From Synechococcus sp. CS-1330 (GTDB lineage: Bacteria; Cyanobacteriota; Cyanobacteriia; PCC-6307; Cyanobiaceae), in NCBI GenBank assembly GCA_025128025.1, contig JAHLYR010000046.1, positions 1 through 64,000 on the forward strand: DNA of 64,000 nt. Reading direction: 5' to 3'. Positions 1 through 64,000 of this stretch are shown piece after piece. Each line of letters begins with the position of its first letter. Positions within the stretch are counted from its first letter, which is position 1. A program made the translations under genes and the position numbers. The notes below the pieces were generated by a model. The model saw only the letters and a list, made by a program, of their open reading frames with translations, was not told the DNA's origin and did no database searches.

Positions 1-757
1 ACTGGAATGCAGACTGGAGCGTGCGAGCTGAAATGTTGCAAGCCTGACAGATATCAGTGAGCGTAATAGCTGCCGAAATATTTTTCTCAAAAAATGCCAT
101 CGCATTTTGCACATGAACATCCTGAGGGTGGGTTGGCTTAGATTGAGGCAGGGATGGATCTCGAGTGCCCACAAGATTGGCAACCAATGAAAGAATCGAA
201 CATTCAAGTGGCTGGCTGATCCGCTCCCTACCGGGTCCTTCTTGAGTCTTAGAAAGCTCCAGGAGCTGCCTGGCACAAGCGATCAATAAAGGCTCATGAC
301 CAGGAACGCTCTCATGCAAAGTGCTGAAATCGGGATGATCTATGTGATGTAATTCACATTCATGTCGCAAGATATCAACTTCAATCTGTAAGATCAAAGC
401 AGAGGATCGAGGTGCAACCTTGAGCACTTGAAGCACCTCAGAAGGCAACAACAAGAAAGCAAACCGTTGCGGTAGGAAGCGAAAGATCCTGGTACCTGCT
501 TGACCTCGACATTGTCCGTGCTCGGCAAAAACCAAACACAGTTGATTAGGATGACAACGAAAAAGTAGTCGATCAATTCCAACGGATGCCACCTGCGAAA
601 CAGAAATCCACCCACCAGCGAAATGATGTGAATCAATCGACGTCTGTTGGGCAGATACAGGATCATGGAAAAGCTGAAGGCTTGCTCCCTTCAGCCACTG
701 CTTAAGCGGTGCTGGGATCAGAGTTTCCAAGTCAAGAGCAATATGGGACTTAATCAC
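1..757 (-). CDS. AraC-family transcriptional regulator, C-terminus cut by window edge
   Basis: Reading the minus strand from a GTG at 757 gives an open frame of about 252 residues running off the left edge with no stop. The last visible part looks like the first half of an AraC/XylS DNA-binding domain: an ITLTDICQACNISARTLQSAF stretch matches the first helix-turn-helix of that family. The roughly 200 residues before it would be the sensor part, with no motif I can name. The second HTH lies beyond the window. The start is uncertain: an in-frame TAG sits at 773-775 and the GTG has no clear ribosome-binding site. The sequence is AT-richer than the core genes. The target is unknown; family members usually activate nearby operons. 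Confidence 0.75.
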   Translation of the reverse strand, partial: MIKSHIALDLETLIPAPLKQWLKGASLQLFHDPVSAQQTSIDSHHFAGGWISVSQVASVGIDRLLFRCHPNQLCLVFAEHGQCRGQAGTRIFRFLPQRFAFLLLPSEVLQVLKVAPRSSALILQIEVDILRHECELHHIDHPDFSTLHESVPGHEPLLIACARQLLELSKTQEGPGRERISQPLECSILSLVANLVGTRDPSLPQSKPTHPQDVHVQNAMAFFEKNISAAITLTDICQACNISARTLQSAFQ

Positions 758-965
758 TTGGCAGGCAGGGAGCTAAACGACGAAAAAAGACCAAGCCAAA
801 GCAATTGAATGCTCAGTTTACGCAATCAACGCAATATACCTTAATCTTTCGATTTTGGCAAGGGCTTACGGGGCACATAACCGCGGCAGGCTTCCTAGGC
901 CTTGGAAACCATAAAGAGTTTCAAATAGCATTAAGAAAGCTGGCACTCTCCTTTGAATAAACTGA

Positions 966-2285
966 CTATGCAAGGGGGCAAGAGACAGGCTCTCCACAAC
1001 GATCTAAATAGTCATAAAGTCCTAAGAACAAGTCGGCATGCTGCAAGGATGACATCGACCCAGGCAAAGTCGCCGCACAACCAGTAAATAAATCCATATC
1101 TTGCTGATTTAGAGGCTCAAAAGATGCACAAGGAGAATGTTCCGGGAAAAGCGGGAGTGAAATCCGAACAACTGTAGCAGGAGGAGTCCGCGTATCACTA
1201 TATTTTAAAGGCAGAAGACTAATCGTCGAATTCATCATCCCCAACAATGAGCGGGATACAGAGAGACCCAAGCCTGAACCATCTGCTCGGCTGGGATCAC
1301 GGTGCTCCTCTAAACGCCGAAAGGGATCGAAGATGGAGTCCCGCTGGGCTGAACTGATACCAAAACCCCAATCGGCAACATATAGATGAAGCCTTCCGCG
1401 ATCAACAGCAGTAACAAAAAGAATCGGACTAGATTCCTCGCTATACCTTGCCGCATTATCTAAAACATTGGCAAGGACAATAAGTAATGCATCAGAAGCA
1501 ACATAAATATTATGGGACAACATAAGTTCTGATGAAAATATAGCAAGGCGCTCTCTAACTTCAAGCGGCAGCCCGGAGTGGCAGGCTCGCAGGTGAGCAC
1601 CAAAGGGAAGATTATTAAACTTCCAACGCTTGGATCCCGTTTCTACATCCGTTAGCAGGGAGAGATGGTCAATTAAGCGCCGCATACGAATTACTTCCTG
1701 CTGTGCAACAGAAATATGTTCCTTAGCATCTTGCGAATTAGAATCAAACAAAATCCCTGCGCGACGTATACTTCCACCTGTAATAGCAAGTGGTGTACGA
1801 ATTTCGTGAATCAGCTGATTAATAAAAAACTGCTGACAGCGCAACAACTGCTCAGGGGATGAAAAGCACTGCTGTGCAGCTCCCGAGAGACTAATTTTGA
1901 GGAAGATTTGGTGATGAGGTGGGGTGCCGACATTCGACCAGGAAAAAAGCAAATCAGCCGCTTCCTGGGCAGATGTGTCAAACGACGCAGGCCAGGACAA
2001 CTCTCCGTCGGGCTCATCCTGCAAGGCGGAGGACAAATGTTTAATTAGCTTCTCAGAAGCAGCAGAACGGGTGAGCGGAGAGCGGGTCAAAAAGGTGTAG
2101 AGGTTTGACCAAGGTACATTAGAAGCTTGCTGCAGATCTGAGTGGCTCCACAGCACCTGAAGGCTTAAATCAAGAAGGACCGAGCTGGAAAGGGATGCTA
2201 GTTCTGATGTATTGGTATTTTTAGGGCCTTGAGGAGCAGAAGCGACGCCCTTAGGAGAATAAAGGCGATCTGCAGAATCTAACAA
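966..2285 (-). CDS. soluble sensor histidine kinase
   Basis: A 439-residue two-component sensor kinase. The dimerisation and phosphoacceptor helix has an HEIRTPLA H-box with His near residue 160. The ATPase domain shows an N-box NVLDNAARYS (about 273-282), G1 DWGFGIS (about 305) and G2 GSGLGLS (about 336), so it should autophosphorylate. The first 150 residues show no membrane segment and no input domain I recognise, so the signal is probably cytoplasmic. About 60 residues of unknown role follow the ATPase core. It starts with TTG and no response regulator gene adjoins it. The AraC regulator lies downstream in the same orientation, but the two are not known partners. Confidence 0.85.
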   Translation of the reverse strand: MLDSADRLYSPKGVASAPQGPKNTNTSELASLSSSVLLDLSLQVLWSHSDLQQASNVPWSNLYTFLTRSPLTRSAASEKLIKHLSSALQDEPDGELSWPASFDTSAQEAADLLFSWSNVGTPPHHQIFLKISLSGAAQQCFSSPEQLLRCQQFFINQLIHEIRTPLAITGGSIRRAGILFDSNSQDAKEHISVAQQEVIRMRRLIDHLSLLTDVETGSKRWKFNNLPFGAHLRACHSGLPLEVRERLAIFSSELMLSHNIYVASDALLIVLANVLDNAARYSEESSPILFVTAVDRGRLHLYVADWGFGISSAQRDSIFDPFRRLEEHRDPSRADGSGLGLSVSRSLLGMMNSTISLLPLKYSDTRTPPATVVRISLPLFPEHSPCASFEPLNQQDMDLFTGCAATLPGSMSSLQHADLFLGLYDYLDRCGEPVSCPLA

Positions 2286-2800
2286 GGCAAAGAGATGATT
2301 TTAGTTAGTAAACTTTAGCAAGATCTTGAGGCCTGCGTGCCCTTTTAAGCATTTATTCCGAATTAAGCAAGGAGCTCGACTGGAATCGATGGCATAGGCC
2401 TGCGACTGCATGCAAACAAAATAACAATAACCTTGCCGGGAGAAAATAACTTGTTCAAAGGTTGGGCATGATATAACCAACAGGACAACCTTCGACTGGA
2501 CTTGGTTGGCAATCCGAACGAGGCCCTTTTACCCTTAACTTAGCGACACGCATTTACTGTTGCCGCTCGTGCAGGATACTACTTGATCAAACCTATGAAA
2601 TAGGCTATTGGCGATGGCTGGTGTCCATCTTCCGTTGAACATTAATGCTCTAAAATATTTAGCGATAACAGTCGAAACCCTTGTCGGCCGGGCCTAGCAA
2701 GATCGCTAGAAATCAAATCATATGACCGATTCATCCCAGCCAAGCAGTGCCGGGCTAAAATAAACTGCCCTTTCTTGGTCTATCAAAGGACCTAGCAGCG
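2286..2800. other. intergenic region between kinase and DUF6447 genes
   Basis: About 500 AT-rich bases without a convincing gene. It must hold the divergent promoters. A TAAAAT -10-like box lies near 2756 ahead of the gene at 2801, and an AAAGGA ribosome-binding site lies just before that start. Nothing else was recognised. Confidence 0.5.
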
Positions 2801-3028
2801 ATGACCCAAAGTCCGCAAGATAGTCCTAACCCCGTGCTCACCTTCGAAGGCAAGCGCTACGACCTCAATGGCTTGCCAGATGAGCTGAAGGAGTTGGTGC
2901 GGGGCATGCAGGTAGCTGATGCCCAGCTGCGTATGCATGAAGACACCTTGAAAGTGCTTGCCGTGGGCCGCCAAGCCTTGGCCAGCCAGCTCAACGACAA
3001 GCTGCAAAGCATCACCCCCCTTCCCTGA
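2801..3028 (+). CDS. DUF6447 family small protein
   Basis: A 75-residue cytoplasmic protein. The N-terminal pattern LTFEGKRYDLNGLPDE, followed by a helix with spaced charged residues, matches the cyanobacterial DUF6447 family as I know it. The ATG is preceded at good spacing by AAAGGA. No enzyme motif or membrane segment is visible and the function is unknown. It converges on the ABC transporter operon, whose last gene ends 31 bases away. Confidence 0.75.
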   Translation: MTQSPQDSPNPVLTFEGKRYDLNGLPDELKELVRGMQVADAQLRMHEDTLKVLAVGRQALASQLNDKLQSITPLP

Positions 3029-3058
3029 GAAGAGGAGTGATCTGATGGGGGGTGGGCT

Positions 3059-4072
3059 CTAGCTCACCACCTTCTGAGCTTCCTTGATCAGCTCCTCAGG
3101 CAAGGTCACCCCAATCGCTGCGGCGGTGGCCTTGTTCACCATTAACTCCGTTTTAGTGAGGGGCTCGAAGGCCATTTTGGCCGGCGATTCCCCCTTCAAT
3201 ACCCGCACAGCCAGCTTGCCTGCTGCGTAGCCGTCATCGAAATAGGCCCAGCCGATCGTGGCCAAGCAGCCTGGCAGCTTGATGTCGTCGGCATCCACCG
3301 AATACACGGGGATCTTCTTCTCTAGGCCCACCTTGGCAATCGAGCCGAAGCCCTGAATCGTGGCGTAATCGCCGATCTTCACGAAGGCCTCCACCTGCTT
3401 GTCGGCCAGCACTTGGGCTGCCTGCAGAACTTCGCCGGAGTTCGCCACAGACTGCTCCACAACCGTGATGTTGCGTTTGGCAGCCTCCTCCTTAAGCACC
3501 TTGGCTTCATATTCGGAGTTGGGCTCGCCGGGGTTGAAAATCACACCAACGGTCTTGAGGGCGGGATTCACCTGACGCGCTAGATCCAGCTCCTTGCCCA
3601 TCGGGTTGGTGCCAATCGTGCCGACCACGTTGGGGCGATGCTGACCCACACCGCCAGGGGGGGTGCCGGCACCTGCGCCCCAAGGGTTGGAGCAATAGCA
3701 GAAAATCACCGGGGTTGTTTCAGGCACCGCCTTCATGGCGGCCTGCAGTGGCGGCGTGCCCACAGCTAAAACCATATCCACTTGATCGCCCACAAACTGC
3801 TTCATCACCAAGGTTGTGTTGGGCATCTCGCCGGCGGCATCCTTCTGGATGAAGTTGACGTTTTTGCCAGGGATGTAGCCAGCTTCTGCCAGGGCCGCTT
3901 CAAAGCCCTTGCGGGTATTGGTCGGAGGCGGGGCTTCCACCATCTGCAGCATGCCGATGGTGGGTCCTTTCACCTTGGTGCCACCTCCGAGCTTGCCGCA
4001 GGCGGAGAGCACCACCGTGCTCACAGCGCCGGCTCCTACCAGGCTCAGAAATTCACGACGCTGAAGACCCAT
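3059..4072 (-). CDS. ABC transporter substrate-binding lipoprotein, TrpX-like (ABC_sub_bind)
   Basis: Solute-binding protein of a three-gene importer. The chosen ATG gives an N-terminus MGLQRREFLSLVGAG with an RR pair, a hydrophobic stretch and an LSAC lipobox, so it should be an exported, lipid-anchored protein. The mature part follows the ABC_sub_bind (PF04392) pattern: IGMLQMVEAPP, then KGFEAALAEAGY, then VGTPPLQAAMKA. A longer ORF reaches 4099. The frame overlaps the end of the ATPase gene, so translation is probably coupled. Relatives are annotated as tryptophan or nucleobase-type importers; the ligand here cannot be told from sequence. Confidence 0.85.
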   Translation of the reverse strand: MGLQRREFLSLVGAGAVSTVVLSACGKLGGGTKVKGPTIGMLQMVEAPPPTNTRKGFEAALAEAGYIPGKNVNFIQKDAAGEMPNTTLVMKQFVGDQVDMVLAVGTPPLQAAMKAVPETTPVIFCYCSNPWGAGAGTPPGGVGQHRPNVVGTIGTNPMGKELDLARQVNPALKTVGVIFNPGEPNSEYEAKVLKEEAAKRNITVVEQSVANSGEVLQAAQVLADKQVEAFVKIGDYATIQGFGSIAKVGLEKKIPVYSVDADDIKLPGCLATIGWAYFDDGYAAGKLAVRVLKGESPAKMAFEPLTKTELMVNKATAAAIGVTLPEELIKEAQKVVS

Positions 4073-4916
4073 CTGTGGCACTTGAAGACTGCGGGGCAAC
4101 TATGGCGGCGCCGTACATCGCCCGCAATGCGGCGGGGTCCAGATGTTCACGCTCGGCAGCATTCCAGTCGCCGATCAAGCCACCCTCATGCAGCATCACC
4201 AACCTGTCGCCGTGGCTCAGGGCTTGCTCGAGGCTGTGGGTCACCATTAAGGCGGTTGTGCCCAGCTGACGAACCAACCTGTCAGTGAGCGCCATCACCG
4301 TTGCTTCGGCCCGGGGGTCAAGGGCAGCGGTGTGCTCATCGAGCAGCAACAGATCCGGTGAACCCAGGGTTGCCATCACAAGGCTGAGGGTCTGGCGCTG
4401 GCCTCCAGAAAGCTGACCCACGGGTTCATCGAGCCGGTCAGCCAGGGGCAAGCCCAGCTCGCCCAGCAGCTCGCGGTAGCGCCTGCGGTCGCCGCTATTG
4501 GGATGGATGCCACCAAAGGCACCAATCAGGAAGCCTCCATTAATCAGGACGGGCCTGTTGCGCCGCTCCGCCAGCCGCAGGTTTTCAGCCACGGTCAGCC
4601 CGGGGCAAGTGCCCTCCAGGGGGTTTTGCATCACCCGGCCGATCCAGCGGGCCCGCTGGTGATCTCGCAGGCGGTGCAGGGGGCGACCGCCCAGGTGGAT
4701 ACGGCCAGCGCCGTGGCGCAGGGTGCCAGCCACCAGATTGAGCAGGGTGCTCTTGCCGGAGCCGTTGCTTCCGATCACCACCAAAAACTGGCCGGGGGGG
4801 CAACTCAGCGAGAAACCGCTAAATAATTGCCGCCAGCCCGATCCCGGCAGGGGATGGCCCCAGCTGAGCTCCTCAACGCTAAGACCCGGGACCCTAAAAC
4901 CAGGAGCCGAACTCAT
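4053..4916 (-). CDS. ABC transporter ATP-binding protein
   Basis: ATPase of the importer. Walker A is GSNGSGKST (about residue 49), the signature motif is LSGGQRQ and Walker B is LLLLDEHTAALDP, followed by the switch His in MVTHSLEQA. At 287 residues it is a single nucleotide-binding domain that would dimerise under the permease. It overlaps the permease gene upstream by four bases (ATGA type) and the lipoprotein gene downstream, so the three form one operon read permease, ATPase, binding protein. Confidence 0.92.
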   Translation of the reverse strand: MSSAPGFRVPGLSVEELSWGHPLPGSGWRQLFSGFSLSCPPGQFLVVIGSNGSGKSTLLNLVAGTLRHGAGRIHLGGRPLHRLRDHQRARWIGRVMQNPLEGTCPGLTVAENLRLAERRNRPVLINGGFLIGAFGGIHPNSGDRRRYRELLGELGLPLADRLDEPVGQLSGGQRQTLSLVMATLGSPDLLLLDEHTAALDPRAEATVMALTDRLVRQLGTTALMVTHSLEQALSHGDRLVMLHEGGLIGDWNAAEREHLDPAALRAMYGAAIVAPQSSSATDGSSAS

Positions 4917-5803
4917 TGCTCCTGCCTCCCCTGGCCTGCCGAAAGACCCGGTATGCGCAGCCGTCCGAAGGCCAGGGCGATCAGCAGCAGCAGGGCCGTT
5001 GCCAGCTTGAGATCAACCGGTTCGAGGCCCAACTGCAGGGCGATGGCAATCATGGTGCGGAACAAAATCGCCCCAACCGCAACCGCCAGCAGGGCCCAGG
5101 GCAGCGAGCGCGGCCGCAGCACCGCTTCGCCAATGATCACCATGCCTAGTCCCAGGATCAGCGAGCCGATGCCCATGGTCACATCGGCAAAGCCCTGATA
5201 GATGGCAACCAGCGCCCCGGCCAGGGCCACCAGACCATTGGCAGCAGCGATTCCCACCGTGAGGCCGCGGCGCTGGTTGATGCCGTTAGCGCGGGCCATG
5301 GTGGGGTTGTTGCCCAGGGCGCGCAAAGACAAGCCGAAATCGGTAGCCATCAGGAAGGAGATCAGCAGGATCATCCCAACGGTCGCCAGGGTTAATCCCA
5401 CGGCCCATTGACCATCCAGGCCCAGGCCCAGGTCGGGCAGAGCCAGAATTCCAGCTGGGGTTTCAGACAGGGGGATGTTGGAGCGCCCCATCAGCCGCAG
5501 GGTGATCGAATAAAGGCCCGTGGTGGTGAGAATGCCTGCAAACAGATCATTCACACCAAGACGGGTGTGGATCAGGCCCGTCACCATGCCAGCCAGGCAG
5601 CCAAACAAGATCGCCAGCCCCAAGGCCACAGGCACCGGGGCACCCTGGCTGATCATCACCGCAGCGGTGCCACCTCCCAGGGCAAAGGAGCCGTCCACCG
5701 TGAGGTCCGGAAAGTTGAGGACGCGCAGCGTCAGGTAGGTGCCTAGGGCCAGGCCGGCATAGGCCAAGCCCTGGTCGTAGGCACCAATCCAAAGAGAAAA
5801 CAT
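4913..5803 (-). CDS. ABC transporter permease, LivH-like (TrpY type)
   Basis: A 296-residue integral membrane protein with about eight hydrophobic segments and the N-terminal pattern LTLRVLNFPDLTVDGSFALG typical of permeases paired with ABC_sub_bind proteins (BPD_transp_2 fold). It probably homodimerises to form the pore. It is the first gene of the operon and its ATG lies 33 bases beyond the stop of the DUF3386 gene. Substrate is not predictable; tryptophan or a related compound is the family precedent. Confidence 0.9.
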   Translation of the reverse strand: MFSLWIGAYDQGLAYAGLALGTYLTLRVLNFPDLTVDGSFALGGGTAAVMISQGAPVPVALGLAILFGCLAGMVTGLIHTRLGVNDLFAGILTTTGLYSITLRLMGRSNIPLSETPAGILALPDLGLGLDGQWAVGLTLATVGMILLISFLMATDFGLSLRALGNNPTMARANGINQRRGLTVGIAAANGLVALAGALVAIYQGFADVTMGIGSLILGLGMVIIGEAVLRPRSLPWALLAVAVGAILFRTMIAIALQLGLEPVDLKLATALLLLIALAFGRLRIPGLSAGQGRQEQ

Positions 5804-6559
5804 GGCTGCATTGTGCCTAGCAGCGGCCTCTTGACCTAAGCCAAGGGGGCAAGATCCTCGAAACGAAACACCTGGCGGCCAGCCGGCGTGTCGCCATGGG
5901 CAGCGGTCTCAACCACCCGCTCGCTCAGCACCCAGGGGCCAGCCTCGGTCAGAGGCACAAAGGTGTCGGTGAAACGGCTGATACCCCCCTTGGCTGCACC
6001 GGTTGCCGGATCGGCGTACTGGCTGGTGTAACTGCGGCTCAAGTAGCCGCTGCCAGTGTCTGTTGTGCTCTCGGTGAAGATCGTCACCACGGTGCCGTGG
6101 ATGTGGCGATGCACCATCGTCACCACATCAGCCTTGATGCGATAGCGATCGCCTTCGTTTTTGCCGCCCACGATCACCTCAGTGCCCACCGCGTCGGTGT
6201 CGCCGGCGCTGAAGGTGTTGGCGCCATGGGTTTGCTCAAAGCTGCGCCGCACCCGGTGAATCGCCACCTCCCACAGTTGGGAGGCCAGGGCCTTGTGAAT
6301 CTCCTCATCGGCGACGCCAGTCACCGTGGCCTTGAGGTCGGCGCCCACCACGAAAGTTCCCTCGACGCGCTTACCGTCTTGATCCGCATCACCAGGTTGC
6401 TCCCAGATGCAGCGGCCCTGATAGCCACCGAAATCCGGCTCCCAGGTGTAGCGATTTTCATAGGCTGCCCGGAAAGCCGTCGTGCAGTCGCTGCCTGAGG
6501 TGATCTGGTTGCTGACTTGAGTGCTGGCTGTCAAAGCGGGATCTAGCGGGCCCTTAACC

Positions 6560-9916
<3,357 letters not shown>

Positions 9917-9995
9917 ACCTGCCTAGCCTCTCACGCCCCCCTGGCAGCAGCTGCGGCTGGAATCGCTAACCTGATCGATAACGCGGAAGCCCCAG

Positions 9996-10631
9996 ATGAG
10001 TGAGCTCCAGCGCCTGAAAGGGCTGCTGCCACCTGAATTGCAGAGCTGGGTGTTTGTGGAAGCGGCCGCCTCGGTGGAGCCGCCCCTGATCACCATCGAG
10101 GAGATCGGCCGCGATGAAGTCGAAATTCAGGTCGACCTGGAAAGCTGGGACGGGCTGGCAATAGATCATCGCAACCTGCTGTTTTGGCACGAGGTGGGCC
10201 GCGTTCAGAACGATGCGGTGCCCCGCGACGGTTGGGAGATGGCGGCCCTGGCGATCGGCCTAGGTGGCGCCATCGGTGAGCTGTGGGTGCAGGACGGCCT
10301 CCTGCTGGTGATGGCCCTGGGCCTGTCCGGCTTTGCCGGCTACCGCCTCTATCTCAAAAACAACTCCGAAAAGCGGCTGCAGGACGCCATCGCCGCCGAT
10401 GAGCGGGCCATCGACCTAGCCACCCGCTTCGGTTACACCCTGCCCAATGCCTACAAGAGCTTGGGCGGCGCCCTCAAGGAGCTGGTGGAGCAGACCCGCA
10501 AGAAAAAGAAGCGCGCCTTCTACGAAGACCGGCTCGAGGCACTGCGCAAGAGTGCCGGTAAGGCCCGGGCCGAAATGGCCCAGCAACAGGGCTCACGTCA
10601 ATCCGTCACCAGTGAGAATGTCTATGGCTGA
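9996..10631 (+). CDS. DUF3318 domain protein, membrane-associated
   Basis: A 211-residue cyanobacterial protein matching DUF3318: N-terminal ELQRLKGLLPPELQSWV, a domain ending in HRNLLFWHEVGRVQ, two hydrophobic segments near residues 75-115, and a basic, helix-rich tail (TRKKKKRAFYEDRLEAL). It is probably an inner or thylakoid membrane protein with a cytoplasmic tail of unknown role. Its last codons overlap the rsfS start by eight bases, which indicates translational coupling in an operon continuing to CGLD27. Confidence 0.85.
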   Translation: MSELQRLKGLLPPELQSWVFVEAAASVEPPLITIEEIGRDEVEIQVDLESWDGLAIDHRNLLFWHEVGRVQNDAVPRDGWEMAALAIGLGGAIGELWVQDGLLLVMALGLSGFAGYRLYLKNNSEKRLQDAIAADERAIDLATRFGYTLPNAYKSLGGALKELVEQTRKKKKRAFYEDRLEALRKSAGKARAEMAQQQGSRQSVTSENVYG

Positions 10632-11034
10632 TTCCCCCGCTGGCAGGTCCACGACCCACCAGGAGCTCGACAGCGAGCAGCTGGCCAAGCTGGCGGCAGA
10701 AGCCTGTGACGACCGCAAGGCCGTGGACATTCGCCTGATCCGCGTTGACGAGGTGTCGTCATTGGCCGATTGGTTTGTGATCTGCAGCGGCCTCTCCGAC
10801 GTTCAGGTGCGCGCCATCGCCCGCTCGGCTGAGGATCAGATCGAGGAGATCACCGGCCGGCTGCCCCTCCGGCGCGAAGGCCAGAAGGAGGGCCGCTGGA
10901 TGCTGCTCGATTACGGCGAAGTGATCGTGCACGTGCTCACTCCCAGTGAGCGCACCTACTACGACCTCGAATCCTTCTGGGGCCACGGCGAACAGGTGCG
11001 CTTCTTAAGCTCGATTCCAGCAGTTTCTCCCTGA
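10624..11034 (+). CDS. rsfS: ribosome silencing factor
   Basis: RsfS/Iojap protein (136 residues). It binds uL14 on the large ribosomal subunit and blocks subunit joining when energy is low. Family features are visible: AAEACDDRKAVDIRLIRVDEVSSLADWFVICSG, then QVRAIARSAEDQI, then GRWMLLDYGEVIVHV with DYGDVVVH-like spacing, then YYDLESFWG. The ATG at 10624 lies inside the end of the DUF3318 gene; a longer in-frame ORF begins upstream within that gene but lacks family similarity there. Confidence 0.95.
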   Translation: MADSPAGRSTTHQELDSEQLAKLAAEACDDRKAVDIRLIRVDEVSSLADWFVICSGLSDVQVRAIARSAEDQIEEITGRLPLRREGQKEGRWMLLDYGEVIVHVLTPSERTYYDLESFWGHGEQVRFLSSIPAVSP

Positions 11035-11039
11035 ACGCC

Positions 11040-11522
11040 ATGCCGTGCCCGGTGCCGCCCGAGCAACGGCCCCTGCAGGAATACGAGCAGTTGCTGGCCT
11101 CCTGGTTTTTCGTTTGGCCGTCCCACGACCTGGCAGGTCTGTTGCGCCCGTTAGCCACTAGCTGGCTATTGCTGCTGCCCGTTTCCATCCTGGTGGCCAG
11201 CGGCAGCTGGGTATTGCGACACCACCCGGCCCAGCTGGTGCTGGCGGGCATGGTGGCTGCAGTGGCGTTGCCGATGCTGCTGCTCGTGCGCCAGTGGCTT
11301 GGCTGGAATTACGTGCACCGCCGCCTGGTCTCCGAGCGAGTCGAATACGAGGAATCGGGGTGGTACGACGGCCAGGTGTGGGAGAAGCCCCTGGCCTGGC
11401 GCCAGCAAGACCTACTGGTGGCCCAGCACCAGGTGCAGCCGGTGCTGCGGCGGCTGCAGCAGGGCGCAGCCCTGGCGGTAATCCTGGCTCTGGTGGGGGC
11501 CAGCCTCTGTCAGGCTCTTTGA
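11040..11522 (+). CDS. CGLD27 family protein (DUF1230)
   Basis: A 160-residue membrane protein of the CGLD27 family (conserved in the green lineage and diatoms), recognised by CPVPPEQRPLQEYEQL at the start, two to three hydrophobic segments, and NYVHRRLVSERVEYEESGWYDGQVWEKP. Plant homologues have been tied to iron-deficiency responses; the cyanobacterial role is not settled. It begins five bases after rsfS and is followed 19 bases later by the asparaginase gene. Confidence 0.9.
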   Translation: MPCPVPPEQRPLQEYEQLLASWFFVWPSHDLAGLLRPLATSWLLLLPVSILVASGSWVLRHHPAQLVLAGMVAAVALPMLLLVRQWLGWNYVHRRLVSERVEYEESGWYDGQVWEKPLAWRQQDLLVAQHQVQPVLRRLQQGAALAVILALVGASLCQAL

Positions 11523-11541
11523 GATCAGCTGCCGGGCTCTT

Positions 11542-12513
11542 GTGACCCTGTCCTCCAGTTTCGGTGGCACCGCCCGCGGGGGCGTCCCTCCCCTGGAGGT
11601 ACGGCTGCTGCGCAACGGCATCGTCGAATCGCGCCACCGGGTGCACGCGGTGGTTTGCGACGGCCGCGGCCGGGTATTGATGCGGGCGGGCGATCCCCAG
11701 CAGCTCAGCTTTGTGCGCTCTGCCCTAAAGCCCTTTCAGGCCACGGTTTTTGTGAGCAGTGGCGCCGCCGACCACTGCAACTGCGGCGAGCGGGGCCTGG
11801 CGATCGCCTGCGCCAGCCACACCGGCACGGCCATGCACGCCCGCGAGGCCTTCAAGCTGCTGTGGGGCGCTGAAATCGAGGCCGAGCAGCTGCAATGCCC
11901 CGTGCCCGACTGCGGCAAAAGCCCCCTAGAGCACAACTGTTCCGGCAAGCACGCCGCCTTCCTGGCCACCTGCCGGCAGCTCAACTGGAGCACCGAGAGC
12001 TACCTACAAAAAGAGCATCCTTTGCAGCAGGAGGTGTTTAAGCGCGTGGGGGATCTGCTCGCCCTGCCCGCCGCCGAGCTGCTCACCGCCCGCGACGACT
12101 GCGGCGCCCCCACCCTGCAGCTGCAACTGGCCCAGATGGCCCTGCTCTACGCCCACCTGGGCGCCGGCAGCCAGGCCGATCTGGAGCGCCTCAGCCGGGC
12201 GATGTTGGCCCACCCCGAACTGGTGGCAGGCGAGGGGCGCTTTGACACCGAACTGATGCGCGGCGGCCACGGTCAAGTGGTGAGCAAGGGCGGAGCTGAA
12301 GGCATCCAGTGCCTCAGCCGCGTCGGCGAAGGCATGGGGGTAGCGATCAAGGTGGAAGACGGCTCCGCCCGAGCCAAGCAAGCAGTAGCCCTGCACCTAC
12401 TCGAGCAGCTCGACTGGCTAACGCCGATAGCTCTTGAAGAGCTGCGCACTCGCTTCTTGATCCCAGCCCCCCATCTGCGCCTGGAAGTGATCGGCGAGCT
12501 GCGCTTCGACTGA
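11542..12513 (+). CDS. L-asparaginase II family protein (AnsA type, PF06089)
   Basis: A 323-residue asparaginase of the Rhizobium-type family, unrelated to the classical type I/II enzymes; it hydrolyses asparagine to aspartate and ammonia. Family landmarks are EVRLLRNGIVESRHR at the start, RSALKPFQ, a conserved Ser-Gly-Lys in HNCSGKHAAFLATC, DDCGAPT, and the late KGGAEGIQC. It starts with GTG and is the last gene of the rsfS operon. The ammonia it would release fits with carB and glnN in the same window, but this link is only contextual. Confidence 0.9.
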   Translation: MTLSSSFGGTARGGVPPLEVRLLRNGIVESRHRVHAVVCDGRGRVLMRAGDPQQLSFVRSALKPFQATVFVSSGAADHCNCGERGLAIACASHTGTAMHAREAFKLLWGAEIEAEQLQCPVPDCGKSPLEHNCSGKHAAFLATCRQLNWSTESYLQKEHPLQQEVFKRVGDLLALPAAELLTARDDCGAPTLQLQLAQMALLYAHLGAGSQADLERLSRAMLAHPELVAGEGRFDTELMRGGHGQVVSKGGAEGIQCLSRVGEGMGVAIKVEDGSARAKQAVALHLLEQLDWLTPIALEELRTRFLIPAPHLRLEVIGELRFD

Positions 12514-12556
12514 GCGGCAGTACTAGGCACTTCGACTGGTATGGTTAAGAGGTCGA

Positions 12557-12633
<77 letters not shown>

Positions 12634-12639
12634 CTTCCC

Positions 12640-12675
12640 AAAGCCCCGGCAGTCACCTGTCGGGGCTTTGTTGTT
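12640..12675 (+). terminator. intrinsic terminator after tRNA-fMet
   Basis: A nine-base stem AAAGCCCCG / CGGGGCTTT (12640-12648 with 12661-12669) is followed by a T-rich run, just downstream of the tRNA. It separates the tRNA from the GMC oxidoreductase gene. Confidence 0.8.
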
Positions 12676-12717
12676 TGAACGTTCACCTGCGCTGCCCCAG
12701 CGATCACCGCCCAGAAG

Positions 12718-14364
12718 ATGGCCATCTCCGCCAGCGTGTCCCAGCCCGACGCCATCGTGGTGGGCTCCGGCGCTACCGGCGGTGTCGCTGCCATGGTGCT
12801 GGCCGAGGCGGGGCTGCGGGTGCTGGTGCTGGAGGCCGGTCCCGAGCTCTCATCCCGCCAGGCCTTCGGCAGCGAACCGCTGAATACGGCACGGCGTGTG
12901 GCCCGCATCGCCAGCGGCCAGCAACGGCTGCAGCGCCACCATCCGGGCTTCTGGAAACACAATCCCCAGCTGTTCGTCGATGAGCGGCTCAATCCCTACT
13001 CCACCCCAGACGACGCTCCGTTTTTGTGGAGCCGGGGCCGGCAGGTGGGGGGCAAAAGCCTCACCTGGGGAGGCATCACCCTGCGCCTTTCCGACTACGA
13101 ATTCGGTGCCGCTGAGCGCGATGGTCAGGGGGCGGGCTGGCCGATCGGCAGCGCCGAGCTAGCGCCTTATTACACCCGCCTTGAGCAGTTGCTGGAGGTG
13201 CATGGAGCCTGCGACGGCCTACCCCAGCTGCCCGATGGCCACTTCCAGGCGCCCTTGCCCTTCACCCCGGGCGAACGCCACCTGCAGCGTCGCATTGGCG
13301 ACGAGCTCGGCCTGCCCCTGATCCATTCGCGCGGCTTCAACCTGCACCGGGGTGCGGGCTGGCCCCGCTCCGCCAGCCAGGGGCGCACGTTGGCACGGGC
13401 CCTGGCAACGGGGCGCACCCAGGTGCGCAGCAACGCCGTGGTGAGCCATCTACTGCTCGAAGGCGACCGGGCCCGGGGCGTGCTGCTGGTGGATGGCAAA
13501 ACGGCTGCCCGCGAGCGCATTGAGGCGCCCTTGGTGGTGCTCTGCGCCTCAACGATCGAGACCCTGCGGATCCTGCTGCACTCGAGCGAAGCCCACCAGC
13601 GCGGCGGCCTAATCGATCCCTCCGGCAGCCTGGGGCGCTATCTGATGGACCACATCTCCAGCAGTCGCTTCTTTTCGATTGCCGGGGTGCCAGCCCTCGA
13701 TGGGCCCAGCGAACTTTCAGGGGCCGGTAGCTGCTTTATCCCCAACACGGTCAACCTGGATGGGGGCAGCGAAGCTGATTTTCTTGGCGGCTACGGTCTC
13801 TGGACAGCCCTGCAGCGCTTTGATCCACCCGCCCTGCTGCAGCGCCGCCGGGGCGAGGCGGTCGGTTTCCTGATCGGTCATGGCGACGTGCAACCCAACG
13901 CCGACAACCAGGTGACGTTGAACGGCGAACAACTCGATGCCTGGGGGCTACCCACCGCCCACATCAACTGCCGCTGGGGGGCAAACGAGCAGCGATTGGT
14001 GGCCCACATGCACCGGCGCATGGAGGCGGTGGTGGCAGCTGGTGGGGGGCAGATCCGGCCCATCGAAGATCTATTTGTGCTGCCGCTGCTGGAGCCCTGG
14101 ATCCGCACCAGCCTGGCGGTGAGCCCCGAGGCGCCACCACCTGGCTACTACATCCACGAACTCGGCGGCGCCCGGATGGCCAGCCAGCCCGAGGCTGGGG
14201 TGGTGAATCACCTCAACCAGTGCTGGGGCGCCCCCAACGTGCTGGTAGTAGATGGGGCCTGCTGGCCCCGGTCCGGCTGGCAGAGCCCAACCCTCACCGA
14301 AATGGCCATCACCTGGCGCGCCTGCGAGGCCGCTGCCGCCAGGTTGCGCCAAGGAACCCCATAA
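12718..14364 (+). CDS. GMC-family FAD-dependent oxidoreductase
   Basis: A 548-residue flavoenzyme of the glucose-methanol-choline oxidoreductase family. It has an N-terminal dinucleotide-binding fold (VVGSGATGGVAAMVLAEAG, about residues 14-32) ending in VLEAGPE, a GGKSLTWGG segment typical of GMC enzymes, and a C-terminal half ending in SPTLTEMAITWRACEAA. No signal peptide is visible, so it is probably cytoplasmic. The alcohol or sugar substrate cannot be assigned. The ATG follows the tRNA terminator by about 40 bases. Confidence 0.88.
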   Translation: MAISASVSQPDAIVVGSGATGGVAAMVLAEAGLRVLVLEAGPELSSRQAFGSEPLNTARRVARIASGQQRLQRHHPGFWKHNPQLFVDERLNPYSTPDDAPFLWSRGRQVGGKSLTWGGITLRLSDYEFGAAERDGQGAGWPIGSAELAPYYTRLEQLLEVHGACDGLPQLPDGHFQAPLPFTPGERHLQRRIGDELGLPLIHSRGFNLHRGAGWPRSASQGRTLARALATGRTQVRSNAVVSHLLLEGDRARGVLLVDGKTAARERIEAPLVVLCASTIETLRILLHSSEAHQRGGLIDPSGSLGRYLMDHISSSRFFSIAGVPALDGPSELSGAGSCFIPNTVNLDGGSEADFLGGYGLWTALQRFDPPALLQRRRGEAVGFLIGHGDVQPNADNQVTLNGEQLDAWGLPTAHINCRWGANEQRLVAHMHRRMEAVVAAGGGQIRPIEDLFVLPLLEPWIRTSLAVSPEAPPPGYYIHELGGARMASQPEAGVVNHLNQCWGAPNVLVVDGACWPRSGWQSPTLTEMAITWRACEAAAARLRQGTP

Positions 14365-14461
14365 ACCGGTCGCGATCCGGTGTCTATCGCCACAACCGGC
14401 TTGAGCAAGCCTGCTCACAATGGCAACGTCGACCTCCAAAAGGTCGGGCAAGGGAGACTCA

Positions 14462-14491
14462 GGCGGAGGTTGGCCCCTCCGCCTTTTTTTT
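14462..14491 (+). terminator. strong intrinsic terminator
   Basis: Perfect eight-base stem GGCGGAGG / CCTCCGCC (14462-14469 with 14476-14483) with a six-base loop and eight T residues. It ends transcription from the GMC oxidoreductase gene. The oppositely oriented DUF2811 gene ends just beyond it. Confidence 0.9.
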
Positions 14492-14518
14492 GTTAACCGG
14501 CCACCAGGTTTGAAAAAT

Positions 14519-14755
14519 TCAGCGGCGCAGGAATAGGCCGTTGAGGTAGTACTGGCTCACCCCCTGATCGGCGCAGCCGTGCTGAAACAGAAAGCTGGAA
14601 AGCGCCGAGGAGATCAAGCGGTATTGATCCCACTGAGGGTGGCTGCGCAGGAACTCGCGCATGCCATCGAACAACACCTCTGGCACCTCAGCCTCCAGGC
14701 TGATGCTGCCGGCTTCTGCCTCCACTAAACCCTCTGCGCAGCTGGGCTGCTCCAT
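14519..14755 (-). CDS. DUF2811 domain protein
   Basis: A small soluble protein whose C-terminal 60 residues match DUF2811: ISLEAEVPEVLFDGMREFL, then WDQYRLISSALSSFLFQHG, then VSQYYLNGLF. The family is cyanobacterial and of unknown function. The open frame extends to a GTG at 14908; I favour the internal ATG at 14755 (78 residues) because the domain begins about 15 residues later, but none of the candidate starts has a clear ribosome-binding site. Confidence 0.75.
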   Translation of the reverse strand: MEQPSCAEGLVEAEAGSISLEAEVPEVLFDGMREFLRSHPQWDQYRLISSALSSFLFQHGCADQGVSQYYLNGLFLRR

Positions 14756-14989
14756 ACATCGTTGGAGATGACTGCGCTCAGCTGCCATTAGGAAACAAGA
14801 GGTGGGGGTGCCTAAGTAGGCCACATCGCTGCCAGGTCCGTCAAAGCCCGAAAGCCAGGGCGAAACCACACCGTTCTCAGCTGAGATTGCCTGTGCCAGC
14901 GGCTCCACAAGGGCTCAGCGAAGATTTGCAAAGCCTGCATGGGCGGCAGCTGCCGGTGCTGTCAAGGCCAGACTGAACAAAAGCAGTTA

Positions 14990-15039
14990 TTCCCCAACTG
15001 CCAGGCCTTAACTGGCTCAAAGGCCTCGTTTCTGGGGAA
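14990..15039. repeat. inverted-repeat cluster between DUF2811 and cobaltochelatase genes
   Basis: TTCCCCA at 14990-14996 pairs with TGGGGAA at 15033-15039. Nested within are AGGCC and GGCCT, and GCCAG and CTGGC. A GGGGAAAACCCC hairpin and two further GGGGAA copies follow to about 15080. It sits downstream of the cobaltochelatase gene and upstream of DUF2811 on the minus strand, so it could act as a terminator or a structured leader. Confidence 0.4.
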
Positions 15040-15171
15040 AACCCCTAATAAACCGGGGAAAAGAAGCCAAAAATGGGGAATAGGGACAACTAATCAGCAA
15101 AACTGATGAGCTGGAGTCTCGCGAGACTTCCAGCGAGCTGAGAAGCCTGAGCCAGGTCAAACCCAGAGGGC

Positions 15172-16275
15172 TCAGCTGCTGCCGCCCTGGCGCAGGGTTG
15201 TGGGACCGAGGGGATGGTCCGCGTGGGGGTAGGGCGGATGGTGATGGCTGTGCCCGTGGTCGTGGCTGTGCCCTGGAGAGTCATCGTGGCTGTGGCCGCC
15301 CACTGGAATCGGCACGCCATCGGGCTGGCAGGCACCGGTGCACTCACGTTCACAGAGGTCACAGCCGTCGGTGAGCCCTTCAACGTGGTGGTGGTGGCTG
15401 TGCTGGGGCGCCCCAACCTCAGTCTCGAAGCCAAGCACCTGGGCCCGGTATTTACACAACGAGCAATTCATGTTGGCGTCACCGCGCACCACCTCCGCCA
15501 CCCGCTCCACAAAGGTGTCCAGCACTAGGGGGTGATCAGCCAGATAGGAGGCCTTCAGGAACTCCACCTCGGGATGGTCCTGGGCCACCCGCTCGGTGTG
15601 CTGCTGGATCCGGCTCACCAGCACCCCGGAAAACAGGAAATAGGGGAAAACGACAACCCGGCGATAGCCAAGTCTCACCACTTGGCGAAGTCCAGGCTCC
15701 ACCAATGGAAAGGTGACCCCGGAATAAACCGTTTCACCCCAGCCAAAACCAAAACCCTCCACCAACATCCGCGTCACCTTGGCGACATTGGAATTGGCAT
15801 CGGGGTCGGACGAGCCCCGGCCCACCACGACCAACATGGTTTCGTGCATGGGCACCTCTGCAGTGGCCCCATCTAGAACTTCGCGAATCCGGGCCCCGGC
15901 GGCCTGAATCATCTTCAGGTCAACCCCCAGTTCGCGGCCGTAGTCGATACGCAGGCCAGTCTCGGCCGCGTAGGTATTCAGCACCGAGGGGATGTCATTT
16001 TTGGCGTGGCCCGCTGCAAACAACATGGCCGGCACGGCCAGCACGTGGCTTACGCCCCGAGCTCGCAGCGCCTCCAGGCCATCGCGCAGGATCGGCCTGG
16101 CAAATTCCAGGTAGCCGTATTCCACAGGCACCTCGGGCAGCAGCGCTTGGAGGCCCTTAGCGAGCTCGGCAAATTCGGCCACTGCCAGCCGATTGCGACT
16201 GCCGTGACCGCAAACCAGCACCCCGATCGGGCCGTGGGGGCCAGCACTCAGGTCGGGATGGGAGGGGGAAGCCAT
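15172..16275 (-). CDS. cbiX: sirohydrochlorin cobaltochelatase CbiX with His-rich tail
   Basis: Two tandem CbiX-type chelatase halves that insert cobalt (or possibly nickel or iron) into sirohydrochlorin for cobalamin or sirohaem. The first half begins IGVLVCGHGSRN, with the metal-binding His near residue 24 of the chosen start. The second carries GRGSSDPDAN, then FLFSGVL. A Cys-rich stretch (NCSLCKYRAQVLGFE, then CDLCERECTGAC) precedes a C-terminal tail of alternating His, Asp and Ser that looks like a metal-storage segment. The open frame begins four codons earlier; the ATG at 16275 is favoured. Confidence 0.9.
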   Translation of the reverse strand: MASPSHPDLSAGPHGPIGVLVCGHGSRNRLAVAEFAELAKGLQALLPEVPVEYGYLEFARPILRDGLEALRARGVSHVLAVPAMLFAAGHAKNDIPSVLNTYAAETGLRIDYGRELGVDLKMIQAAGARIREVLDGATAEVPMHETMLVVVGRGSSDPDANSNVAKVTRMLVEGFGFGWGETVYSGVTFPLVEPGLRQVVRLGYRRVVVFPYFLFSGVLVSRIQQHTERVAQDHPEVEFLKASYLADHPLVLDTFVERVAEVVRGDANMNCSLCKYRAQVLGFETEVGAPQHSHHHHVEGLTDGCDLCERECTGACQPDGVPIPVGGHSHDDSPGHSHDHGHSHHHPPYPHADHPLGPTTLRQGGSS

Positions 16276-16352
16276 GGCCACTCGCACTTGAGGGCGACCC
16301 TATTCGGGGAAGCAGCGGGTCAGGATGGGGATATCCGGGCTGCCTTGACGTC

Positions 16353-17015
16353 ATGGCCCTGCGCCTTCCCCCGTACCAGCCGTTGCCGGCCCCACTCCCG
16401 GGGGGGGAGCTACTTGAGGTGCCTATCGCCCAGCTGCGCCCCACCCAGCTCTGCGTGGGACTAGCTGAAGTGCGCAGCAGGCTGCGTGATTTCGGGGCCG
16501 AAAATGCCCGCGAACGCCGCTCCTACCTGGGCAACAAGCCCGTGCCGCTGGTGCGCAGCGCCGATGGCAGCGTGTGGATGGTCGACCGCCACCACCGCCT
16601 ACGGGCCCTGATCGAGATCGAACCCAACGCCACCGCCTTCGGCTACGTGGTGCTCGAGCTCCAAAGCCCCGACCCCGAGCAGGTGCTTGCGGCCCTGCAT
16701 CAACGCGGCTGGCTCTACCTCTATGACGGCAGGGGCTTGGGGCCCCTACCCCCCAGCGCCCTGCCCGAGCAGCTCACAGGCCTGCAGGACGACCCCTACC
16801 GCAGCTTGGTGTGGAAGCTGAAGCAGGAGGGGGTGCTAGCTGCCGCACCGCTGATTCCCTTCCACGAATTCCGCTGGGGGGCCTGGCTGCGCAGCCGCCC
16901 CCTGCCGCCCTTCAGCTCCGAGCAACTCGAGCCGGCCCTGCCCCGCGCCCGGGCCCTGGCCCGCTCCCGCGCCGCCGCCCACCTAGCTGGCTGGAAGGGC
17001 TCAGGCAGTTGCTAG
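16353..17015 (+). CDS. ParB-like protein (PF08857, ParBc_2)
   Basis: A 220-residue protein of the putative ParB-like nuclease family, not the chromosome-partition ParB. Features are VPIAQLRPTQLCVGLAEV near the start, a KPVPLVR segment, and WMVDRHHRLRAL, the DxHHR-type motif that defines the family. No helix-turn-helix is evident. It is followed 50 bases later by the universal stress gene. Function is unknown; the family name rests on fold similarity. Confidence 0.8.
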   Translation: MALRLPPYQPLPAPLPGGELLEVPIAQLRPTQLCVGLAEVRSRLRDFGAENARERRSYLGNKPVPLVRSADGSVWMVDRHHRLRALIEIEPNATAFGYVVLELQSPDPEQVLAALHQRGWLYLYDGRGLGPLPPSALPEQLTGLQDDPYRSLVWKLKQEGVLAAAPLIPFHEFRWGAWLRSRPLPPFSSEQLEPALPRARALARSRAAAHLAGWKGSGSC

Positions 17016-17065
17016 GCGGCTCCAGCTGCCCCAGGCTGGAGCTCCACCGCCCCCCTGCGCCGTAA

Positions 17066-17512
17066 ATGCCATACAGCCACCTGCTGGTGCCCACCGATGG
17101 CTCCGAGCTCTCAGACAAGGCCGTGCAGCAGGCGGTGGCACTGGCCCACAGCCTGGGAGCTCGCATCACCTTTTTCCACGCCCAATCCAACTTCCCCATC
17201 TCCCTGGTGGGAGTGGGTGAGCTGGTGGACCCCAATACGGTGACCGCCCTAGTGCAAGCCGCTCGCCATGGCGCCGAGCAAATCCTGGCGGCAGCCGCAG
17301 CCGCGGCCCAGGCCGCCGGGGTGGTCAGCGACCAGGACACCATTGTTAGCTCCTTGCCCTACGCGGCAATCGTGGAGGCGGCAGGCCGCCATGGTGCTGA
17401 TCTGATTGTGATGGCCTCCCATGGCCGCCGCGGCCTGGAGGGGGTGCTGCTGGGCAGCGAAACCCACCGGGTGCTTACCCACAGCAGCTGCCCTGTGCTG
17501 GTTGTGCGTTGA
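17066..17512 (+). CDS. universal stress protein (UspA family)
   Basis: A single Usp domain of 148 residues. The opening YSHLLVPTDGSELSDKAVQQA and the C-terminal nucleotide-binding motif GRRGLEGVLLGSET (G-x2-G-x9-G-S) indicate an ATP-binding member. It is cytoplasmic and probably dimeric. It lies between the ParB-like gene and an uncharacterised gene in the same direction, likely one transcription unit. Confidence 0.93.
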   Translation: MPYSHLLVPTDGSELSDKAVQQAVALAHSLGARITFFHAQSNFPISLVGVGELVDPNTVTALVQAARHGAEQILAAAAAAAQAAGVVSDQDTIVSSLPYAAIVEAAGRHGADLIVMASHGRRGLEGVLLGSETHRVLTHSSCPVLVVR

Positions 17513-17548
17513 GCTCCGGCCACTACGCTGCCTGCGACAGCAACAGGC

Positions 17549-18220
17549 GTGCCGGTGGCTAAGGACGAAACGAGCAGGGGCGAAGAACTGCAGGGCCTGG
17601 GCTGGACGCCTGAGGAGGTGCGCCAATACGAGGAGCTGTGGGAATACCGGCAGCGCTGGGGCGCCATCAACCTGGAGCCGGAAGATCGGGTGTTGCTGCG
17701 GCGAGCTGAAGCAGCCCTGCCCAAGCGGGTTGCCCATGGCAAGAGCTCGCTCAAAAAAACACTGCAGCAGAAATCTCACTACCGCTGGCTGTGTCTCTAT
17801 CGAGACGCCATGCTCGCCGCCGCCGAAGGCCTTGGCCTGCAACCCGGCGAAGAAGCTGCCTGGGTGATTCTGCTCGAGGCCGAGTTACGAGCCCTGGATC
17901 ACTACGAGCCGGTGCTGGGGTTGCCTGACACCCTCAAGGCCAAGGCCCTACTGCCGGCCCGGGAGGCCTGGATCGCTGCCATCGCCGCCCAGGGGCGGGA
18001 GCTCAGCTTCGACTTCGACGCACCGCTAGAAGCCCTCAAGCAGCAAGAAGCCACCAGCTGGAAACCCCTGCGCAACGCTGGGGCCCGCTCCTATCCGGTG
18101 CTCGAAGCTGGCGACGCTGCCAACTTCCGCACCCAGATGAACCAGGAGGTAGCCCAGCTGATCCGCTCCAGCTTCCCCTCGCTCAAGGACAGCGACAAGC
18201 CGGAGCCCCCGAGCGCCTAG
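17549..18220 (+). CDS. conserved hypothetical protein
   Basis: A 223-residue soluble, helix-rich protein starting with GTG. It contains GLGWTPEEVRQYEELWEYRQRWG, a short charged region, and a C-terminal NFRTQMNQEVAQLIRSSFPSL. I do not recognise a family beyond likely restriction to picocyanobacteria. It converges on glgP; the two coding regions overlap by four bases at their stops. Confidence 0.75.
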   Translation: MPVAKDETSRGEELQGLGWTPEEVRQYEELWEYRQRWGAINLEPEDRVLLRRAEAALPKRVAHGKSSLKKTLQQKSHYRWLCLYRDAMLAAAEGLGLQPGEEAAWVILLEAELRALDHYEPVLGLPDTLKAKALLPAREAWIAAIAAQGRELSFDFDAPLEALKQQEATSWKPLRNAGARSYPVLEAGDAANFRTQMNQEVAQLIRSSFPSLKDSDKPEPPSA

Positions 18221-20616
18221 GGCGCCGGGGCACCGGCGCTGGCCTGTACCGGCACCCGGCCCACCTTCCAGATGCGCTCGGCGTAGTCAGCGATCGAGCG
18301 GTCGCTGCTGAAGAAACCACAGCGCATCGTGTTGTGCAGAGACATCCGCGCCCAGCGGCCCCGGTCGAGCCAGGCTTCATCCACGGCGTTTTGAGCGCGG
18401 CGGTAATCGGCCACATCCGCCATCACCCGGAATGGATCGTGGCTGGTGAGGCTGGCCAGCAAGGGGTGGAAGAGCTCGCCATCACCCTCGCTGAAGTAGC
18501 CAGAGCCGATGAACTCCAGGGCCTGACGCACGGCCGGGTCCTGCTCGATCCAGGGCATCGGGTGATAACCGCTGTGGCCCAGCTGCTCGATCTGCTCTGC
18601 GGTGTGGCCGAAGAGGAAGAAATTCTCCGCCCCAACGCAATCGCGGATTTCGATGTTGGCCCCATCGAGGGTGCCAATCGTCACCGCACCATTGAGAGCC
18701 ATCTTCATGTTGCCGGTGCCGGAGGCCTCCTTACCGGCGGTTGAGATCTGCTCGGAGAGATCCACCGCTGGATACACCAGCTGACCCAAGCTGACGCTGA
18801 AGTTGGGCAGGAACACCACCTTGAGGCGGCCATCCATGGCCGGATCCATGTTGACCACATCGGCGATACCGACCAGCAGGCGGATGATCAACTTGGCCAG
18901 GGCATAGCCCGGAGCCGCCTTGCCACCGAACACAAAGGTGCGCGGCGGCAGGTCTTCACCGGCGCGGATGCGCAGATAGCGCTCCACGATCTGCAGGGCC
19001 GCCAAGTGCTGGCGCTTGTATTCGTGGATGCGCTTCACCTGCACATCGAAAAGAGAGGTGTGGTCCACCAGCACCCCCAGCTCGCGGCGCATGTACTGGG
19101 CGAGGCGCTGCTTACCCAGGTCGCGCACCGCCTGCCAGCGCTCCAGGAACGCAGGGTCGTCGGCAAAAGAGGCAAGCCCTTGCAGCTCCTCGAGGTGGGT
19201 GCGCCAGCGATCGCCGATCGCCTCATCGAGCAGGGCCGCCAGCGGTGGGTTGGCCACCGCCAGCCAGCGCCGCGGTGTGACGCCGTTGGTGACATTGGTG
19301 AAGCGCTCCGGCCAGATCCGAGCCAGATCAGCAAACAGGTTCTGCTTGAGCAGGGTGCTGTGCAGCTCGGCCACGCCGTTGACGTGGTGGCTGCCCACCA
19401 CAGCCAAGTGGGCCATGCGCACCCGGCGCTGCGGGCCCTCCTCAATTAAAGAAATGCGCTGCAGGATCTGGGAATCGCCGGGATAGCGAATCCGGGCCAT
19501 GCGCAGAAAGCGGGTGTTGATCTCGTAGATGATCTCCAGCTGGCGGGGCAGCAACTGCTCAAACAGCTCCACGCCCCAGGTTTCAAGGGCCTCAGGCAGC
19601 AGGGTGTGGTTGGTGTAGCTGATGCTGGCGGTGGTGATCGACCAAGCGGTATCCCAATCGATGCCGTACTCGTCCATCAGCAGCCGCATCAACTCAGCCA
19701 CGGCGATGGCTGGATGGGTGTCATTTAGCTGCAGCGCAAACTTGCGGTGGAAGTCGGTCACCTCCAGCCCCTGGCCCCGCAGAATGCGGAACATGTCCTG
19801 CAGGGAGCAGCTGACGAAGAAGATCTGCTGCGACAGTCGCAGCCGCTTACCCTGGTCCAGCTCGTCGTTGGGGTAGAGCACCTTTGAAAGGGTCTCCGCC
19901 TGCATCTTGCGCAGCACGGCCCTGGTGTAATCGCCGGCGTTGAAGGAGGCGAAGTCGAAGGCCTCAGGAGCCACCGCCGACCAGAGCCGCAGGGTGTTCG
20001 CGGTGTTTACGCCGTAGCCCAAGATCGGGGTGTCGTAGGCGACGCCGATCACGGTGTGTTCACCGATCTGCACCGGATAGCTCCACTCCGGCCGGATCAC
20101 CTCCCAGGGATTGCCATGGGCCAGCCAGGGATCGGTGCTCTCCACCTGGCCATGGGGGGTGATCTGCTGGCGGAAGATGCCGAATTCGTAGCGGATGCCG
20201 TAGCCGATCGCTGGCAGCTCCAGCGTCGCCATCGACTCCTGGAAGCAGGCGGCCAGTCGCCCTAAGCCACCATTGCCAAGACCGGGTTCGGGCTCCTCGG
20301 CGATCAGCTCCTCGAGGCTCAAGCCCAAACTGGTGCAAGCCTCCCGGGCTGCCTCCACCAAGCCCAGATTCACCAGGTTGTTTTCCAGGTGCGGGCCCAG
20401 TAGGTATTCCGCCGACAGGTAGGTGGCCGTGCGGACATGCTCACGGGTGTAGGTGTCGGCGGTGTCGACCCAGTTTTTGAGCAAGCGATCACGCACCGCC
20501 AAAGCCAGACAGCGGTAGTGATCGTGGCTGGTGGCCAGGGAGCTGGACTTGGCCTGACTGAAGAAGAGATGCCTTTGCATCGACTCCTTCAGCGCCTGGC
20601 TATCGGCTGAGGCCAT
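18217..20616 (-). CDS. glgP: glycogen phosphorylase
   Basis: A 799-residue alpha-glucan phosphorylase that releases glucose-1-phosphate from glycogen. The PLP-lysine site EASGTGNMKMALNGA and the downstream TIGTLDGANIEI are the family signature. The N-terminus has HDHYRCLALAVRDRLL, and GLGNGGLGRLAACF is intact. The length is slightly under the bacterial norm without visible loss of a core block. The ATG has an AGGGAG-type ribosome-binding site. It shares a 150-base divergent region with glnN. Confidence 0.97.
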   Translation of the reverse strand: MASADSQALKESMQRHLFFSQAKSSSLATSHDHYRCLALAVRDRLLKNWVDTADTYTREHVRTATYLSAEYLLGPHLENNLVNLGLVEAAREACTSLGLSLEELIAEEPEPGLGNGGLGRLAACFQESMATLELPAIGYGIRYEFGIFRQQITPHGQVESTDPWLAHGNPWEVIRPEWSYPVQIGEHTVIGVAYDTPILGYGVNTANTLRLWSAVAPEAFDFASFNAGDYTRAVLRKMQAETLSKVLYPNDELDQGKRLRLSQQIFFVSCSLQDMFRILRGQGLEVTDFHRKFALQLNDTHPAIAVAELMRLLMDEYGIDWDTAWSITTASISYTNHTLLPEALETWGVELFEQLLPRQLEIIYEINTRFLRMARIRYPGDSQILQRISLIEEGPQRRVRMAHLAVVGSHHVNGVAELHSTLLKQNLFADLARIWPERFTNVTNGVTPRRWLAVANPPLAALLDEAIGDRWRTHLEELQGLASFADDPAFLERWQAVRDLGKQRLAQYMRRELGVLVDHTSLFDVQVKRIHEYKRQHLAALQIVERYLRIRAGEDLPPRTFVFGGKAAPGYALAKLIIRLLVGIADVVNMDPAMDGRLKVVFLPNFSVSLGQLVYPAVDLSEQISTAGKEASGTGNMKMALNGAVTIGTLDGANIEIRDCVGAENFFLFGHTAEQIEQLGHSGYHPMPWIEQDPAVRQALEFIGSGYFSEGDGELFHPLLASLTSHDPFRVMADVADYRRAQNAVDEAWLDRGRWARMSLHNTMRCGFFSSDRSIADYAERIWKVGRVPVQASAGAPAP

Positions 20617-20671
20617 CCCTGACTCCCTGCAAAGTGAAAGTCTGGGGCTGGCACCTCAAATTCGCAGGAGC

Positions 20672-20685
20672 GTGGTCACGGTTAC
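20672..20685. promoter_or_regulatory. possible NtcA-binding site between glgP and glnN
   Basis: GTG, eight bases, TAC: one mismatch from the palindromic NtcA consensus GTA-N8-TAC, and a full match to the looser GT-N10-AC form. It lies about 85-100 bases ahead of the glnN start. glnN is a known NtcA target in other cyanobacteria. I could not find a well-spaced -10 box, so this remains a candidate. Confidence 0.35.
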
Positions 20686-20769
20686 CGCACACGCCAAGCC
20701 AGGGCCAATCGCGCCGCTGGTAACAACCGCAGCAAAGCTTGGAGGGGGGAACAGCTTTGGGTAGGTGGA

Positions 20770-22962
20770 GTGATGTTCAGTGGCGAACTCCCCATGCCCT
20801 CCCAACCACGCCTTCAAGCCCTCGAAAAGATTCTCAGCCGCCCCGCCGCCCCTACGGCTCCGATTCAAACCCTTGACGAGCTCTGGGCTAGCGACGTTTT
20901 CACCCTCGACAAGATGAAGGCGGCGCTGCCGAAGGAGATCTTCAAATCGGTGCAGCGCACCATTAAGGAGGGCAGCAAGCTCGACGTGTCGGTGGCCAAC
21001 GTGGTGGCCCAGGCGATGAAGGAATGGGCCACCGCCCGCGGTGCCCTTTATTACTCCCACGTTTTTTATCCGCTCACCAACTCCACCGCCGAGAAGCACG
21101 ACGGCTTCATCTCCCCCCAGGGCGACGGCACGGTCTTCACCGAATTCACCGGCAAGGTGCTGGTGCAGGGCGAGCCCGACGGCTCCTCCTTTCCCAATGG
21201 CGGTATCCGCTCCACCTTCGAAGCCCGTGGCTACACCGCCTGGGACATCACCAGCCCCGCCTGGCTGATGGAGACGCCCAACGGTGTCACCCTCTGCATC
21301 CCCACCGTCTTCGTCTCCTGGACCGGCGAAGCCCTCGACAAAAAAACCCCCCTGCTGCGCTCGATCGCAGCGGTAAACAAACAGGCCCACAAGCTGCTCA
21401 GCCTGCTGGGGGAAACCACCATCGCCCCGGTCAACTCCAGCTGCGGCGCCGAGCAGGAGTACTTCCTGATCGACAGCGCCTACGTGCCCCTGCGGCCAGA
21501 CCTGCTGCTGGCTGGCCGCACCCTGTTTGGTCGGCCCTCGGCAAAAGGCCAACAGTTTGACGACCACTACTTCGGCGCCATCCCGGAGCGGGTGCAGGTG
21601 TTTATGCAGGAGGTGGAGCGGCAGATGTACCGCCTGGGGATTCCGGCCAAAACACGCCACAACGAGGTGGCCCCATCCCAGTTTGAGATTGCGCCTTTCT
21701 TCGAGGCCGCCAACGTGGCCACCGACCACCAGCAGCTCACCATGACCCTTCTGCGCAGCACGGCGAAGAAGCATGGTCTGGCCTGCCTGCTGCACGAGAA
21801 GCCCTTCGCCGGCATCAACGGCTCTGGTAAGCACGTCAACTGGTCGATCGGCAACGCCACCCAGGGCAACCTGCTAGATCCGGGCAAGACGCCCCATGAA
21901 AACCTTCAGTTTCTGATGTTCTGCGGAGCGGTGATCCGCGGCGTGCACATGTATGGCCCCCTGCTGCGGGCCGTGATCGCCACCGCCAGCAACGACCACC
22001 GCCTCGGCGCCAACGAAGCGCCCCCGGCAATCATCTCGGTGTATCTGGGCAGCCAGCTGGAGGATGTGTTCAACCAGATCCGCGAGGGCCGTCTCTCGGG
22101 CTCATCCCTCGGCGGCGTGATGGACTTCGGCGTCGATACCCTGCCGGAATTCGACAAGGACGCCGGCGATCGCAACCGCACTTCGCCCTTCGCTTTCACT
22201 GGCAACCGCTTCGAGTTTCGAGCCGTCGGCTCCAACCAATCGGTCGCTGGCCCACTTGTGGCCCTGAACACGATCCTGGCCGATTCCCTCGCCTGGATCT
22301 CCAGCGAACTGGAGGCCAAACTGGGCAGTGGCTACGGCCTGGAGGAAGGGGCTCTGGCCGTGCTCAAGACCCTGATTGAACAGCATGGCGCCGTCGTGTT
22401 TGGCGGCAACGGCTATTCCAATGAGTGGCACCGCATGGCCGTGGAGGAGCGGGGCCTGGAAAACCTGCGCACCACCGCCGATGCCCTGCCGGTGTTGGAG
22501 CGCCAATCAATGCGCGAGCTGTTCGAGCGCACCGGCGTGCTCTCGGCCGTGGAGCTGCAGAGCCGCTTCGAGGTTTACGCCGAGCAGTACATCCTGGCGA
22601 TCGATGTGGAAGCCAAACTGGCCGTCCAGATCGCCCGAACCCAGGTGTATCCAGCGGCGATCCGCTACCTCGGGGAACTAGCTGAGTCCTTGCAACTGCA
22701 GAGTTCCCTAGGTATCCAGGTATCGCCGGAAACCTCCAAGGAGGTGGCTGGACTATGCCAGTCGTTGATGGACATCAGCGGCCAGCTGCAAGGCGCCATC
22801 GACCATCCCCCCCACGGCACCGAAGCCCACATGCGCTACTGCGCCGACACCCTGGTGCCGTTGATGGGCGACTTGCGCGTGGTGGTTGACGGCCTGGAGG
22901 CCCTGGTCGACGACAACCTCTGGCCCCTACCCACCTACCAGGAGATGCTGTTCGTGCGTTGA
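20770..22962 (+). CDS. glnN: glutamine synthetase type III
   Basis: A 730-residue GSIII enzyme, the large hexameric form that makes glutamine from glutamate, ammonia and ATP and that in cyanobacteria is typically raised under nitrogen starvation. Visible blocks include [20 protein letters not shown], the metal-binding [40 protein letters not shown], and [11 protein letters not shown]. The start is ambiguous among GTG 20770, ATG 20773 and ATG 20794. It is divergent from glgP across a region with a possible NtcA site. Confidence 0.96.
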
Positions 22963-22978
22963 GCCAGGCTGCGCCCGC

Positions 22979-23704
22979 TCACTGGGGAAAAACGCTGATG
23001 CGGGCGTGTTCTAGATAGCTGGGGTCGGCCATGGTGTCGACCTCAAAGCTGGTCCAGGTGGCGCTGGGTGCGGGGCTGCGCTCAAGCAAAGGCCACTCGA
23101 TACGCCGGCGCTGATAGGTGAGGCCCACACAAGTAAGCGCCTGGTCATCTGCCATCAGCGACCAGAGCACGTGTACCTCGCCGCGGTCATAGGCGATCGG
23201 AAGCTCCTGCCCCCCCTGCTCTGGCAACCATCCCGGAGCCAGGGTCAGGCCAGTCTGATTTTCCCAACACAAGTAGGAGCCGTTATCGGTGGGATAAAAC
23301 CAGCAGGTTTCATTGGCTGCCTCAGCCAGGGGAAAGCGATCAAGCAGCTCCACCTGCTGCACTTGCAGCCAGGAGCCTTCGGCGGGGCCCCTAACGGCGT
23401 AGACGCCGATCCACAGGGAGGGCACGTCAAACTGAGTCACCACGGCATCGCAGATCAGGGAGCGCTGCTCTGGCGCTGAGCCGAGGGGATCTTCACCGGC
23501 GATGGTGGCGCAGCCACCAGCTACCAACTCATCGAGGCTGCCCTGCCATTGATCTGGCATCCGAAACAGCCTCAGACCCCGGCCCCGATCGGGACCCTGG
23601 TGGCCTTGGGCCGCAACCAGAGCCTGCCAATCAACGCCCTCTTCGGGCAACTCCTGGCCCCTGGACAGCAGAAAGGCTAGGGAGTGGAGCATGGGTGCCT
23701 GCAC
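22979..23704 (-). CDS. conserved hypothetical protein
   Basis: A 241-residue soluble protein, rich in aromatic residues and predicted beta strands in its second half (for example VPSLWIGVYAV, SYLCWENQTGL, VHVLWSLM). The overall look is of a beta-barrel such as the lipocalin-like CpcS/CpeT lyases, but I do not see their defining motifs and do not assign it. It converges on glnN, with 16 bases between the stops. Confidence 0.7.
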   Translation of the reverse strand: MQAPMLHSLAFLLSRGQELPEEGVDWQALVAAQGHQGPDRGRGLRLFRMPDQWQGSLDELVAGGCATIAGEDPLGSAPEQRSLICDAVVTQFDVPSLWIGVYAVRGPAEGSWLQVQQVELLDRFPLAEAANETCWFYPTDNGSYLCWENQTGLTLAPGWLPEQGGQELPIAYDRGEVHVLWSLMADDQALTCVGLTYQRRRIEWPLLERSPAPSATWTSFEVDTMADPSYLEHARISVFPQ

Positions 23705-23773
23705 AGGTCAGGGGCGCAGTAAAAGCGGACACTAGAAGCCCTGACTGTCTAAAGCGGTGTTCATGGCTGCCGC

Positions 23774-23842
23774 TCAGAGCACCAATTCCACGATCACAAA
23801 GCCCACAAGGGCCGCCAGGGCCAGCAGGGATGGCACACGCAT
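23774..23842 (-). CDS. candidate 22-residue hydrophobic micropeptide
   Basis: The minus strand encodes a 22-residue peptide beginning MRVPSLLALAALVG and ending VIVELVL, a single transmembrane helix of the size of small photosystem or cytochrome b6f subunits. It does not match psbM, petN, petL, petG, psaM or psb30 as I know them. An AAAGAAG stretch lies just upstream of the ATG. It sits in a 270-base gap with no other convincing gene. Confidence 0.35.
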   Translation of the reverse strand: MRVPSLLALAALVGFVIVELVL

Positions 23843-23972
23843 CGACTTCTTTGCCGTTCAATTCTTAAGCAAATCCTAGGAGCGCTGGCTTGCCCTGGTT
23901 TGGGATCGGGGAGGTCTTCACATCTCTTGCCCCTGAGAGACTGGGAGCATCAGCAATCCCGCACCCCAGCCG

Positions 23973-24176
23973 ATGCCGAGCAGCGAGGGCAGCCACCGCA
24001 CAGCTTTCAGCCTGATGCTGCTGCTCGTGGTGGCCATCGGCCTACACGTTTACGCCGTACGGGTGAAAGAGGTAAAGCCGAGTCGCAGGCTGCCTACAAC
24101 CAGCCTTAGCCCCGATGGCCAGGGGCGCGTGGCAGGGTCCCAATCCAGCCGGATTCAGCGGCTGATCGAAGACTGA
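23973..24176 (+). CDS. small single-span membrane protein, hypothetical
   Basis: A 67-residue protein with one hydrophobic segment (FSLMLLLVVAIGLHVYAV, about residues 12-29) and a basic C-terminal tail ending in SSRIQRLIED. Probably an inner-membrane protein with a cytoplasmic tail, found in picocyanobacteria. It converges on the PilZ gene, with the stops nine bases apart. Confidence 0.6.
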   Translation: MPSSEGSHRTAFSLMLLLVVAIGLHVYAVRVKEVKPSRRLPTTSLSPDGQGRVAGSQSSRIQRLIED

Positions 24177-24184
24177 AGCCAACC

Positions 24185-24517
24185 TCAGCGCTCGAAGGCA
24201 AGGCCCACCAAAGAACGTTTGGCACCCTTGACTTGCCAGCAGCCCTTTACCGGCCTGTAGCCACAGCCACGGCCATGGGCCTGGGTTATTAAGACGCCAT
24301 GGCCGCCGGGTCGTATATCGAGCTTTGGATCAACCCATATCGCCACGCCACCGGCACTGAAATTGGCGATGTCCACAGGAATGGCGGGCAGCACCTTGCC
24401 CTCCCACTGCAACCAACCCTCCATGGGTTGCTCTACAGGCCAACGCTGACCCTCGCGGAGGTTGAAAAACCGGGCCCGAGGCCTATTTCGCAGGCGAAAT
24501 CTGATCACCGAACTCAT
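24185..24517 (-). CDS. PilZ domain protein
   Basis: A 110-residue protein with the PilZ beta-barrel signature DIANFSAGGVAIWV (the D/N-x-S-x-x-G motif) following a basic N-terminus FRLRNRPRARFF that could supply the arginines for cyclic-di-GMP binding. The ATG at 24517 follows a G-rich ribosome-binding site; the open frame extends to 24631 without further similarity. It probably acts as a second-messenger sensor in surface or motility control, which is inference. Confidence 0.7.
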   Translation of the reverse strand: MSSVIRFRLRNRPRARFFNLREGQRWPVEQPMEGWLQWEGKVLPAIPVDIANFSAGGVAIWVDPKLDIRPGGHGVLITQAHGRGCGYRPVKGCWQVKGAKRSLVGLAFER

Positions 24518-24749
24518 AAACCCCCCACAACGCAGGCCAGAGCAGACCGATCGCGCCAAGCGCGCCTCACCTCTTCTTAACGCTAGACCCATCTGACATT
24601 GGGTGGGCCGCAGTGCCCACAGCCTTGTCATAAGCTGCTCCAGAAGCGCAAGGCATCCAGATCGGGCCGCTAGCCAGCGATGAGCGTCGTCTAGGCCACC
24701 AATTGGCTAGCCGGCCATGGAGGACAGTGGATAAATCGCGGCAGAGCTG

Positions 24750-25154
24750 ATGCCCCAGACCATGCAAGCCAATTTGACCGGTCTGGTGGCGACCAAAGCG
24801 CCGCGGGCAGCCCATGGGGCGGCGCAAGAGACAAGCCAGCCCCAGCGGGGATTCGGTGGATCGGGCCAGAGCAAGGCGCGACGCAAAGGGGGCAAAAAGC
24901 GCAGCCCGGCGCTCAGCAAGGCCGACTGGGGCCCTCTGGGTAAGCATCCCGACCTTGATGCGATCGTGGCGCGTCAGCGGTTGCACCTGCCCCTGGCTGG
25001 GCGCATCGGCGCTGATGACGTCAATCGAGCCTGGAAGAGCGCCGCCGCTGAACACCACCCAGACCGCGGTGGAAGTCACGACACGATGCAACGGGTAAAT
25101 GGGGCGCGAGATTTGCTGCTAGGCCGCAGCACCGTGGTGGAAAGGTCAGATTGA
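24750..25154 (+). CDS. short J-domain protein
   Basis: A 134-residue protein. Residues about 65-125 look like a J domain, with the Hsp70-activating HPD motif in AAAEHHPDRGGSHDTMQRVNGARDLLL. The first 60 residues are basic and low in complexity (GGSGQSKARRKGGKKRSP), so it may bind nucleic acid or target the chaperone DnaK to a site. Helix I of the J domain is not clear. It is divergent from the PilZ gene and close to the hydrolase gene downstream. Confidence 0.7.
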   Translation: MPQTMQANLTGLVATKAPRAAHGAAQETSQPQRGFGGSGQSKARRKGGKKRSPALSKADWGPLGKHPDLDAIVARQRLHLPLAGRIGADDVNRAWKSAAAEHHPDRGGSHDTMQRVNGARDLLLGRSTVVERSD

Positions 25155-25198
25155 GTAAGTAATCGGATGGCGGTCCCATCACCGATGCAACCCCCCTG

Positions 25199-25774
25199 GT
25201 GCTGGTGCACGGGCTGCTCGACAGCCCCGCCGTTTTCAATGCGCTTAAGCGCTGCCTAGGCGAGCAGCGCCAACCGCTGTTAATCCCCGAGCTACCGCTG
25301 CGGTTTGGCCTAACCCCCGTCCCCGAGGCGGCCGAACTACTCGGTGGCCATATCGAAGCGGCCTTCGGGCTGGAGCAACCCATTGATCTGCTGGGCTTCT
25401 CGATCGGCGGCGTAATCGCCCGCACCTGGATCCAGCTGCTGGGCGGCCACCGCCGCACCAGGCGCTTCATCAGCGTGGGGAGTCCGCAGCAAGGCACCCT
25501 CACCGCCCAACCCTGGCCGGGCCGCCTGCTGGCGGGAATCGCCGACCTCAAATCGGGTAGCCCCCTGCTCACCGAGCTCAACGGCAACCTCGAAGCCCTG
25601 GCCGGGATCGACTGCTGCAGCTTTTATTCGGCCATCGACCTAGCCGTGCTGCCCGGCTGGCGGGCCGTGCTGCCTGTCGGCCGCACCCAGATGCTGCCGG
25701 TGTGGGCCCATCCCCAGCTGCTGCGCGCTCCCCAATCGGTGCAGCTACTGGCCCAGGAGCTGCTGCGGCCCTGA
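25199..25774 (+). CDS. alpha/beta hydrolase, lipase-like
   Basis: A 191-residue alpha/beta hydrolase similar to bacterial triacylglycerol lipases and cutinase-like esterases. It has LVLVHGLLDSPAVF at the N-terminus (oxyanion HG) and the nucleophile elbow GFSIGG. The catalytic Asp and His are less certain; a His lies in PVWAHPQLL. The GTG at 25199 is chosen, though the frame is open back to 25163. Its TGA overlaps the next gene's ATG, so the hydrolase and the CrtO-like acyltransferase are translationally coupled. Confidence 0.8.
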   Translation: MLVHGLLDSPAVFNALKRCLGEQRQPLLIPELPLRFGLTPVPEAAELLGGHIEAAFGLEQPIDLLGFSIGGVIARTWIQLLGGHRRTRRFISVGSPQQGTLTAQPWPGRLLAGIADLKSGSPLLTELNGNLEALAGIDCCSFYSAIDLAVLPGWRAVLPVGRTQMLPVWAHPQLLRAPQSVQLLAQELLRP

Positions 25775-26244
25775 TGACAAACCTTTCTCCGCTGATGGCA
25801 GCCACCTCCAGCGCCCTGGGCTGGCTGCTCTGGAGCCTGCTCGTGGGCTCCCTGGCCAACCGGCTGCCAGCCGCTTGGTTGGAGCGGGAGCACTGGTTTA
25901 TGCGGCGGCCATGGAGCGAAAGCCGGCAGGGATTCGAGAACCGGCTGGCGATCCGCAGCTGGAAGCCCTGGCTACCCGATGCCGGCCAAAGCCTCCCCCA
26001 CGGGATCGCCAAGGCCGCCCTGGTGGGCCGCGAGAGCATCAAGCTGGAGAGGCTGGTGCTGGAAACCCGCCGGGCCGAGCTGGTGCATCTGGCCCTGTGG
26101 CTGTTCTGGACCATCACGCCCCTCTGGCTACCGCCGGCGGGGGTGCTGATCAACCTCGCCTTTGCTACCGCCTTCAACCTGCCCTGCCTGTGGGTGCAGC
26201 GCTACAACCGCCTGCGACTGCAACGCCTGCTGGGCAAAAGCTGA
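25774..26244 (+). CDS. CrtO-like glycosyl carotenoid acyltransferase (PF18927-like)
   Basis: A 156-residue membrane protein similar to Staphylococcus CrtO, the glycosyl-4,4'-diaponeurosporenoate acyltransferase that finishes staphyloxanthin. Matching features are WFMRRPWSESRQGFENRLAIRSWKPWLP, RRAELVHLALW, and the terminal NLPCLWVQRYNRLRLQRL. Hydrophobic segments lie near residues 10-28 and 105-130. The ATG overlaps the hydrolase stop (TGATG); a longer ORF from 25702 is a shadow. Substrate is not proven. A CrtQ-like glycosyltransferase lies 9.7 kb away. Confidence 0.75.
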   Translation: MTNLSPLMAATSSALGWLLWSLLVGSLANRLPAAWLEREHWFMRRPWSESRQGFENRLAIRSWKPWLPDAGQSLPHGIAKAALVGRESIKLERLVLETRRAELVHLALWLFWTITPLWLPPAGVLINLAFATAFNLPCLWVQRYNRLRLQRLLGKS

Positions 26245-28425
26245 TCAGGGGCCCAGATCTTTTGCCTCGCAATTGATCTCCAGCAGCACCCCCCCATCTT
26301 CACTGTGTTGGCCAACCCGCAGGCGATGGCAACCCGCCTCCAGCCAAAAGTGGCTGGAAACTTCATCGAAATAGGCCAGTTGCCGCAGCGGAATCAGCAG
26401 CTGAAGCCGGCGGCGGTCGCCTGGCCCCAGCGCCGCCCGAGCGAAGCCCACCAGGCTGCGCCGAGGCCGCTCCAGCACTAAACCGGGCGGTTCGGCGTAC
26501 ACCTGCACCACAACCTCACTGGCCAGCAGGCCGGCATTTTGGGCAGTTACGGCCAGTCGAATTTGATCTGGCTGCAGCTCGGCCTCCGCCTGGCTGAGGC
26601 GCAGCTCTGCGTAGGAGAGCCCAAAGCCGAAGGGGAAGGCGGCCGGATTGCCGTCTCGCTGCAGGCGGCGGTAGCCGTGCCAGAGGTCGTAGCGCACTTG
26701 GGCAGCCCGGGGCTCGAAACCAGGCAGGTGCTCGGCGCTGGTGGGAATGGCGAAGGGCAGGCGCCCGGAGGGCGACACCGCACCGAACACCACATCGGCC
26801 AGGGCCTCGCCGCCCCGCTCGCCCGGGTACCAGAGCAGCAGGATTGCCGGCACAGCCTGGCGCCAGGCCTCCATCAGGATCGCGCCGCCGCCCATCAATA
26901 CCACCACCGTGCGGGGGTTTGCCGCCAGCACGGCCTCGATCAGGGCCACCTGCTCAGCGGGCAGCTCCAGGTTGGTGCGGTCGCCGGCGGCGAAATCGCC
27001 CCCCTGACGGGCCGAGCCGTAGCTGGTGATGGCGGCAATGGCCCGGGCCACCGGCGGCCAGCAGCGCCATAGCAGGGGATGGGGGGGCGGTATCTGGCGC
27101 AGGATCGGCGCGATGTCGCCGGGATGGATGTGCTCCCCCTCCAGGCGCCAGTCGAGGCCCAGTACCAGCAGGGCCGCCTCACAGCTGGCCGCCAGGGCAG
27201 TTGCCTCAGCCAGGCGCTCACCGCTGGCGTAACGCACAGTCCCCGGCGCAGCCGCTGCCTGGAGCCCCTGCAAGGGGGTAACCACCACGCCGGGTTCTGG
27301 CCGGGTGTCGGAGGAGCCGCGATCACCCAGGTTGGCGATGGCGGCCAGGCTGCCGATCACCGCCAGCGAGCGGGCCGGATCCAGGGGCAACAGGGGGGGG
27401 CCAGGGGGGAAGGCGTCGTTTTGAAGCAGCACGATCGACTTGGTGGCCGCCTCCCGGGCCAGGGCCCGGTGCTCGGCGCAGCCGCGCAGGCTGGTGGGAT
27501 AGGAACCCTGCGGCACGGCGAGCTGCGCCCGCAACTGGCGCAGCACGGCGTCATCCAAGCGCTGCTGCGGCAGCCGACCATCAGCAACGGCAGCAGCCAG
27601 GCAACCGGCAAAGATCATGCGGAAGGGCATCTCCAGGTCCTGACCGGCCCGCAGCGCCGCCACGCCATCGCGCACCCCGAAGATGAAATCGGTCACCACG
27701 AAGCCCCTGAATCCCCAGCGCTGCTTGAGGATTTCGTTGAGCAGCGCGGGGTGCTGGCCGCACCACTCGCCATTCACCTGGTTGTAGGCGCTCATAACCG
27801 AGCCCGCCCCGGCCTCTACGCAGGCTCGGAAGTGAGGCAGGTAAAGCTCGTGCAGCACCCGCTGACTCACCTGCACGTCCACCAGGAAGCGGGAGCTATC
27901 GATCGAATTGAGGGCGAAATGCTTGACGCAAGCCACGGCGTGGCGCTGGATGCCGCGGGTCATGGCCGCCCCCAGGGCCCCAAGCAGCACCGGATCTTCG
28001 CCGTAGGTCTCCTGGGCCCGGCCCCAGCCGGGGTGGCGCAAGAGGTTTACGCAAACCGCCGCCAGCCAGTTGGCCTCGAAGCTGCGGGCCTCGCGGGCCA
28101 TAGCCTCACCTATCCGCTCCTCCAGATCCACGTCCCAGCAGGCACCGCGGGCAATCGGCGGAGGGAAGGTAGTAGCTCCGCCCTGGAGCACCACCCCCCG
28201 CGGGCCATCAACAAACTGCAACCCAGCTAGCCCCAGGCGCGGCAATACCCCCGCTGGCCAGGGGTGCAGGTGGGAGGCATCGCGGCTGGCGATATCGACC
28301 ATGCCTGGCCAAAAGTCGGTATCGCCCTCCAGCAGGGCCAGCTTCTCGGCAAGGCTGAGCTGGGCCAGCAGCTCTTGGGCCCGGCGCTCAATCGACTGCT
28401 GGTGAGTCTCTGGTGGCGCCGGCAT
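26245..28425 (-). CDS. glycoside hydrolase family 3 (beta-glucosidase-like)
   Basis: A 726-residue GH3 enzyme. The N-terminal barrel has VDGPRGV, WGRAQETYGEDP, CVKHFALNS, and the catalytic Asp in GFVVTDF (about residue 246). The second domain carries LGLDWRLEGEH, the GGAILME region and GERGGEALADVVFG, with a fibronectin-III-like C-terminus. No signal peptide is seen, so it is probably cytoplasmic, hydrolysing beta-glucosides or beta-xylosides. It converges on the acyltransferase gene, with the stops directly abutting. Confidence 0.93.
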   Translation of the reverse strand: MPAPPETHQQSIERRAQELLAQLSLAEKLALLEGDTDFWPGMVDIASRDASHLHPWPAGVLPRLGLAGLQFVDGPRGVVLQGGATTFPPPIARGACWDVDLEERIGEAMAREARSFEANWLAAVCVNLLRHPGWGRAQETYGEDPVLLGALGAAMTRGIQRHAVACVKHFALNSIDSSRFLVDVQVSQRVLHELYLPHFRACVEAGAGSVMSAYNQVNGEWCGQHPALLNEILKQRWGFRGFVVTDFIFGVRDGVAALRAGQDLEMPFRMIFAGCLAAAVADGRLPQQRLDDAVLRQLRAQLAVPQGSYPTSLRGCAEHRALAREAATKSIVLLQNDAFPPGPPLLPLDPARSLAVIGSLAAIANLGDRGSSDTRPEPGVVVTPLQGLQAAAAPGTVRYASGERLAEATALAASCEAALLVLGLDWRLEGEHIHPGDIAPILRQIPPPHPLLWRCWPPVARAIAAITSYGSARQGGDFAAGDRTNLELPAEQVALIEAVLAANPRTVVVLMGGGAILMEAWRQAVPAILLLWYPGERGGEALADVVFGAVSPSGRLPFAIPTSAEHLPGFEPRAAQVRYDLWHGYRRLQRDGNPAAFPFGFGLSYAELRLSQAEAELQPDQIRLAVTAQNAGLLASEVVVQVYAEPPGLVLERPRRSLVGFARAALGPGDRRRLQLLIPLRQLAYFDEVSSHFWLEAGCHRLRVGQHSEDGGVLLEINCEAKDLGP

Positions 28426-28454
28426 GGCCTCTTCCCCAGCGGCATAAAAGCTAG

Positions 28455-28482
28455 GAAGCCCGGAGCGGGAGCCCCGGGCTTC
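28455..28482. repeat. hairpin ahead of the GH3 gene
   Basis: Nine-base inverted repeat GAAGCCCGG / CCGGGCTTC (28455-28463 with 28474-28482), 29 bases upstream of the GH3 ATG. On the minus strand it is followed by CTTTTATG, so it could act as an attenuator-like hairpin in the GH3 leader or as a terminator for upstream transcription. Confidence 0.5.
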
Positions 28483-28499
28483 TGTTGACCCAGCTGTGG

Positions 28500-28942
28500 T
28501 GCCTGCCCGGAGGGGTGGGGCGCGGCTGGGCGCAAGTTAGTTAGCAATCAGATCGTGAGATCTGGGTGACTTCAGTTATACTGAGGAGCTGCTGACGCAA
28601 GCACCTGGGGCCAGGTGACTAGTGGGACGTCTCGATTAATCCGGGGCACCTAGGGCGGCGCGGTGGAGGCTTTTAAGCCAAGAGACGTCAGAGATCCGTC
28701 GAGAGTGTTGGAGCAGGGGCCGGATCGTCAGCGCGCTCCTGGCAAATGCTCAGGGGGGGTGTCTTCCATCAGTGGAGCCTCCGAATCCCGATGTCCACAC
28801 GATCTCTCCGCCAAGCCAAAAGGGCAACCATCCACAGCACCGCCGCAATGGCTCTTCACCCGCGGAAATCAGACTTCATGAAGGCCGCTTCACATCTGAG
28901 GCTGGATAGGGCCCAGGATTTCGATCAACTACTTCGGCAACC
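28500..28942 (+). ncRNA. candidate structured non-coding RNA or long leader
   Basis: About 440 bases without a convincing gene but rich in pairing. A TATACT -10-like box is near 28576. GACGTCTC at 28626-28633 pairs exactly with GAGACGTC at 28682-28689 and encloses a GGCTT-TT-AAGCC hairpin (28668-28679), and GGAGC/GCTCC pairs follow. It could be a free small RNA or the 5' leader of the cupin gene at 28943. I could not match it to 6S RNA, tmRNA, SRP RNA or RNase P. ORFs across it have unlikely composition. Confidence 0.35.
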
Positions 28943-29869
28943 ATGAAGAGGAAATCCAGGCTGGGGCTGCTGGCCCTGGCGTTCTTGGCGGCTTGGGCTA
29001 CTGGCATGGGGATGGGAAATACCCGCGCCGATGAGGGCCCCAGCGCTGCTGCCCAAGGCGTGAAGGTGGAAACCCTGAGCCGCAGCGATCGCTCCTGGAA
29101 TGGGGACCTATTGCCCAAGCTCAACGATGTCCAAGCCGAAGTAACCGTGCTGCGCATCACTGTGCCTGCCGGGGTAACCCTGCCTCGCCATTTCCATCCA
29201 GTGATCAATGCCGGCGTGTTGCTGCAGGGAAGGTTGCGAGTCGAAAGCGACGATGGCGCTAGCCAATCCCTGCAACCAGGCCAGGCAATAATCGAAACGG
29301 TAAACAAAGTGCACCGAGGCGTCAGCCTGGGTCCTGAGCCAGCGGTGGTCGTGGTGGTTTACGTAGCGCCAAAGGGCAGCCCCATCACGGTGCCAGCGGC
29401 CTCTGCCCCCAACGGGAAGCCCAACAAGGCGGCGGACGAGATTGTCACCGTGCGGCCGCTGACAACCAGCAGCAGCAAGCAAAGGCTCAAGCAGTTTGTG
29501 GGCATTTCCGGCGCCAACAGCGGCGCCCGCGGCCTGTCGATGAACAGGGTGGTGATTCCCCCTGGTGGGCAGGCCGCAGCGCACCAGCATGTGGGATCGG
29601 AATCGGCGATATTTTTGCTGGCTGGCCGCGTTAAAACCTTCTACGGGCCGTGCCTGGAGAGGTCGGTGATCAACCAAACAGGCGACTTCATATTCATCCC
29701 AGCGGGCGTTATCCACATGCCGGTGAACCTCAGCGCCAATGAGGAGGCCATTGCAATCGTGGCCCGCAACGATGCCAACGAGCAAGAACACGTGGAGCTG
29801 CACGCCCCTCCAGGCAAGGCCGAGGGTGCACCGGGTGCACCAACATGTGCAGCACCAGGCCACAAATAG
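28943..29869 (+). CDS. exported protein with two cupin domains
   Basis: A 308-residue protein. The N-terminus MKRKSRLGLLALAFLAAWATG is a signal peptide, with cleavage probably near ADEG. Two cupin barrels follow: the first with RITVPAGVTLPRHFHPVINAGVLLQGRL (His-x-His metal ligands), the second with NRVVIPPGGQAAAHQHVGSESAIFLLAGRV. It is therefore probably a periplasmic metal-dependent or sugar-binding cupin; the reaction is unknown. The C-terminal 25 residues are Pro/Gly/Ala-rich. The composition is GC-rich, and the AT-rich tract begins just after it. Confidence 0.8.
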   Translation: MKRKSRLGLLALAFLAAWATGMGMGNTRADEGPSAAAQGVKVETLSRSDRSWNGDLLPKLNDVQAEVTVLRITVPAGVTLPRHFHPVINAGVLLQGRLRVESDDGASQSLQPGQAIIETVNKVHRGVSLGPEPAVVVVVYVAPKGSPITVPAASAPNGKPNKAADEIVTVRPLTTSSSKQRLKQFVGISGANSGARGLSMNRVVIPPGGQAAAHQHVGSESAIFLLAGRVKTFYGPCLERSVINQTGDFIFIPAGVIHMPVNLSANEEAIAIVARNDANEQEHVELHAPPGKAEGAPGAPTCAAPGHK

Positions 29870-30134
29870 CAGCCGAAGCGGGAGATTTGCTGCTATTAAG
29901 CGATGATCTGCGAGACGTAGTGACAGCCATCGAGCCATCAAAGGCCACGAAGAGCAAGATCCATCACAACATCTTCTGGTCCTTAGTATGCGACAGGTTC
30001 GACATGCCGATCGCACCCCTTGCCTGGCTAAACCTAATTCCGTGAGCGCAGAAGTGCCAAAACATGGAGTGGATCAGTTACCATGATTGACGGGCGCAAC
30101 CGAATAAGCGCTTTACAAGGTGGCAAATGGGAAT
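29870..30134. other. intergenic, start of AT-rich tract
   Basis: Composition changes here from the GC-rich core to the AT-richer tract that continues to the tRNA-Lys gene. No gene, repeat or att-like copy of tRNA sequence was recognised. Confidence 0.4.
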
Positions 30135-30233
30135 CTAGACGAGCGGCGTAAGCCCTCTGGTCAATAGATAAACTCCTACGTACAAGAATAGAAAAATCAA
30201 AAGCAAGCCACCAACAAATAATTTCCCATCCAT
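30135..30233 (-). CDS. candidate 32-residue membrane micropeptide
   Basis: The minus strand encodes a 32-residue peptide, MDGKLFVGGLLLIFLF at the start and LLTRGLTPLV at the end: one strongly hydrophobic helix with charged ends, typical of single-span membrane peptides. The Shine-Dalgarno is weak. The overlapping 75-residue ORF in another frame (30034-30261) has less protein-like composition. It lies at the 3' end of a run of minus-strand small membrane and stress genes. Confidence 0.4.
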   Translation of the reverse strand: MDGKLFVGGLLLIFLFLYVGVYLLTRGLTPLV

Positions 30234-30520
30234 CGGTAGTAGCTGATTTAGTTTCCGCCATCCTATCTAAGCAAAACCGACCGCATCAGCTCTTTGGAGC
30301 AGGACGATAAGGATTGTGAGGTAATGCTTGTCAATAAGCACAGGCTTTTGCTAGGCGTCTTCGCAATAGACGGTTGGGACGAATGGGATACGGGAAGTGA
30401 GGTGCAGCAAATCGCTACCGCGGTAACGGCATGAGTCGGGGCGGCCAGCAAAGGAGGCTTTTAAGAATAGGACAAACGACATCCAAGCTGAACAACACCT
30501 TGATCAAGCAAACGCCCTAA

Positions 30521-30772
30521 TCACAGAGCAGTAGCTTCCTCTAATCGGTTAAAGTCAGATTGATGACTGGCAAGCCAATTGAGCTCAGCCGGATCAATGA
30601 TGCCAGTAATAAGTGCTTCAAGAAAAAGTGTTCCAACCAGCATGACAAAGTGGCGGCATACCGCAAAAACAACTAAAATCAATATCGCCAGGCTAGAGCA
30701 CAAAAGAAGCAATTGCAGCACATTTACAGCTTGATCAATAACGAACCGGCAGCGACAGCCCTGGGCAGACAA
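30521..30772 (-). CDS. small membrane protein, hypothetical
   Basis: An 83-residue protein with one long or two short membrane segments (VLQLLLLCSSLAILILVVFAV, then MLVGTLFLEALI) and a soluble C-terminus containing NWLASHQSDFNRLEE. The start is TTG and uncertain. I do not recognise a family. It lies in the minus-strand run with the DUF302 and CsbD genes and probably shares their regulation. Confidence 0.5.
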   Translation of the reverse strand: MSAQGCRCRFVIDQAVNVLQLLLLCSSLAILILVVFAVCRHFVMLVGTLFLEALITGIIDPAELNWLASHQSDFNRLEEATAL

Positions 30773-30851
30773 GAACTAGCGCCTAGGCGAAGGCGAGGCA
30801 AAAGTTTATCAAACTTTATTGACAAGCGGGACAGCTGACAAAGGAGAATCA

Positions 30852-30965
30852 ATGAAAAGGCAACGCATTAACCAATGCAAACTGGGCGCAAAGGGCAACA
30901 ACTCACCAAACCATGTCGCACCAATTATCAGAAATACCAATGCACAAGTATCAAGCGTGTCCTGA
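30852..30965 (+). CDS. doubtful small ORF behind a good ribosome-binding site
   Basis: An ATG preceded by AAAGGAG at correct spacing opens a 37-residue frame beginning MKRQRINQCKLGAKGNN. The 14 bases CTGACAAAGGAGAA before it recur exactly ahead of the gene at 37318. The peptide has no recognisable family and overlaps the end of the opposite gene, so coding is uncertain. Confidence 0.2.
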   Translation: MKRQRINQCKLGAKGNNSPNHVAPIIRNTNAQVSSVS

Positions 30966-31352
30966 CTTACATTTAATCTCCCGCTCTAGGGAGTTTAGCA
31001 TCGTAGCCACATCCAAATCGTCCCTTGTAAGATGCCCGACAATACGGTTAAGGATATCAGTCTCGATACGGCCACTACCCACACGCCCTAAGTAGAACAA
31101 GCAATTGCGGCCGTGTCTGCCACTTAGAACCTGGGCCAGAGTGAGCCATTCCAGGGCTTTTTGGCAGGTCTGGAACTGCGAAATCTTATGCATATGGTGC
31201 TCGCCTGAAAGTACCCAGTCGCGAAGCTCAACCAGAAATAAATGTAATTCCCATGGATCTATCTCAGAATGATGTATTGGCATAGAGTGAATCGGAGCAA
31301 GGAACAGTGGATCAACAATCGCTGCATTTGGCAGTAGGAGACGAGGCTTCAT
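30951..31352 (-). CDS. hypothetical protein
   Basis: A 133-residue soluble protein with no family I recognise. It contains DPWELHLFLVELRDWVLSGEHH, CQKALEWLTLAQVLSGRHGR, and a C-terminal helix LTRDDLDVATMLNSLEREIK. The ATG lies within the last 41 bases of the DUF302 gene, so translation is probably coupled to it. Composition is AT-rich like its neighbours. Confidence 0.6.
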   Translation of the reverse strand: MKPRLLLPNAAIVDPLFLAPIHSMPIHHSEIDPWELHLFLVELRDWVLSGEHHMHKISQFQTCQKALEWLTLAQVLSGRHGRNCLFYLGRVGSGRIETDILNRIVGHLTRDDLDVATMLNSLEREIKCKSGHA

Positions 31353-31728
31353 GAATCATGTCCATCATGGTTGACTCAACCTCCAGCGCAACTTTAATAA
31401 GAGCTGGAGTATCCGAAAGATCCCGAAACAAGTCGGCAGGTCGGATCATGGCGATCTTGGTCTGTCCGACTTCCGTAAACACAGAGATCCGGCAGGGAAG
31501 TGCCATGCACAAGGACATGTCGGTTTCGAGCACCAAAGCAGCTTGCTGTGGATTGCACACCTCAAAAACACTGCAGTTCTCAGAAAACTGAATATTTTTA
31601 GAACGCAGGGTAGCCGCAAGGTCATGAATAGCTAGAATTCCAAAGTTATGCGCCTCCACAGCAGCATTAAGATCAAAACAGGTTTCTTCAAAAGTTTTAG
31701 CCGAATCGACGACAACAAAGTGCTTCAT
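31312..31728 (-). CDS. DUF302 domain protein
   Basis: A 138-residue protein matching DUF302: KHFVVVDSAKTFEETCFDLNAAVEAHNFGILAIHDLAATLRSKN at the start, FEVCNPQQAALVLETDMSLCMALPCRISVF in the middle. Family members are small single-domain proteins found in many bacteria and thought to bind small molecules; the role is unknown. The ATG at 31728 is chosen; the frame opens 12 codons earlier. It lies just downstream of a CsbD gene and overlaps the next gene. Confidence 0.8.
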   Translation of the reverse strand: MKHFVVVDSAKTFEETCFDLNAAVEAHNFGILAIHDLAATLRSKNIQFSENCSVFEVCNPQQAALVLETDMSLCMALPCRISVFTEVGQTKIAMIRPADLFRDLSDTPALIKVALEVESTMMDMIHEASSPTAKCSDC

Positions 31729-31789
31729 GGTGCAATCACTAGATAAGTTAAAAACTAATATCAAGTGGAGCTATTGATACTGGATCAGC

Positions 31790-32116
31790 TCAGCGCAACC
31801 CGGCCATATCTTTTACATCTTCGACGGTATTACGGACTTTGGCTTCGGCCTGCTTGGCCTTGCCAGCAATTAGATCTCCCCGGTTGCCAGTGACGTTGCC
31901 AATCGATTCCTGAGTTTTGCCCTCGAATTCCTTAGCGTCAGCCTTGACGCGGCCTGATGTAACTGCCAATGGCTCGGGAAATGTGCTGAAGAAGAAGCAA
32001 TTTGAAGCCTGCGCAGGAGAGCTGAAGATCGGCAAACCAAATACAATCAACAAGCTAAAGACGGCACAAACACATGTCGCAACTAGCTCGCGCAAAATAC
32101 GAATTTGAAGATACAT
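31790..32116 (-). CDS. CsbD family protein with N-terminal membrane or signal segment
   Basis: The C-terminal 65 residues match the CsbD stress-response family: SGRVKADAKEFEGKTQESIGNVTGNRGDLIAGKAKQAEAKVRNTVEDVKDM. Unlike most CsbD proteins it has a hydrophobic N-terminus (VATCVCAVFSLLIVFGLPIFS then PAQAS), a signal peptide or anchor, which would place it outside the cytoplasm. The ATG at 32116 is preferred over a TTG at 32149. It is the middle gene of the minus-strand small-protein cluster. Confidence 0.75.
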   Translation of the reverse strand: MYLQIRILRELVATCVCAVFSLLIVFGLPIFSSPAQASNCFFFSTFPEPLAVTSGRVKADAKEFEGKTQESIGNVTGNRGDLIAGKAKQAEAKVRNTVEDVKDMAGLR

Positions 32117-32266
32117 AGTGGGAATAGAGATGGGAAAAAGGCACAACATTTGGCAAAACTATGCCATGCAAACATTATTTCCAGGAATTGCCGAGATTCA
32201 GCAAGTAATCATCATCAGACTTAAATCCTAATTACCTTGTGAAAACAAAGTAATTAGAAGATCTAT

Positions 32267-32431
32267 TCATATTACGCGGCCCCGTCCCGTAAGAAAAGAA
32301 ACTAAGGCAAGAACTAGAAACACAAAAAAGAGGACCTGGGCGATACTCGCAGCGGATCCGGCGATGCCGCCAAAACCGAGGACTGCAGCAATAATCGCAA
32401 TGACAAAAAAAGTTACGGCATAACTAAGCAT
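32267..32431 (-). CDS. DUF1328 family membrane protein (YtjA-like)
   Basis: Found by reading the minus strand: a 54-residue protein starting [20 protein letters not shown], then [20 protein letters not shown], matching the DUF1328/YtjA family of two-helix membrane proteins. An AGGAG ribosome-binding site lies seven bases upstream of the ATG. Relatives are induced by envelope and osmotic stress; the function is unknown. It begins ten bases after the CsbD gene upstream, so the two are likely co-transcribed. Confidence 0.9.
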
Positions 32432-32441
32432 GGTAGGACTC

Positions 32442-32627
32442 CTAAGGGGTGTTGATCATTTCGGCAATCTCCTGCTGGTTCTTACCAAGCTTTTTCTGGA
32501 GATGACCTAGAAGTTCCTCTTCTTGACCCGCGGCATAGTTCAGGTCGTCGTCAGTAAGATTGGCAAACTTCTGCCTGAGCTTTCCTATCAGCTCATGCCA
32601 TTCACCTTTGAATTGGAGCTTATTCAC
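32442..32627 (-). CDS. CsbD family protein
   Basis: A 61-residue CsbD/UPF0337 protein: [21 protein letters not shown], then [26 protein letters not shown], the canonical helix pair. The GTG at 32627 aligns with the family N-terminus; the frame is open up to a GTG at 32711, adding 28 residues without similarity. CsbD proteins are small, soluble general-stress proteins. It appears to be the first gene of the run with DUF1328, CsbD and DUF302. Confidence 0.75.
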
Positions 32628-32970
32628 GATTAGGTCCGCGAGGTTCTGGATTCGATGACAAAGCGGATGGAGCAGCTGGATATCTACCAAAGCAGATCCA
32701 TTACTTGTCACACCATTGCTTGTCCAATGTCACTATGAACCTAAATTTGGCACTTAACTGCTGCAGATTTACAGGATATTTACGGCAACTCAAAGTCTTA
32801 ATACCGGCTACATTGAAAAGACTTGCCTAAGTATCAATAAATGATCTTCCATAGCACGTAAGCAGTCAAGCAAAAGGACCACATAGCAGCAGCCATGACT
32901 CATATCTGCACTATTTTCCTCAATCTCCCATGAAAATGCCTAAGTTAAAATTAGTTAGACAACTTCAATC

Positions 32971-33441
32971 ATGCGCCGAGATACTCAGTTTTGGATTGCA
33001 GGCATAGCAGTGGTTTCCGTGGGCGTAGCTACGCTCATATTTCTCAATCAGAAAGATCAAATAACCGAGCAAAGGCAGTCGATTGATCAGCAAACACTTG
33101 TAGCTGAGTTATTGAAAGAGCGCAGTGCGGAAGAGGTAAGATTTCGCCAACAGGAAGCAGCTATCGCGATGCAGCTCAAAGATCTAGATGCAGAACAAGC
33201 AAGGAATGCAGCATCGGCATCAGCTGATCGAGCTAGCATAGCCGCGTCTGAGAAGTCATCATTAGATCGTCAACGACTCGAAGCTAGGATTCAGGAACTT
33301 AAGACCCAACAATCTGAACGTGCTCGTCAATCAGATTGCACACTGAATCAGATGCGAACCAAGATAGCCGAAACAGCTCAAGACTATGGCCAAGTTAAGG
33401 CCTTGAAAGAACAATGGAATGCGAATTGTGCCAGTAGTTAG
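32971..33441 (+). CDS. membrane-anchored coiled-coil protein
   Basis: A 156-residue protein with an N-terminal membrane segment (FWIAGIAVVSVGVATLIFL, about residues 7-25) followed by a long charged helix rich in Glu, Gln, Ala and Arg (about 30-115) typical of a coiled coil. It ends in a short tail with Cys residues. It resembles general envelope spacer or partner proteins but matches no family I can name. The start region is AT-rich; no ribosome-binding site stands out. Confidence 0.65.
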   Translation: MRRDTQFWIAGIAVVSVGVATLIFLNQKDQITEQRQSIDQQTLVAELLKERSAEEVRFRQQEAAIAMQLKDLDAEQARNAASASADRASIAASEKSSLDRQRLEARIQELKTQQSERARQSDCTLNQMRTKIAETAQDYGQVKALKEQWNANCASS

Positions 33442-33689
33442 CTCATAAGCTTTTGCGCTTATTCAGGGGTCAGGACTAATGGAGCTCTGCTCACCCAAAG
33501 GAATCTGGTGCTTTAGGCTTAATCTATACTGGAGAATTCCGGCAGACATCGAGAGTCCCTGCAAAAAGAACATAAGCATGACTCTATCTCAGCTCTTCAA
33601 GCTTATATAATTTTGCCGCGGATCCGAGATGCTGGACTCTTAAAGCGTCAGAGCGGCACCTTCCTCGTAGGAGATCCAAGAGGAATACT

Positions 33690-35474
33690 TCATTGCGAAT
33701 AGATTAAGACACTATACGGAGCGATGGACAGCGATGCCTGGCATGGAAGTGTGTCATGGCTTGTCTCCACAGCGTTAATGTCGCCACTGGGATGGCCTTC
33801 AAACAGCTCGCTATAGCCATGCCAATCACTATTAAAGCGGAGTATCCATTTACCGCTGGCGGGTAGGCCTATGGTGTAATCATCTTGAGCTTGATTGGAG
33901 AAGTTGGCGATCACAACCACATCATCTGCTGGTCCACCTTGATCCCACCTGTGAAAGGCAAGAACCTTTCGCTCCTCATTAAGGTGATAGACCTGCGTGA
34001 ATTGCCCACAGAGTCCACGAGTGAAGCCTGCAATATTAAGGCGGAGATTGATCAAGTCGCGGTACATGCGAATGATGCCACGGAACTGATCCTGCTGGTG
34101 CCAATCAACCGGAACCGTATCGCGAAACCATTCGCCTTCAAGAAACTCCTGGCCCTGGAAAAGCATCGGAATCCCAGGGGCTGTAAACACCATCACAGCA
34201 GCCATAGTCGAACGCTTCTGTGCAAACCACCCCGTGGGATCATCTGGACTGACTTCCTGAGGGACTCTCGCCTGCCCATTGGCGACGTCGTCATGAGACT
34301 CGCTATAAATGACCCGATCAAACGCGTCGTCATTGTACCGATAAAGTATCGCATCACGAATGCGAGTTAATGAACGATTTTGATCGTCTGAAGTAATAAC
34401 AGCCTCACGTATAGGACGGACAAAGTGAGGGTCCCACTGCGAACCAAAACCCGCGCCGCCAGCCCCGACATCATTGGTAATCCATTCATTACTCTGTAAA
34501 TCTTCTGCAATTGTGATCTGATTGCCCAAATGGCTTGCGACCGTTTCATTAATAGCTTGCATCAGACTCCATCCGTCGGGAATTTCGGATGAGCCACTCT
34601 CACCAATATTGCGGATATAAAGAGTGCTATCAAAGCGAAGACCATCAATGCGATATTCATCAAGCCACATACGTACATTGTCGAGGATGTATTGACGAAC
34701 TTCGCCGCGCCCGTAATCTGGCCTGGTTTCACCCCAGGGGGTCACGGCGCGATTATCATTGTAAAAATATATCCCGCCTCTATTATTCTCCGACCAACCA
34801 TCAAACTGCCATAAGTCCAGATCACTGGGACCAAGGTGATTATAAACAACATCAAGGATTACGGCGATCCCTTCCTGATGAGCTCGCTTTATGAATCGCT
34901 TAAGACCTATTGATCCACCATAGTCAGAATCGACCGCAAATAGATGAGATGGGTTGTAGCCCCACGAACGCATTCCAGCAAACTGACCAACTGGCATGAT
35001 CTGAATGGCGTTGATGCCAAGCTGCTTGAGATGGCCTAGGCGGGCCGTAATGGAAATGAACTTTCCAGGTCGGCACGGATCTTCATCATTGAATGTACCC
35101 ACATGCAATTCATAGATCACCAGCTGGTTCCAGCTGGGCATGCAGAACGCATCATCCTCCCAGTTGAAGTTAGGGTCATGAACAATGGCGTTACCAACCG
35201 AACTAGTAACTTCACGCGCATAGGGATCAATACGTGTAAATACACCTCCTTGTGTTGTCAATTGGTATTTGTACTGATCGCCAATACTGACACCTTTGAT
35301 CTCTGTGTACCAATTACCATGCTGATCTGATTGCATCGGATGAACCAGTCCATCCCAATCGTTAAATGTACCAATTACAGATACTTGATTTGCATGCGGC
35401 GCCCACACGCGAAAAGCCACCCTGCCTTCGCTGATGATGGGCCCCATACCGTGAGAGGCTGCCTTCTCAATCAC
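33690..35474 (-). CDS. GH13 alpha-glucan branching enzyme-like protein
   Basis: A 594-residue GH13 enzyme with an N-terminal CBM48 domain (about 18-100: FRVWAPHANQVSVIGTFNDWDG). The catalytic barrel has region I DVVYNH (about 208), the nucleophile Asp in GLRFDST (about 282), the acid Glu in TIAEDL (about 324) and the third Asp in SESHDD (about 395). This is branching-enzyme-like, but it is shorter than normal GlgB and unusually AT-rich. Reaction is inferred; a trehalose-forming or debranching role is possible. It sits alone in the AT-rich tract. Confidence 0.85.
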   Translation of the reverse strand: MIEKAASHGMGPIISEGRVAFRVWAPHANQVSVIGTFNDWDGLVHPMQSDQHGNWYTEIKGVSIGDQYKYQLTTQGGVFTRIDPYAREVTSSVGNAIVHDPNFNWEDDAFCMPSWNQLVIYELHVGTFNDEDPCRPGKFISITARLGHLKQLGINAIQIMPVGQFAGMRSWGYNPSHLFAVDSDYGGSIGLKRFIKRAHQEGIAVILDVVYNHLGPSDLDLWQFDGWSENNRGGIYFYNDNRAVTPWGETRPDYGRGEVRQYILDNVRMWLDEYRIDGLRFDSTLYIRNIGESGSSEIPDGWSLMQAINETVASHLGNQITIAEDLQSNEWITNDVGAGGAGFGSQWDPHFVRPIREAVITSDDQNRSLTRIRDAILYRYNDDAFDRVIYSESHDDVANGQARVPQEVSPDDPTGWFAQKRSTMAAVMVFTAPGIPMLFQGQEFLEGEWFRDTVPVDWHQQDQFRGIIRMYRDLINLRLNIAGFTRGLCGQFTQVYHLNEERKVLAFHRWDQGGPADDVVVIANFSNQAQDDYTIGLPASGKWILRFNSDWHGYSELFEGHPSGDINAVETSHDTLPCQASLSIAPYSVLIYSQ

Positions 35475-35492
35475 GACAAAAGTAGCGGCTAG

Positions 35493-35627
35493 CTATCTAA
35501 TCCTATCCAAATCATGTGCAGCAAAATGCAGCAGATATGCAAACCATGCAAACAGCTCTTGATTTGTAAATCTATCGCCGCCACGGCAGAAGCTATGAGC
35601 ATCAAGATCGATACTGCTATTTAACAT
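35493..35627 (-). CDS. possible small ORF, doubtful
   Basis: A 44-residue frame with a plausible C-terminus (RFTNQELFAWFAYLLHFAAHDLDRIR) inside a longer 78-residue GTG ORF reaching 35729. Nothing is recognised, and the rest of the 420-base gap between the GH13 and glycosyltransferase genes shows no other gene. Confidence 0.2.
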   Translation of the reverse strand: MLNSSIDLDAHSFCRGGDRFTNQELFAWFAYLLHFAAHDLDRIR

Positions 35628-35896
35628 CTCATTAGCAAGCAAATATGGATTGATACACCTCCTGCTTTTCACCAGCCGACAAGAGCTGCAATCTCGAACC
35701 TGGATTAGAACGATCAAGGTACCCCCCACCTTGGCTCACACCAATACGCCTAGAACCTATGCACGCTGAAATCCCTGCATGGCGTTCACAGCAAAAAGGA
35801 GGTAGACCCGCCCAGGCCAATCTGCTGCAAATCTGAAGTAATGATGGATAGTTCCAATCCCTCTCCCTAACCTGAAGATTCTCCTCAGGTCACTGA

Positions 35897-36997
35897 GTGT
35901 TAATTGGATGGCTGGAGGTATCGCTGCTGGTGCGCTGGCTGCTGGGCTGGATTCTGGCCTTGAGTCTGCCTTCCCTTCCGGCCTGCATACCGCTGCAGCA
36001 GCGGACGATGTCAGTGCTGATCCCCGCCCGTAACGAGGCTGCCACCCTGCCCCATCTGCTGGCAGCCCTCAACCGCCAGATTCTCAGGCCCGATGAAGTG
36101 ATCGTGGTTGACGATCACTCCAGCGACGGCACCGCCGCCATCGCCCGCCAGTGCGCTGACACGCTTGGTATCAAAGTTGTCCAGCCGCCGCCTCTTCCCG
36201 AAGGCTGGTGCGGCAAGACCTGGGCTCTGCACCACGGTGTGCAGGCCAGCAGGGGCGACGTGTTGGTCTTTCTCGACGCCGACACCGAGCCTGCCCCACA
36301 GTTCCTGCAGCGGCTTCTCGCCCAACACGAGCAGCAAGGAGGACTGGTGTCGGTACAGCCATATCACCGCACCGAAAAGCCTTACGAGCAGCTCTCTCTG
36401 CTCTTCAGCCTGGTGGGGCTGATGGCGGTAAGGCTGGGTCCAGGGTGTGGGGTCGCCTTCGGGCCGGCGATGGTGAGCAGTCGGGCCGACTATCTGCGCG
36501 CCGGCGGGCATGAGGCAGTGGCTGACAAAGTAGTTGAGGATTGGTTCCTGGCCCATCTCTACGAAAAGCTCGGCCTACCCGTGAGCGCCTGGCTCGGCAG
36601 CGATTCGATCGCTTATCGCATGTATCCCGGCGGGTTGGCCGACATGGTGGTCGGCTTCAATAAGAACTTCGCGACCGCCGCCGGAGAAGTTCGCTGGCCC
36701 TGGATGTTGGCGATGCTGCTATGGCTGTCGGGTCTCTTCTGGGCCGCCTGGTGCCTGCCTGCCGCCTTGCTGGGCTGGCCTCTGGTGGGGACCCACGCGA
36801 TTGGCCCAAACGCTTTGATCTATGGCGCCTTTGCCGTGCAGTTGCTGCTGCTCAGCCGCCGGGTAGGGCGCTTCCATTGGATCAACCTGATCTTTCCGAT
36901 CCCGGTGCTGTTTTTTCTAGGGGTGTTCATCCTCGCTATTTTTAAGCTCAAGCAAGGGCATGTCGAGTGGAAGGGAAGGCGATTCAAGACCCGCTAA
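35897..36997 (+). CDS. GT2 glycosyltransferase, CrtQ-like
   Basis: A 366-residue family 2 glycosyltransferase resembling Staphylococcus CrtQ, the enzyme that glucosylates diaponeurosporenoate. Matching parts are VLIPARNEAATLPHLL, a DAD metal-binding motif in VFLDADTEP (about residue 127), GGLVSVQPYHRTEKPYEQ, and the C-terminal GHVEWKGRRF. Membrane segments lie at about 8-28 and three in the last 100 residues. It starts with GTG. It is GC-rich, unlike everything around it in the AT-rich tract. Carotenoid is a likely acceptor, but this is inference. Confidence 0.8.
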   Translation: MLIGWLEVSLLVRWLLGWILALSLPSLPACIPLQQRTMSVLIPARNEAATLPHLLAALNRQILRPDEVIVVDDHSSDGTAAIARQCADTLGIKVVQPPPLPEGWCGKTWALHHGVQASRGDVLVFLDADTEPAPQFLQRLLAQHEQQGGLVSVQPYHRTEKPYEQLSLLFSLVGLMAVRLGPGCGVAFGPAMVSSRADYLRAGGHEAVADKVVEDWFLAHLYEKLGLPVSAWLGSDSIAYRMYPGGLADMVVGFNKNFATAAGEVRWPWMLAMLLWLSGLFWAAWCLPAALLGWPLVGTHAIGPNALIYGAFAVQLLLLSRRVGRFHWINLIFPIPVLFFLGVFILAIFKLKQGHVEWKGRRFKTR

Positions 36998-37317
36998 ATA
37001 CCCTCGGGAGGCGTGCTTTACGGGACGGTTCAGCCTGGCGGGGCTGCTGAGCCAGCTCGTGCAAGGTCGCTATGGCTGCTCGGTTTGTGGGTCGTCCAGA
37101 GAGAGCCGATCACACTTCTGCTGCCGATCTGCTGCTAAAGCTGACTCCCAGTAATTTTATGACTATCATAGAAAAAATGGGCAATTTTTATGTTCAACAA
37201 CATGACTTGACAAGGGAAGAATTCTAGCGAGGATGCGCGCCCAGGCATCAAGACAATTTTAGCCAATGCTTTGGCTAGCAACACAAGTTTTAAACTGACA
37301 AAGGAGAAAGCTACGCC
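36998..37317. other. intergenic leader of the Thivi_2564-type gene
   Basis: About 320 bases, GC-rich then AT-rich. A TTGACA-like box is near 37206 but no matching -10 is at proper spacing. AAAGGAG lies 11 bases ahead of the ATG at 37318. An overlapping 64-residue ORF (36960-37154) is not convincing. Confidence 0.4.
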
Positions 37318-37509
37318 ATGTCTCTCGTATCACTTGTCATCACCCTCATTGTAGTTGGAGTACTGCTATGGCTCATCAATAACTACATACCGATGGACGG
37401 CAAGATTAAGCGCATCTTAAATATGACTGTCGTCGTCGTGGTCGTTCTCTGGATTCTCAACACAATGGGGTTGATTGATTCCCTCCGCGGCATACGTGTT
37501 GGCAGGTAA
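37318..37509 (+). CDS. Thivi_2564 family membrane protein
   Basis: A 63-residue protein with two membrane helices, matching the Thivi_2564 family: SLVITLIVVGVLLWLINNYIPMDGKIKRILN, then VVVVLWILNTMGL. The NNYIPMDGKIKRI loop between helices is the hallmark. It has a strong ribosome-binding site (AAAGGAG). Family function is unknown; relatives often sit among stress genes, as here. Confidence 0.85.
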   Translation: MSLVSLVITLIVVGVLLWLINNYIPMDGKIKRILNMTVVVVVVLWILNTMGLIDSLRGIRVGR

Positions 37510-37911
37510 TTATCTCCTTTAGCCGCGGATTGATTTTTTCAAGTGCTGCCAATTTCTACTGTCGGCGACAGTGGGTCGGACGGCGCTATAAGCCGTGTTC
37601 ATAAAGCCCCCTCCACTGCGCCAGGCCGGCAACGAAGAGTTGTGCCTGGCAGCTTAGTGACCAACCACCGCACTTGGACTTTTGGCATCTTGCCTGCATA
37701 GCCATTTTGACTAAGAGCTAATACGGGGAAAGCCGGGCAATATGCGGCACTGTGCAGCAGATTTCAGAAATCCACAAAAACTTGAGACCTAGGCGGCATA
37801 AATACTCCAATTAAGTGCAGATTCCTCTATGGATAAACGAATATGATATTTGCAGCACCCGCAAGAGTGCCATCTCTGCTTAATTTTGCCCCGAATCGAT
37901 AAGGTACTGCA
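37510..37911. other. intergenic with small hairpin
   Basis: About 400 bases without a gene. A seven-base inverted repeat GCCAGGC / GCCTGGC (37620-37626 with 37644-37650) is the only structure noted, with no T-run after it. Confidence 0.35.
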
Positions 37912-38181
37912 ATGAACGATAAACTACGAATTCTACAGCGCCAACCGCGCAGGATCTCAATAACATTAAGCCACAATGTCCATGAGGCTTTGATAAAAAG
38001 GTCAGACGAAGAGGGCCGCTCTGTTTCCAACCTTTGTGCATTCCTGCTTGAAGATGCTTTAAAGGATCAGAGAGATCTGCTAGGCATACACGGCCGGGAT
38101 CATACAGTGGATGGATTGGTCGGTAAAAAGTTGGTACTTAACGGTGATTCCATGTCCAATGGATTTTCTCGACGACCGTAG
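37912..38181 (+). CDS. ribbon-helix-helix (CopG-like) protein
   Basis: An 89-residue protein whose first 50 residues match a CopG/Arc-type ribbon-helix-helix: RRISITLSHNVHEALIKRSDEEGRSVSNLCAFLLEDALKD. This fold dimerises and binds operator DNA; the C-terminal 35 residues are unstructured. No toxin gene adjoins it, so it is more likely a solitary regulator than an antitoxin. It converges on the sigma factor gene. Confidence 0.75.
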   Translation: MNDKLRILQRQPRRISITLSHNVHEALIKRSDEEGRSVSNLCAFLLEDALKDQRDLLGIHGRDHTVDGLVGKKLVLNGDSMSNGFSRRP

Positions 38182-38208
38182 AGCATGAGGCAATTCCAGC
38201 CAAGCATC

Positions 38209-39051
38209 TTATGCAGGGTGCAAGGCTGGCTCAATTGCCCTCCTTAGCTTCTTAAGCGCTCGCCGCTCTACAGACTGAATATGGTGCTTTGTCTTCCCCG
38301 TTGATTTTGCAATATCGACAAAAGCCATTCGCTTTTCAACATAAAACCTATAACTTATCACTTCTTGCTCTTCAGGAGATAGCAATCTCAGGTATTGCTG
38401 AATCCATAAATAGTCGTCCCTGACTTGATTTTCACAACATCCCGGAATCGAATCTTTTAGGGTGAGCTCACCGGTATCAATGCCACCAATGCATTGGTCC
38501 AATGAAATCATCTTATTGTAGAAGCTTAGCAGCCTCGCGCGTTCGACTTTTCGAATCTGCAAGGCTCCCTCCCCTTCCAATCTATCAACATTCTTACAAC
38601 CACTCTCCATATTTTTTAGTCGGTCCAATTTTGATTTTAGAGCCACCAAAGAACGTGGAACTTTAATAGCGCAATCATTGTCTTGAATGAATCTAATGGC
38701 AGATTGCTTAATCCACCAATACCCATAGGTTGAAAAGCGATAGCCCCTGGTCGGATCAAATTTTTCAACGGCTCGCATAAGGCCCACATTACCTGCCTGA
38801 ACAAGATCCATCATGTCAATTGAGTTACCCTTAATCCGAAATCTATATTGCTTGACAACGCTAACAACAAGCCTGAGGTTACCATTCACCATGCGGACAA
38901 AAGCACGGCGCCCTCTTCGCTGTTTGACGCTCGCGATGTTCTCGAAATCGCGCCACTCTCTAATCATTCGCCCAAGCTCAAGCTCTTCCTCTTCCCGCAA
39001 CAGCGGAATGCCGCCAATCGCCTGTAGGTAATCACTTAAGCAATCAGCCAT
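38209..39051 (-). CDS. divergent sigma-70 family RNA polymerase sigma factor
   Basis: A 280-residue sigma factor of the group 2/3 type. It begins with part of region 1.2 (DYLQAIGGIPLLREEEELELGRMI) and has region 2 (NLRLVVSVVKQYRF, then DLVQAGNVGLMRAVEKFDPTRGYRFSTYGYWWIKQ). Region 3 is short and poorly conserved. Region 4 ends with a helix-turn-helix (DIAKSTGKTKHHIQSVERRALKKLR). Such factors usually serve stress or niche-specific promoters. It is AT-rich and within the tract that ends at tRNA-Lys. Confidence 0.9.
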   Translation of the reverse strand: MADCLSDYLQAIGGIPLLREEEELELGRMIREWRDFENIASVKQRRGRRAFVRMVNGNLRLVVSVVKQYRFRIKGNSIDMMDLVQAGNVGLMRAVEKFDPTRGYRFSTYGYWWIKQSAIRFIQDNDCAIKVPRSLVALKSKLDRLKNMESGCKNVDRLEGEGALQIRKVERARLLSFYNKMISLDQCIGGIDTGELTLKDSIPGCCENQVRDDYLWIQQYLRLLSPEEQEVISYRFYVEKRMAFVDIAKSTGKTKHHIQSVERRALKKLRRAIEPALHPA

Positions 39052-39490
39052 GGAGACCAGCGAAGCAACTCTGGCTATATTCCTCCACAGGAGTCGGCTT
39101 TAAAATTAAATCAGCGCATATGCTTATTTAGTGCCGCGTTGTGCAGCCGCATGCAGCATTAGATTGACAAGCTGATGCGGGCAACATAGGAGTACCTTTC
39201 GCAGCAATACGGCCATTCAATCCCTTAAAATTTCGCGGATAAATATAGCAAATAAAATCCACTAAAAATTATCATCGGACGAATTAGGCGAGGGCCAAAG
39301 GCCAGAGCTGGAGGACCTCAAGATCAGCTACCGCATGTCCGGCAACATCGCTGCAGCAGGAATTTTCATCACTCACCAGAATAAACATCAATTTGAGGAG
39401 GAGCATTCAATTTCACCTCAGCACATTTGATATAACTGCAACAATCAACCGAAAAATATTTATGGACCTGGATTCAGGGCCTGAAAATAA
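39052..39490. other. intergenic between sigma factor and tRNA-Lys
   Basis: About 440 mostly AT-rich bases. A GC-richer patch (about 39290-39362) reads on the plus strand as GQRPELEDLKISYRMSGNIAAA without a start, possibly a gene remnant. A small TTCAGGGCCTGAA palindrome is next to the tRNA (39471-39483). No terminator or att repeat was seen. Confidence 0.4.
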
Positions 39491-39562
39491 TGGGTCGCCT
39501 GAGATTCGAACTCAGGACCAATCGGTTAAAAGCCGAGTGCTCTACCGCTGAGCTAGCGACCC
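39491..39562 (-). tRNA. tRNA-Lys (TTT)
   Basis: 72 bases fold as a complete cloverleaf: acceptor GGGTCGC / GCGACCC, anticodon TTT in CTTTTAA, T arm CTGAG TTCGAAT CTCAG. The CCA end is not encoded. The 3' end faces the AT-rich tract to the left, the usual geometry for an island inserted at a tRNA. Confidence 0.95.
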
Positions 39563-39660
39563 GCGCCCTTGGGGCACATATGGAACGTATCACCCAGGGG
39601 CGACCTCCTCCAAGGGGCGCGAGGCAACCGTGAGAATGGCCTAACAACTGGCCACAGCGG

Positions 39661-40164
39661 ATGACCGTCTTTCCCTGGCCCAAACCCCAAATCCACGCCG
39701 AGGCCTGGGTGGCCGAAACGGCCGTGGTAATCGGCGATGTGCAGGTAGCGGCAGGAGCAAGTCTCTGGCCCACTGCCGTCGCCCGCGGCGACCTCAGTTC
39801 GATCGTGGTGGGCGAGGGCAGCAACGTGCAAGACGGAGCAGTGCTGCATGGCGACCCAGGCCAGCCAGTGACCATCGGCGCCGATGTGACCATCGGCCAT
39901 CGGGCTGTGGTGCATGGCGCCACCCTTAAAGACGGCTGCCTGATCGGCATCGGCGCCATCGTGCTCAATGGCGTCACCGTGGGAGAGGAGGCCCTTGTGG
40001 CCGCCGGATCGGTAGTGACTCGCGACGTACCAGCTGGAGTCCTGGTCATGGGATCCCCGGCCCAGGTGAAACGAGAGCTCACGGCTGAGGCCAGGACCGA
40101 GCAGCGCCAGCACGCCCGCCGCTACCGCCAACTCGCCCAGTCCCATGCCCAGGCGAACGGATGA
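39661..40164 (+). CDS. gamma-class carbonic anhydrase-like protein
   Basis: A 167-residue left-handed beta-helix protein of the gamma carbonic anhydrase/YrdA family, with hexapeptide-repeat turns and the three zinc-ligand histidines in VLHGDP, GHRAVVHG (about residues 63, 80, 85). It may interconvert bicarbonate and CO2, or serve as a structural homologue as in CcmM or complex I; activity is not certain. It lies just upstream of psbY. Confidence 0.9.
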   Translation: MTVFPWPKPQIHAEAWVAETAVVIGDVQVAAGASLWPTAVARGDLSSIVVGEGSNVQDGAVLHGDPGQPVTIGADVTIGHRAVVHGATLKDGCLIGIGAIVLNGVTVGEEALVAAGSVVTRDVPAGVLVMGSPAQVKRELTAEARTEQRQHARRYRQLAQSHAQANG

Positions 40165-40237
40165 CGACAGATCCGGGGCTGGACAGGCGAATTCTGAGGT
40201 TCAGTCCGTAAGATCATTAGATCTTGTTTGGCTTCCC

Positions 40238-40360
40238 ATGGACGGTCGGCTGATTTTGGTGGTTGCTCCGATCCTGCTCGCCGCGAGCTGGGCCGTCTTC
40301 CATATCGGTCGTGCCGCCGTAGGACAGCTGCAATTGCTGCTCAAGCGCGCCCGCGCCTGA
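40238..40360 (+). CDS. psbY: photosystem II protein PsbY
   Basis: A 40-residue single-span protein, [20 protein letters not shown] at the start, [18 protein letters not shown] at the end, matching PsbY, a low-mass subunit next to cytochrome b559. The ATG at 40238 is chosen; a longer ORF from 40145 is overlap with the carbonic anhydrase. It ends four bases before trmFO. Confidence 0.92.
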
Positions 40361-40364
40361 GCAT

Positions 40365-41738
40365 TTGAGCTCTGAGCTGCTCGTTATCGGTGCTGGCCTG
40401 GCGGGTACGGAAGCCGCCTGGCAGATCGCTCAAGCTGGCCTAGCGGTGCGGTTGGTGGAAATGCGGCCAGTGCGCCGCAGCCCAGCCCACCACAGCTCTG
40501 AATTTGGCGAGCTTGTATGCAGCAACAGCTTCGGCGCCCTAAGTAGCGATCGGGCCGCAGGCCTGCTTCAAGAGGAATTGCGGCGCTTGGGTTCGATGGT
40601 GATTCGCACCGCTGACGCCCACGCTGTGCCTGCAGGTGGCGCCCTGGCCGTAGATCGCGGCCGCTACAGCGCCGCCCTCACCGCCGCCCTCGAGCAGCAC
40701 CCATTGGTGACGGTGGAGCGGCGGGAGCACACCGAGCTGCCCGGCCCCGGTGAGATCGCCGTGCTGGCCACCGGCCCGCTCACTAGCGAGCCCCTGGCAG
40801 AACAGCTGCGGGAATTCACGGGCCGGGCCGACTGCCACTTCTTCGATGCGGCCAGCCCGATCGTCGAAGGCGAGAGCATCGACCTGGGGGTGGCCTTTCG
40901 AGCTTCCCGCTACGACAAGGGCGACGCCGACTACATCAACTGCCCCATGGACCGGGAGCAATTTCTGGCTTTTCGGCAGGAGCTGCTAAGCGCCGAGCAG
41001 GCCGAGCTGAAGGACTTTGAAAAGGAGAGCGCTCACTTCTTCGAGGGCTGTCTCCCCATCGAGGAGCTGGCCCGCCGCGGCGAAGACACGATGCGCTACG
41101 GCCCGCTCAAGCCAATTGGGCTCTGGGATCCCCGCTGGGGCGATCTGAACGATCGCGATGTGCGCCGCGCCAAGCGGGCCTACGCGGTGGTGCAGCTGCG
41201 CCAGGAAGACAAGGACGGCCGCCTCTGGAACCTGGTGGGCTTCCAGACCAACCTGAAATGGGGCGAGCAGAAGCGGGTGCTGCGGCTGATCCCAGGCCTG
41301 GAGAACGCCGAGTTTGTCCGCTTCGGCGTGATGCACCGCAACACCTTCCTGGAATCGCCCCAGCTGCTCGATGCCACCCTGCAGTTCCGCAGCCGCCCCA
41401 CCCTGCTGGCCGCGGGCCAGATCACGGGCACCGAGGGCTACGCAGCCGCGGTAGCTGGTGGCTGGCTGGCCGGCACCAACGCCGCCAGGCTGGCCCTGGG
41501 CCTGGCACCCCTGAGCCTGCCAAAAACCACGATGCTGGGCGCCCTTAGTCACTTCATCGCCGAAGCGCCCAGCAAGAAGTTCCAGCCCATGCCGCCCAAC
41601 TTCGGCTTACTGCCCGAGCTAGCCGAACGCGTCCGCGAGAAACGGGCCCGCTATGGCGCCTACCGCGACCGGGCCCTAGTGGATCTTGAGCCTTTCACTC
41701 GGCCCCTACAACTGCACGACGCCAGCGCCGCTGCCTAG
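40365..41738 (+). CDS. trmFO: methylenetetrahydrofolate-tRNA-(uracil-5-)-methyltransferase
   Basis: A 457-residue FAD enzyme that methylates U54 in tRNA to ribothymidine using methylenetetrahydrofolate. The FAD fold is [19 protein letters not shown]; other hallmarks are [28 protein letters not shown], and [10 protein letters not shown]. The start is TTG at 40365, four bases after psbY. Full length for the family. Confidence 0.96.
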
Positions 41739-41765
41739 GGTCGCAGCAGCTTCTCCAGCCCAACG

Positions 41766-43295
41766 GTGACCAGCAACCCTGCCCCCATCTGGGATGTGAT
41801 CGTGATCGGTGCCGGCATCGGTGGCCTGGTCACCGCTTCCCAGCTGGCCGCCAAGGGCGCAAAAGTGCTGGTGCTGGAGCGCTACTTAATTCCGGGGGGC
41901 TCAGGCGGCAGCTTCAAGCGTGACGGCTACACATTTGACGTGGGCGCCTCGATGATCTTTGGCTTCGGCGAGCAGGGGCACACCAACCTGCTCACCCGGG
42001 CCCTGGCCGACGTGGGCCAGCACTGCGACACCATCCCCGATCCAGCCCAGCTCGAATACCACCTGCCCGGCGGGCTGAATGTGTCTGTGGACAGGGATTA
42101 CGAGCACTTCCTCAGCGATCTGAGCGCCCTGTTTCCCCACGAAGCCAAGGGCATCCGCGCCTTCTACGACGCCTGCTGGCAGGTGTTCCGCTGCCTCGAT
42201 GCGATGCCCCTGCTGTCGCTTGAGGATCCGGCCTACCTGGCCAAGGTGTTCTTCAAAGCCCCCCTGGCCTGCCTGGGCCTAGCCCGCTGGCTGCCGGTGA
42301 ACGTGGGCGATGTGGCGCGGCAGCACATCAGAGATCCGGCCCTGCTCAAGTTCATTGACATGGAGTGCTTCTGCTGGAGCGTGATGCCCGCCGATCTCAC
42401 GCCAATGATCAATGCGGGCATGGTGTTCTCCGATCGTCATGCCGGCGGCATCAATTACCCCAAAGGGGGCGTTGGTGTGATCGCTGCAAAGTTGGTGGCG
42501 GGATTGGAGAGCCATGGCGGCGCGATTCGCTACAAGGCGCGTGTGACCCAGGTGCTGCTGGAGAACAACACTGCGGTGGGGGTGAAGCTGGCCAGTGGTG
42601 AAGAGCTGCGAGCCCGCCGCGTGGTGAGCAACGCCACCCGCTGGGACACCTTTGGCGCCCTGGTGGATGCCGCCCACACTCCCAAGGCCGAAACCACCTG
42701 GCGGCGCCGCTACAAGCCCTCCCCCTCCTTTCTCTCCCTGCATCTGGGCATCGATGCCCAGATCGTGCCCAAGGGGTACCACTGCCACCACCTGCTGCTG
42801 GAGCGCTGGGAGGAGATGGAGGCCGAGCAGGGGGTTGTGTTCGTGTCAATGCCGACCCTGCTAGATCCGGAGCTGGCCCCGGCAGAGCGCCACATCGTGC
42901 ATGCCTTCACCCCCAGCTCCATGGAGCACTGGCAGGGGCTGACGCCAGCGGCCTATCGCGCCAAAAAACAGGCGGATGCCGACCGGCTGATCGGCCGGCT
43001 TGAAGCGATCCTGCCCGGCCTGAAGGGAGCTATTCGTCACCGTGAAGTCGGCACGCCGCGCAGCCACCGGCGCTTCCTGGGCCGCATGGGCGGCAGCTAC
43101 GGCCCAATCCCCGCCCTGCGCCTGCCGGGGCTGCTGCCGATGCCCTTCAACCGCACCGGCATTTCGGGGCTCTACGCCGTGGGCGACTCCTGCTTCCCGG
43201 GCCAGGGCCTCAATGCGGTGGCCTTCAGTGGCTTTGCCTGCGCCCACCGCATCGGCGCCGACCTGGGACTCAACCCATGGGCGTTGCCAGATTGA
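41766..43295 (+). CDS. crtH: carotenoid isomerase (prolycopene isomerase)
   Basis: A 509-residue FAD protein of the CrtISO/CrtH type that converts tetra-cis-prolycopene to all-trans-lycopene. The FAD-binding start is VIVIGAGIGGLVTASQLAAKG, with RDGYTFDVGASMIFG and the C-terminal GLYAVGDSCFPGQGLNAVAFSG. CrtH is distinct from bacterial CrtI and marks the cyanobacterial pathway. It starts with GTG 28 bases after trmFO and converges on marC, overlapping by 26 bases. Confidence 0.92.
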   Translation: MTSNPAPIWDVIVIGAGIGGLVTASQLAAKGAKVLVLERYLIPGGSGGSFKRDGYTFDVGASMIFGFGEQGHTNLLTRALADVGQHCDTIPDPAQLEYHLPGGLNVSVDRDYEHFLSDLSALFPHEAKGIRAFYDACWQVFRCLDAMPLLSLEDPAYLAKVFFKAPLACLGLARWLPVNVGDVARQHIRDPALLKFIDMECFCWSVMPADLTPMINAGMVFSDRHAGGINYPKGGVGVIAAKLVAGLESHGGAIRYKARVTQVLLENNTAVGVKLASGEELRARRVVSNATRWDTFGALVDAAHTPKAETTWRRRYKPSPSFLSLHLGIDAQIVPKGYHCHHLLLERWEEMEAEQGVVFVSMPTLLDPELAPAERHIVHAFTPSSMEHWQGLTPAAYRAKKQADADRLIGRLEAILPGLKGAIRHREVGTPRSHRRFLGRMGGSYGPIPALRLPGLLPMPFNRTGISGLYAVGDSCFPGQGLNAVAFSGFACAHRIGADLGLNPWALPD

Positions 43296-43959
43296 GCTGG
43301 CGGTAAACCGTGCTGAGGCCCCGCAGGATGAATTCCACACCGATTGCCAGGGTAAACATGCCCATCACCTTGGTGAACACACTCAGCCCCACATCACCGA
43401 CGAGCCGGACGATGCGCGCACTGAAGCTGAAGACCACAAAGTTCACCACCACCAGAGCCCCAATCGCCGCCACCAAGGCCGGCATCGTTCCCGAACTCTG
43501 CGCCTGATAGGAAAACAAAATCACGGCGGAAAAGGTGCCTGCACCCACCGTGAGCGGCAGGGCAATGGGCACCACGGCGAAGCCGTAAATATGGGCATCG
43601 TTGCCTCGATGGGCTGACTCGCTGTCGGCAGCAACCGCTTTGATTTCGACGTCATCGGGCTGGCGAGATTTCATCATGTCGAACCCCAAAGCAGCCAGCA
43701 GCAGCCCGCCGGCAATCTGGAAGGAGCTGATCGAGATACCGAAGAAGCCAAGAATCGCCGGACCCAGTAGCAGAAACAGCAGCAACATCACCAGGCAGGC
43801 GCCACTGCTGATCAAGATGATGCGCCGCACCTTTGCCCTTGGCAGGCCACGGCTGTGGGCCAGGAAGGCGCCCAAAGCCGACACGTTGTTTCCAATAGCC
43901 AGCAAACCAAGCAGGTAGTGCTGAACCGTGCCTTGTGCAATCACCAAACCCGACTCCAT
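43270..43959 (-). CDS. MarC family membrane protein
   Basis: A 229-residue protein with about six membrane helices. The family start LLGLLAIGNNVSALGAFLAHSRGLPRAKVRRI and a central GFAVVPIALPLTVGAGTFSAVI are MarC hallmarks. Function is unknown despite the multiple-antibiotic-resistance name. The ATG overlaps the glutamate decarboxylase stop (TGATG), so the two are translationally coupled. A longer ORF to 44196 is an artefact. Confidence 0.9.
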   Translation of the reverse strand: MESGLVIAQGTVQHYLLGLLAIGNNVSALGAFLAHSRGLPRAKVRRIILISSGACLVMLLLFLLLGPAILGFFGISISSFQIAGGLLLAALGFDMMKSRQPDDVEIKAVAADSESAHRGNDAHIYGFAVVPIALPLTVGAGTFSAVILFSYQAQSSGTMPALVAAIGALVVVNFVVFSFSARIVRLVGDVGLSVFTKVMGMFTLAIGVEFILRGLSTVYRQLNLATPMG

Positions 43960-45359
43960 CAATGGTGAAAGGCCTGCTCGGCGATATCCGGTGCCAATAG
44001 GGGCCCCGGCAGCCGCTCGAACCAATCGACGGCCCGGCGGATGTCCTCCAGCAGTTGATCGGCCATATCGCGACTGAAACCTGCCCGCACCACAAAGCGC
44101 AAAACGGCAAGCGAGGCACAATCGGCCGGCATGGTGTATGCGGGCACAAGCCAGCCCCGCTCGCGCAACTTGTCCGAAAGCTGGAACACCGTCCAATTGG
44201 TTACGGCTGGATCCAACTTCAAGGCAAAAACAGGCAGCTGGCCGCGGGGATGGCTCACCAGCTGCAGGGGGGCCAGCTCAGCTAAGCCATCAGCTAGCTC
44301 GCAGGCGATCGCTTCAAGCCTGGTCATGCGCAGGGCATATCCGGCCCGACCCAGATGCAGAAAATTGAAATACTGCGCCACCACCTGGGCCCCGGGACGG
44401 GAGAAATTCATACCGATCGTGGGCATCTGGCCGCCCAGGTAGTTGACGTTGAAGCGCAACTCCTCAGGCAAAGCCCCCTGCTCGCGCCACAACACCCAGC
44501 CCACCCCAGGCAACACCCCCCCATATTTATGGCCACTGGCATTGATCGACTGCACCCGGGGCAGCCGGAAATCCCAAACCAGATCGGGTGAATTAAACGG
44601 CGCCACAAAACCTCCCGAAGCCGCATCCACGTGCATCGGGATATCGAGACCAGTGCGTTCCTGCAGCCCATCTAGGCAGCGGTGAATCTCGGCGATGGGC
44701 TCGTAACTGCCATCGAAGGTGCTGCCCAGAATCCCCACCACACCGATGGTGTTCTGATCGCAATAGGCAACTGCCTCCTCGCCAGTGAGATGGAGCCGCT
44801 CGGGGGTGATCGGCACCAGCCGGGGTTCCACATCGAAGTAGGCACAAAACTTGTCCCAGCAGATCTGAGTGTTGGTGCCCATCACCAAATTGGGGCGCCG
44901 ATCATCGAGGCCAGCGGCACGCCGCCTTTGACGCCAGTGCCACTTCAGCACCATGCCCCCCAGCATGCAGGCTTCGCTTGATCCAGTGGTGGAGGTGCCG
45001 ATCGCCTGATCGGGGGATTCGGCATTCCAGAGATCAGCCAGAATATGCAGACAACGTTCCTCCAGCTCTGCTGTTTGAGGATATTCATCCTTGTCGATCA
45101 TATTTTTTTCGGCGCACTCCTGCATAAGCTGCAGCGCCTCTGGCTCCATCCAGGTGCCTACAAAGGTCGCCATATTGAGGCGGGCATTGCCATCGAGCAT
45201 CAAATGATCGTGCACCAACTGATAAGCCAGATCCGCTTCCAGTCCTTCATCACCAAGCCGGTCGCGGGGAATCTGGGCCGGCAGATTGCGCAACTGCAGG
45301 CGATGACCCAGCCGCGACTCCAGATTCAACTGAGGGGAACGATTGCGCCGGTTCGCCAA
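43959..45359 (-). CDS. gadB: glutamate decarboxylase
   Basis: A 466-residue PLP enzyme that converts glutamate to gamma-aminobutyrate and CO2. Hallmarks are EYPQTAELEERC, GTSTTGSSEACMLGG, HVDAASGGFVAPF and the PLP-lysine motif SINASGHKYGG (Lys about residue 278). In cyanobacteria GABA can feed the TCA cycle by the GABA shunt, and the reaction consumes protons. It is operonic with marC. Confidence 0.95.
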   Translation of the reverse strand: MANRRNRSPQLNLESRLGHRLQLRNLPAQIPRDRLGDEGLEADLAYQLVHDHLMLDGNARLNMATFVGTWMEPEALQLMQECAEKNMIDKDEYPQTAELEERCLHILADLWNAESPDQAIGTSTTGSSEACMLGGMVLKWHWRQRRRAAGLDDRRPNLVMGTNTQICWDKFCAYFDVEPRLVPITPERLHLTGEEAVAYCDQNTIGVVGILGSTFDGSYEPIAEIHRCLDGLQERTGLDIPMHVDAASGGFVAPFNSPDLVWDFRLPRVQSINASGHKYGGVLPGVGWVLWREQGALPEELRFNVNYLGGQMPTIGMNFSRPGAQVVAQYFNFLHLGRAGYALRMTRLEAIACELADGLAELAPLQLVSHPRGQLPVFALKLDPAVTNWTVFQLSDKLRERGWLVPAYTMPADCASLAVLRFVVRAGFSRDMADQLLEDIRRAVDWFERLPGPLLAPDIAEQAFHH

Positions 45360-45461
45360 ATCAAATCAAAGCCAATGCCCCTAAACCTAGGTCTGGCGCC
45401 CAACGACGACACACCAGGACTCCATAGGCTGGGCCCAGAACGTCAGCGATTCAGCATCTCC

Positions 45462-45746
45462 ATGGCCGGCTCCCCTACCCCCAGCTCCGCCGAGCTGGCC
45501 GCTTACCTCGAGCAACGCGGCGAGCTGAGCAAGCCCTGGATGCTGCAGCTACTGCGACTCACCAAGCTCAAGGAAGCCAAAGCCAGCATGGACCCGGATG
45601 CCTACATGGCCAGCCTGCAGGAGGCCCACGCCGATCTGATGCGACTTGGCGAATTCTGGAAAGGCCGCGAGCAGGAAGTTTTCAGCGGTCGCTACCAGCC
45701 GGCGACCCTGATCGAACCCCTACCCGGCTCCCCCGAAGATCGATGA
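45462..45746 (+). CDS. small conserved hypothetical protein
   Basis: A 94-residue soluble, helical protein: AELAAYLEQRGELSKPWMLQLLRLTKLKEAKASM, then YMASLQEAHADLMRLGEFWKGRE. I do not assign a family; it looks like a picocyanobacterial conserved protein. The ATG at 45462 is chosen; an ORF reaching 45045 is antisense to the decarboxylase. Its end overlaps the next gene by four bases (ATGA). Confidence 0.75.
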   Translation: MAGSPTPSSAELAAYLEQRGELSKPWMLQLLRLTKLKEAKASMDPDAYMASLQEAHADLMRLGEFWKGREQEVFSGRYQPATLIEPLPGSPEDR

Positions 45747-46279
45747 CCGGCGCCTTGGCCGTCAGCAGCGAGCGCTACCCGATGGCCGCGCTGATCCGCT
45801 TCACCCTGATCGCTCTTTACTTGGCAATGGTGGCGCCCCTGCCCCTACTGGCACCAGCAGAGCTCAAATTGCTGCTGTGGCTGGCTCTACCCCTAGGGCT
45901 GAGCTTGGTGGTGGCAGCCACCAGTGAAGCCGTTGAGCTAGACGCCGATGGCATTCGGGTTGGCCATCCAAGTTGGTGTGCCTGGCTGCTGCGCCGCGGC
46001 TGGAGCCTGCCTTGGAAATCCATCAGCGGGCTCACACCGGTAGCCACAAGCCAGGGGGGCCGGGTCTTTTACGTGAGGGGAGAAGACGGATCTGCCTACC
46101 TACTGCCTCAACGGGTTGCAGCCTTCGAGCAGTTTCTGGGCCGCTTCAGCCAGGAAACTGGCATCAACACCAAATCAATCGGCCGGATCAGCCCACCTTG
46201 GACCTACCAACTCCTAGCCGGACTGAGTGCCGCCATGTTGCTTGGAGAGTTGGTTTGGGCTCTTAAACCAGTGAGTTGA
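45743..46279 (+). CDS. membrane protein, hypothetical
   Basis: A 178-residue protein with two N-terminal membrane helices (FTLIALYLAMVAPL, LKLLLWLALPLGLSLVVAA), a PH-like soluble middle (VELDADGIRVG, then RGWSLPWKSISGLTPV), and a C-terminal helix (LLAGLSAAMLLGELVWAL). The arrangement resembles bacterial PH-domain membrane proteins, a weak call. It overlaps the gene before it and the response regulator gene by stops. Confidence 0.7.
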   Translation: MTGALAVSSERYPMAALIRFTLIALYLAMVAPLPLLAPAELKLLLWLALPLGLSLVVAATSEAVELDADGIRVGHPSWCAWLLRRGWSLPWKSISGLTPVATSQGGRVFYVRGEDGSAYLLPQRVAAFEQFLGRFSQETGINTKSIGRISPPWTYQLLAGLSAAMLLGELVWALKPVS

Positions 46280-47054
46280 GCTGCTGACGGGCTGGCTCTT
46301 CCTCGGCAGAAGCTTCCGGCAGCGTTTCTAGGCTGAAGCGATAACCCTGCTGGCGCATGGTTTCGATGCCGCCGCCTTCACCCAAGCCAGCCTGCTCTAA
46401 CTTGCGCCGCAGGGTGAGCACCTGGGTATCAACCGAGCGGGGACCGCCGCTGAAAGGAGGCCAGGCCATCCGCAGTAGCTCCTGGCGGCTGCGCACCACC
46501 CCAGGTGGCATGAGCAGGGCACAAAGCAGGGCAAATTCCCTTGGACTCAGCTCGACCGGCTGGTCCCGCAGGGTTACCTGGCGGAGCAGGACGTGAACTT
46601 CAAGCGGACCAACGCAGACCCGCTCCTGCAGACCGGTGCCGCCGCGGCGCAGCAGGGTGCGGCAGCGGGCGGCGAGTTCTTCCAGACCAAAAGGCTTGCG
46701 CAACACATCATCGGCGCCCGCATCAAGCAGGCTCACCACCGGCTCGGAACCGGTGCGGGCCGTGAGCACCATCACGGAGCAGCGCAGCTGGGCCGCCAGG
46801 CGTAGGGCGGAACTCTCATCGAGTAGTTCTGCGCTGATCAGCAGATCGGGAGATTGGTCTTGGCACACCTCCAGAGCTTCGCGAGCCGTGGCAACCGCCG
46901 CCGCGAGATGGCCGTCCTGCCGCAGGCGCTGGGCCAGCACCGTGCGCAGGGTCGCGTGGGGATCAACCACCAAAACCCGCTGGGGCTGGCTTCCGGCCTG
47001 ATTGGCGGCCCCAGAGGCCGGCAGTGGCGGGTTAGAGAAGGTGATGGAGTCCAC
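46263..47054 (-). CDS. OmpR-type response regulator with degenerate receiver
   Basis: A 263-residue protein: receiver (about 27-135) and winged-helix DNA-binding domain (about 140-245: VELSPREFALLCALL, then VDTQVLTLRRKLE, then RQQGYRF). In the receiver the phosphoacceptor Asp is replaced by Ala (PDLLISA, about residue 75) and the acidic pair by Asp-Pro, while the Thr (VLTART) and Lys (LRKPF) remain. It is therefore unlikely to be switched by phosphotransfer. No kinase gene adjoins it. Confidence 0.88.
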   Translation of the reverse strand: MDSITFSNPPLPASGAANQAGSQPQRVLVVDPHATLRTVLAQRLRQDGHLAAAVATAREALEVCQDQSPDLLISAELLDESSALRLAAQLRCSVMVLTARTGSEPVVSLLDAGADDVLRKPFGLEELAARCRTLLRRGGTGLQERVCVGPLEVHVLLRQVTLRDQPVELSPREFALLCALLMPPGVVRSRQELLRMAWPPFSGGPRSVDTQVLTLRRKLEQAGLGEGGGIETMRQQGYRFSLETLPEASAEEEPARQQLNSLV

Positions 47055-47201
47055 GAATGTGTTGAATTCACCTTAACGGTAGCCGCCAGGGGATCCGCGT
47101 ATCAGTTGCTGCGTTTGTGTGGACACCACCAACTAAGCGGAGACCACCCAATCGCGGCTTCTGGCTCCAAGGGGCAAAATAAGTAAAGGTCCAACGACCC
47201 C

Positions 47202-47468
47202 ATGACTTCGCTTCAACACCCAGACGCCATCCGCCACTTCCAGTCGCTGTGCGATGCCTGCCAGGAACTGGCCCATCGCTTCCACAGTCCTGGGGAATTG
47301 CGGCTCTACGCCGATGGCTACATCCACGCCCTGCGCCGCACCGCGGTGCTTGATCCGATCTCCCAGCGGCGCTTAGAGGAGCTAACCGACCGCTGGATTC
47401 GAGATCCTTCCAGCTTTGTGGGTCCCGATGGTGACCCCCGCAGCCTTTACGAAAGCGAGCGTTACTGA
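47202..47468 (+). CDS. DUF6761 family protein
   Basis: An 88-residue protein matching the cyanobacterial DUF6761 family: PDAIRHFQSLCDACQELAHRF, then LRLYADGYIHALRRTAVLDPISQRRLEELTDRWIRDPSSF. It is soluble and helical with no catalytic motif; function is unknown. It is divergent from the response regulator and convergent with grxD. Confidence 0.8.
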   Translation: MTSLQHPDAIRHFQSLCDACQELAHRFHSPGELRLYADGYIHALRRTAVLDPISQRRLEELTDRWIRDPSSFVGPDGDPRSLYESERY

Positions 47469-47485
47469 CTAGCTAGCTGCCCTTT

Positions 47486-47809
47486 TCAGCTAGCCATGGC
47501 CACTTCCAGCTTCTCGCGCAACTCACCGGAGTTGTACATCTCGATCAGGATGTCGGAGCCACCGATGAATTCCCCTTTTACGTACACCTGGGGAATCGTG
47601 GGCCAGTCGGAAAATGACTTGATGCCATTACGGATCTCGGCATCCGAGAGCACGTCGAAGGTTTCAAATGGCACCCCAACCGAGTGCAGTATCTGCACGA
47701 CGTTGTTGGAGAATCCGCACTGGGGCATCAGCTTGTTGCCCTTCATAAAAACGAAGACCGGGCTGGTAGCCAGGAGTTCTTCGATGCGTTGGCGGGTAGT
47801 GGCGTCCAT
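47486..47809 (-). CDS. grxD: monothiol glutaredoxin
   Basis: A 107-residue CGFS-type glutaredoxin: active site CGFS (Cys about residue 31), the WPTIPQVYVKGEF cis-proline region, and GGSDILIEM glutathione-binding segment. Such proteins carry [2Fe-2S] clusters with BolA partners. The bolA gene lies four bases upstream, a common pairing. Confidence 0.96.
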   Translation of the reverse strand: MDATTRQRIEELLATSPVFVFMKGNKLMPQCGFSNNVVQILHSVGVPFETFDVLSDAEIRNGIKSFSDWPTIPQVYVKGEFIGGSDILIEMYNSGELREKLEVAMAS

Positions 47810-47813
47810 GGAC

Positions 47814-48047
47814 TCAGGCGGGAGTGGATGTTTGCAGGGCTAGGGCGTGAATTGCCTCACTGGCCAATTCCTGGCGTAGGGCGCCATACACGAGCTGGTG
47901 CTGTCTGACCTTGGTCAGGCCGTCGAACGCTGCGGAGATCACCGTCACCTGCAGGTGATCGCCACCGCCGGTGAGGTCTTCAACCTCCACCTGGGCATCG
48001 GGCATGGCCAAGGTGATTGCGGCCTTCACCTGGTCTGGATGCACCAT
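47814..48047 (-). CDS. bolA: BolA family protein
   Basis: A 77-residue BolA-like protein: [40 protein letters not shown] with a conserved His (HQLVYGAL). It forms a cluster-bridged complex with CGFS glutaredoxins; grxD is the next gene four bases downstream. Confidence 0.92.
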
Positions 48048-48084
48048 TGAAGCGATGAGGCAGCGAACAGCGGAAATCTAGTAG

Positions 48085-48636
48085 TCAGCTGCCAGGGGTT
48101 GCCGCGGCCCCTGCGGTGTAGGGAGTGGCGGCGAAGCCAATCTCGACCAGGCTCTGGAAAGCCTTACGGCCCTCCGGGCTAGCCGGGGTCATCACCTTGA
48201 CCACCTCGACAAGTAGGGGAACCGCCACCTCAGGCTGGTTCTGGCGACGGAACAGGGCCGCCAAGCGCAGGTTCGCCTGGGCCATGGTTTCCAAAGCTTC
48301 CCGCCCCTTCTGGTCCATTTCCCGGGGGATGCGGGCATCGAGTCCGCGGAAGGAGCCGCTCAGGTCGCGATAAAAGCCGAGCAGACGGCGACAGGCATCG
48401 CGGGCCTGGTCGTAGAGCTTGCGGGCTTCGGCCAGATTGCCCTTGGCAACGGCGGCGTCACCGCGCAGCAACAGGGCGCGCACCGCCTCAAGATTGAAGG
48501 GGCTGCCGGTGGACTCCAGGGCCTTTTGAGGCTCCTGCTGGGCCTGCACCCTGGCCGGAGCTAGGGGCGCAGCGAAGGCCAGCAAGGCCAGAGCGGAGCC
48601 GCAAATCAAGCGGGATGGCCTACGCACAACCAGCAA
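48085..48636 (-). CDS. exported helical-repeat protein, hypothetical
   Basis: A 183-residue protein with a signal peptide (GSALALLAFAAPLAPARVQAQ) and a helical body resembling tetratricopeptide repeats (VRALLLRGDAAVAKGNLAEARKLYDQARDAC, then AQANLRLAALFRRQNQPEVAVPLL). Probably a periplasmic or lumenal scaffold. It precedes bolA on the minus strand. No family is assigned. Confidence 0.7.
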   Translation of the reverse strand: MLVVRRPSRLICGSALALLAFAAPLAPARVQAQQEPQKALESTGSPFNLEAVRALLLRGDAAVAKGNLAEARKLYDQARDACRRLLGFYRDLSGSFRGLDARIPREMDQKGREALETMAQANLRLAALFRRQNQPEVAVPLLVEVVKVMTPASPEGRKAFQSLVEIGFAATPYTAGAAATPGS

Positions 48637-48653
48637 TCAAATATGAATCAACT

Positions 48654-49400
48654 TTAGGGGGCCAGAGCCAGGGCTCCCTGGGCCTGGCCTTCAACCACGG
48701 CCATGGCGGCGGCGAGGTAGTCGGTGAAAGCACTCGCCGCCTGCCTTCCCTGGCCCTCCAAGCTGAGAGGTGGGCCGAAACAGAGCACGGCCCCATCCCC
48801 ACGACGGGGGGGGCGATGGCCGTAGGCGATGCCCACCGGCACCACCGGCACCGGCACGCCCTGGCCGGCGGCCAGCATGGCCAGACGGGCGAGGCCCTGG
48901 TGCAGTCGCAGGGGAATCTCTTCGCGTACGATGCGCCCCTCCGGAAAAACCACTAGCTGCTCACCGGCAGCAAGTAGGTCAACTGCGTAGCGCAGGCTGG
49001 CCAGGGAGGGGCGCCCCTGACTCACAGGGAAGCAGCCCAAGCGGTGCAAAAACCAGCCCTGCAGCCCGCGCATCTCATCAATCGTGACCATGAAACGGCA
49101 ATCCCGGCCGGTAATGCGGCGCCCTGCGGCGTGGGGCAACAGCAGGGCATCCCAGCGAGCCCGGTGGGTCGGAGCTAGGAGCAGCGGTCCGCTGAGAGGC
49201 AGATTTTCGCTGCCAAGCACCTGAACGCTGCGGAAAAAAAAGCGCAAGCCAATATCCTGGCTAGCGACCATGGCCAGCGGTGCCAGCCAGGGGCTGATGC
49301 CGTTGCAGAGCCCCTGTTCCCGGGAGGAGGGGGCCTGGGTGGACAACGCCGATGGGCCGGTTTGAACCGCCAACAACCCTTTAAGTGCAATCAAGCTCAA
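48654..49400 (-). CDS. plsC: 1-acyl-sn-glycerol-3-phosphate acyltransferase
   Basis: A 248-residue PlsC-type acyltransferase that makes phosphatidic acid from lysophosphatidic acid. The catalytic HX4D motif is HRARWD (about 79-84) and the substrate motif FPEGRI is near 153. The first 40 residues look unlike the family, so the true start may be further in. It ends 17 bases before the exported-protein gene. Confidence 0.9.
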   Translation of the reverse strand: MSLIALKGLLAVQTGPSALSTQAPSSREQGLCNGISPWLAPLAMVASQDIGLRFFFRSVQVLGSENLPLSGPLLLAPTHRARWDALLLPHAAGRRITGRDCRFMVTIDEMRGLQGWFLHRLGCFPVSQGRPSLASLRYAVDLLAAGEQLVVFPEGRIVREEIPLRLHQGLARLAMLAAGQGVPVPVVPVGIAYGHRPPRRGDGAVLCFGPPLSLEGQGRQAASAFTDYLAAAMAVVEGQAQGALALAP

Positions 49401-49524
49401 AGCTAGGGGCTAGGCAATGGAGCTCGGCTCGAGCGCGGGCAGTTGGACTGGCGTCCCGAGCCGGCGCAGGTGCTGTATCCATAGGATTTGGTCGGGTTCA
49501 CCGCCTGCCAACTACTCCCCAGCC

Positions 49525-50274
49525 ATGGCCAGCCTCGGCGTCAACATCGACCACATCGCCAATGTGCGCCAGGCCCGCCGCACGGTGGAGCCCGATCCGG
49601 TGAGCTATGCCCTGCTGGCCGAGCTGGGGGGGGCTGACGGCATCACCGTGCACCTACGGGAAGACCGGCGCCACATTCAGGACCGCGATGTGGAGCTGCT
49701 GCGTCAAACCGTGCGCAGCCGGCTCAACCTGGAGATGGCTGCCACAGCTGAGATGGAGACGATCGCCCTACGGCTCAAGCCCGACATGGTGACCCTGGTG
49801 CCGGAGAAGCGTCAGGAGGTAACCACTGAGGGCGGCCTCGATGTAGCGGGCCAGCAGCCGGCTCTCAGCGCTCTGGTGGGTGCGCTGCAAGACGCCGGCA
49901 TCGGCGTGAGCCTGTTTGTGGACGCCGATGCGAGCCAGCTGGAGGCCTGCCGCGCCACCGGCGCCCGCTGGGTGGAGCTGCACACCGGCGCCTACGCCGA
50001 AGCCAGCTGGAGTTTCCAGCCAGCCGAGCTGGCCCGGCTAACGGAGGGGAGCTTCATCGCCCGCAGCCTCGGGCTGCGGGTAAATGCCGGCCACGGCCTC
50101 ACCTACCAAAACGTGGAGCCCATCGCCGCCATCGAAGGCATGGAGGAGCTCAACATCGGCCACACAATCGTGGCCCGGGCCCTGGCGGTGGGCCTGGAAG
50201 AAGCTGTTCGGCAGATGAAGGCGCTGATACAGAATCCGCGCCGCGACCCCCTGTTCGGCAGCCGCCAGCCATGA
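49525..50274 (+). CDS. pdxJ: pyridoxine 5'-phosphate synthase
   Basis: A 249-residue PdxJ that closes the pyridoxine ring in DXP-dependent vitamin B6 synthesis. Hallmarks are [18 protein letters not shown] at the N-terminus, [24 protein letters not shown] and [12 protein letters not shown]. The ATG at 49525 fits the family; the ORF from 49417 adds unrelated residues. The stop overlaps the ycf54 start by four bases. Confidence 0.97.
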
Positions 50275-50591
50275 GCACCTATCACTTCATCGCCGCCAGC
50301 GAAGCGTTCCTCACCGTCGAGGAGCCCCTTGAGGAGGTGCTGCGCGAAAGGGTGCGCCACTACGGAGAACAGGGCAAGGAAATCGACTTCTGGCTGGTGA
50401 AACGGCCAGCCTTTCTCGATGCACCCCAACTCGAACCGATCGGCAGCGCCGTGCCGCGGCCGGCGGCGGCGGTGGTGTCCACCGATGAGAAATTCATCAC
50501 CTTTTTGAAGCTGCGCCTGGAATTCGTGGCCGTGGGCCGCTTTGAGGCTCCCAGTGCCTCCATCCCCGACGCCCTCGCCAGCATCAGCTAG
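50271..50591 (+). CDS. ycf54: Ycf54, Mg-protoporphyrin ester cyclase subunit
   Basis: A 106-residue Ycf54 protein needed for assembly or activity of the aerobic cyclase AcsF that makes the fifth ring of chlorophyll. Hallmarks are [40 protein letters not shown] and the C-terminal [15 protein letters not shown]. The ATG lies in the pdxJ stop (ATGA), so translation is coupled. Confidence 0.95.
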
Positions 50592-50611
50592 TTAGTTGCC
50601 TATTTGAGGCC

Positions 50612-51007
50612 CTAAAACAGCCCCATGAAGCGTTTGCGCGGCCCTTCATCGGAGGCTCCTTGGCCGCCATCCTGTTGGTAGCGAGGTTTGTTGTCGCCAA
50701 TGGTGAGCAGGGCTTCCTTGTTTTTCCACCAGACCCAATCGCGGATTGGGGGCGTATTGGCAAGCTGCTTACGGCTGAGCCCTAGGCCGAGCTTGGCGGA
50801 GGCATCGAGCAAAACGTCGAGCATCTCCTCACCGTTGCCGCAGCGGGCCAAGGCCTCATTGGTGCGCTTGGCGCCATTGAGGGCCTTTACCAGGGCATTT
50901 ACCCGCTGGACCACCGACAACGACGCTGGATTCATCGGGGCTGGCACTGGCTTTGGGCGACCGTACCAGCGCTGGCCGGTCGACGGCGGTAGCTGGGGGG
51001 CTGACAA
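50612..51007 (-). CDS. hypothetical protein with Nif11-like segment
   Basis: A 131-residue soluble protein. A middle segment (VKALNGAKRTNEALARCGNGEEMLDVLLDASAKLGLGLSRKQLA) loosely resembles the Nif11 helical domain, followed by PIRDWVWWKNKEALL and a basic tail. The resemblance is weak. It is flanked by convergent ycf54 and divergent phosphatase genes. Confidence 0.6.
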   Translation of the reverse strand: MSAPQLPPSTGQRWYGRPKPVPAPMNPASLSVVQRVNALVKALNGAKRTNEALARCGNGEEMLDVLLDASAKLGLGLSRKQLANTPPIRDWVWWKNKEALLTIGDNKPRYQQDGGQGASDEGPRKRFMGLF

Positions 51008-51050
51008 GGAGCCGCTGGGCAGGCAAGACTGGAGCTAACGCGATGGACTG

Positions 51051-51710
51051 ATGACGTCCCCTTCACGTTCCTGCCACCACTGGGTGATCGGGGACGTCCA
51101 CGGTTGTGCCGACGCGCTTGAGCGGCTGGTAGCTCGTCTGCCAGCCGGCGACAAAATTGTGCTTTGCGGTGATGTGATCAACCGCGGCCCCCAGATTCTC
51201 CGGACCATGGAGCTGGCCTGGGGCCTGGTGAGCTCTGGCCGAGCCATCTGGCTGATGGGAAATCACGAAGCCGACCTGGTGGCCGCCCTGCGGCAGGTCG
51301 ACTGGACAGATCAATGGGCCTTGGCCGGCTGCGACACCTATCGCCAGCTCGGCGACCGCCACTGCCGCATCTGGCAGGAGCGGCTGGAGCAGCTGCCCCG
51401 CACCTATGCCGGCGAAGGCTGGCTCGCCACCCACGCTGGCTTCAATCCCGACACCTGGGAACCCGACCTCAGCATCCGCATGCCCTTCTGGCAGGCCTAC
51501 GACGGTCGCTTCGGTGAGGTGGTGATCGGCCACACCCCCGGGCCCCAGGTGCGTCGCCTCGGCCAGATCGTGATGGTGGATACCGGCGCCTGCTATGGCG
51601 GCGAGCTTTCGGCCTACTGCCCCGAAACCGGAGTCATTCAAGCCGTTTACGGCTTGCAAGAGCGCCGGCTCTCCTCCTTGCGCCAGGAGCTGGCAGGCTG
51701 CCTGCCTTGA
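51051..51710 (+). CDS. ApaH/PrpA-like metallophosphatase
   Basis: A 219-residue calcineurin-like phosphoesterase: GDVHGC (about 14-19), GDVINRGP, GNHE and a late GHTPGP carry the di-metal ligands. The family includes serine/threonine phosphatases and Ap4A hydrolases; which substrate is used here is not decidable. It starts 23 bases ahead of recC. Confidence 0.9.
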   Translation: MTSPSRSCHHWVIGDVHGCADALERLVARLPAGDKIVLCGDVINRGPQILRTMELAWGLVSSGRAIWLMGNHEADLVAALRQVDWTDQWALAGCDTYRQLGDRHCRIWQERLEQLPRTYAGEGWLATHAGFNPDTWEPDLSIRMPFWQAYDGRFGEVVIGHTPGPQVRRLGQIVMVDTGACYGGELSAYCPETGVIQAVYGLQERRLSSLRQELAGCLP

Positions 51711-51733
51711 TCACCAACCGCTGAGCATCTGTT

Positions 51734-54700
51734 TTGCTCACAGTTTTCCGGGGCAACCGGGCCGAACACCTAGCCGAACTCCTGGCCGCCCAGTTGCTGC
51801 TCACACCTCCCGGGCCGCTCGAGACGGTGCAGGTGGTGGTGAACACCTGGCCCACCAGCCGCTGGCTTGGTGAACAGCTGGCCGTGGGACTCGGTGGCAT
51901 CGCCGCCAACATCCGCTACCCATTTCCTGGCAGCCAGCTGCGCCAGATCGTTAATGGAGTGCTGGGCGAAAATGGCGCAGACCAGGATCCCTGGCGTGCC
52001 AGCCAGCTGGTGTGGCCCGTGCTGGAGCTGCTGCCCCAACTGGTGGAGCAGCCAGAAGCTGCCTCGCTTAAGCACTGGCTAGGCCGCTACCCCCAGCACG
52101 GCAGCAAGCTTGAGCTGGCCCACTGGCAGCTGGGCCGCAGCATCGCCGATGCCCTAGACGACCTTGCCCTGTATCGCACTGAGCTACTGGCAGCCTGGTG
52201 GTGTGGGGAGGACGGCCCACCCCTGCCGCCGGAGCAGGAGTGGCAGCGGCTGCTGGTGGGGCGGCTACGGGAGCGCCTGGGGGTGAAGCCCTTCGGCCTG
52301 CAGGTGTTGGAGGCCATAGCCCAGTTGCAGATCAAGGCGCCGCCGGCCGGCAGCCTGCCCGACCCCCTGCGCCTGTTTGGGCTCAGCAGCCTGGCGCCGA
52401 TCCAGGTGCAGCTGCTGCAGGCCCTGAGCGTGCACACGAATGTGGACCTCTACCTGCTCACCCCCTGCCGCGACCTGTGGCAGCGCTGCACCAGCCGCCG
52501 CCAACTGCTCAGCGATGCGATCGCGCTGCAGCAGCCCCTTGATGGGGACTGGCTGCTGCAGGCCCCGGGCCTGGAGGCGCGCTTCGGCCGACTCGGCGGC
52601 GAGTTTCAGCAGTTGCTCGAAGGCAGCGGCGAGAGCCTCCAGGGCCAGTGGCAGGAAAAGGATTTGTTTGTGGCCCCGGCCAGCAGCCATCGGGGCCAGG
52701 GGCCAGCGCCCCTGCTACATCAGCTGCAGCAACAACTGGCGGATCCGGCTGCCCAACCCCTGCTGCAGCGGGCACCGGCAGACAGCTCCCTGGAGTTCCA
52801 CCGCTGTCCCGGCCCCCTGCGCCAGGTGCAGATCGTGCGGGACCGCATCCTGCAGCTGCTGGCCGCCGATCCCACGCTCCAGCCCCGCGATGTGCTGGTG
52901 ATGACACCTCAGGTGGATGGCCTAGCGCCTTTGGTGGCGGCCGTATTTGGCGATCAGGAGGCCACTGGGGTGCCCCTCAATTGGCGCCTCACCGACCGCA
53001 GCCAGCAGAGCGAAGCCAGCCTCAGCCGCAGCTTGCTGGAGCTGCTGCGACTGGCGGGGGAGCGGCTGACCGCCTCCGCCCTGGAAACCCTGCTGGAGAG
53101 TCCGGCGCTGCAAGGGCATTTCCAGCTGAGCGGTGCCGAGATGGCGGCCCTGCATTCCCTGTTGCAGCGGGGCGGCTTTCATTGGGGCCTCGATGCAGAG
53201 GAGCGCGGCGGCCTGGGCAGCGGCAGCCTCAGCTGGGTGATCGATCGGCTGCTACTTGGGCTGGTGCTGCCCTGCGACCCCGGCCTGGCCCCGGCCGCCA
53301 CCGCCCCCCTGGCCAGTGGCGAGAGCATCGAGCTGTTGGGCCGCTGGCTGCACCTGCTCACCCGGCTGCGCCACTGGCTGGTGGAGCTGCGGCGACCCCG
53401 CTGTTGCCTGGCCTGGAACAGCTGCCTTAGGGCCCTGCTGAGCGACCTATTCGGCGACGGCGACCAGGTTGGCGGGAGTGGCCAGGACTGGGAGCTACCC
53501 CTGGTGCTAGCCGCCATTGACGACTGGCTGCAGGCCGCCGCTGGCTGCGACCTGGAGCTAGCCGCACCCGTGGTAGCTGCCGTGCTCGATGAGCGCCTGG
53601 CTGCGGATTCGGGCCGGTTTGGCCACCGCAGCGGCGCCCTCACCATCAGCGCCCTAGAGCCGATGCGGGCGATTCCCCATCGGGTGATCGTGCTGATGGG
53701 GCTGGATGCAAACGCCTATCCCCGTCAGAGCAAGCGGCCCGGCTTCCACCTGCTGGAGCAGCAGCGCCGCCTCGGCGATCCCAACCCGGCCGACCAGGAC
53801 CGCTACGTGCTGCTGGAGGCCCTGCTCTCAGCCCGCGACCATCTGCTGGTGACCTGGAGCAGCCGCGACCCCCGCAGCGGCGAAGAGCTGCCACCGGCCA
53901 CACCGGTACGCCAGTGGCTCGAGTGGCTGCAGGGGCAGCTGCCTTGTCGCGGTAGCGAACTGGTGATCAGTCACCCCGCCAACCCCCTCGACCGGGCCAA
54001 TTTCCAAGCCAGCGGCGAGCGGCCACCCGGCAGCTGCGACGAGCGCCTGCTGAAGGCTCGCCTGCTGCTCGATCAACCCCGCCAGCAAAGTGGCGCACCG
54101 CAACCGCCCCGGCCCCTGGCGGCCAGCGAACCCCCAAGCGCTCCCCCGGCCCAGCCCAGCGATGCCTACGGGGATCTGCGCGACTGGCTGCTTGCCCCCC
54201 AGGCCAGCTGGCTGGCTGAATTGGGGCTAAAGCCGCGGGAATGGGCCGACAGCCTCGACGACCTCGAGCCCCTCAGCCTCGATGAGCGCGGGCGGGCGCT
54301 GCTGCTGCGCCAGGCCCTCGAAAGCCCCAGCGACCCAGGCCTAGATGGGCCCGCCGGCTGGCTGGCTCGCCACCGCGGCCAGGGCTTGCTGCCTCCTCTG
54401 GCGGCAGGTGAACTGGAGGCCGGCGGGCTCAGCCAGCGCTGGCGCAGCCTGCACGCCAGCCTCGAGGCCCTAGGCCCCGAGCGCCGCCAGCTGGCCCTCT
54501 GGCAAAACTGGCAGCAGGAGCTGCAGTGGCGGGGGAGCTCGGTGCTGGTGCTGCACACCGCCAAACCGCGCAGCCGCCACCGGCTGGAGCTGTGGCTGGC
54601 GCTGCTGCTGGCCGCCGCCGCCGACCAAGGGCCGCTGGATGGGGTGCTGGTGGCCCGGGGTGCCAAGGACTTCGGTGTGCAGTTGCGGCTGCAGGCGCCC

Positions 54701-54991
54701 CAGGTGGATAGCGCCCGGGCCGAACTACTGCGGCTGCTGGAGTTGCGCCAGCAGTGGCGCCAGAGCTGCTGGCCGGTGCCGCCGGAAACCGGCTGGGCCC
54801 TGCTCGATAAGGGTGAAGCGCGGGCCATCGAAACCTGGGAGGGCAGTTTTCAGGGGCGCGGCGAGCGGCTTGATCCGGAGCAGGCCCTCTGTTTCGGATC
54901 CGAGCTCAGTGGCGCCGCCCTGTTGGCCAGCGGTGAGCTAGCCGCCCGGGCTGAGGAGCTGCTTGGTCCCCTGCGGGAGCGGTTGATATGA
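51734..54991 (+). CDS. recC: exonuclease V subunit gamma RecC
   Basis: A 1085-residue RecC, the Chi-reading subunit of the RecBCD helicase-nuclease. Recognised by the N-terminal LTVFRGNRAEHLAELLAAQL, VVVNTWPTSRWL, the IRYPFPGSQLRQI segment and the helicase-like fold with IPHRVIVLMGLDANAYPRQ. It starts with TTG. The stop overlaps recB by four bases, and the operon continues recB-recD-cupin. Confidence 0.95.
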   Translation: MLTVFRGNRAEHLAELLAAQLLLTPPGPLETVQVVVNTWPTSRWLGEQLAVGLGGIAANIRYPFPGSQLRQIVNGVLGENGADQDPWRASQLVWPVLELLPQLVEQPEAASLKHWLGRYPQHGSKLELAHWQLGRSIADALDDLALYRTELLAAWWCGEDGPPLPPEQEWQRLLVGRLRERLGVKPFGLQVLEAIAQLQIKAPPAGSLPDPLRLFGLSSLAPIQVQLLQALSVHTNVDLYLLTPCRDLWQRCTSRRQLLSDAIALQQPLDGDWLLQAPGLEARFGRLGGEFQQLLEGSGESLQGQWQEKDLFVAPASSHRGQGPAPLLHQLQQQLADPAAQPLLQRAPADSSLEFHRCPGPLRQVQIVRDRILQLLAADPTLQPRDVLVMTPQVDGLAPLVAAVFGDQEATGVPLNWRLTDRSQQSEASLSRSLLELLRLAGERLTASALETLLESPALQGHFQLSGAEMAALHSLLQRGGFHWGLDAEERGGLGSGSLSWVIDRLLLGLVLPCDPGLAPAATAPLASGESIELLGRWLHLLTRLRHWLVELRRPRCCLAWNSCLRALLSDLFGDGDQVGGSGQDWELPLVLAAIDDWLQAAAGCDLELAAPVVAAVLDERLAADSGRFGHRSGALTISALEPMRAIPHRVIVLMGLDANAYPRQSKRPGFHLLEQQRRLGDPNPADQDRYVLLEALLSARDHLLVTWSSRDPRSGEELPPATPVRQWLEWLQGQLPCRGSELVISHPANPLDRANFQASGERPPGSCDERLLKARLLLDQPRQQSGAPQPPRPLAASEPPSAPPAQPSDAYGDLRDWLLAPQASWLAELGLKPREWADSLDDLEPLSLDERGRALLLRQALESPSDPGLDGPAGWLARHRGQGLLPPLAAGELEAGGLSQRWRSLHASLEALGPERRQLALWQNWQQELQWRGSSVLVLHTAKPRSRHRLELWLALLLAAAADQGPLDGVLVARGAKDFGVQLRLQAPQVDSARAELLRLLELRQQWRQSCWPVPPETGWALLDKGEARAIETWEGSFQGRGERLDPEQALCFGSELSGAALLASGELAARAEELLGPLRERLI

Positions 54992-57900
54992 ACTCGGCTG
55001 CCGGCAGCGAGCAGGCTTGGTCGCCTGAACAGCCCCTGCCACTCCCACAACCATTTGATGCCAATGCCTTTCCCCTGGATCCCGGGCTGCGGCTGCTGGA
55101 GGCCAGCGCCGGCACCGGCAAAACCTTCGCCCTGGCCCAGTTGGTGCTGCGCTATGTGGCCGAGGCCGAGCTAGGGCTGCGCCAGCTACTGGTGGTGACT
55201 TTCACCGAGGCCGCCGCCGCCGAACTGCGCGATCGCATCGGCCAGCGCCTGCAGCGGGCCCTGGCCGGCCTGGAGAATCCAGATCTGGAGCCGCCCGATC
55301 CCACCCTGGCCGCCTGGCTGGAGCAGCAACGACCGCGGGCCGAAAAGTTGCGGGCCCGGCTGCTGCTGGCTCTCGAAGAGCTGGATGCCGCCGACATCAC
55401 CACCATCCACGGTTTCTGCCGCCGCACCCTGCAGCGCCACGCCTTAGAAGCGGGCCTGCCACCGGAGCTGCAGCTCGAAACCGACAAGGGCACCCTGGTG
55501 CGCCAGGTGGCCCACGACTACTGGCAACAGCAGGTGCTGCCCCTGCCAAGCCACCTGCTGGCCGGGCTGCAGCAACAGGTTCGCGGCCCCGAAACCCTCG
55601 AGGGCCTGCTGCGCCAACTCGATGGCGATCCAGCCCTAGGCCTGGATTCCCTGCCGGCAACCCTGCGGGCCGACGCCCCCTTGGCACCCCAGCTCGAGGC
55701 CCTGTGGAGCGAGGCGTGGCACAACTTCCAGCAGCTCTGGGCCAGCCACGGCCAAGCCCTGGAGGCCGGCTTCTGCGCCGCCGCCAGCCAGTGGCGCGGC
55801 CAGGGCTTCAAAACCACCAGCCCCTACGTTCCCAAACCCACCAAGGACCGCTGCGGCCTGGTGCGGGGCTGGATCGATGCCCAAGCCCCCGGCGGCGACT
55901 ACGGCGCCACGGCAGGCAGCCAGGGCGGAGCCCAAGGCTTGCTGCGCGATTACTTCCACCCCGGCGCCTTTCTCAAAGTTGCCCGCAGCCTCGAGCCGGG
56001 CGCTGGGGAAGACCCGGGCCCCTCCCTGCCAGAACGCCCCCTGCAGGAGGCGATCGCCCAGGTTTTGGATGGTCCGGCCGAAGCCTTGCTGCTGCATGCC
56101 TGCCACTGGGGCAGAGCCGAGCTGGGCCGGCGGCGGCGCCAGAGCGGAAGGCTGGGTTTCGCCCAACTGCTGGAGGGTCTTGATCCGGGCGAGCAGGCCA
56201 GCACCCCCCTGCTAGAGGCGGTGGGAGCCCGCTATGCGGTTGCCCTGATCGATGAATTCCAGGACACCGATCCGATCCAATGGCGCATCCTGGCGCGGGC
56301 CTTCCAGCCTGAGCGGCACCGGCTGGTGATGGTGGGTGATCCCAAGCAGGCGATCTATCGCTTCCGCGGCGGCGACCTGCGCACCTACCTGCGGGCCCGT
56401 CAGGCCGCCGCCAGCTGCGGCGGCATCAGCAGCCTCCGCGACAACTACCGCTCCAGCGAGGCCCTGGTCGCCGGCCTCAACGGCCTGATGGGGCCGGGGC
56501 TGCGCCGCAGCGACCTGGCCGTACCAGCGGTGCGGCCCCAGGCGACCGACACCAAACTGCTCCTACCGGCCGGCCAGCACCCCCTGCAGCTGCTCTGGCT
56601 CGGCGGCAGCCGCCTGGCTGGTGAGAAACCACCCAGCCGCAGCGCCCTGGAGCGGCAACTGCCCGACCAGATCGCCTGCTTCAGCGCCGAATTGCTCAAC
56701 CAGGGGCTGATGCAACAGCGGGGCGAGCAGCACCAGCCCCTTAGCCCCAACGACCTATGCGTGCTGGTGGGCACCCACCGTCAGGCTGAAGCGCTGCGCG
56801 CCGCCCTCGATCGCTGCGGCATAGCCAGCAAGCTGGTGAGCCAAGGGGATGTGTTTGAAAGCGCCGGCGCCTCTGCATTGCAACGGCTGCTCGATGCCCT
56901 GGCCGAACCCGGCCGGACCCAGCGCCTGCGGTTGCTGGCCGCCTCTCCCCTGCTGGGCTGGAGCGCGGAGCAAATCGCCTCCGCCAGCCCCGAAGCCTGG
57001 AGCAACCTGGCTGCGCGCCTAGCCCAGCTGGCCGTTGAACTACCCCGCCGCGGCCTGCTTGGGGTGCTGGCGAGCCTGCTGGAGCAAAAGGGGCTGGCCC
57101 AGCTATCCCTTGGCGGCCGGCTGCTGGCGGATTTGCAGCAGTGCGGTGAATTGGTGGCCGTGCGGCTCCATGCCGACCAACTGGGTCCCGCAGCGGCAGC
57201 CGACTGGCTGCGGCGCCTGCGGCTCGATCCCGACCGGGACATCCCCGACGCCCACCAGCCCCACAGCGACGTGGTGGATGAGGCCGTATCGGTGCTGACG
57301 GTGCACCGCAGCAAGGGCCTGGAATATCCAGTGGTGATCTGTCCCTACCTTTGGCAGGCCGGCGCTGAGAGCCGCAGCGGCCAGTCCATCGGCGTGCGCT
57401 GGCACCCGGGCGGCCCTGAAGGCGGGCAGCCCGAAGCCGTGCTCGACCTACACCTGAACAACAACTGGGGCCCGGGCCAGGGCGCCAGCCAGCAGCAGCT
57501 TGGGGCCGAGCTCCAGGAGCGCGAGCGGCTTGCCTACGTCGCCGCCACCCGGGCCAAGCTGCTGCTGGTGCTGGCCTGGGGCCCGGTCTTGGGTCAGCAG
57601 GGCAATCCGCTGCACCCCTGGCTGTTCGACCAGGAGCAGCCCCCCGCCAGCGACCACGACCCCTACAGCGGCCGTAGTGATGCGGAGTGGCGCGAGCGGC
57701 TGGAGCAGGCAATCGCCCGCCGCCAGCTGCCCCTCACCCTGGTGCAGCCCCCCGCCAGCGGCCAGCGCAGCCAGCTAAAACCAGGCCCGGCAGCAGCTGG
57801 CCTATCCCTGCAGCGGGGCCCCGTACCCAGCCATGGCTTCGACAGCAGCTGGGGCCGCAGCAGCTACACCAGCTGGACCCAGGGCAGCCACAGCGCCGCC

Positions 57901-58764
57901 CCCGCAGCCGTGGAGGAGGGCCGCGAAACCGATGCCATCGTCACCGAACTCGAGGCATTGGCATCACCCGGCGCCTGGCCCCTGGACAGCCCTCTGGCCC
58001 CCTTCCCCCGGGGCGCCCAGGCCGGCGACTGCCTGCACCGCATCCTTGAGCAGCTCGACTACTGCCAACCCTTGGCAACCCAGGCCGAACTGGTGGACCG
58101 CGAGCTGCAGCGGGCCGGTATCGCTGCCCAGCACGGCGAAGCGGTGCTAGTTGGGCTGGAGCTGCTGCGGCACACGCCCCTGGGCGGCCCCTGCAACGAC
58201 TTCAGCTTGTCCCAGCTTGAGCGCGGTGGCCGCCTCAATGAGATGAACTTCGATCTGCCCCTCGGCCTGGTGCGCAGCCCAGACCTGGCGCGTCCATTTG
58301 CCGACCATCCCGAAGGCTGGTTTGGCAGCGCCTACGCCGAGCAGCTTGCCCAGCTGAAAGTGGAAAGCCGGGGCTTTCTCACCGGCTCGATCGACCTGGT
58401 ATTTCGGCAGGGCGAGCGCTGGTGGGTGGCCGACTGGAAGAGCAACTGGCTGGGCGAGCGCGACGACCAGGGGCAGCCGCTGCACTGCGGACCACGCCAC
58501 TACGGAGCAGCAGCCATGGCAGAGCTGATGGCCGCCAACCACTACCCCCTGCAGGCTCACCTGTACCTGGTAGCCCTACACCGCTACCTGCGCTGGCGCC
58601 TGCCCGGCTACCGACCCGAGCAGCACCTGGGCGGCTACGTCTACGTGTTCCTGCGCGGGGTGCCAGGACCCACCACGGCCAGCGCGGTGCCCGGCATGTT
58701 TGTGGAGCAGCCGCCCCTGGCCCGCCTGCTCCAACTGGACCAGGCCCTGGGGGGCACACCATGA
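54988..58764 (+). CDS. recB: exonuclease V subunit beta RecB
   Basis: A 1258-residue UvrD-type helicase with C-terminal nuclease. Walker A ASAGTGKTFAL (about 38), helicase motif II LIDEFQDTDPIQW (about 418), motif VI VAATRAKLLLVLA, and the nuclease motif WVADWKSNWLG (about 1150) are intact. The subunits together process double-strand ends for recombination. Confidence 0.97.
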   Translation: MNSAAGSEQAWSPEQPLPLPQPFDANAFPLDPGLRLLEASAGTGKTFALAQLVLRYVAEAELGLRQLLVVTFTEAAAAELRDRIGQRLQRALAGLENPDLEPPDPTLAAWLEQQRPRAEKLRARLLLALEELDAADITTIHGFCRRTLQRHALEAGLPPELQLETDKGTLVRQVAHDYWQQQVLPLPSHLLAGLQQQVRGPETLEGLLRQLDGDPALGLDSLPATLRADAPLAPQLEALWSEAWHNFQQLWASHGQALEAGFCAAASQWRGQGFKTTSPYVPKPTKDRCGLVRGWIDAQAPGGDYGATAGSQGGAQGLLRDYFHPGAFLKVARSLEPGAGEDPGPSLPERPLQEAIAQVLDGPAEALLLHACHWGRAELGRRRRQSGRLGFAQLLEGLDPGEQASTPLLEAVGARYAVALIDEFQDTDPIQWRILARAFQPERHRLVMVGDPKQAIYRFRGGDLRTYLRARQAAASCGGISSLRDNYRSSEALVAGLNGLMGPGLRRSDLAVPAVRPQATDTKLLLPAGQHPLQLLWLGGSRLAGEKPPSRSALERQLPDQIACFSAELLNQGLMQQRGEQHQPLSPNDLCVLVGTHRQAEALRAALDRCGIASKLVSQGDVFESAGASALQRLLDALAEPGRTQRLRLLAASPLLGWSAEQIASASPEAWSNLAARLAQLAVELPRRGLLGVLASLLEQKGLAQLSLGGRLLADLQQCGELVAVRLHADQLGPAAAADWLRRLRLDPDRDIPDAHQPHSDVVDEAVSVLTVHRSKGLEYPVVICPYLWQAGAESRSGQSIGVRWHPGGPEGGQPEAVLDLHLNNNWGPGQGASQQQLGAELQERERLAYVAATRAKLLLVLAWGPVLGQQGNPLHPWLFDQEQPPASDHDPYSGRSDAEWRERLEQAIARRQLPLTLVQPPASGQRSQLKPGPAAAGLSLQRGPVPSHGFDSSWGRSSYTSWTQGSHSAAPAAVEEGRETDAIVTELEALASPGAWPLDSPLAPFPRGAQAGDCLHRILEQLDYCQPLATQAELVDRELQRAGIAAQHGEAVLVGLELLRHTPLGGPCNDFSLSQLERGGRLNEMNFDLPLGLVRSPDLARPFADHPEGWFGSAYAEQLAQLKVESRGFLTGSIDLVFRQGERWWVADWKSNWLGERDDQGQPLHCGPRHYGAAAMAELMAANHYPLQAHLYLVALHRYLRWRLPGYRPEQHLGGYVYVFLRGVPGPTTASAVPGMFVEQPPLARLLQLDQALGGTP

Positions 58765-60338
58765 GCAGCCCCCCACCCCTGGAGCAACCCCGCTGGCTCC
58801 AGACCCTGGCAGCGGCACTGGCTGAAGCCCTGCCGCGGCTGCATGGCAGCAGCCCCGATCCCCTGCTGGCGGAACTGATCACTGACCTAGCTGCCGCCCT
58901 GGCGGAGGGTCGCCTGGAAATCAGCCTGCCCAGCGCCGAGCATCGCCGCGCCCTGGAGGCTTCACCCCTGGGCGCCGAACCGGATGGTCCCCTGGTGCTG
59001 GAGGGCGACCGGCTGCTGTGGCGCCGCTGGCAGCGCCAGCGCCAGCAGGTGCTGCAGGCACTGATCGAGCGGGCCCAGTTTCAGCTCCCAGATGCGAGCC
59101 CCGGCGCAAGCTGCAGCGACGGGCTGGATCCGGACCAGCAGCGGGCCGTCGCGGCGGTGCTGCAATACGGCCTGGTGCTGCTTGAGGGCGGTCCGGGCAC
59201 CGGCAAAACCAGCACCGTGGCTCGCATGTTGGCGGCGGTGCTAGCCCAGCAACCAGGCAGCCGCATTCAGCTAGCAGCCCCCACGGGCAAAGCGGCGAGT
59301 CGGCTGCGGGCAGCTCTAGCTACCAGCAGCCTGCAACTTCCCTGCAGCACCCTGCACCGGCTGCTGGAAAGCCGCGGCGAGCGCTTCGGCCGCAACCGCC
59401 AGCACCCCCTTGCCCTCGACCTGCTGGTGGTGGATGAGGTGTCGATGGTGGATCTTCCCCTGATGCAGGCCCTGCTGGAGGCCCTGCCCTCCAGCTGCAG
59501 GCTGGTGCTGGTGGGGGACGCGGCCCAGCTGCCACCGGTAGGCCCCGGACCAGTGCTGCTGGAGCTGCATGCTCCCGAATGCCGCCAGGCCCTGGGCGGA
59601 GCCGCCATCGAGCTGCGCACCACCTACCGCAACAACGGGGCCATCGCTGCGGTAGCAGCGGCCCTACGGGAGGCTGAGCAGCCCCTCGAGGCCCTGCTCA
59701 CACCCCTAGCCGCCGACGCCAATCTGCGCTGGCTGCCGGCCAACCCACGCCAGCTGCCAGCAGAGCTGCTGCAGCGACTGCGGCAGCACCAGCACCAGCT
59801 GCAGGAGAGCTGCCTGGCAGGCGATCTGGACGATCCCGCCGCCACCGCCAGCTTGCTGGCGGGCCTGGATAACTACCTAGTGCTGACACCGCTGCGCCGG
59901 GGCCGCTGGGGGGTGGAGGCGATCCACCAGGTCCTGCTGGGGGAGGCTGCGGCCCGCTCGCCCCAGTTTTGGCCAGTGGGCACGCCCGTGCTGTGCCGCC
60001 ACAACCTCAGCGAACTGGGGCTCGCCAATGGCGACGTGGGGCTGGTGGTGGAAAGGGAAGCCTCGCGGGGGCGGGAGCGACGCCTGCTGTTTGCAAACCT
60101 GGGCGGTAGCGAGCCGCTCTGGATTCACCCGGCCCAGCTACCCGAAGCCGAACCAGCCTTCGCCCTCACGGTGCACAAGGCCCAGGGCAGTGAGGCTGAA
60201 GAGGTATGGGTGCTGATGCCCGACACCGGCAGACCCCAACGGCGCCTGCTCTACACAGCCTTGACCAGGGCCAGAGAGCGGGTCTGCCTGATCACCCCGT
60301 TGCGCGGAGCGGCGGCGGCTGTCAGCCTGAAATCGTGA
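58761..60338 (+). CDS. recD: exonuclease V subunit alpha RecD
   Basis: A 525-residue 5'-3' helicase: Walker A GGPGTGKTSTV (about 146), DEVSMVDLPLM, and C-terminal TVHKAQGSEAEEVWVL. The ATG at 58761 lies in the recB stop (ATGA); an ORF from 58422 is an overlap artefact. Its own stop overlaps the next gene's GTG. Confidence 0.96.
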   Translation: MSSPPPLEQPRWLQTLAAALAEALPRLHGSSPDPLLAELITDLAAALAEGRLEISLPSAEHRRALEASPLGAEPDGPLVLEGDRLLWRRWQRQRQQVLQALIERAQFQLPDASPGASCSDGLDPDQQRAVAAVLQYGLVLLEGGPGTGKTSTVARMLAAVLAQQPGSRIQLAAPTGKAASRLRAALATSSLQLPCSTLHRLLESRGERFGRNRQHPLALDLLVVDEVSMVDLPLMQALLEALPSSCRLVLVGDAAQLPPVGPGPVLLELHAPECRQALGGAAIELRTTYRNNGAIAAVAAALREAEQPLEALLTPLAADANLRWLPANPRQLPAELLQRLRQHQHQLQESCLAGDLDDPAATASLLAGLDNYLVLTPLRRGRWGVEAIHQVLLGEAAARSPQFWPVGTPVLCRHNLSELGLANGDVGLVVEREASRGRERRLLFANLGGSEPLWIHPAQLPEAEPAFALTVHKAQGSEAEEVWVLMPDTGRPQRRLLYTALTRARERVCLITPLRGAAAAVSLKS

Positions 60339-60700
60339 ACATCCCTAAGCCCCAAAGTCCCGCCAGCCAGGTACAGCGCCCCTGGGGCTGGTTTGAGCAG
60401 TTGGCCAGCGGAGATCAATACCTGGTCAAACGCCTACTGATCCGCCGCGGCCAGCGGCTGAGCCTGCAGCGTCACCAACACCGCTGTGAGCACTGGGTAG
60501 TGGTGGCCGGCGACGGTGAACTGCAGGTGGGGGAGGAGGCCATCACCGCAACGGCAGGGACCAGCGTCTTCATCCCCCAGGGGGCAATTCACCGAGCCCA
60601 AGGAGGTCTGGCGGATCTGGAGATCGTGGAGGTGCAGCGTGGTAGCTGGTTGAGCGAAGCCGACATCGAGCGCCTAGCGGATGACTTCGGCCGGAAGTGA
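60335..60700 (+). CDS. cupin protein, mannose-6-phosphate isomerase type II C-terminal domain
   Basis: A 121-residue single cupin: RPWGWFEQLASGDQYLVKRLLIRRGQRLSLQRHQHRCEHWVVVAGDGELQVG with metal-binding HQH/EHW, then IPQGAIHRAQGG. Matches the isomerase half of AlgA-type PMI/GMP enzymes (PF01050-like) but stands alone. The GTG start overlaps the recD stop, coupling it to the RecBCD operon; no functional link is known. Confidence 0.85.
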   Translation: MNIPKPQSPASQVQRPWGWFEQLASGDQYLVKRLLIRRGQRLSLQRHQHRCEHWVVVAGDGELQVGEEAITATAGTSVFIPQGAIHRAQGGLADLEIVEVQRGSWLSEADIERLADDFGRK

Positions 60701-60910
60701 AGCGGACCGGGAGGTGATAAAATTTATTTTCAGCCTTTTTCAAGGGCAGGGCAGTTTTGTTAATTGCGGGTCTGAACAGCTGAACATCGGGTAAAGCAGT
60801 GCAGCTTCAGTTGCCCCGCAACGGCCCATCCGTTCAGTATTTCTAGGCTCAATTGGGTTTCTGCCGGCCTGCGTTCAAGGACTTCACCAAGCCCTGATTA
60901 ACCAGGCCAT
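60701..60910 (+). promoter_or_regulatory. long leader of the DEAD-box helicase gene
   Basis: 210 bases with a TAAAAT -10-like box near 60718, then GC-richer sequence without an ORF. Cold-inducible cyanobacterial RNA helicase genes often have long leaders; here the link is inferred only. Confidence 0.35.
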
Positions 60911-62800
60911 TTGCATCCCGTGACCGAACACGCTAACGGCGGCAGCTTTGCTTGCTCCGTCGACATCGACGCGCCCCTCGAAACAGCTGAAAACAACTCA
61001 GCCGAAACCAACTCAGTTGAAAACAGCTCAGCTGAAATCAAGACAGAACCAGCCATTGCCTCGGGCTTTGCCCGCTTTGGCTTTGGCCCAGAACTGCTGA
61101 AGGCCCTTGAAGCCGTCGGCTATCAGGAGCCCTCACCAATTCAGAAGGCCGCCATCCCTGAGCTGATGCTCGGCCGCGACCTGGTGGGACAGGCCCAGAC
61201 AGGCACCGGCAAAACCGCTGCCTTCGCCCTGCCAATGCTGGCGGCCCTCGATCCCGACCAGCGCAAGCCCCAAGTGCTGGTGCTCGCCCCAACCCGGGAA
61301 TTGGCCCTGCAGGTGGCCGAGGCCTTCAACAGCTATGCCAGCCACCTACCCGGTGTGCGCACCCTGGCGATCTACGGCGGCGCTGATTTCCGCGACCAGA
61401 TCCATCAGCTCAAGCGCGGCGTTCAAATCGTGGTCGGTACCCCCGGCCGGGTGATGGACCACATGCGTCAAGGCACCCTGGATCTCTCCAGTCTTCGCGC
61501 CCTGGTGCTGGACGAGGCCGATGAAATGCTGCGCATGGGCTTCATCGATGATGTCGAATGGGTGCTCGAACAACTACCTGAGCAGCGCCAAGTAGTGCTG
61601 TTTTCTGCCACCATGCCGCCCGAAATTCGGCGCATATCGCAGAAATATCTCAACGCTCCCGCTGAGATAACAATCAAGCAAAAGGCCGCCGATGCCACCC
61701 GCATTCGTCAGCGTTTCTTGATGGTGCATGCGCCCCACAAGCAAGCAGCCCTGGAGCGGGTACTGGAGGCGGAGACCAGTGAGGGTGTGATCATTTTTGC
61801 CCGTACCAAGGCGATCACGCTCACCGTGGCCGAATCGCTTGAACAGCACGGTTACGACGTTGCCGTGCTCAACGGCGACGTGCCCCAAGCCCAGCGAGAG
61901 CGAACCATCGAGCGGCTTAAGAGCGGCCAGGTGGACGTACTGGTGGCCACCGATGTGGCTGCCCGCGGCCTCGATGTAGAGCGGATCAGCCTGGTGATCA
62001 ATTACGACATCCCCTTCGATTCGGAGGCCTATGTCCACCGCATTGGCCGCACCGGTCGAGCTGGCCGCAGCGGCGACGCCATCTTGTTCCTGACCCCGAG
62101 GGAGCGCCGTTTCCTGGGCGGCATGGAGCGGGCGGTGGGCAAGCCGATCGAAGAGATGGATGTGCCAAGCAACGCCACCATCAATCAAAACCGGCTCGAC
62201 CGGATGCGCACCAAGCTCACCAACTGCCTACAAACCCCAGCCAGCAGCGAGCAGGAACGGGCCCTACTCAGCGAAATCCTGCAACGGGTTGCTCAGGAGC
62301 AGGGCTCCAGTCCTGAGCAGCTAGCCCTGGCGGCCCTCGAGCTGAGCCTGGTGGGCAAGCCCCTGCTGTTGCAGGGCGAAGAGAACTTCCAGCAAGTGCG
62401 TCAGAACGGTCCTGGCCGCGATGGAGGACGCGATGGTGGTAGGGATGGCGGTCGCGACTTCGGCCGGGATCGGGGAAGGGGCAGGGAAGTGGGTCGCGAG
62501 GTTGGCCGTGATCTGGGCCGGGGAGCTCCCAGGGGCGAACGCCCCGTGGGTCCGCCAGAAGATCACATGGAGCGCTTCCGGGTGGAACTGGGCTGGCGCG
62601 ACCGCATCAAGCCCGGCAACATCGTGGGTGCCATTGCCAATGAGGCCGGTCTGAACGGGCGATCCATCGGCCGTATCCAGATTTTCGACACCCACAGCAC
62701 CGTGGACCTACCCAAGGGCATGCCCGAGGATGTTTTCCAGGGTCTGCGCCAACTTCGGGTAATGAACAAACCCCTGCAGCTTTCCAGGTTCCAGGGGTGA
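60911..62800 (+). CDS. DEAD-box ATP-dependent RNA helicase (DeaD/CsdA type)
   Basis: A 629-residue helicase. Motif I AQTGTGKT (about 95), DEAD motif DEADEM (about 200), SAT motif in LFSATMPPE, and HRIGRTGRAGR are intact. After the core comes an RDGG/RDFG-type Arg-Gly-Asp repeat (about 500-545) and a DbpA-like RNA-binding domain (RDRIKPGNIVGAIANEAGL). It unwinds structured RNA, typically in the cold. Starts TTG; GTG at 60920 is an alternative. Confidence 0.96.
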   Translation: MHPVTEHANGGSFACSVDIDAPLETAENNSAETNSVENSSAEIKTEPAIASGFARFGFGPELLKALEAVGYQEPSPIQKAAIPELMLGRDLVGQAQTGTGKTAAFALPMLAALDPDQRKPQVLVLAPTRELALQVAEAFNSYASHLPGVRTLAIYGGADFRDQIHQLKRGVQIVVGTPGRVMDHMRQGTLDLSSLRALVLDEADEMLRMGFIDDVEWVLEQLPEQRQVVLFSATMPPEIRRISQKYLNAPAEITIKQKAADATRIRQRFLMVHAPHKQAALERVLEAETSEGVIIFARTKAITLTVAESLEQHGYDVAVLNGDVPQAQRERTIERLKSGQVDVLVATDVAARGLDVERISLVINYDIPFDSEAYVHRIGRTGRAGRSGDAILFLTPRERRFLGGMERAVGKPIEEMDVPSNATINQNRLDRMRTKLTNCLQTPASSEQERALLSEILQRVAQEQGSSPEQLALAALELSLVGKPLLLQGEENFQQVRQNGPGRDGGRDGGRDGGRDFGRDRGRGREVGREVGRDLGRGAPRGERPVGPPEDHMERFRVELGWRDRIKPGNIVGAIANEAGLNGRSIGRIQIFDTHSTVDLPKGMPEDVFQGLRQLRVMNKPLQLSRFQG

Positions 62801-62807
62801 ACGCCTT

Positions 62808-62824
62808 GGGCTGGAGCCCTTTTA
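62808..62824 (+). terminator. weak terminator after the helicase gene
   Basis: Short stem GGGC-TGGA-GCCC followed by TTTTATT eight bases after the helicase stop. The stem is only four base pairs, so efficiency is uncertain. Confidence 0.4.
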
Positions 62825-62828
62825 TTAC

Positions 62829-63119
62829 ATGAACCCCAGCCCCCTGCGCCCGGTCCTAATCGGACTGCTTTGCCTAGGGCATGTGTCAATGGTTCCAGCC
62901 AGCCGCTCTATCAGCGTTGCCGAGGTAGTGAAAGCCTTCTGCCTGTCGGCATATCAGGCCGACCTACAAAGGGAGGGCAAAGTTGCCCCCGCTGCCCAAC
63001 TCGACCGCACCTGCGCCTGCGTCGGTGAGCGAGTTGCAACGGGCAGCGACGTGGAGGACGCCCATGACGCCTGCGGGAGGAACCTGGACCAGCGCTCCGT
63101 GAGCAAGCCCACCACCTAG
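62829..63119 (+). CDS. small exported Cys-containing protein, hypothetical
   Basis: A 96-residue protein with a signal peptide (PVLIGLLCLGHVSMVPAS) and a mature part with four Cys (FCLSAYQADL, then TCACVGERV, then DACGRNL). It may be a periplasmic or lumenal disulphide protein. I do not recognise a family. Confidence 0.65.
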   Translation: MNPSPLRPVLIGLLCLGHVSMVPASRSISVAEVVKAFCLSAYQADLQREGKVAPAAQLDRTCACVGERVATGSDVEDAHDACGRNLDQRSVSKPTT

Positions 63120-63122
63120 CTC

Positions 63123-63326
63123 TCAGGCGCAAAGACTGGTCACGCCTCCAACACTCAGGCTGGTCAAATCAGCAATCGAGAGCCGTTCCACGGCTGCTAT
63201 CAACGTCGATTGAACTTCTGCATTTTCGCAAGCAACCAGACTCTGCAGTAGGTCAAAACGATCCTGGGTGGCAAGTTCGCCATCCGCACGCCAGGCGAGG
63301 CTCCAGGGCACAGGTGCTGTGATCAT
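63123..63326 (-). CDS. small hypothetical protein
   Basis: A 67-residue frame starting at the ATG at 63326 (AGG upstream): WSLAWRADGELATQDRFDLLQSLVACENAEVQSTLIAAVERLSI. An ORF extends to 63377. It is helical and soluble with no recognised family, and it converges on the exported-protein gene. Confidence 0.5.
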   Translation of the reverse strand: MITAPVPWSLAWRADGELATQDRFDLLQSLVACENAEVQSTLIAAVERLSIADLTSLSVGGVTSLCA

Positions 63327-63400
63327 GGGCCTGCTTTGATCAGAGTTTGCTGACATTGGGACAACATCCGGGATCACCAGTTGAACCTCAGAGTCTCTTC

Positions 63401-63419
63401 AGAACCGATTTACGGTTCT
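63401..63419. repeat. hairpin in the leader of the RRM gene
   Basis: Seven-base stem AGAACCG / CGGTTCT with a five-base loop, about 160 bases before the RRM start. A second small stem CCTAG/CTAGG lies near 63510. The 200-base leader may have regulatory structure, as in cold-regulated rbp genes, which is inference. Confidence 0.4.
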
Positions 63420-63577
63420 TCATGAAACGCCCCGCGAGTGCTAGCTGGGGGCCAGACCACCCGGTATCATTGACCGTGATTCAAAGGTTACGGCCTCTCT
63501 TTTGGTACCCCTAGTTCCCACTAGGACCACTAAGAACCGCAGCTTCGACCGAATCAGTTCCAGGATTTGCTCCATTA

Positions 63578-63925
63578 ATGACTATTTACGTTGGCAATCT
63601 TTCGTTCCAAGCTGAACGCGAAGACTTGCTCGATCTCTTCGGCCAATACGGAGAGGTGCGCCAGTGCAGCCTGCCCCTTGACCGAGAAACCGGTCGCAAG
63701 CGCGGCTTCGCCTTTGTCGAGCTAGCCGACGATGCGGCCGAACAAAAGGCCATTGACGACCTTCAGGACGTCGAATGGATGGGGCGCATGATTCGTGTCA
63801 ACAAAGCCACTCCCCGTGAAGGTGGCGGCGGTGGCGGTGGTGGCCGTGGGGGCTACGGCGGTGGCGGTGGCAATCGTGGTGGCGGTGGTGGTGGATATGG
63901 CGGTGGTGGCGGCAACCGCTGGTAA
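63578..63925 (+). CDS. glycine-rich RNA-binding protein (RRM)
   Basis: A 115-residue cyanobacterial Rbp protein: one RRM with RNP2 IYVGNLSF (about 3-10) and RNP1 KRGFAFVEL (about 42-50), then a C-terminal run of Gly with Arg, Tyr and Asn. Such proteins bind single-stranded RNA, and in cyanobacteria some are induced by cold. The start ATG is preceded by a long leader. Confidence 0.96.
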   Translation: MTIYVGNLSFQAEREDLLDLFGQYGEVRQCSLPLDRETGRKRGFAFVELADDAAEQKAIDDLQDVEWMGRMIRVNKATPREGGGGGGGGRGGYGGGGGNRGGGGGGYGGGGGNRW

Positions 63926-64000
63926 AACCAACCCATCAGCATTTACTGCAAAGGAGCTCCACGGCGGGGTTATTTTTTGCGCAGCTCTGGGCAGGGGCAA

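Follow-up and report, generated by a model that had tools for sequence, protein, structure and literature searches.

The window, by which we mean the whole 64,000-nucleotide stretch of DNA that was analysed, carries a hydrolase gene, an acyltransferase gene and a convergent GH3 gene side by side, followed by a variable region that holds a glycosyltransferase gene and ends at a tRNA gene. The features that concern us are these:

25199-25774, forward strand: alpha/beta hydrolase, lipase/thioesterase-like, the cassette copy and a proposed deacylase (PF02089, 31.4 bits, cut-off 26.8)
25774-26244, forward strand: PF18927 CrtO-type membrane acyltransferase, P0001, 156 aa
26245-28425, reverse strand: GH3 beta-glucosidase-like enzyme, convergent with the acyltransferase gene (PF00933, PF01915 and PF14310 over cut-off)
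28900-39490 (left end approximate), no strand: variable region holding glycosyltransferase copy A and abutting tRNA-Lys; absent from L096, L099 and L104
33690-35474, reverse strand: GlgB-like glucan-branching/amylase-type enzyme, loosely associated with the cassette
35897-36997, forward strand: GT2 membrane glycosyltransferase, copy A, CrtQ-like, P0002, 366 aa
39491-39562, reverse strand: tRNA-Lys(ttt), border of the variable region (ARAGORN)
41766-43295: crtH (TIGR02730, 917 bits, cut-off 587)

An initial annotation had likened the genes at 25774-26244 and 35897-36997 to the last two enzymes of staphyloxanthin synthesis; both genes lie at those positions and their products end as it quoted, in NLPCLWVQRYNRLRLQRLLGKS and VEWKGRRFKTR. 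The acyltransferase assignment is borne out by profile search, P0001 matching PF18927 'CrtO' at 86.2 bits (E 2.8e-24), far above the Pfam gathering cut-off of 27.3. The product is a PF18927 acyltransferase, and acyl transfer to a glycosyl carotenoid is its putative activity. For comparison we kept the best 80 of 206 CrtO loci, in which distant loci are under-sampled, and aligned 49 of these with P0001; across the 50 rows nine columns are invariant, all held by P0001 (W63, K64, E97, R100, E102, H105, N135, P137 and Q142), and 11 more are nearly so. The predicted model of the protein has a pLDDT of 88.7; none of 41 matches to solved structures reached an E of 0.001 or better, and a profile search recovered receptor helices alone, at E 0.034 or worse. 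The start codon of the acyltransferase gene overlaps the stop codon of the hydrolase gene (TGATG).

The glycosyltransferase, copy A, matches Glycos_transf_2 (PF00535) at 98.2 bits. Among the matches listed, it is 30-33% identical over 88-90% of its length to CrtQ-type genes on Staphylococcus plasmids, and its best plasmid match is a Picosynechococcus PCC 7003 gene (58% identical) that overlaps a PF18927 gene directly after it. Copy A retains the strongly conserved positions of an 85-row alignment, in which 34 positions are conserved in at least 97% of rows, including the DxD residues D127 and D129. The name CrtQ-like thus holds in part: the GT2 domain, the similarity to staphylococcal CrtQ-type genes and the PF18927 partner all stand, but none of the NCBIfam models that match copy A bears the staphylococcal CrtQ name, and the term therefore rests on pairwise similarity and gene pairing. 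Identity with HpnB was rejected (104.4 bits, below the NCBIfam cut-off of 379.25), as was orthology with CruG (NF045692, 83.8 bits against a cut-off of 600, with CruF absent). In cyanobacteria the name crtO usually denotes a ketolase; we take the cyanobacterial genes called crtO and crtQ (ketolase and zeta-carotene desaturase) to be unrelated to the window genes to which those names are applied here. The cyanobacterial crtQ is the zeta-carotene desaturase (PMC11857680).

Phylogenies place copy A among partners of CrtO. A quick tree of all glycosyltransferases sets the cyanobacterial branch alone, with deep-fork support of 25, and does not separate its closest non-cyanobacterial relatives. A more careful tree, confined to cyanobacteria and omitting L102 (a copy of L041), places copy A inside a group consisting mostly of glycosyltransferases that adjoin CrtO (97/89), and the hydrolase of the window clusters with hydrolases from largely the same loci.

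The hydrolase and the GH3 enzyme on either side of the acyltransferase had gone unremarked in the initial annotation. A profile search of the PDB with the hydrolase matched palmitoyl-protein thioesterase 2 and putative lipases, and a Foldseek search with its weak model (pLDDT 67.7) likewise returns lipases and serves to back the sequence matches. Ser68, Asp147 and His171, residues of a catalytic type, are invariant across 26 rows. Near the start of the window hydrolase we found no in-frame ATG. The GH3 enzyme carries both GH3 domains and an Fn3-like domain over cut-off (153.9, 138 and 53.4 bits); its PDB relatives are mostly named beta-glucosidases and xylosidases, and by eye the sequence shows no obvious signal peptide at its start.

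Across 161 Cyanobiaceae genomes, CrtO is found in 58 and the glycosyltransferase in 59 (at most 12 candidates being scored per genome), with both in 58. The exception, G410, is a 340-contig assembly with a partial glycosyltransferase and no CrtO, and it is the sole glycosyltransferase-bearing genome without CrtO. In 45 of the 58 CrtO genomes the two genes adjoin one another, on one strand and less than 400 bp apart. Among 16 genomes of the window's genus both occur in the same nine, and in five genera within which CrtO presence varies (g1, g9, g116, g125 and g129) the glycosyltransferase tracks it apart from G410. A further set of 291 cyanobacterial genomes has CrtO over cut-off in seven and a glycosyltransferase of at least 58% identity in the same seven, a count that leaves out a sub-cut-off CrtO fragment (G276) and a 35% identical glycosyltransferase (G047). 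Since the nine invariant CrtO columns are shared and both genes occur in the same genomes, we do not put the observation down to chance. The co-occurrence that the initial annotation proposed to look for across picocyanobacteria is thus complete (58 of 58 CrtO genomes with the glycosyltransferase), and its notion of a tailoring pair is further strengthened by adjacency in cyanobacterial loci generally (37 of 45).

The hydrolase and GH3 genes follow the same distribution. A hydrolase homolog is present in 137 of the 161 genomes; a duplicate is rarer, being found in 54 of the 58 with CrtO (the other four have a single copy) and in one of the 103 others, again G410, and the second copy therefore travels with the cassette. 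Telling against its being required are those four single-copy genomes, the cassette hydrolase of G015, truncated to 119 aa and without the region of Asp147 and His171, and the lack of an in-frame ATG at the start of the window copy. The GH3 gene is present in 57 of the 161, comprising 56 of the 58 genomes with CrtO and one of the 103 without; GH3 is missing from two genomes that have the pair, G346 and G381, and occurs in one that lacks the pair, G339. GH3 lies convergently within 400 bp of CrtO in 39 of the 58 and within 5 kb in seven more, and ten CrtO genomes retain it at a distance of over 100 kb or on a separate contig. With relatedness ignored, Fisher P values are 1.8e-43 and 9.4e-40 for the glycosyltransferase and GH3 counts and 8.4e-37 for the second hydrolase copy. 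Gene order in both genomes mapped from genus g8 is hydrolase, glycosyltransferase, CrtO and then convergent GH3. Among the best 80 loci, 45 are cyanobacterial, and in these the glycosyltransferase lies within 400 bp of CrtO in 37, the hydrolase in 33 and GH3 in 30; in the 35 non-cyanobacterial loci a CrtQ/P0002-type glycosyltransferase lies within 400 bp of CrtO in 26, and no homologs of the hydrolase or GH3 were detected. In many picocyanobacteria, then, the glycosyltransferase, CrtO, GH3 and second hydrolase copy form a co-inherited set of four genes.

In the window itself, copy A lies within the variable region. G+C content is at least 60% between 3 and 30 kb, falls to 43-49% over 30-36 kb and is 46-48% over 37-39 kb; the copy A gene, inside this AT-rich region, has 62%. 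In three loci of the same genus (L096, L099 and L104) the sequence passes from about 0.5 kb beyond GH3 straight to the tRNA-Lys gene, with 64-101 bp between, whereas the window has about 10 kb extra between the GH3 side and the tRNA-Lys at 39491; the same tRNA-Lys gene forms the border in those three and in L046. Besides copy A, the extra region contains a cupin gene, two CsbD-like genes, a DUF302 gene, the GlgB-like gene, a Thivi_2564-type membrane protein gene, an RHH gene and a separate sigma factor gene, and its copy-A part is shared by G014 and G007. The GlgB-like gene occurs in 14 of the 161 genomes, all 14 CrtO-bearing, is incomplete or broken in two of these, and in L043 lies close to the cassette. 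We also looked for a repeat left by site-specific integration at the tRNA-Lys gene and rejected it, the longest shared words being under 12 bases; no integrase was noticed.

The window genome has two glycosyltransferase copies, copy A at 35897 and copy B on contig C14 beside a second hydrolase, and either could serve the single acyltransferase. Six other members of the genus have copy B instead (68-71% identical), adjoining the second hydrolase, and in these six of the nine cassette-bearing genomes copy B alone accompanies CrtO. The seven copy-B stretches, that of the window genome included, all have a homolog of the window genome's NifH/frxC-type gene (chlorophyll-reductase group), which by context is chlL. 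The initial annotation saw the pair as a former cluster split by the AT-rich tract. That the tract between the genes is AT-rich is correct, but relatives without the whole region keep their glycosyltransferase elsewhere; with copy A located in the extra region, and with copy B, at another place, as the sole copy in six of the nine, the cassette is dispersed, yet it is not one that was split by an AT-rich insertion.

The carotenoid connection was drawn initially from the proximity of crtH, and this does not survive comparison: among the stretches mapped, crtH is near CrtO in part of the window's genus alone. The 20 kb around CrtO include it in four of the genus's seven other stretches (L046, L050, L052 and L056), counted whatever their length; of the two stretches from genus g8, none has it. 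Its proximity looks like background synteny. A tblastn search with staphylococcal crtN, crtM and crtP and the window crtH as queries found, in the 45 cyanobacterial loci of the best 80 of 206, no crtN/M/P-like genes besides crtH, which occurs at three loci from the window's genus, although crt genes tend not to be clustered in cyanobacteria. The same search found crtN/M/P-like genes in 21 of the 35 non-cyanobacterial loci, three of them staphylococcal, and the remaining 14 have none in the flanks examined.

A further indication comes from the CrtO tree (50 rows), in which the cyanobacterial branch (100/99) joins four actinobacterial sequences (98/97), with L126 as its sister (95/90). At three of the four loci (L109, L126 and L133) crtI-family genes score above the TIGR02734 cut-off; a phytoene/squalene-synthase-family gene accompanies L126 and L133, the L126 locus also holds a GT2 gene, a polyprenyl synthase and an FA_hydroxylase, and L109, from Nocardioides, has a lycopene-cyclase match just under cut-off. 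The fourth, L105, has no carotenoid genes among those scanned. Since the nearest actinobacterial relatives of the cyanobacterial CrtO are mostly found in carotenoid clusters, a C40 carotenoid acceptor is pointed to. Counting against it are the glycosyltransferase tree, which does not separate lineages at that depth, and the Vescimonas setting described below.

As to which carotenoid, the initial annotation named myxol and zeaxanthin derivatives. Myxol is unlikely, because CruF (PF04240), a step of the myxol glycoside route, is found in none of the 161 Cyanobiaceae genomes, while three of 14 control genomes gave a match. Zeaxanthin-type xanthophylls are our best guess and the likely acceptors, their production by this strain being assumed from its genus (PMC7551005). 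An HPLC table in that paper includes, for two Cyanobium strains, carotenoid peaks ahead of zeaxanthin labelled simply as 'derivatives', and two of these, peaks 7 and 9, appear in none of the other five strains. These peaks are a lead only; other xanthophylls could explain them, and an acylated glycoside might well elute later.

On balance, and with some reserve, we favour the view that the window holds parts of an acyl-glycoside cassette. In this model the membrane GT2 enzyme would link a sugar, probably glucose, to a hydroxyl group of a lipid, for which a C40 xanthophyll (zeaxanthin, for instance) is the likeliest candidate; the small, helical PF18927 acyltransferase would then attach a fatty acid to the sugar by an ester bond. 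The two reactions would match those that complete staphyloxanthin synthesis. Both could be undone, the acylation by the lipase-like hydrolase and the glycosylation by the GH3 glucosidase-like enzyme, so that the modification would be reversible. Observation supplies the gene identities, the pairing and co-inheritance of the four genes, the conserved catalytic-type residues and the grouping of CrtO with relatives from carotenoid clusters; the substrate, the sugar and any protective role are inferences, as is the reversal, for which co-inheritance and family chemistry are the sole grounds. A bolder proposal, which we put forward tentatively and think may well prove wrong, is that picocyanobacteria with the cassette make fatty-acylated xanthophyll glycosides whose level is set reversibly by the dedicated lipase copy and GH3.

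The same chemistry might instead be directed at another acceptor, the product being an acylated glycoside of a non-carotenoid lipid such as a glyceroglycolipid, a fatty alcohol or a quinol. The lack of crtN/M/P-like genes beyond crtH in the cyanobacterial loci would suit this, as would the 14 non-cyanobacterial loci with no crt-like genes in their flanks and the presence of a fatty-acid-desaturase-family gene near copy B in all seven copy-B loci mapped. PF18927 itself has other settings, as a Vescimonas member (107.5 bits) shows: the gene beside it is of MGDG_synth/GT28 type, and no carotenoid gene is annotated within 10 kb. We nevertheless consider a non-carotenoid acceptor rather unlikely, given that the cyanobacterial CrtO branch joins actinobacterial sequences of which three of four sit in crtI clusters.

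Two further alternatives concern membership of the cassette. Copy A could be a mobile paralog with another job, leaving copy B on C14 as the true partner of the acyltransferase; its position in a variable region, the genus members in which copy B alone accompanies CrtO, and an extra copy in a genome of another genus (G369), 91% identical at the protein level and lying apart from that genome's own cassette glycosyltransferase, can all be read in this way. But copy A is the sole close glycosyltransferase homolog with CrtO in G007 and G014, branches among enzymes that mostly adjoin CrtO and keeps the strongly conserved positions, and we think a separate role for it unlikely. It is similarly doubtful, if a little less so, that GH3 and the hydrolase are catabolic enzymes acting on outside glucosides or esters and neighbour the pair merely because gained genes cluster. 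The beta-glucosidase and xylosidase names of the GH3 structural relatives fit such a role, and G346, G381 and G339 show that GH3 and the pair can part; against it stand a GH3 gene retained in 56 of 58 CrtO genomes, including ten in which it is distant or on another contig, a second hydrolase copy that is nearly as faithful, and a GH3 protein with no obvious signal peptide.

If the xanthophyll cassette that we favour does act in this way, a membrane pigment not yet described would be produced by 58 of the 161 Cyanobiaceae sampled, about one third, and on the bolder proposal free xanthophyll could be converted to a glycolipid anchored in the membrane and released again. With enzymes for making and for breaking the product side by side, the turnover of a carotenoid glycolipid could then be studied in a phototroph. 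The carotenoid glycosides named for cyanobacteria in the parts of PMC11857680 and PMC3131562 covered are those of myxol and oscillol. The open-licence PMC literature covered, these two sources included, contains no report of an acylated carotenoid glycoside in cyanobacteria, nor does that literature report the CrtO/glycosyltransferase pair in them; within it, fatty-acylated xanthophyll glycosides are a carotenoid class not described for cyanobacteria, and the cassette product could represent a kind of pigment that is new for such phototrophs.

The cassette has partial analogues in several known systems. Thermozeaxanthin of Thermus, made through CruC and CruD, is a zeaxanthin glucoside fatty-acid ester according to PMC4021367, and so is of the same product type as that proposed here; the likeness drawn is one of product type, and the acyltransferase there is named CruD. 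A glycosyltransferase from a Planococcus carotenoid cluster glucosylates a carotenoid hydroxyl (PMC8502411), which is the kind of activity proposed for P0002. CruG, the myxol 2'-O-glycosyltransferase, is a carotenoid glycosyltransferase and, like copy A, a cyanobacterial GT2 enzyme, but the match is weak and its partner CruF was found in none of the 161 genomes. In the actinobacterial clusters (L109, L126 and L133), whose CrtO proteins are, within the 50-row comparison, nearest to the cyanobacterial branch, a GT2 gene stands beside PF18927 as it does in cyanobacteria; unlike the cyanobacterial cassette, they have crtI-family genes linked and no detected homologs of the hydrolase or GH3. The staphyloxanthin operon of Staphylococcus, crtOPQMN, likewise combines GT2 and PF18927 genes in one cluster, and its CrtO shares invariant motifs with the cyanobacterial proteins, being 30-33% identical to the cassette CrtO of PCC 7003. 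The two systems differ in that the 45 cyanobacterial loci lack crtM, crtN and crtP, their sole matches to crtN/M/P being the three crtH genes, and in that the acceptor is a C30 acid in staphyloxanthin and presumably a C40 xanthophyll in the cassette, to which the hydrolase and GH3 genes have been added.

The variable region of the window carries stress-type cargo, comprising two CsbD-like genes, a DUF302 gene, a Thivi_2564-type membrane gene and an RHH gene, together with a GlgB-like enzyme and a separate sigma-70-like factor. This region and features near other copies of the cassette genes are as follows:

Window 28900-39490: variable AT-rich region adjoining tRNA-Lys.
L010 5805-8158: further GT2, HpnB/CruG-like, close to glycosyltransferase copy B on another contig of the window's genome.
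L043 12351-14928: transglutaminase-like gene, N-formylglutamate amidohydrolase-like gene and one more ORF, in a g8 genome (another genus).
L046 8837-9196: shortened cassette hydrolase, a 119 aa reading frame, in genome G015.

The further GT2 scores below both the HpnB and the CruG cut-offs, and is separated from copy B by a fatty-acid-desaturase-family gene. In that g8 genome, the trio separates the cassette from the GlgB-like gene. G015 has a second hydrolase copy that, in contrast to its cassette copy, is full length.

Homologues of the CrtO (PF18927) acyltransferase have these neighbours elsewhere:

L105 2785-5505: protein of 906 aa containing six stretches of the neocarzinostatin family, close to the CrtO homologue of an Acidimicrobiia genome.
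L061 4875-6433: PF18927 gene side by side with an MGDG_synth/GT28-type glycosyltransferase gene, in Vescimonas fastidiosa (gut Clostridia).

The Vescimonas PF18927 match is strong (107.5 bits). Given this glycosyltransferase neighbour, and since no carotenoid gene is among the annotations of the L061 stretch, glyceroglycolipids may be further substrates of the PF18927 family.
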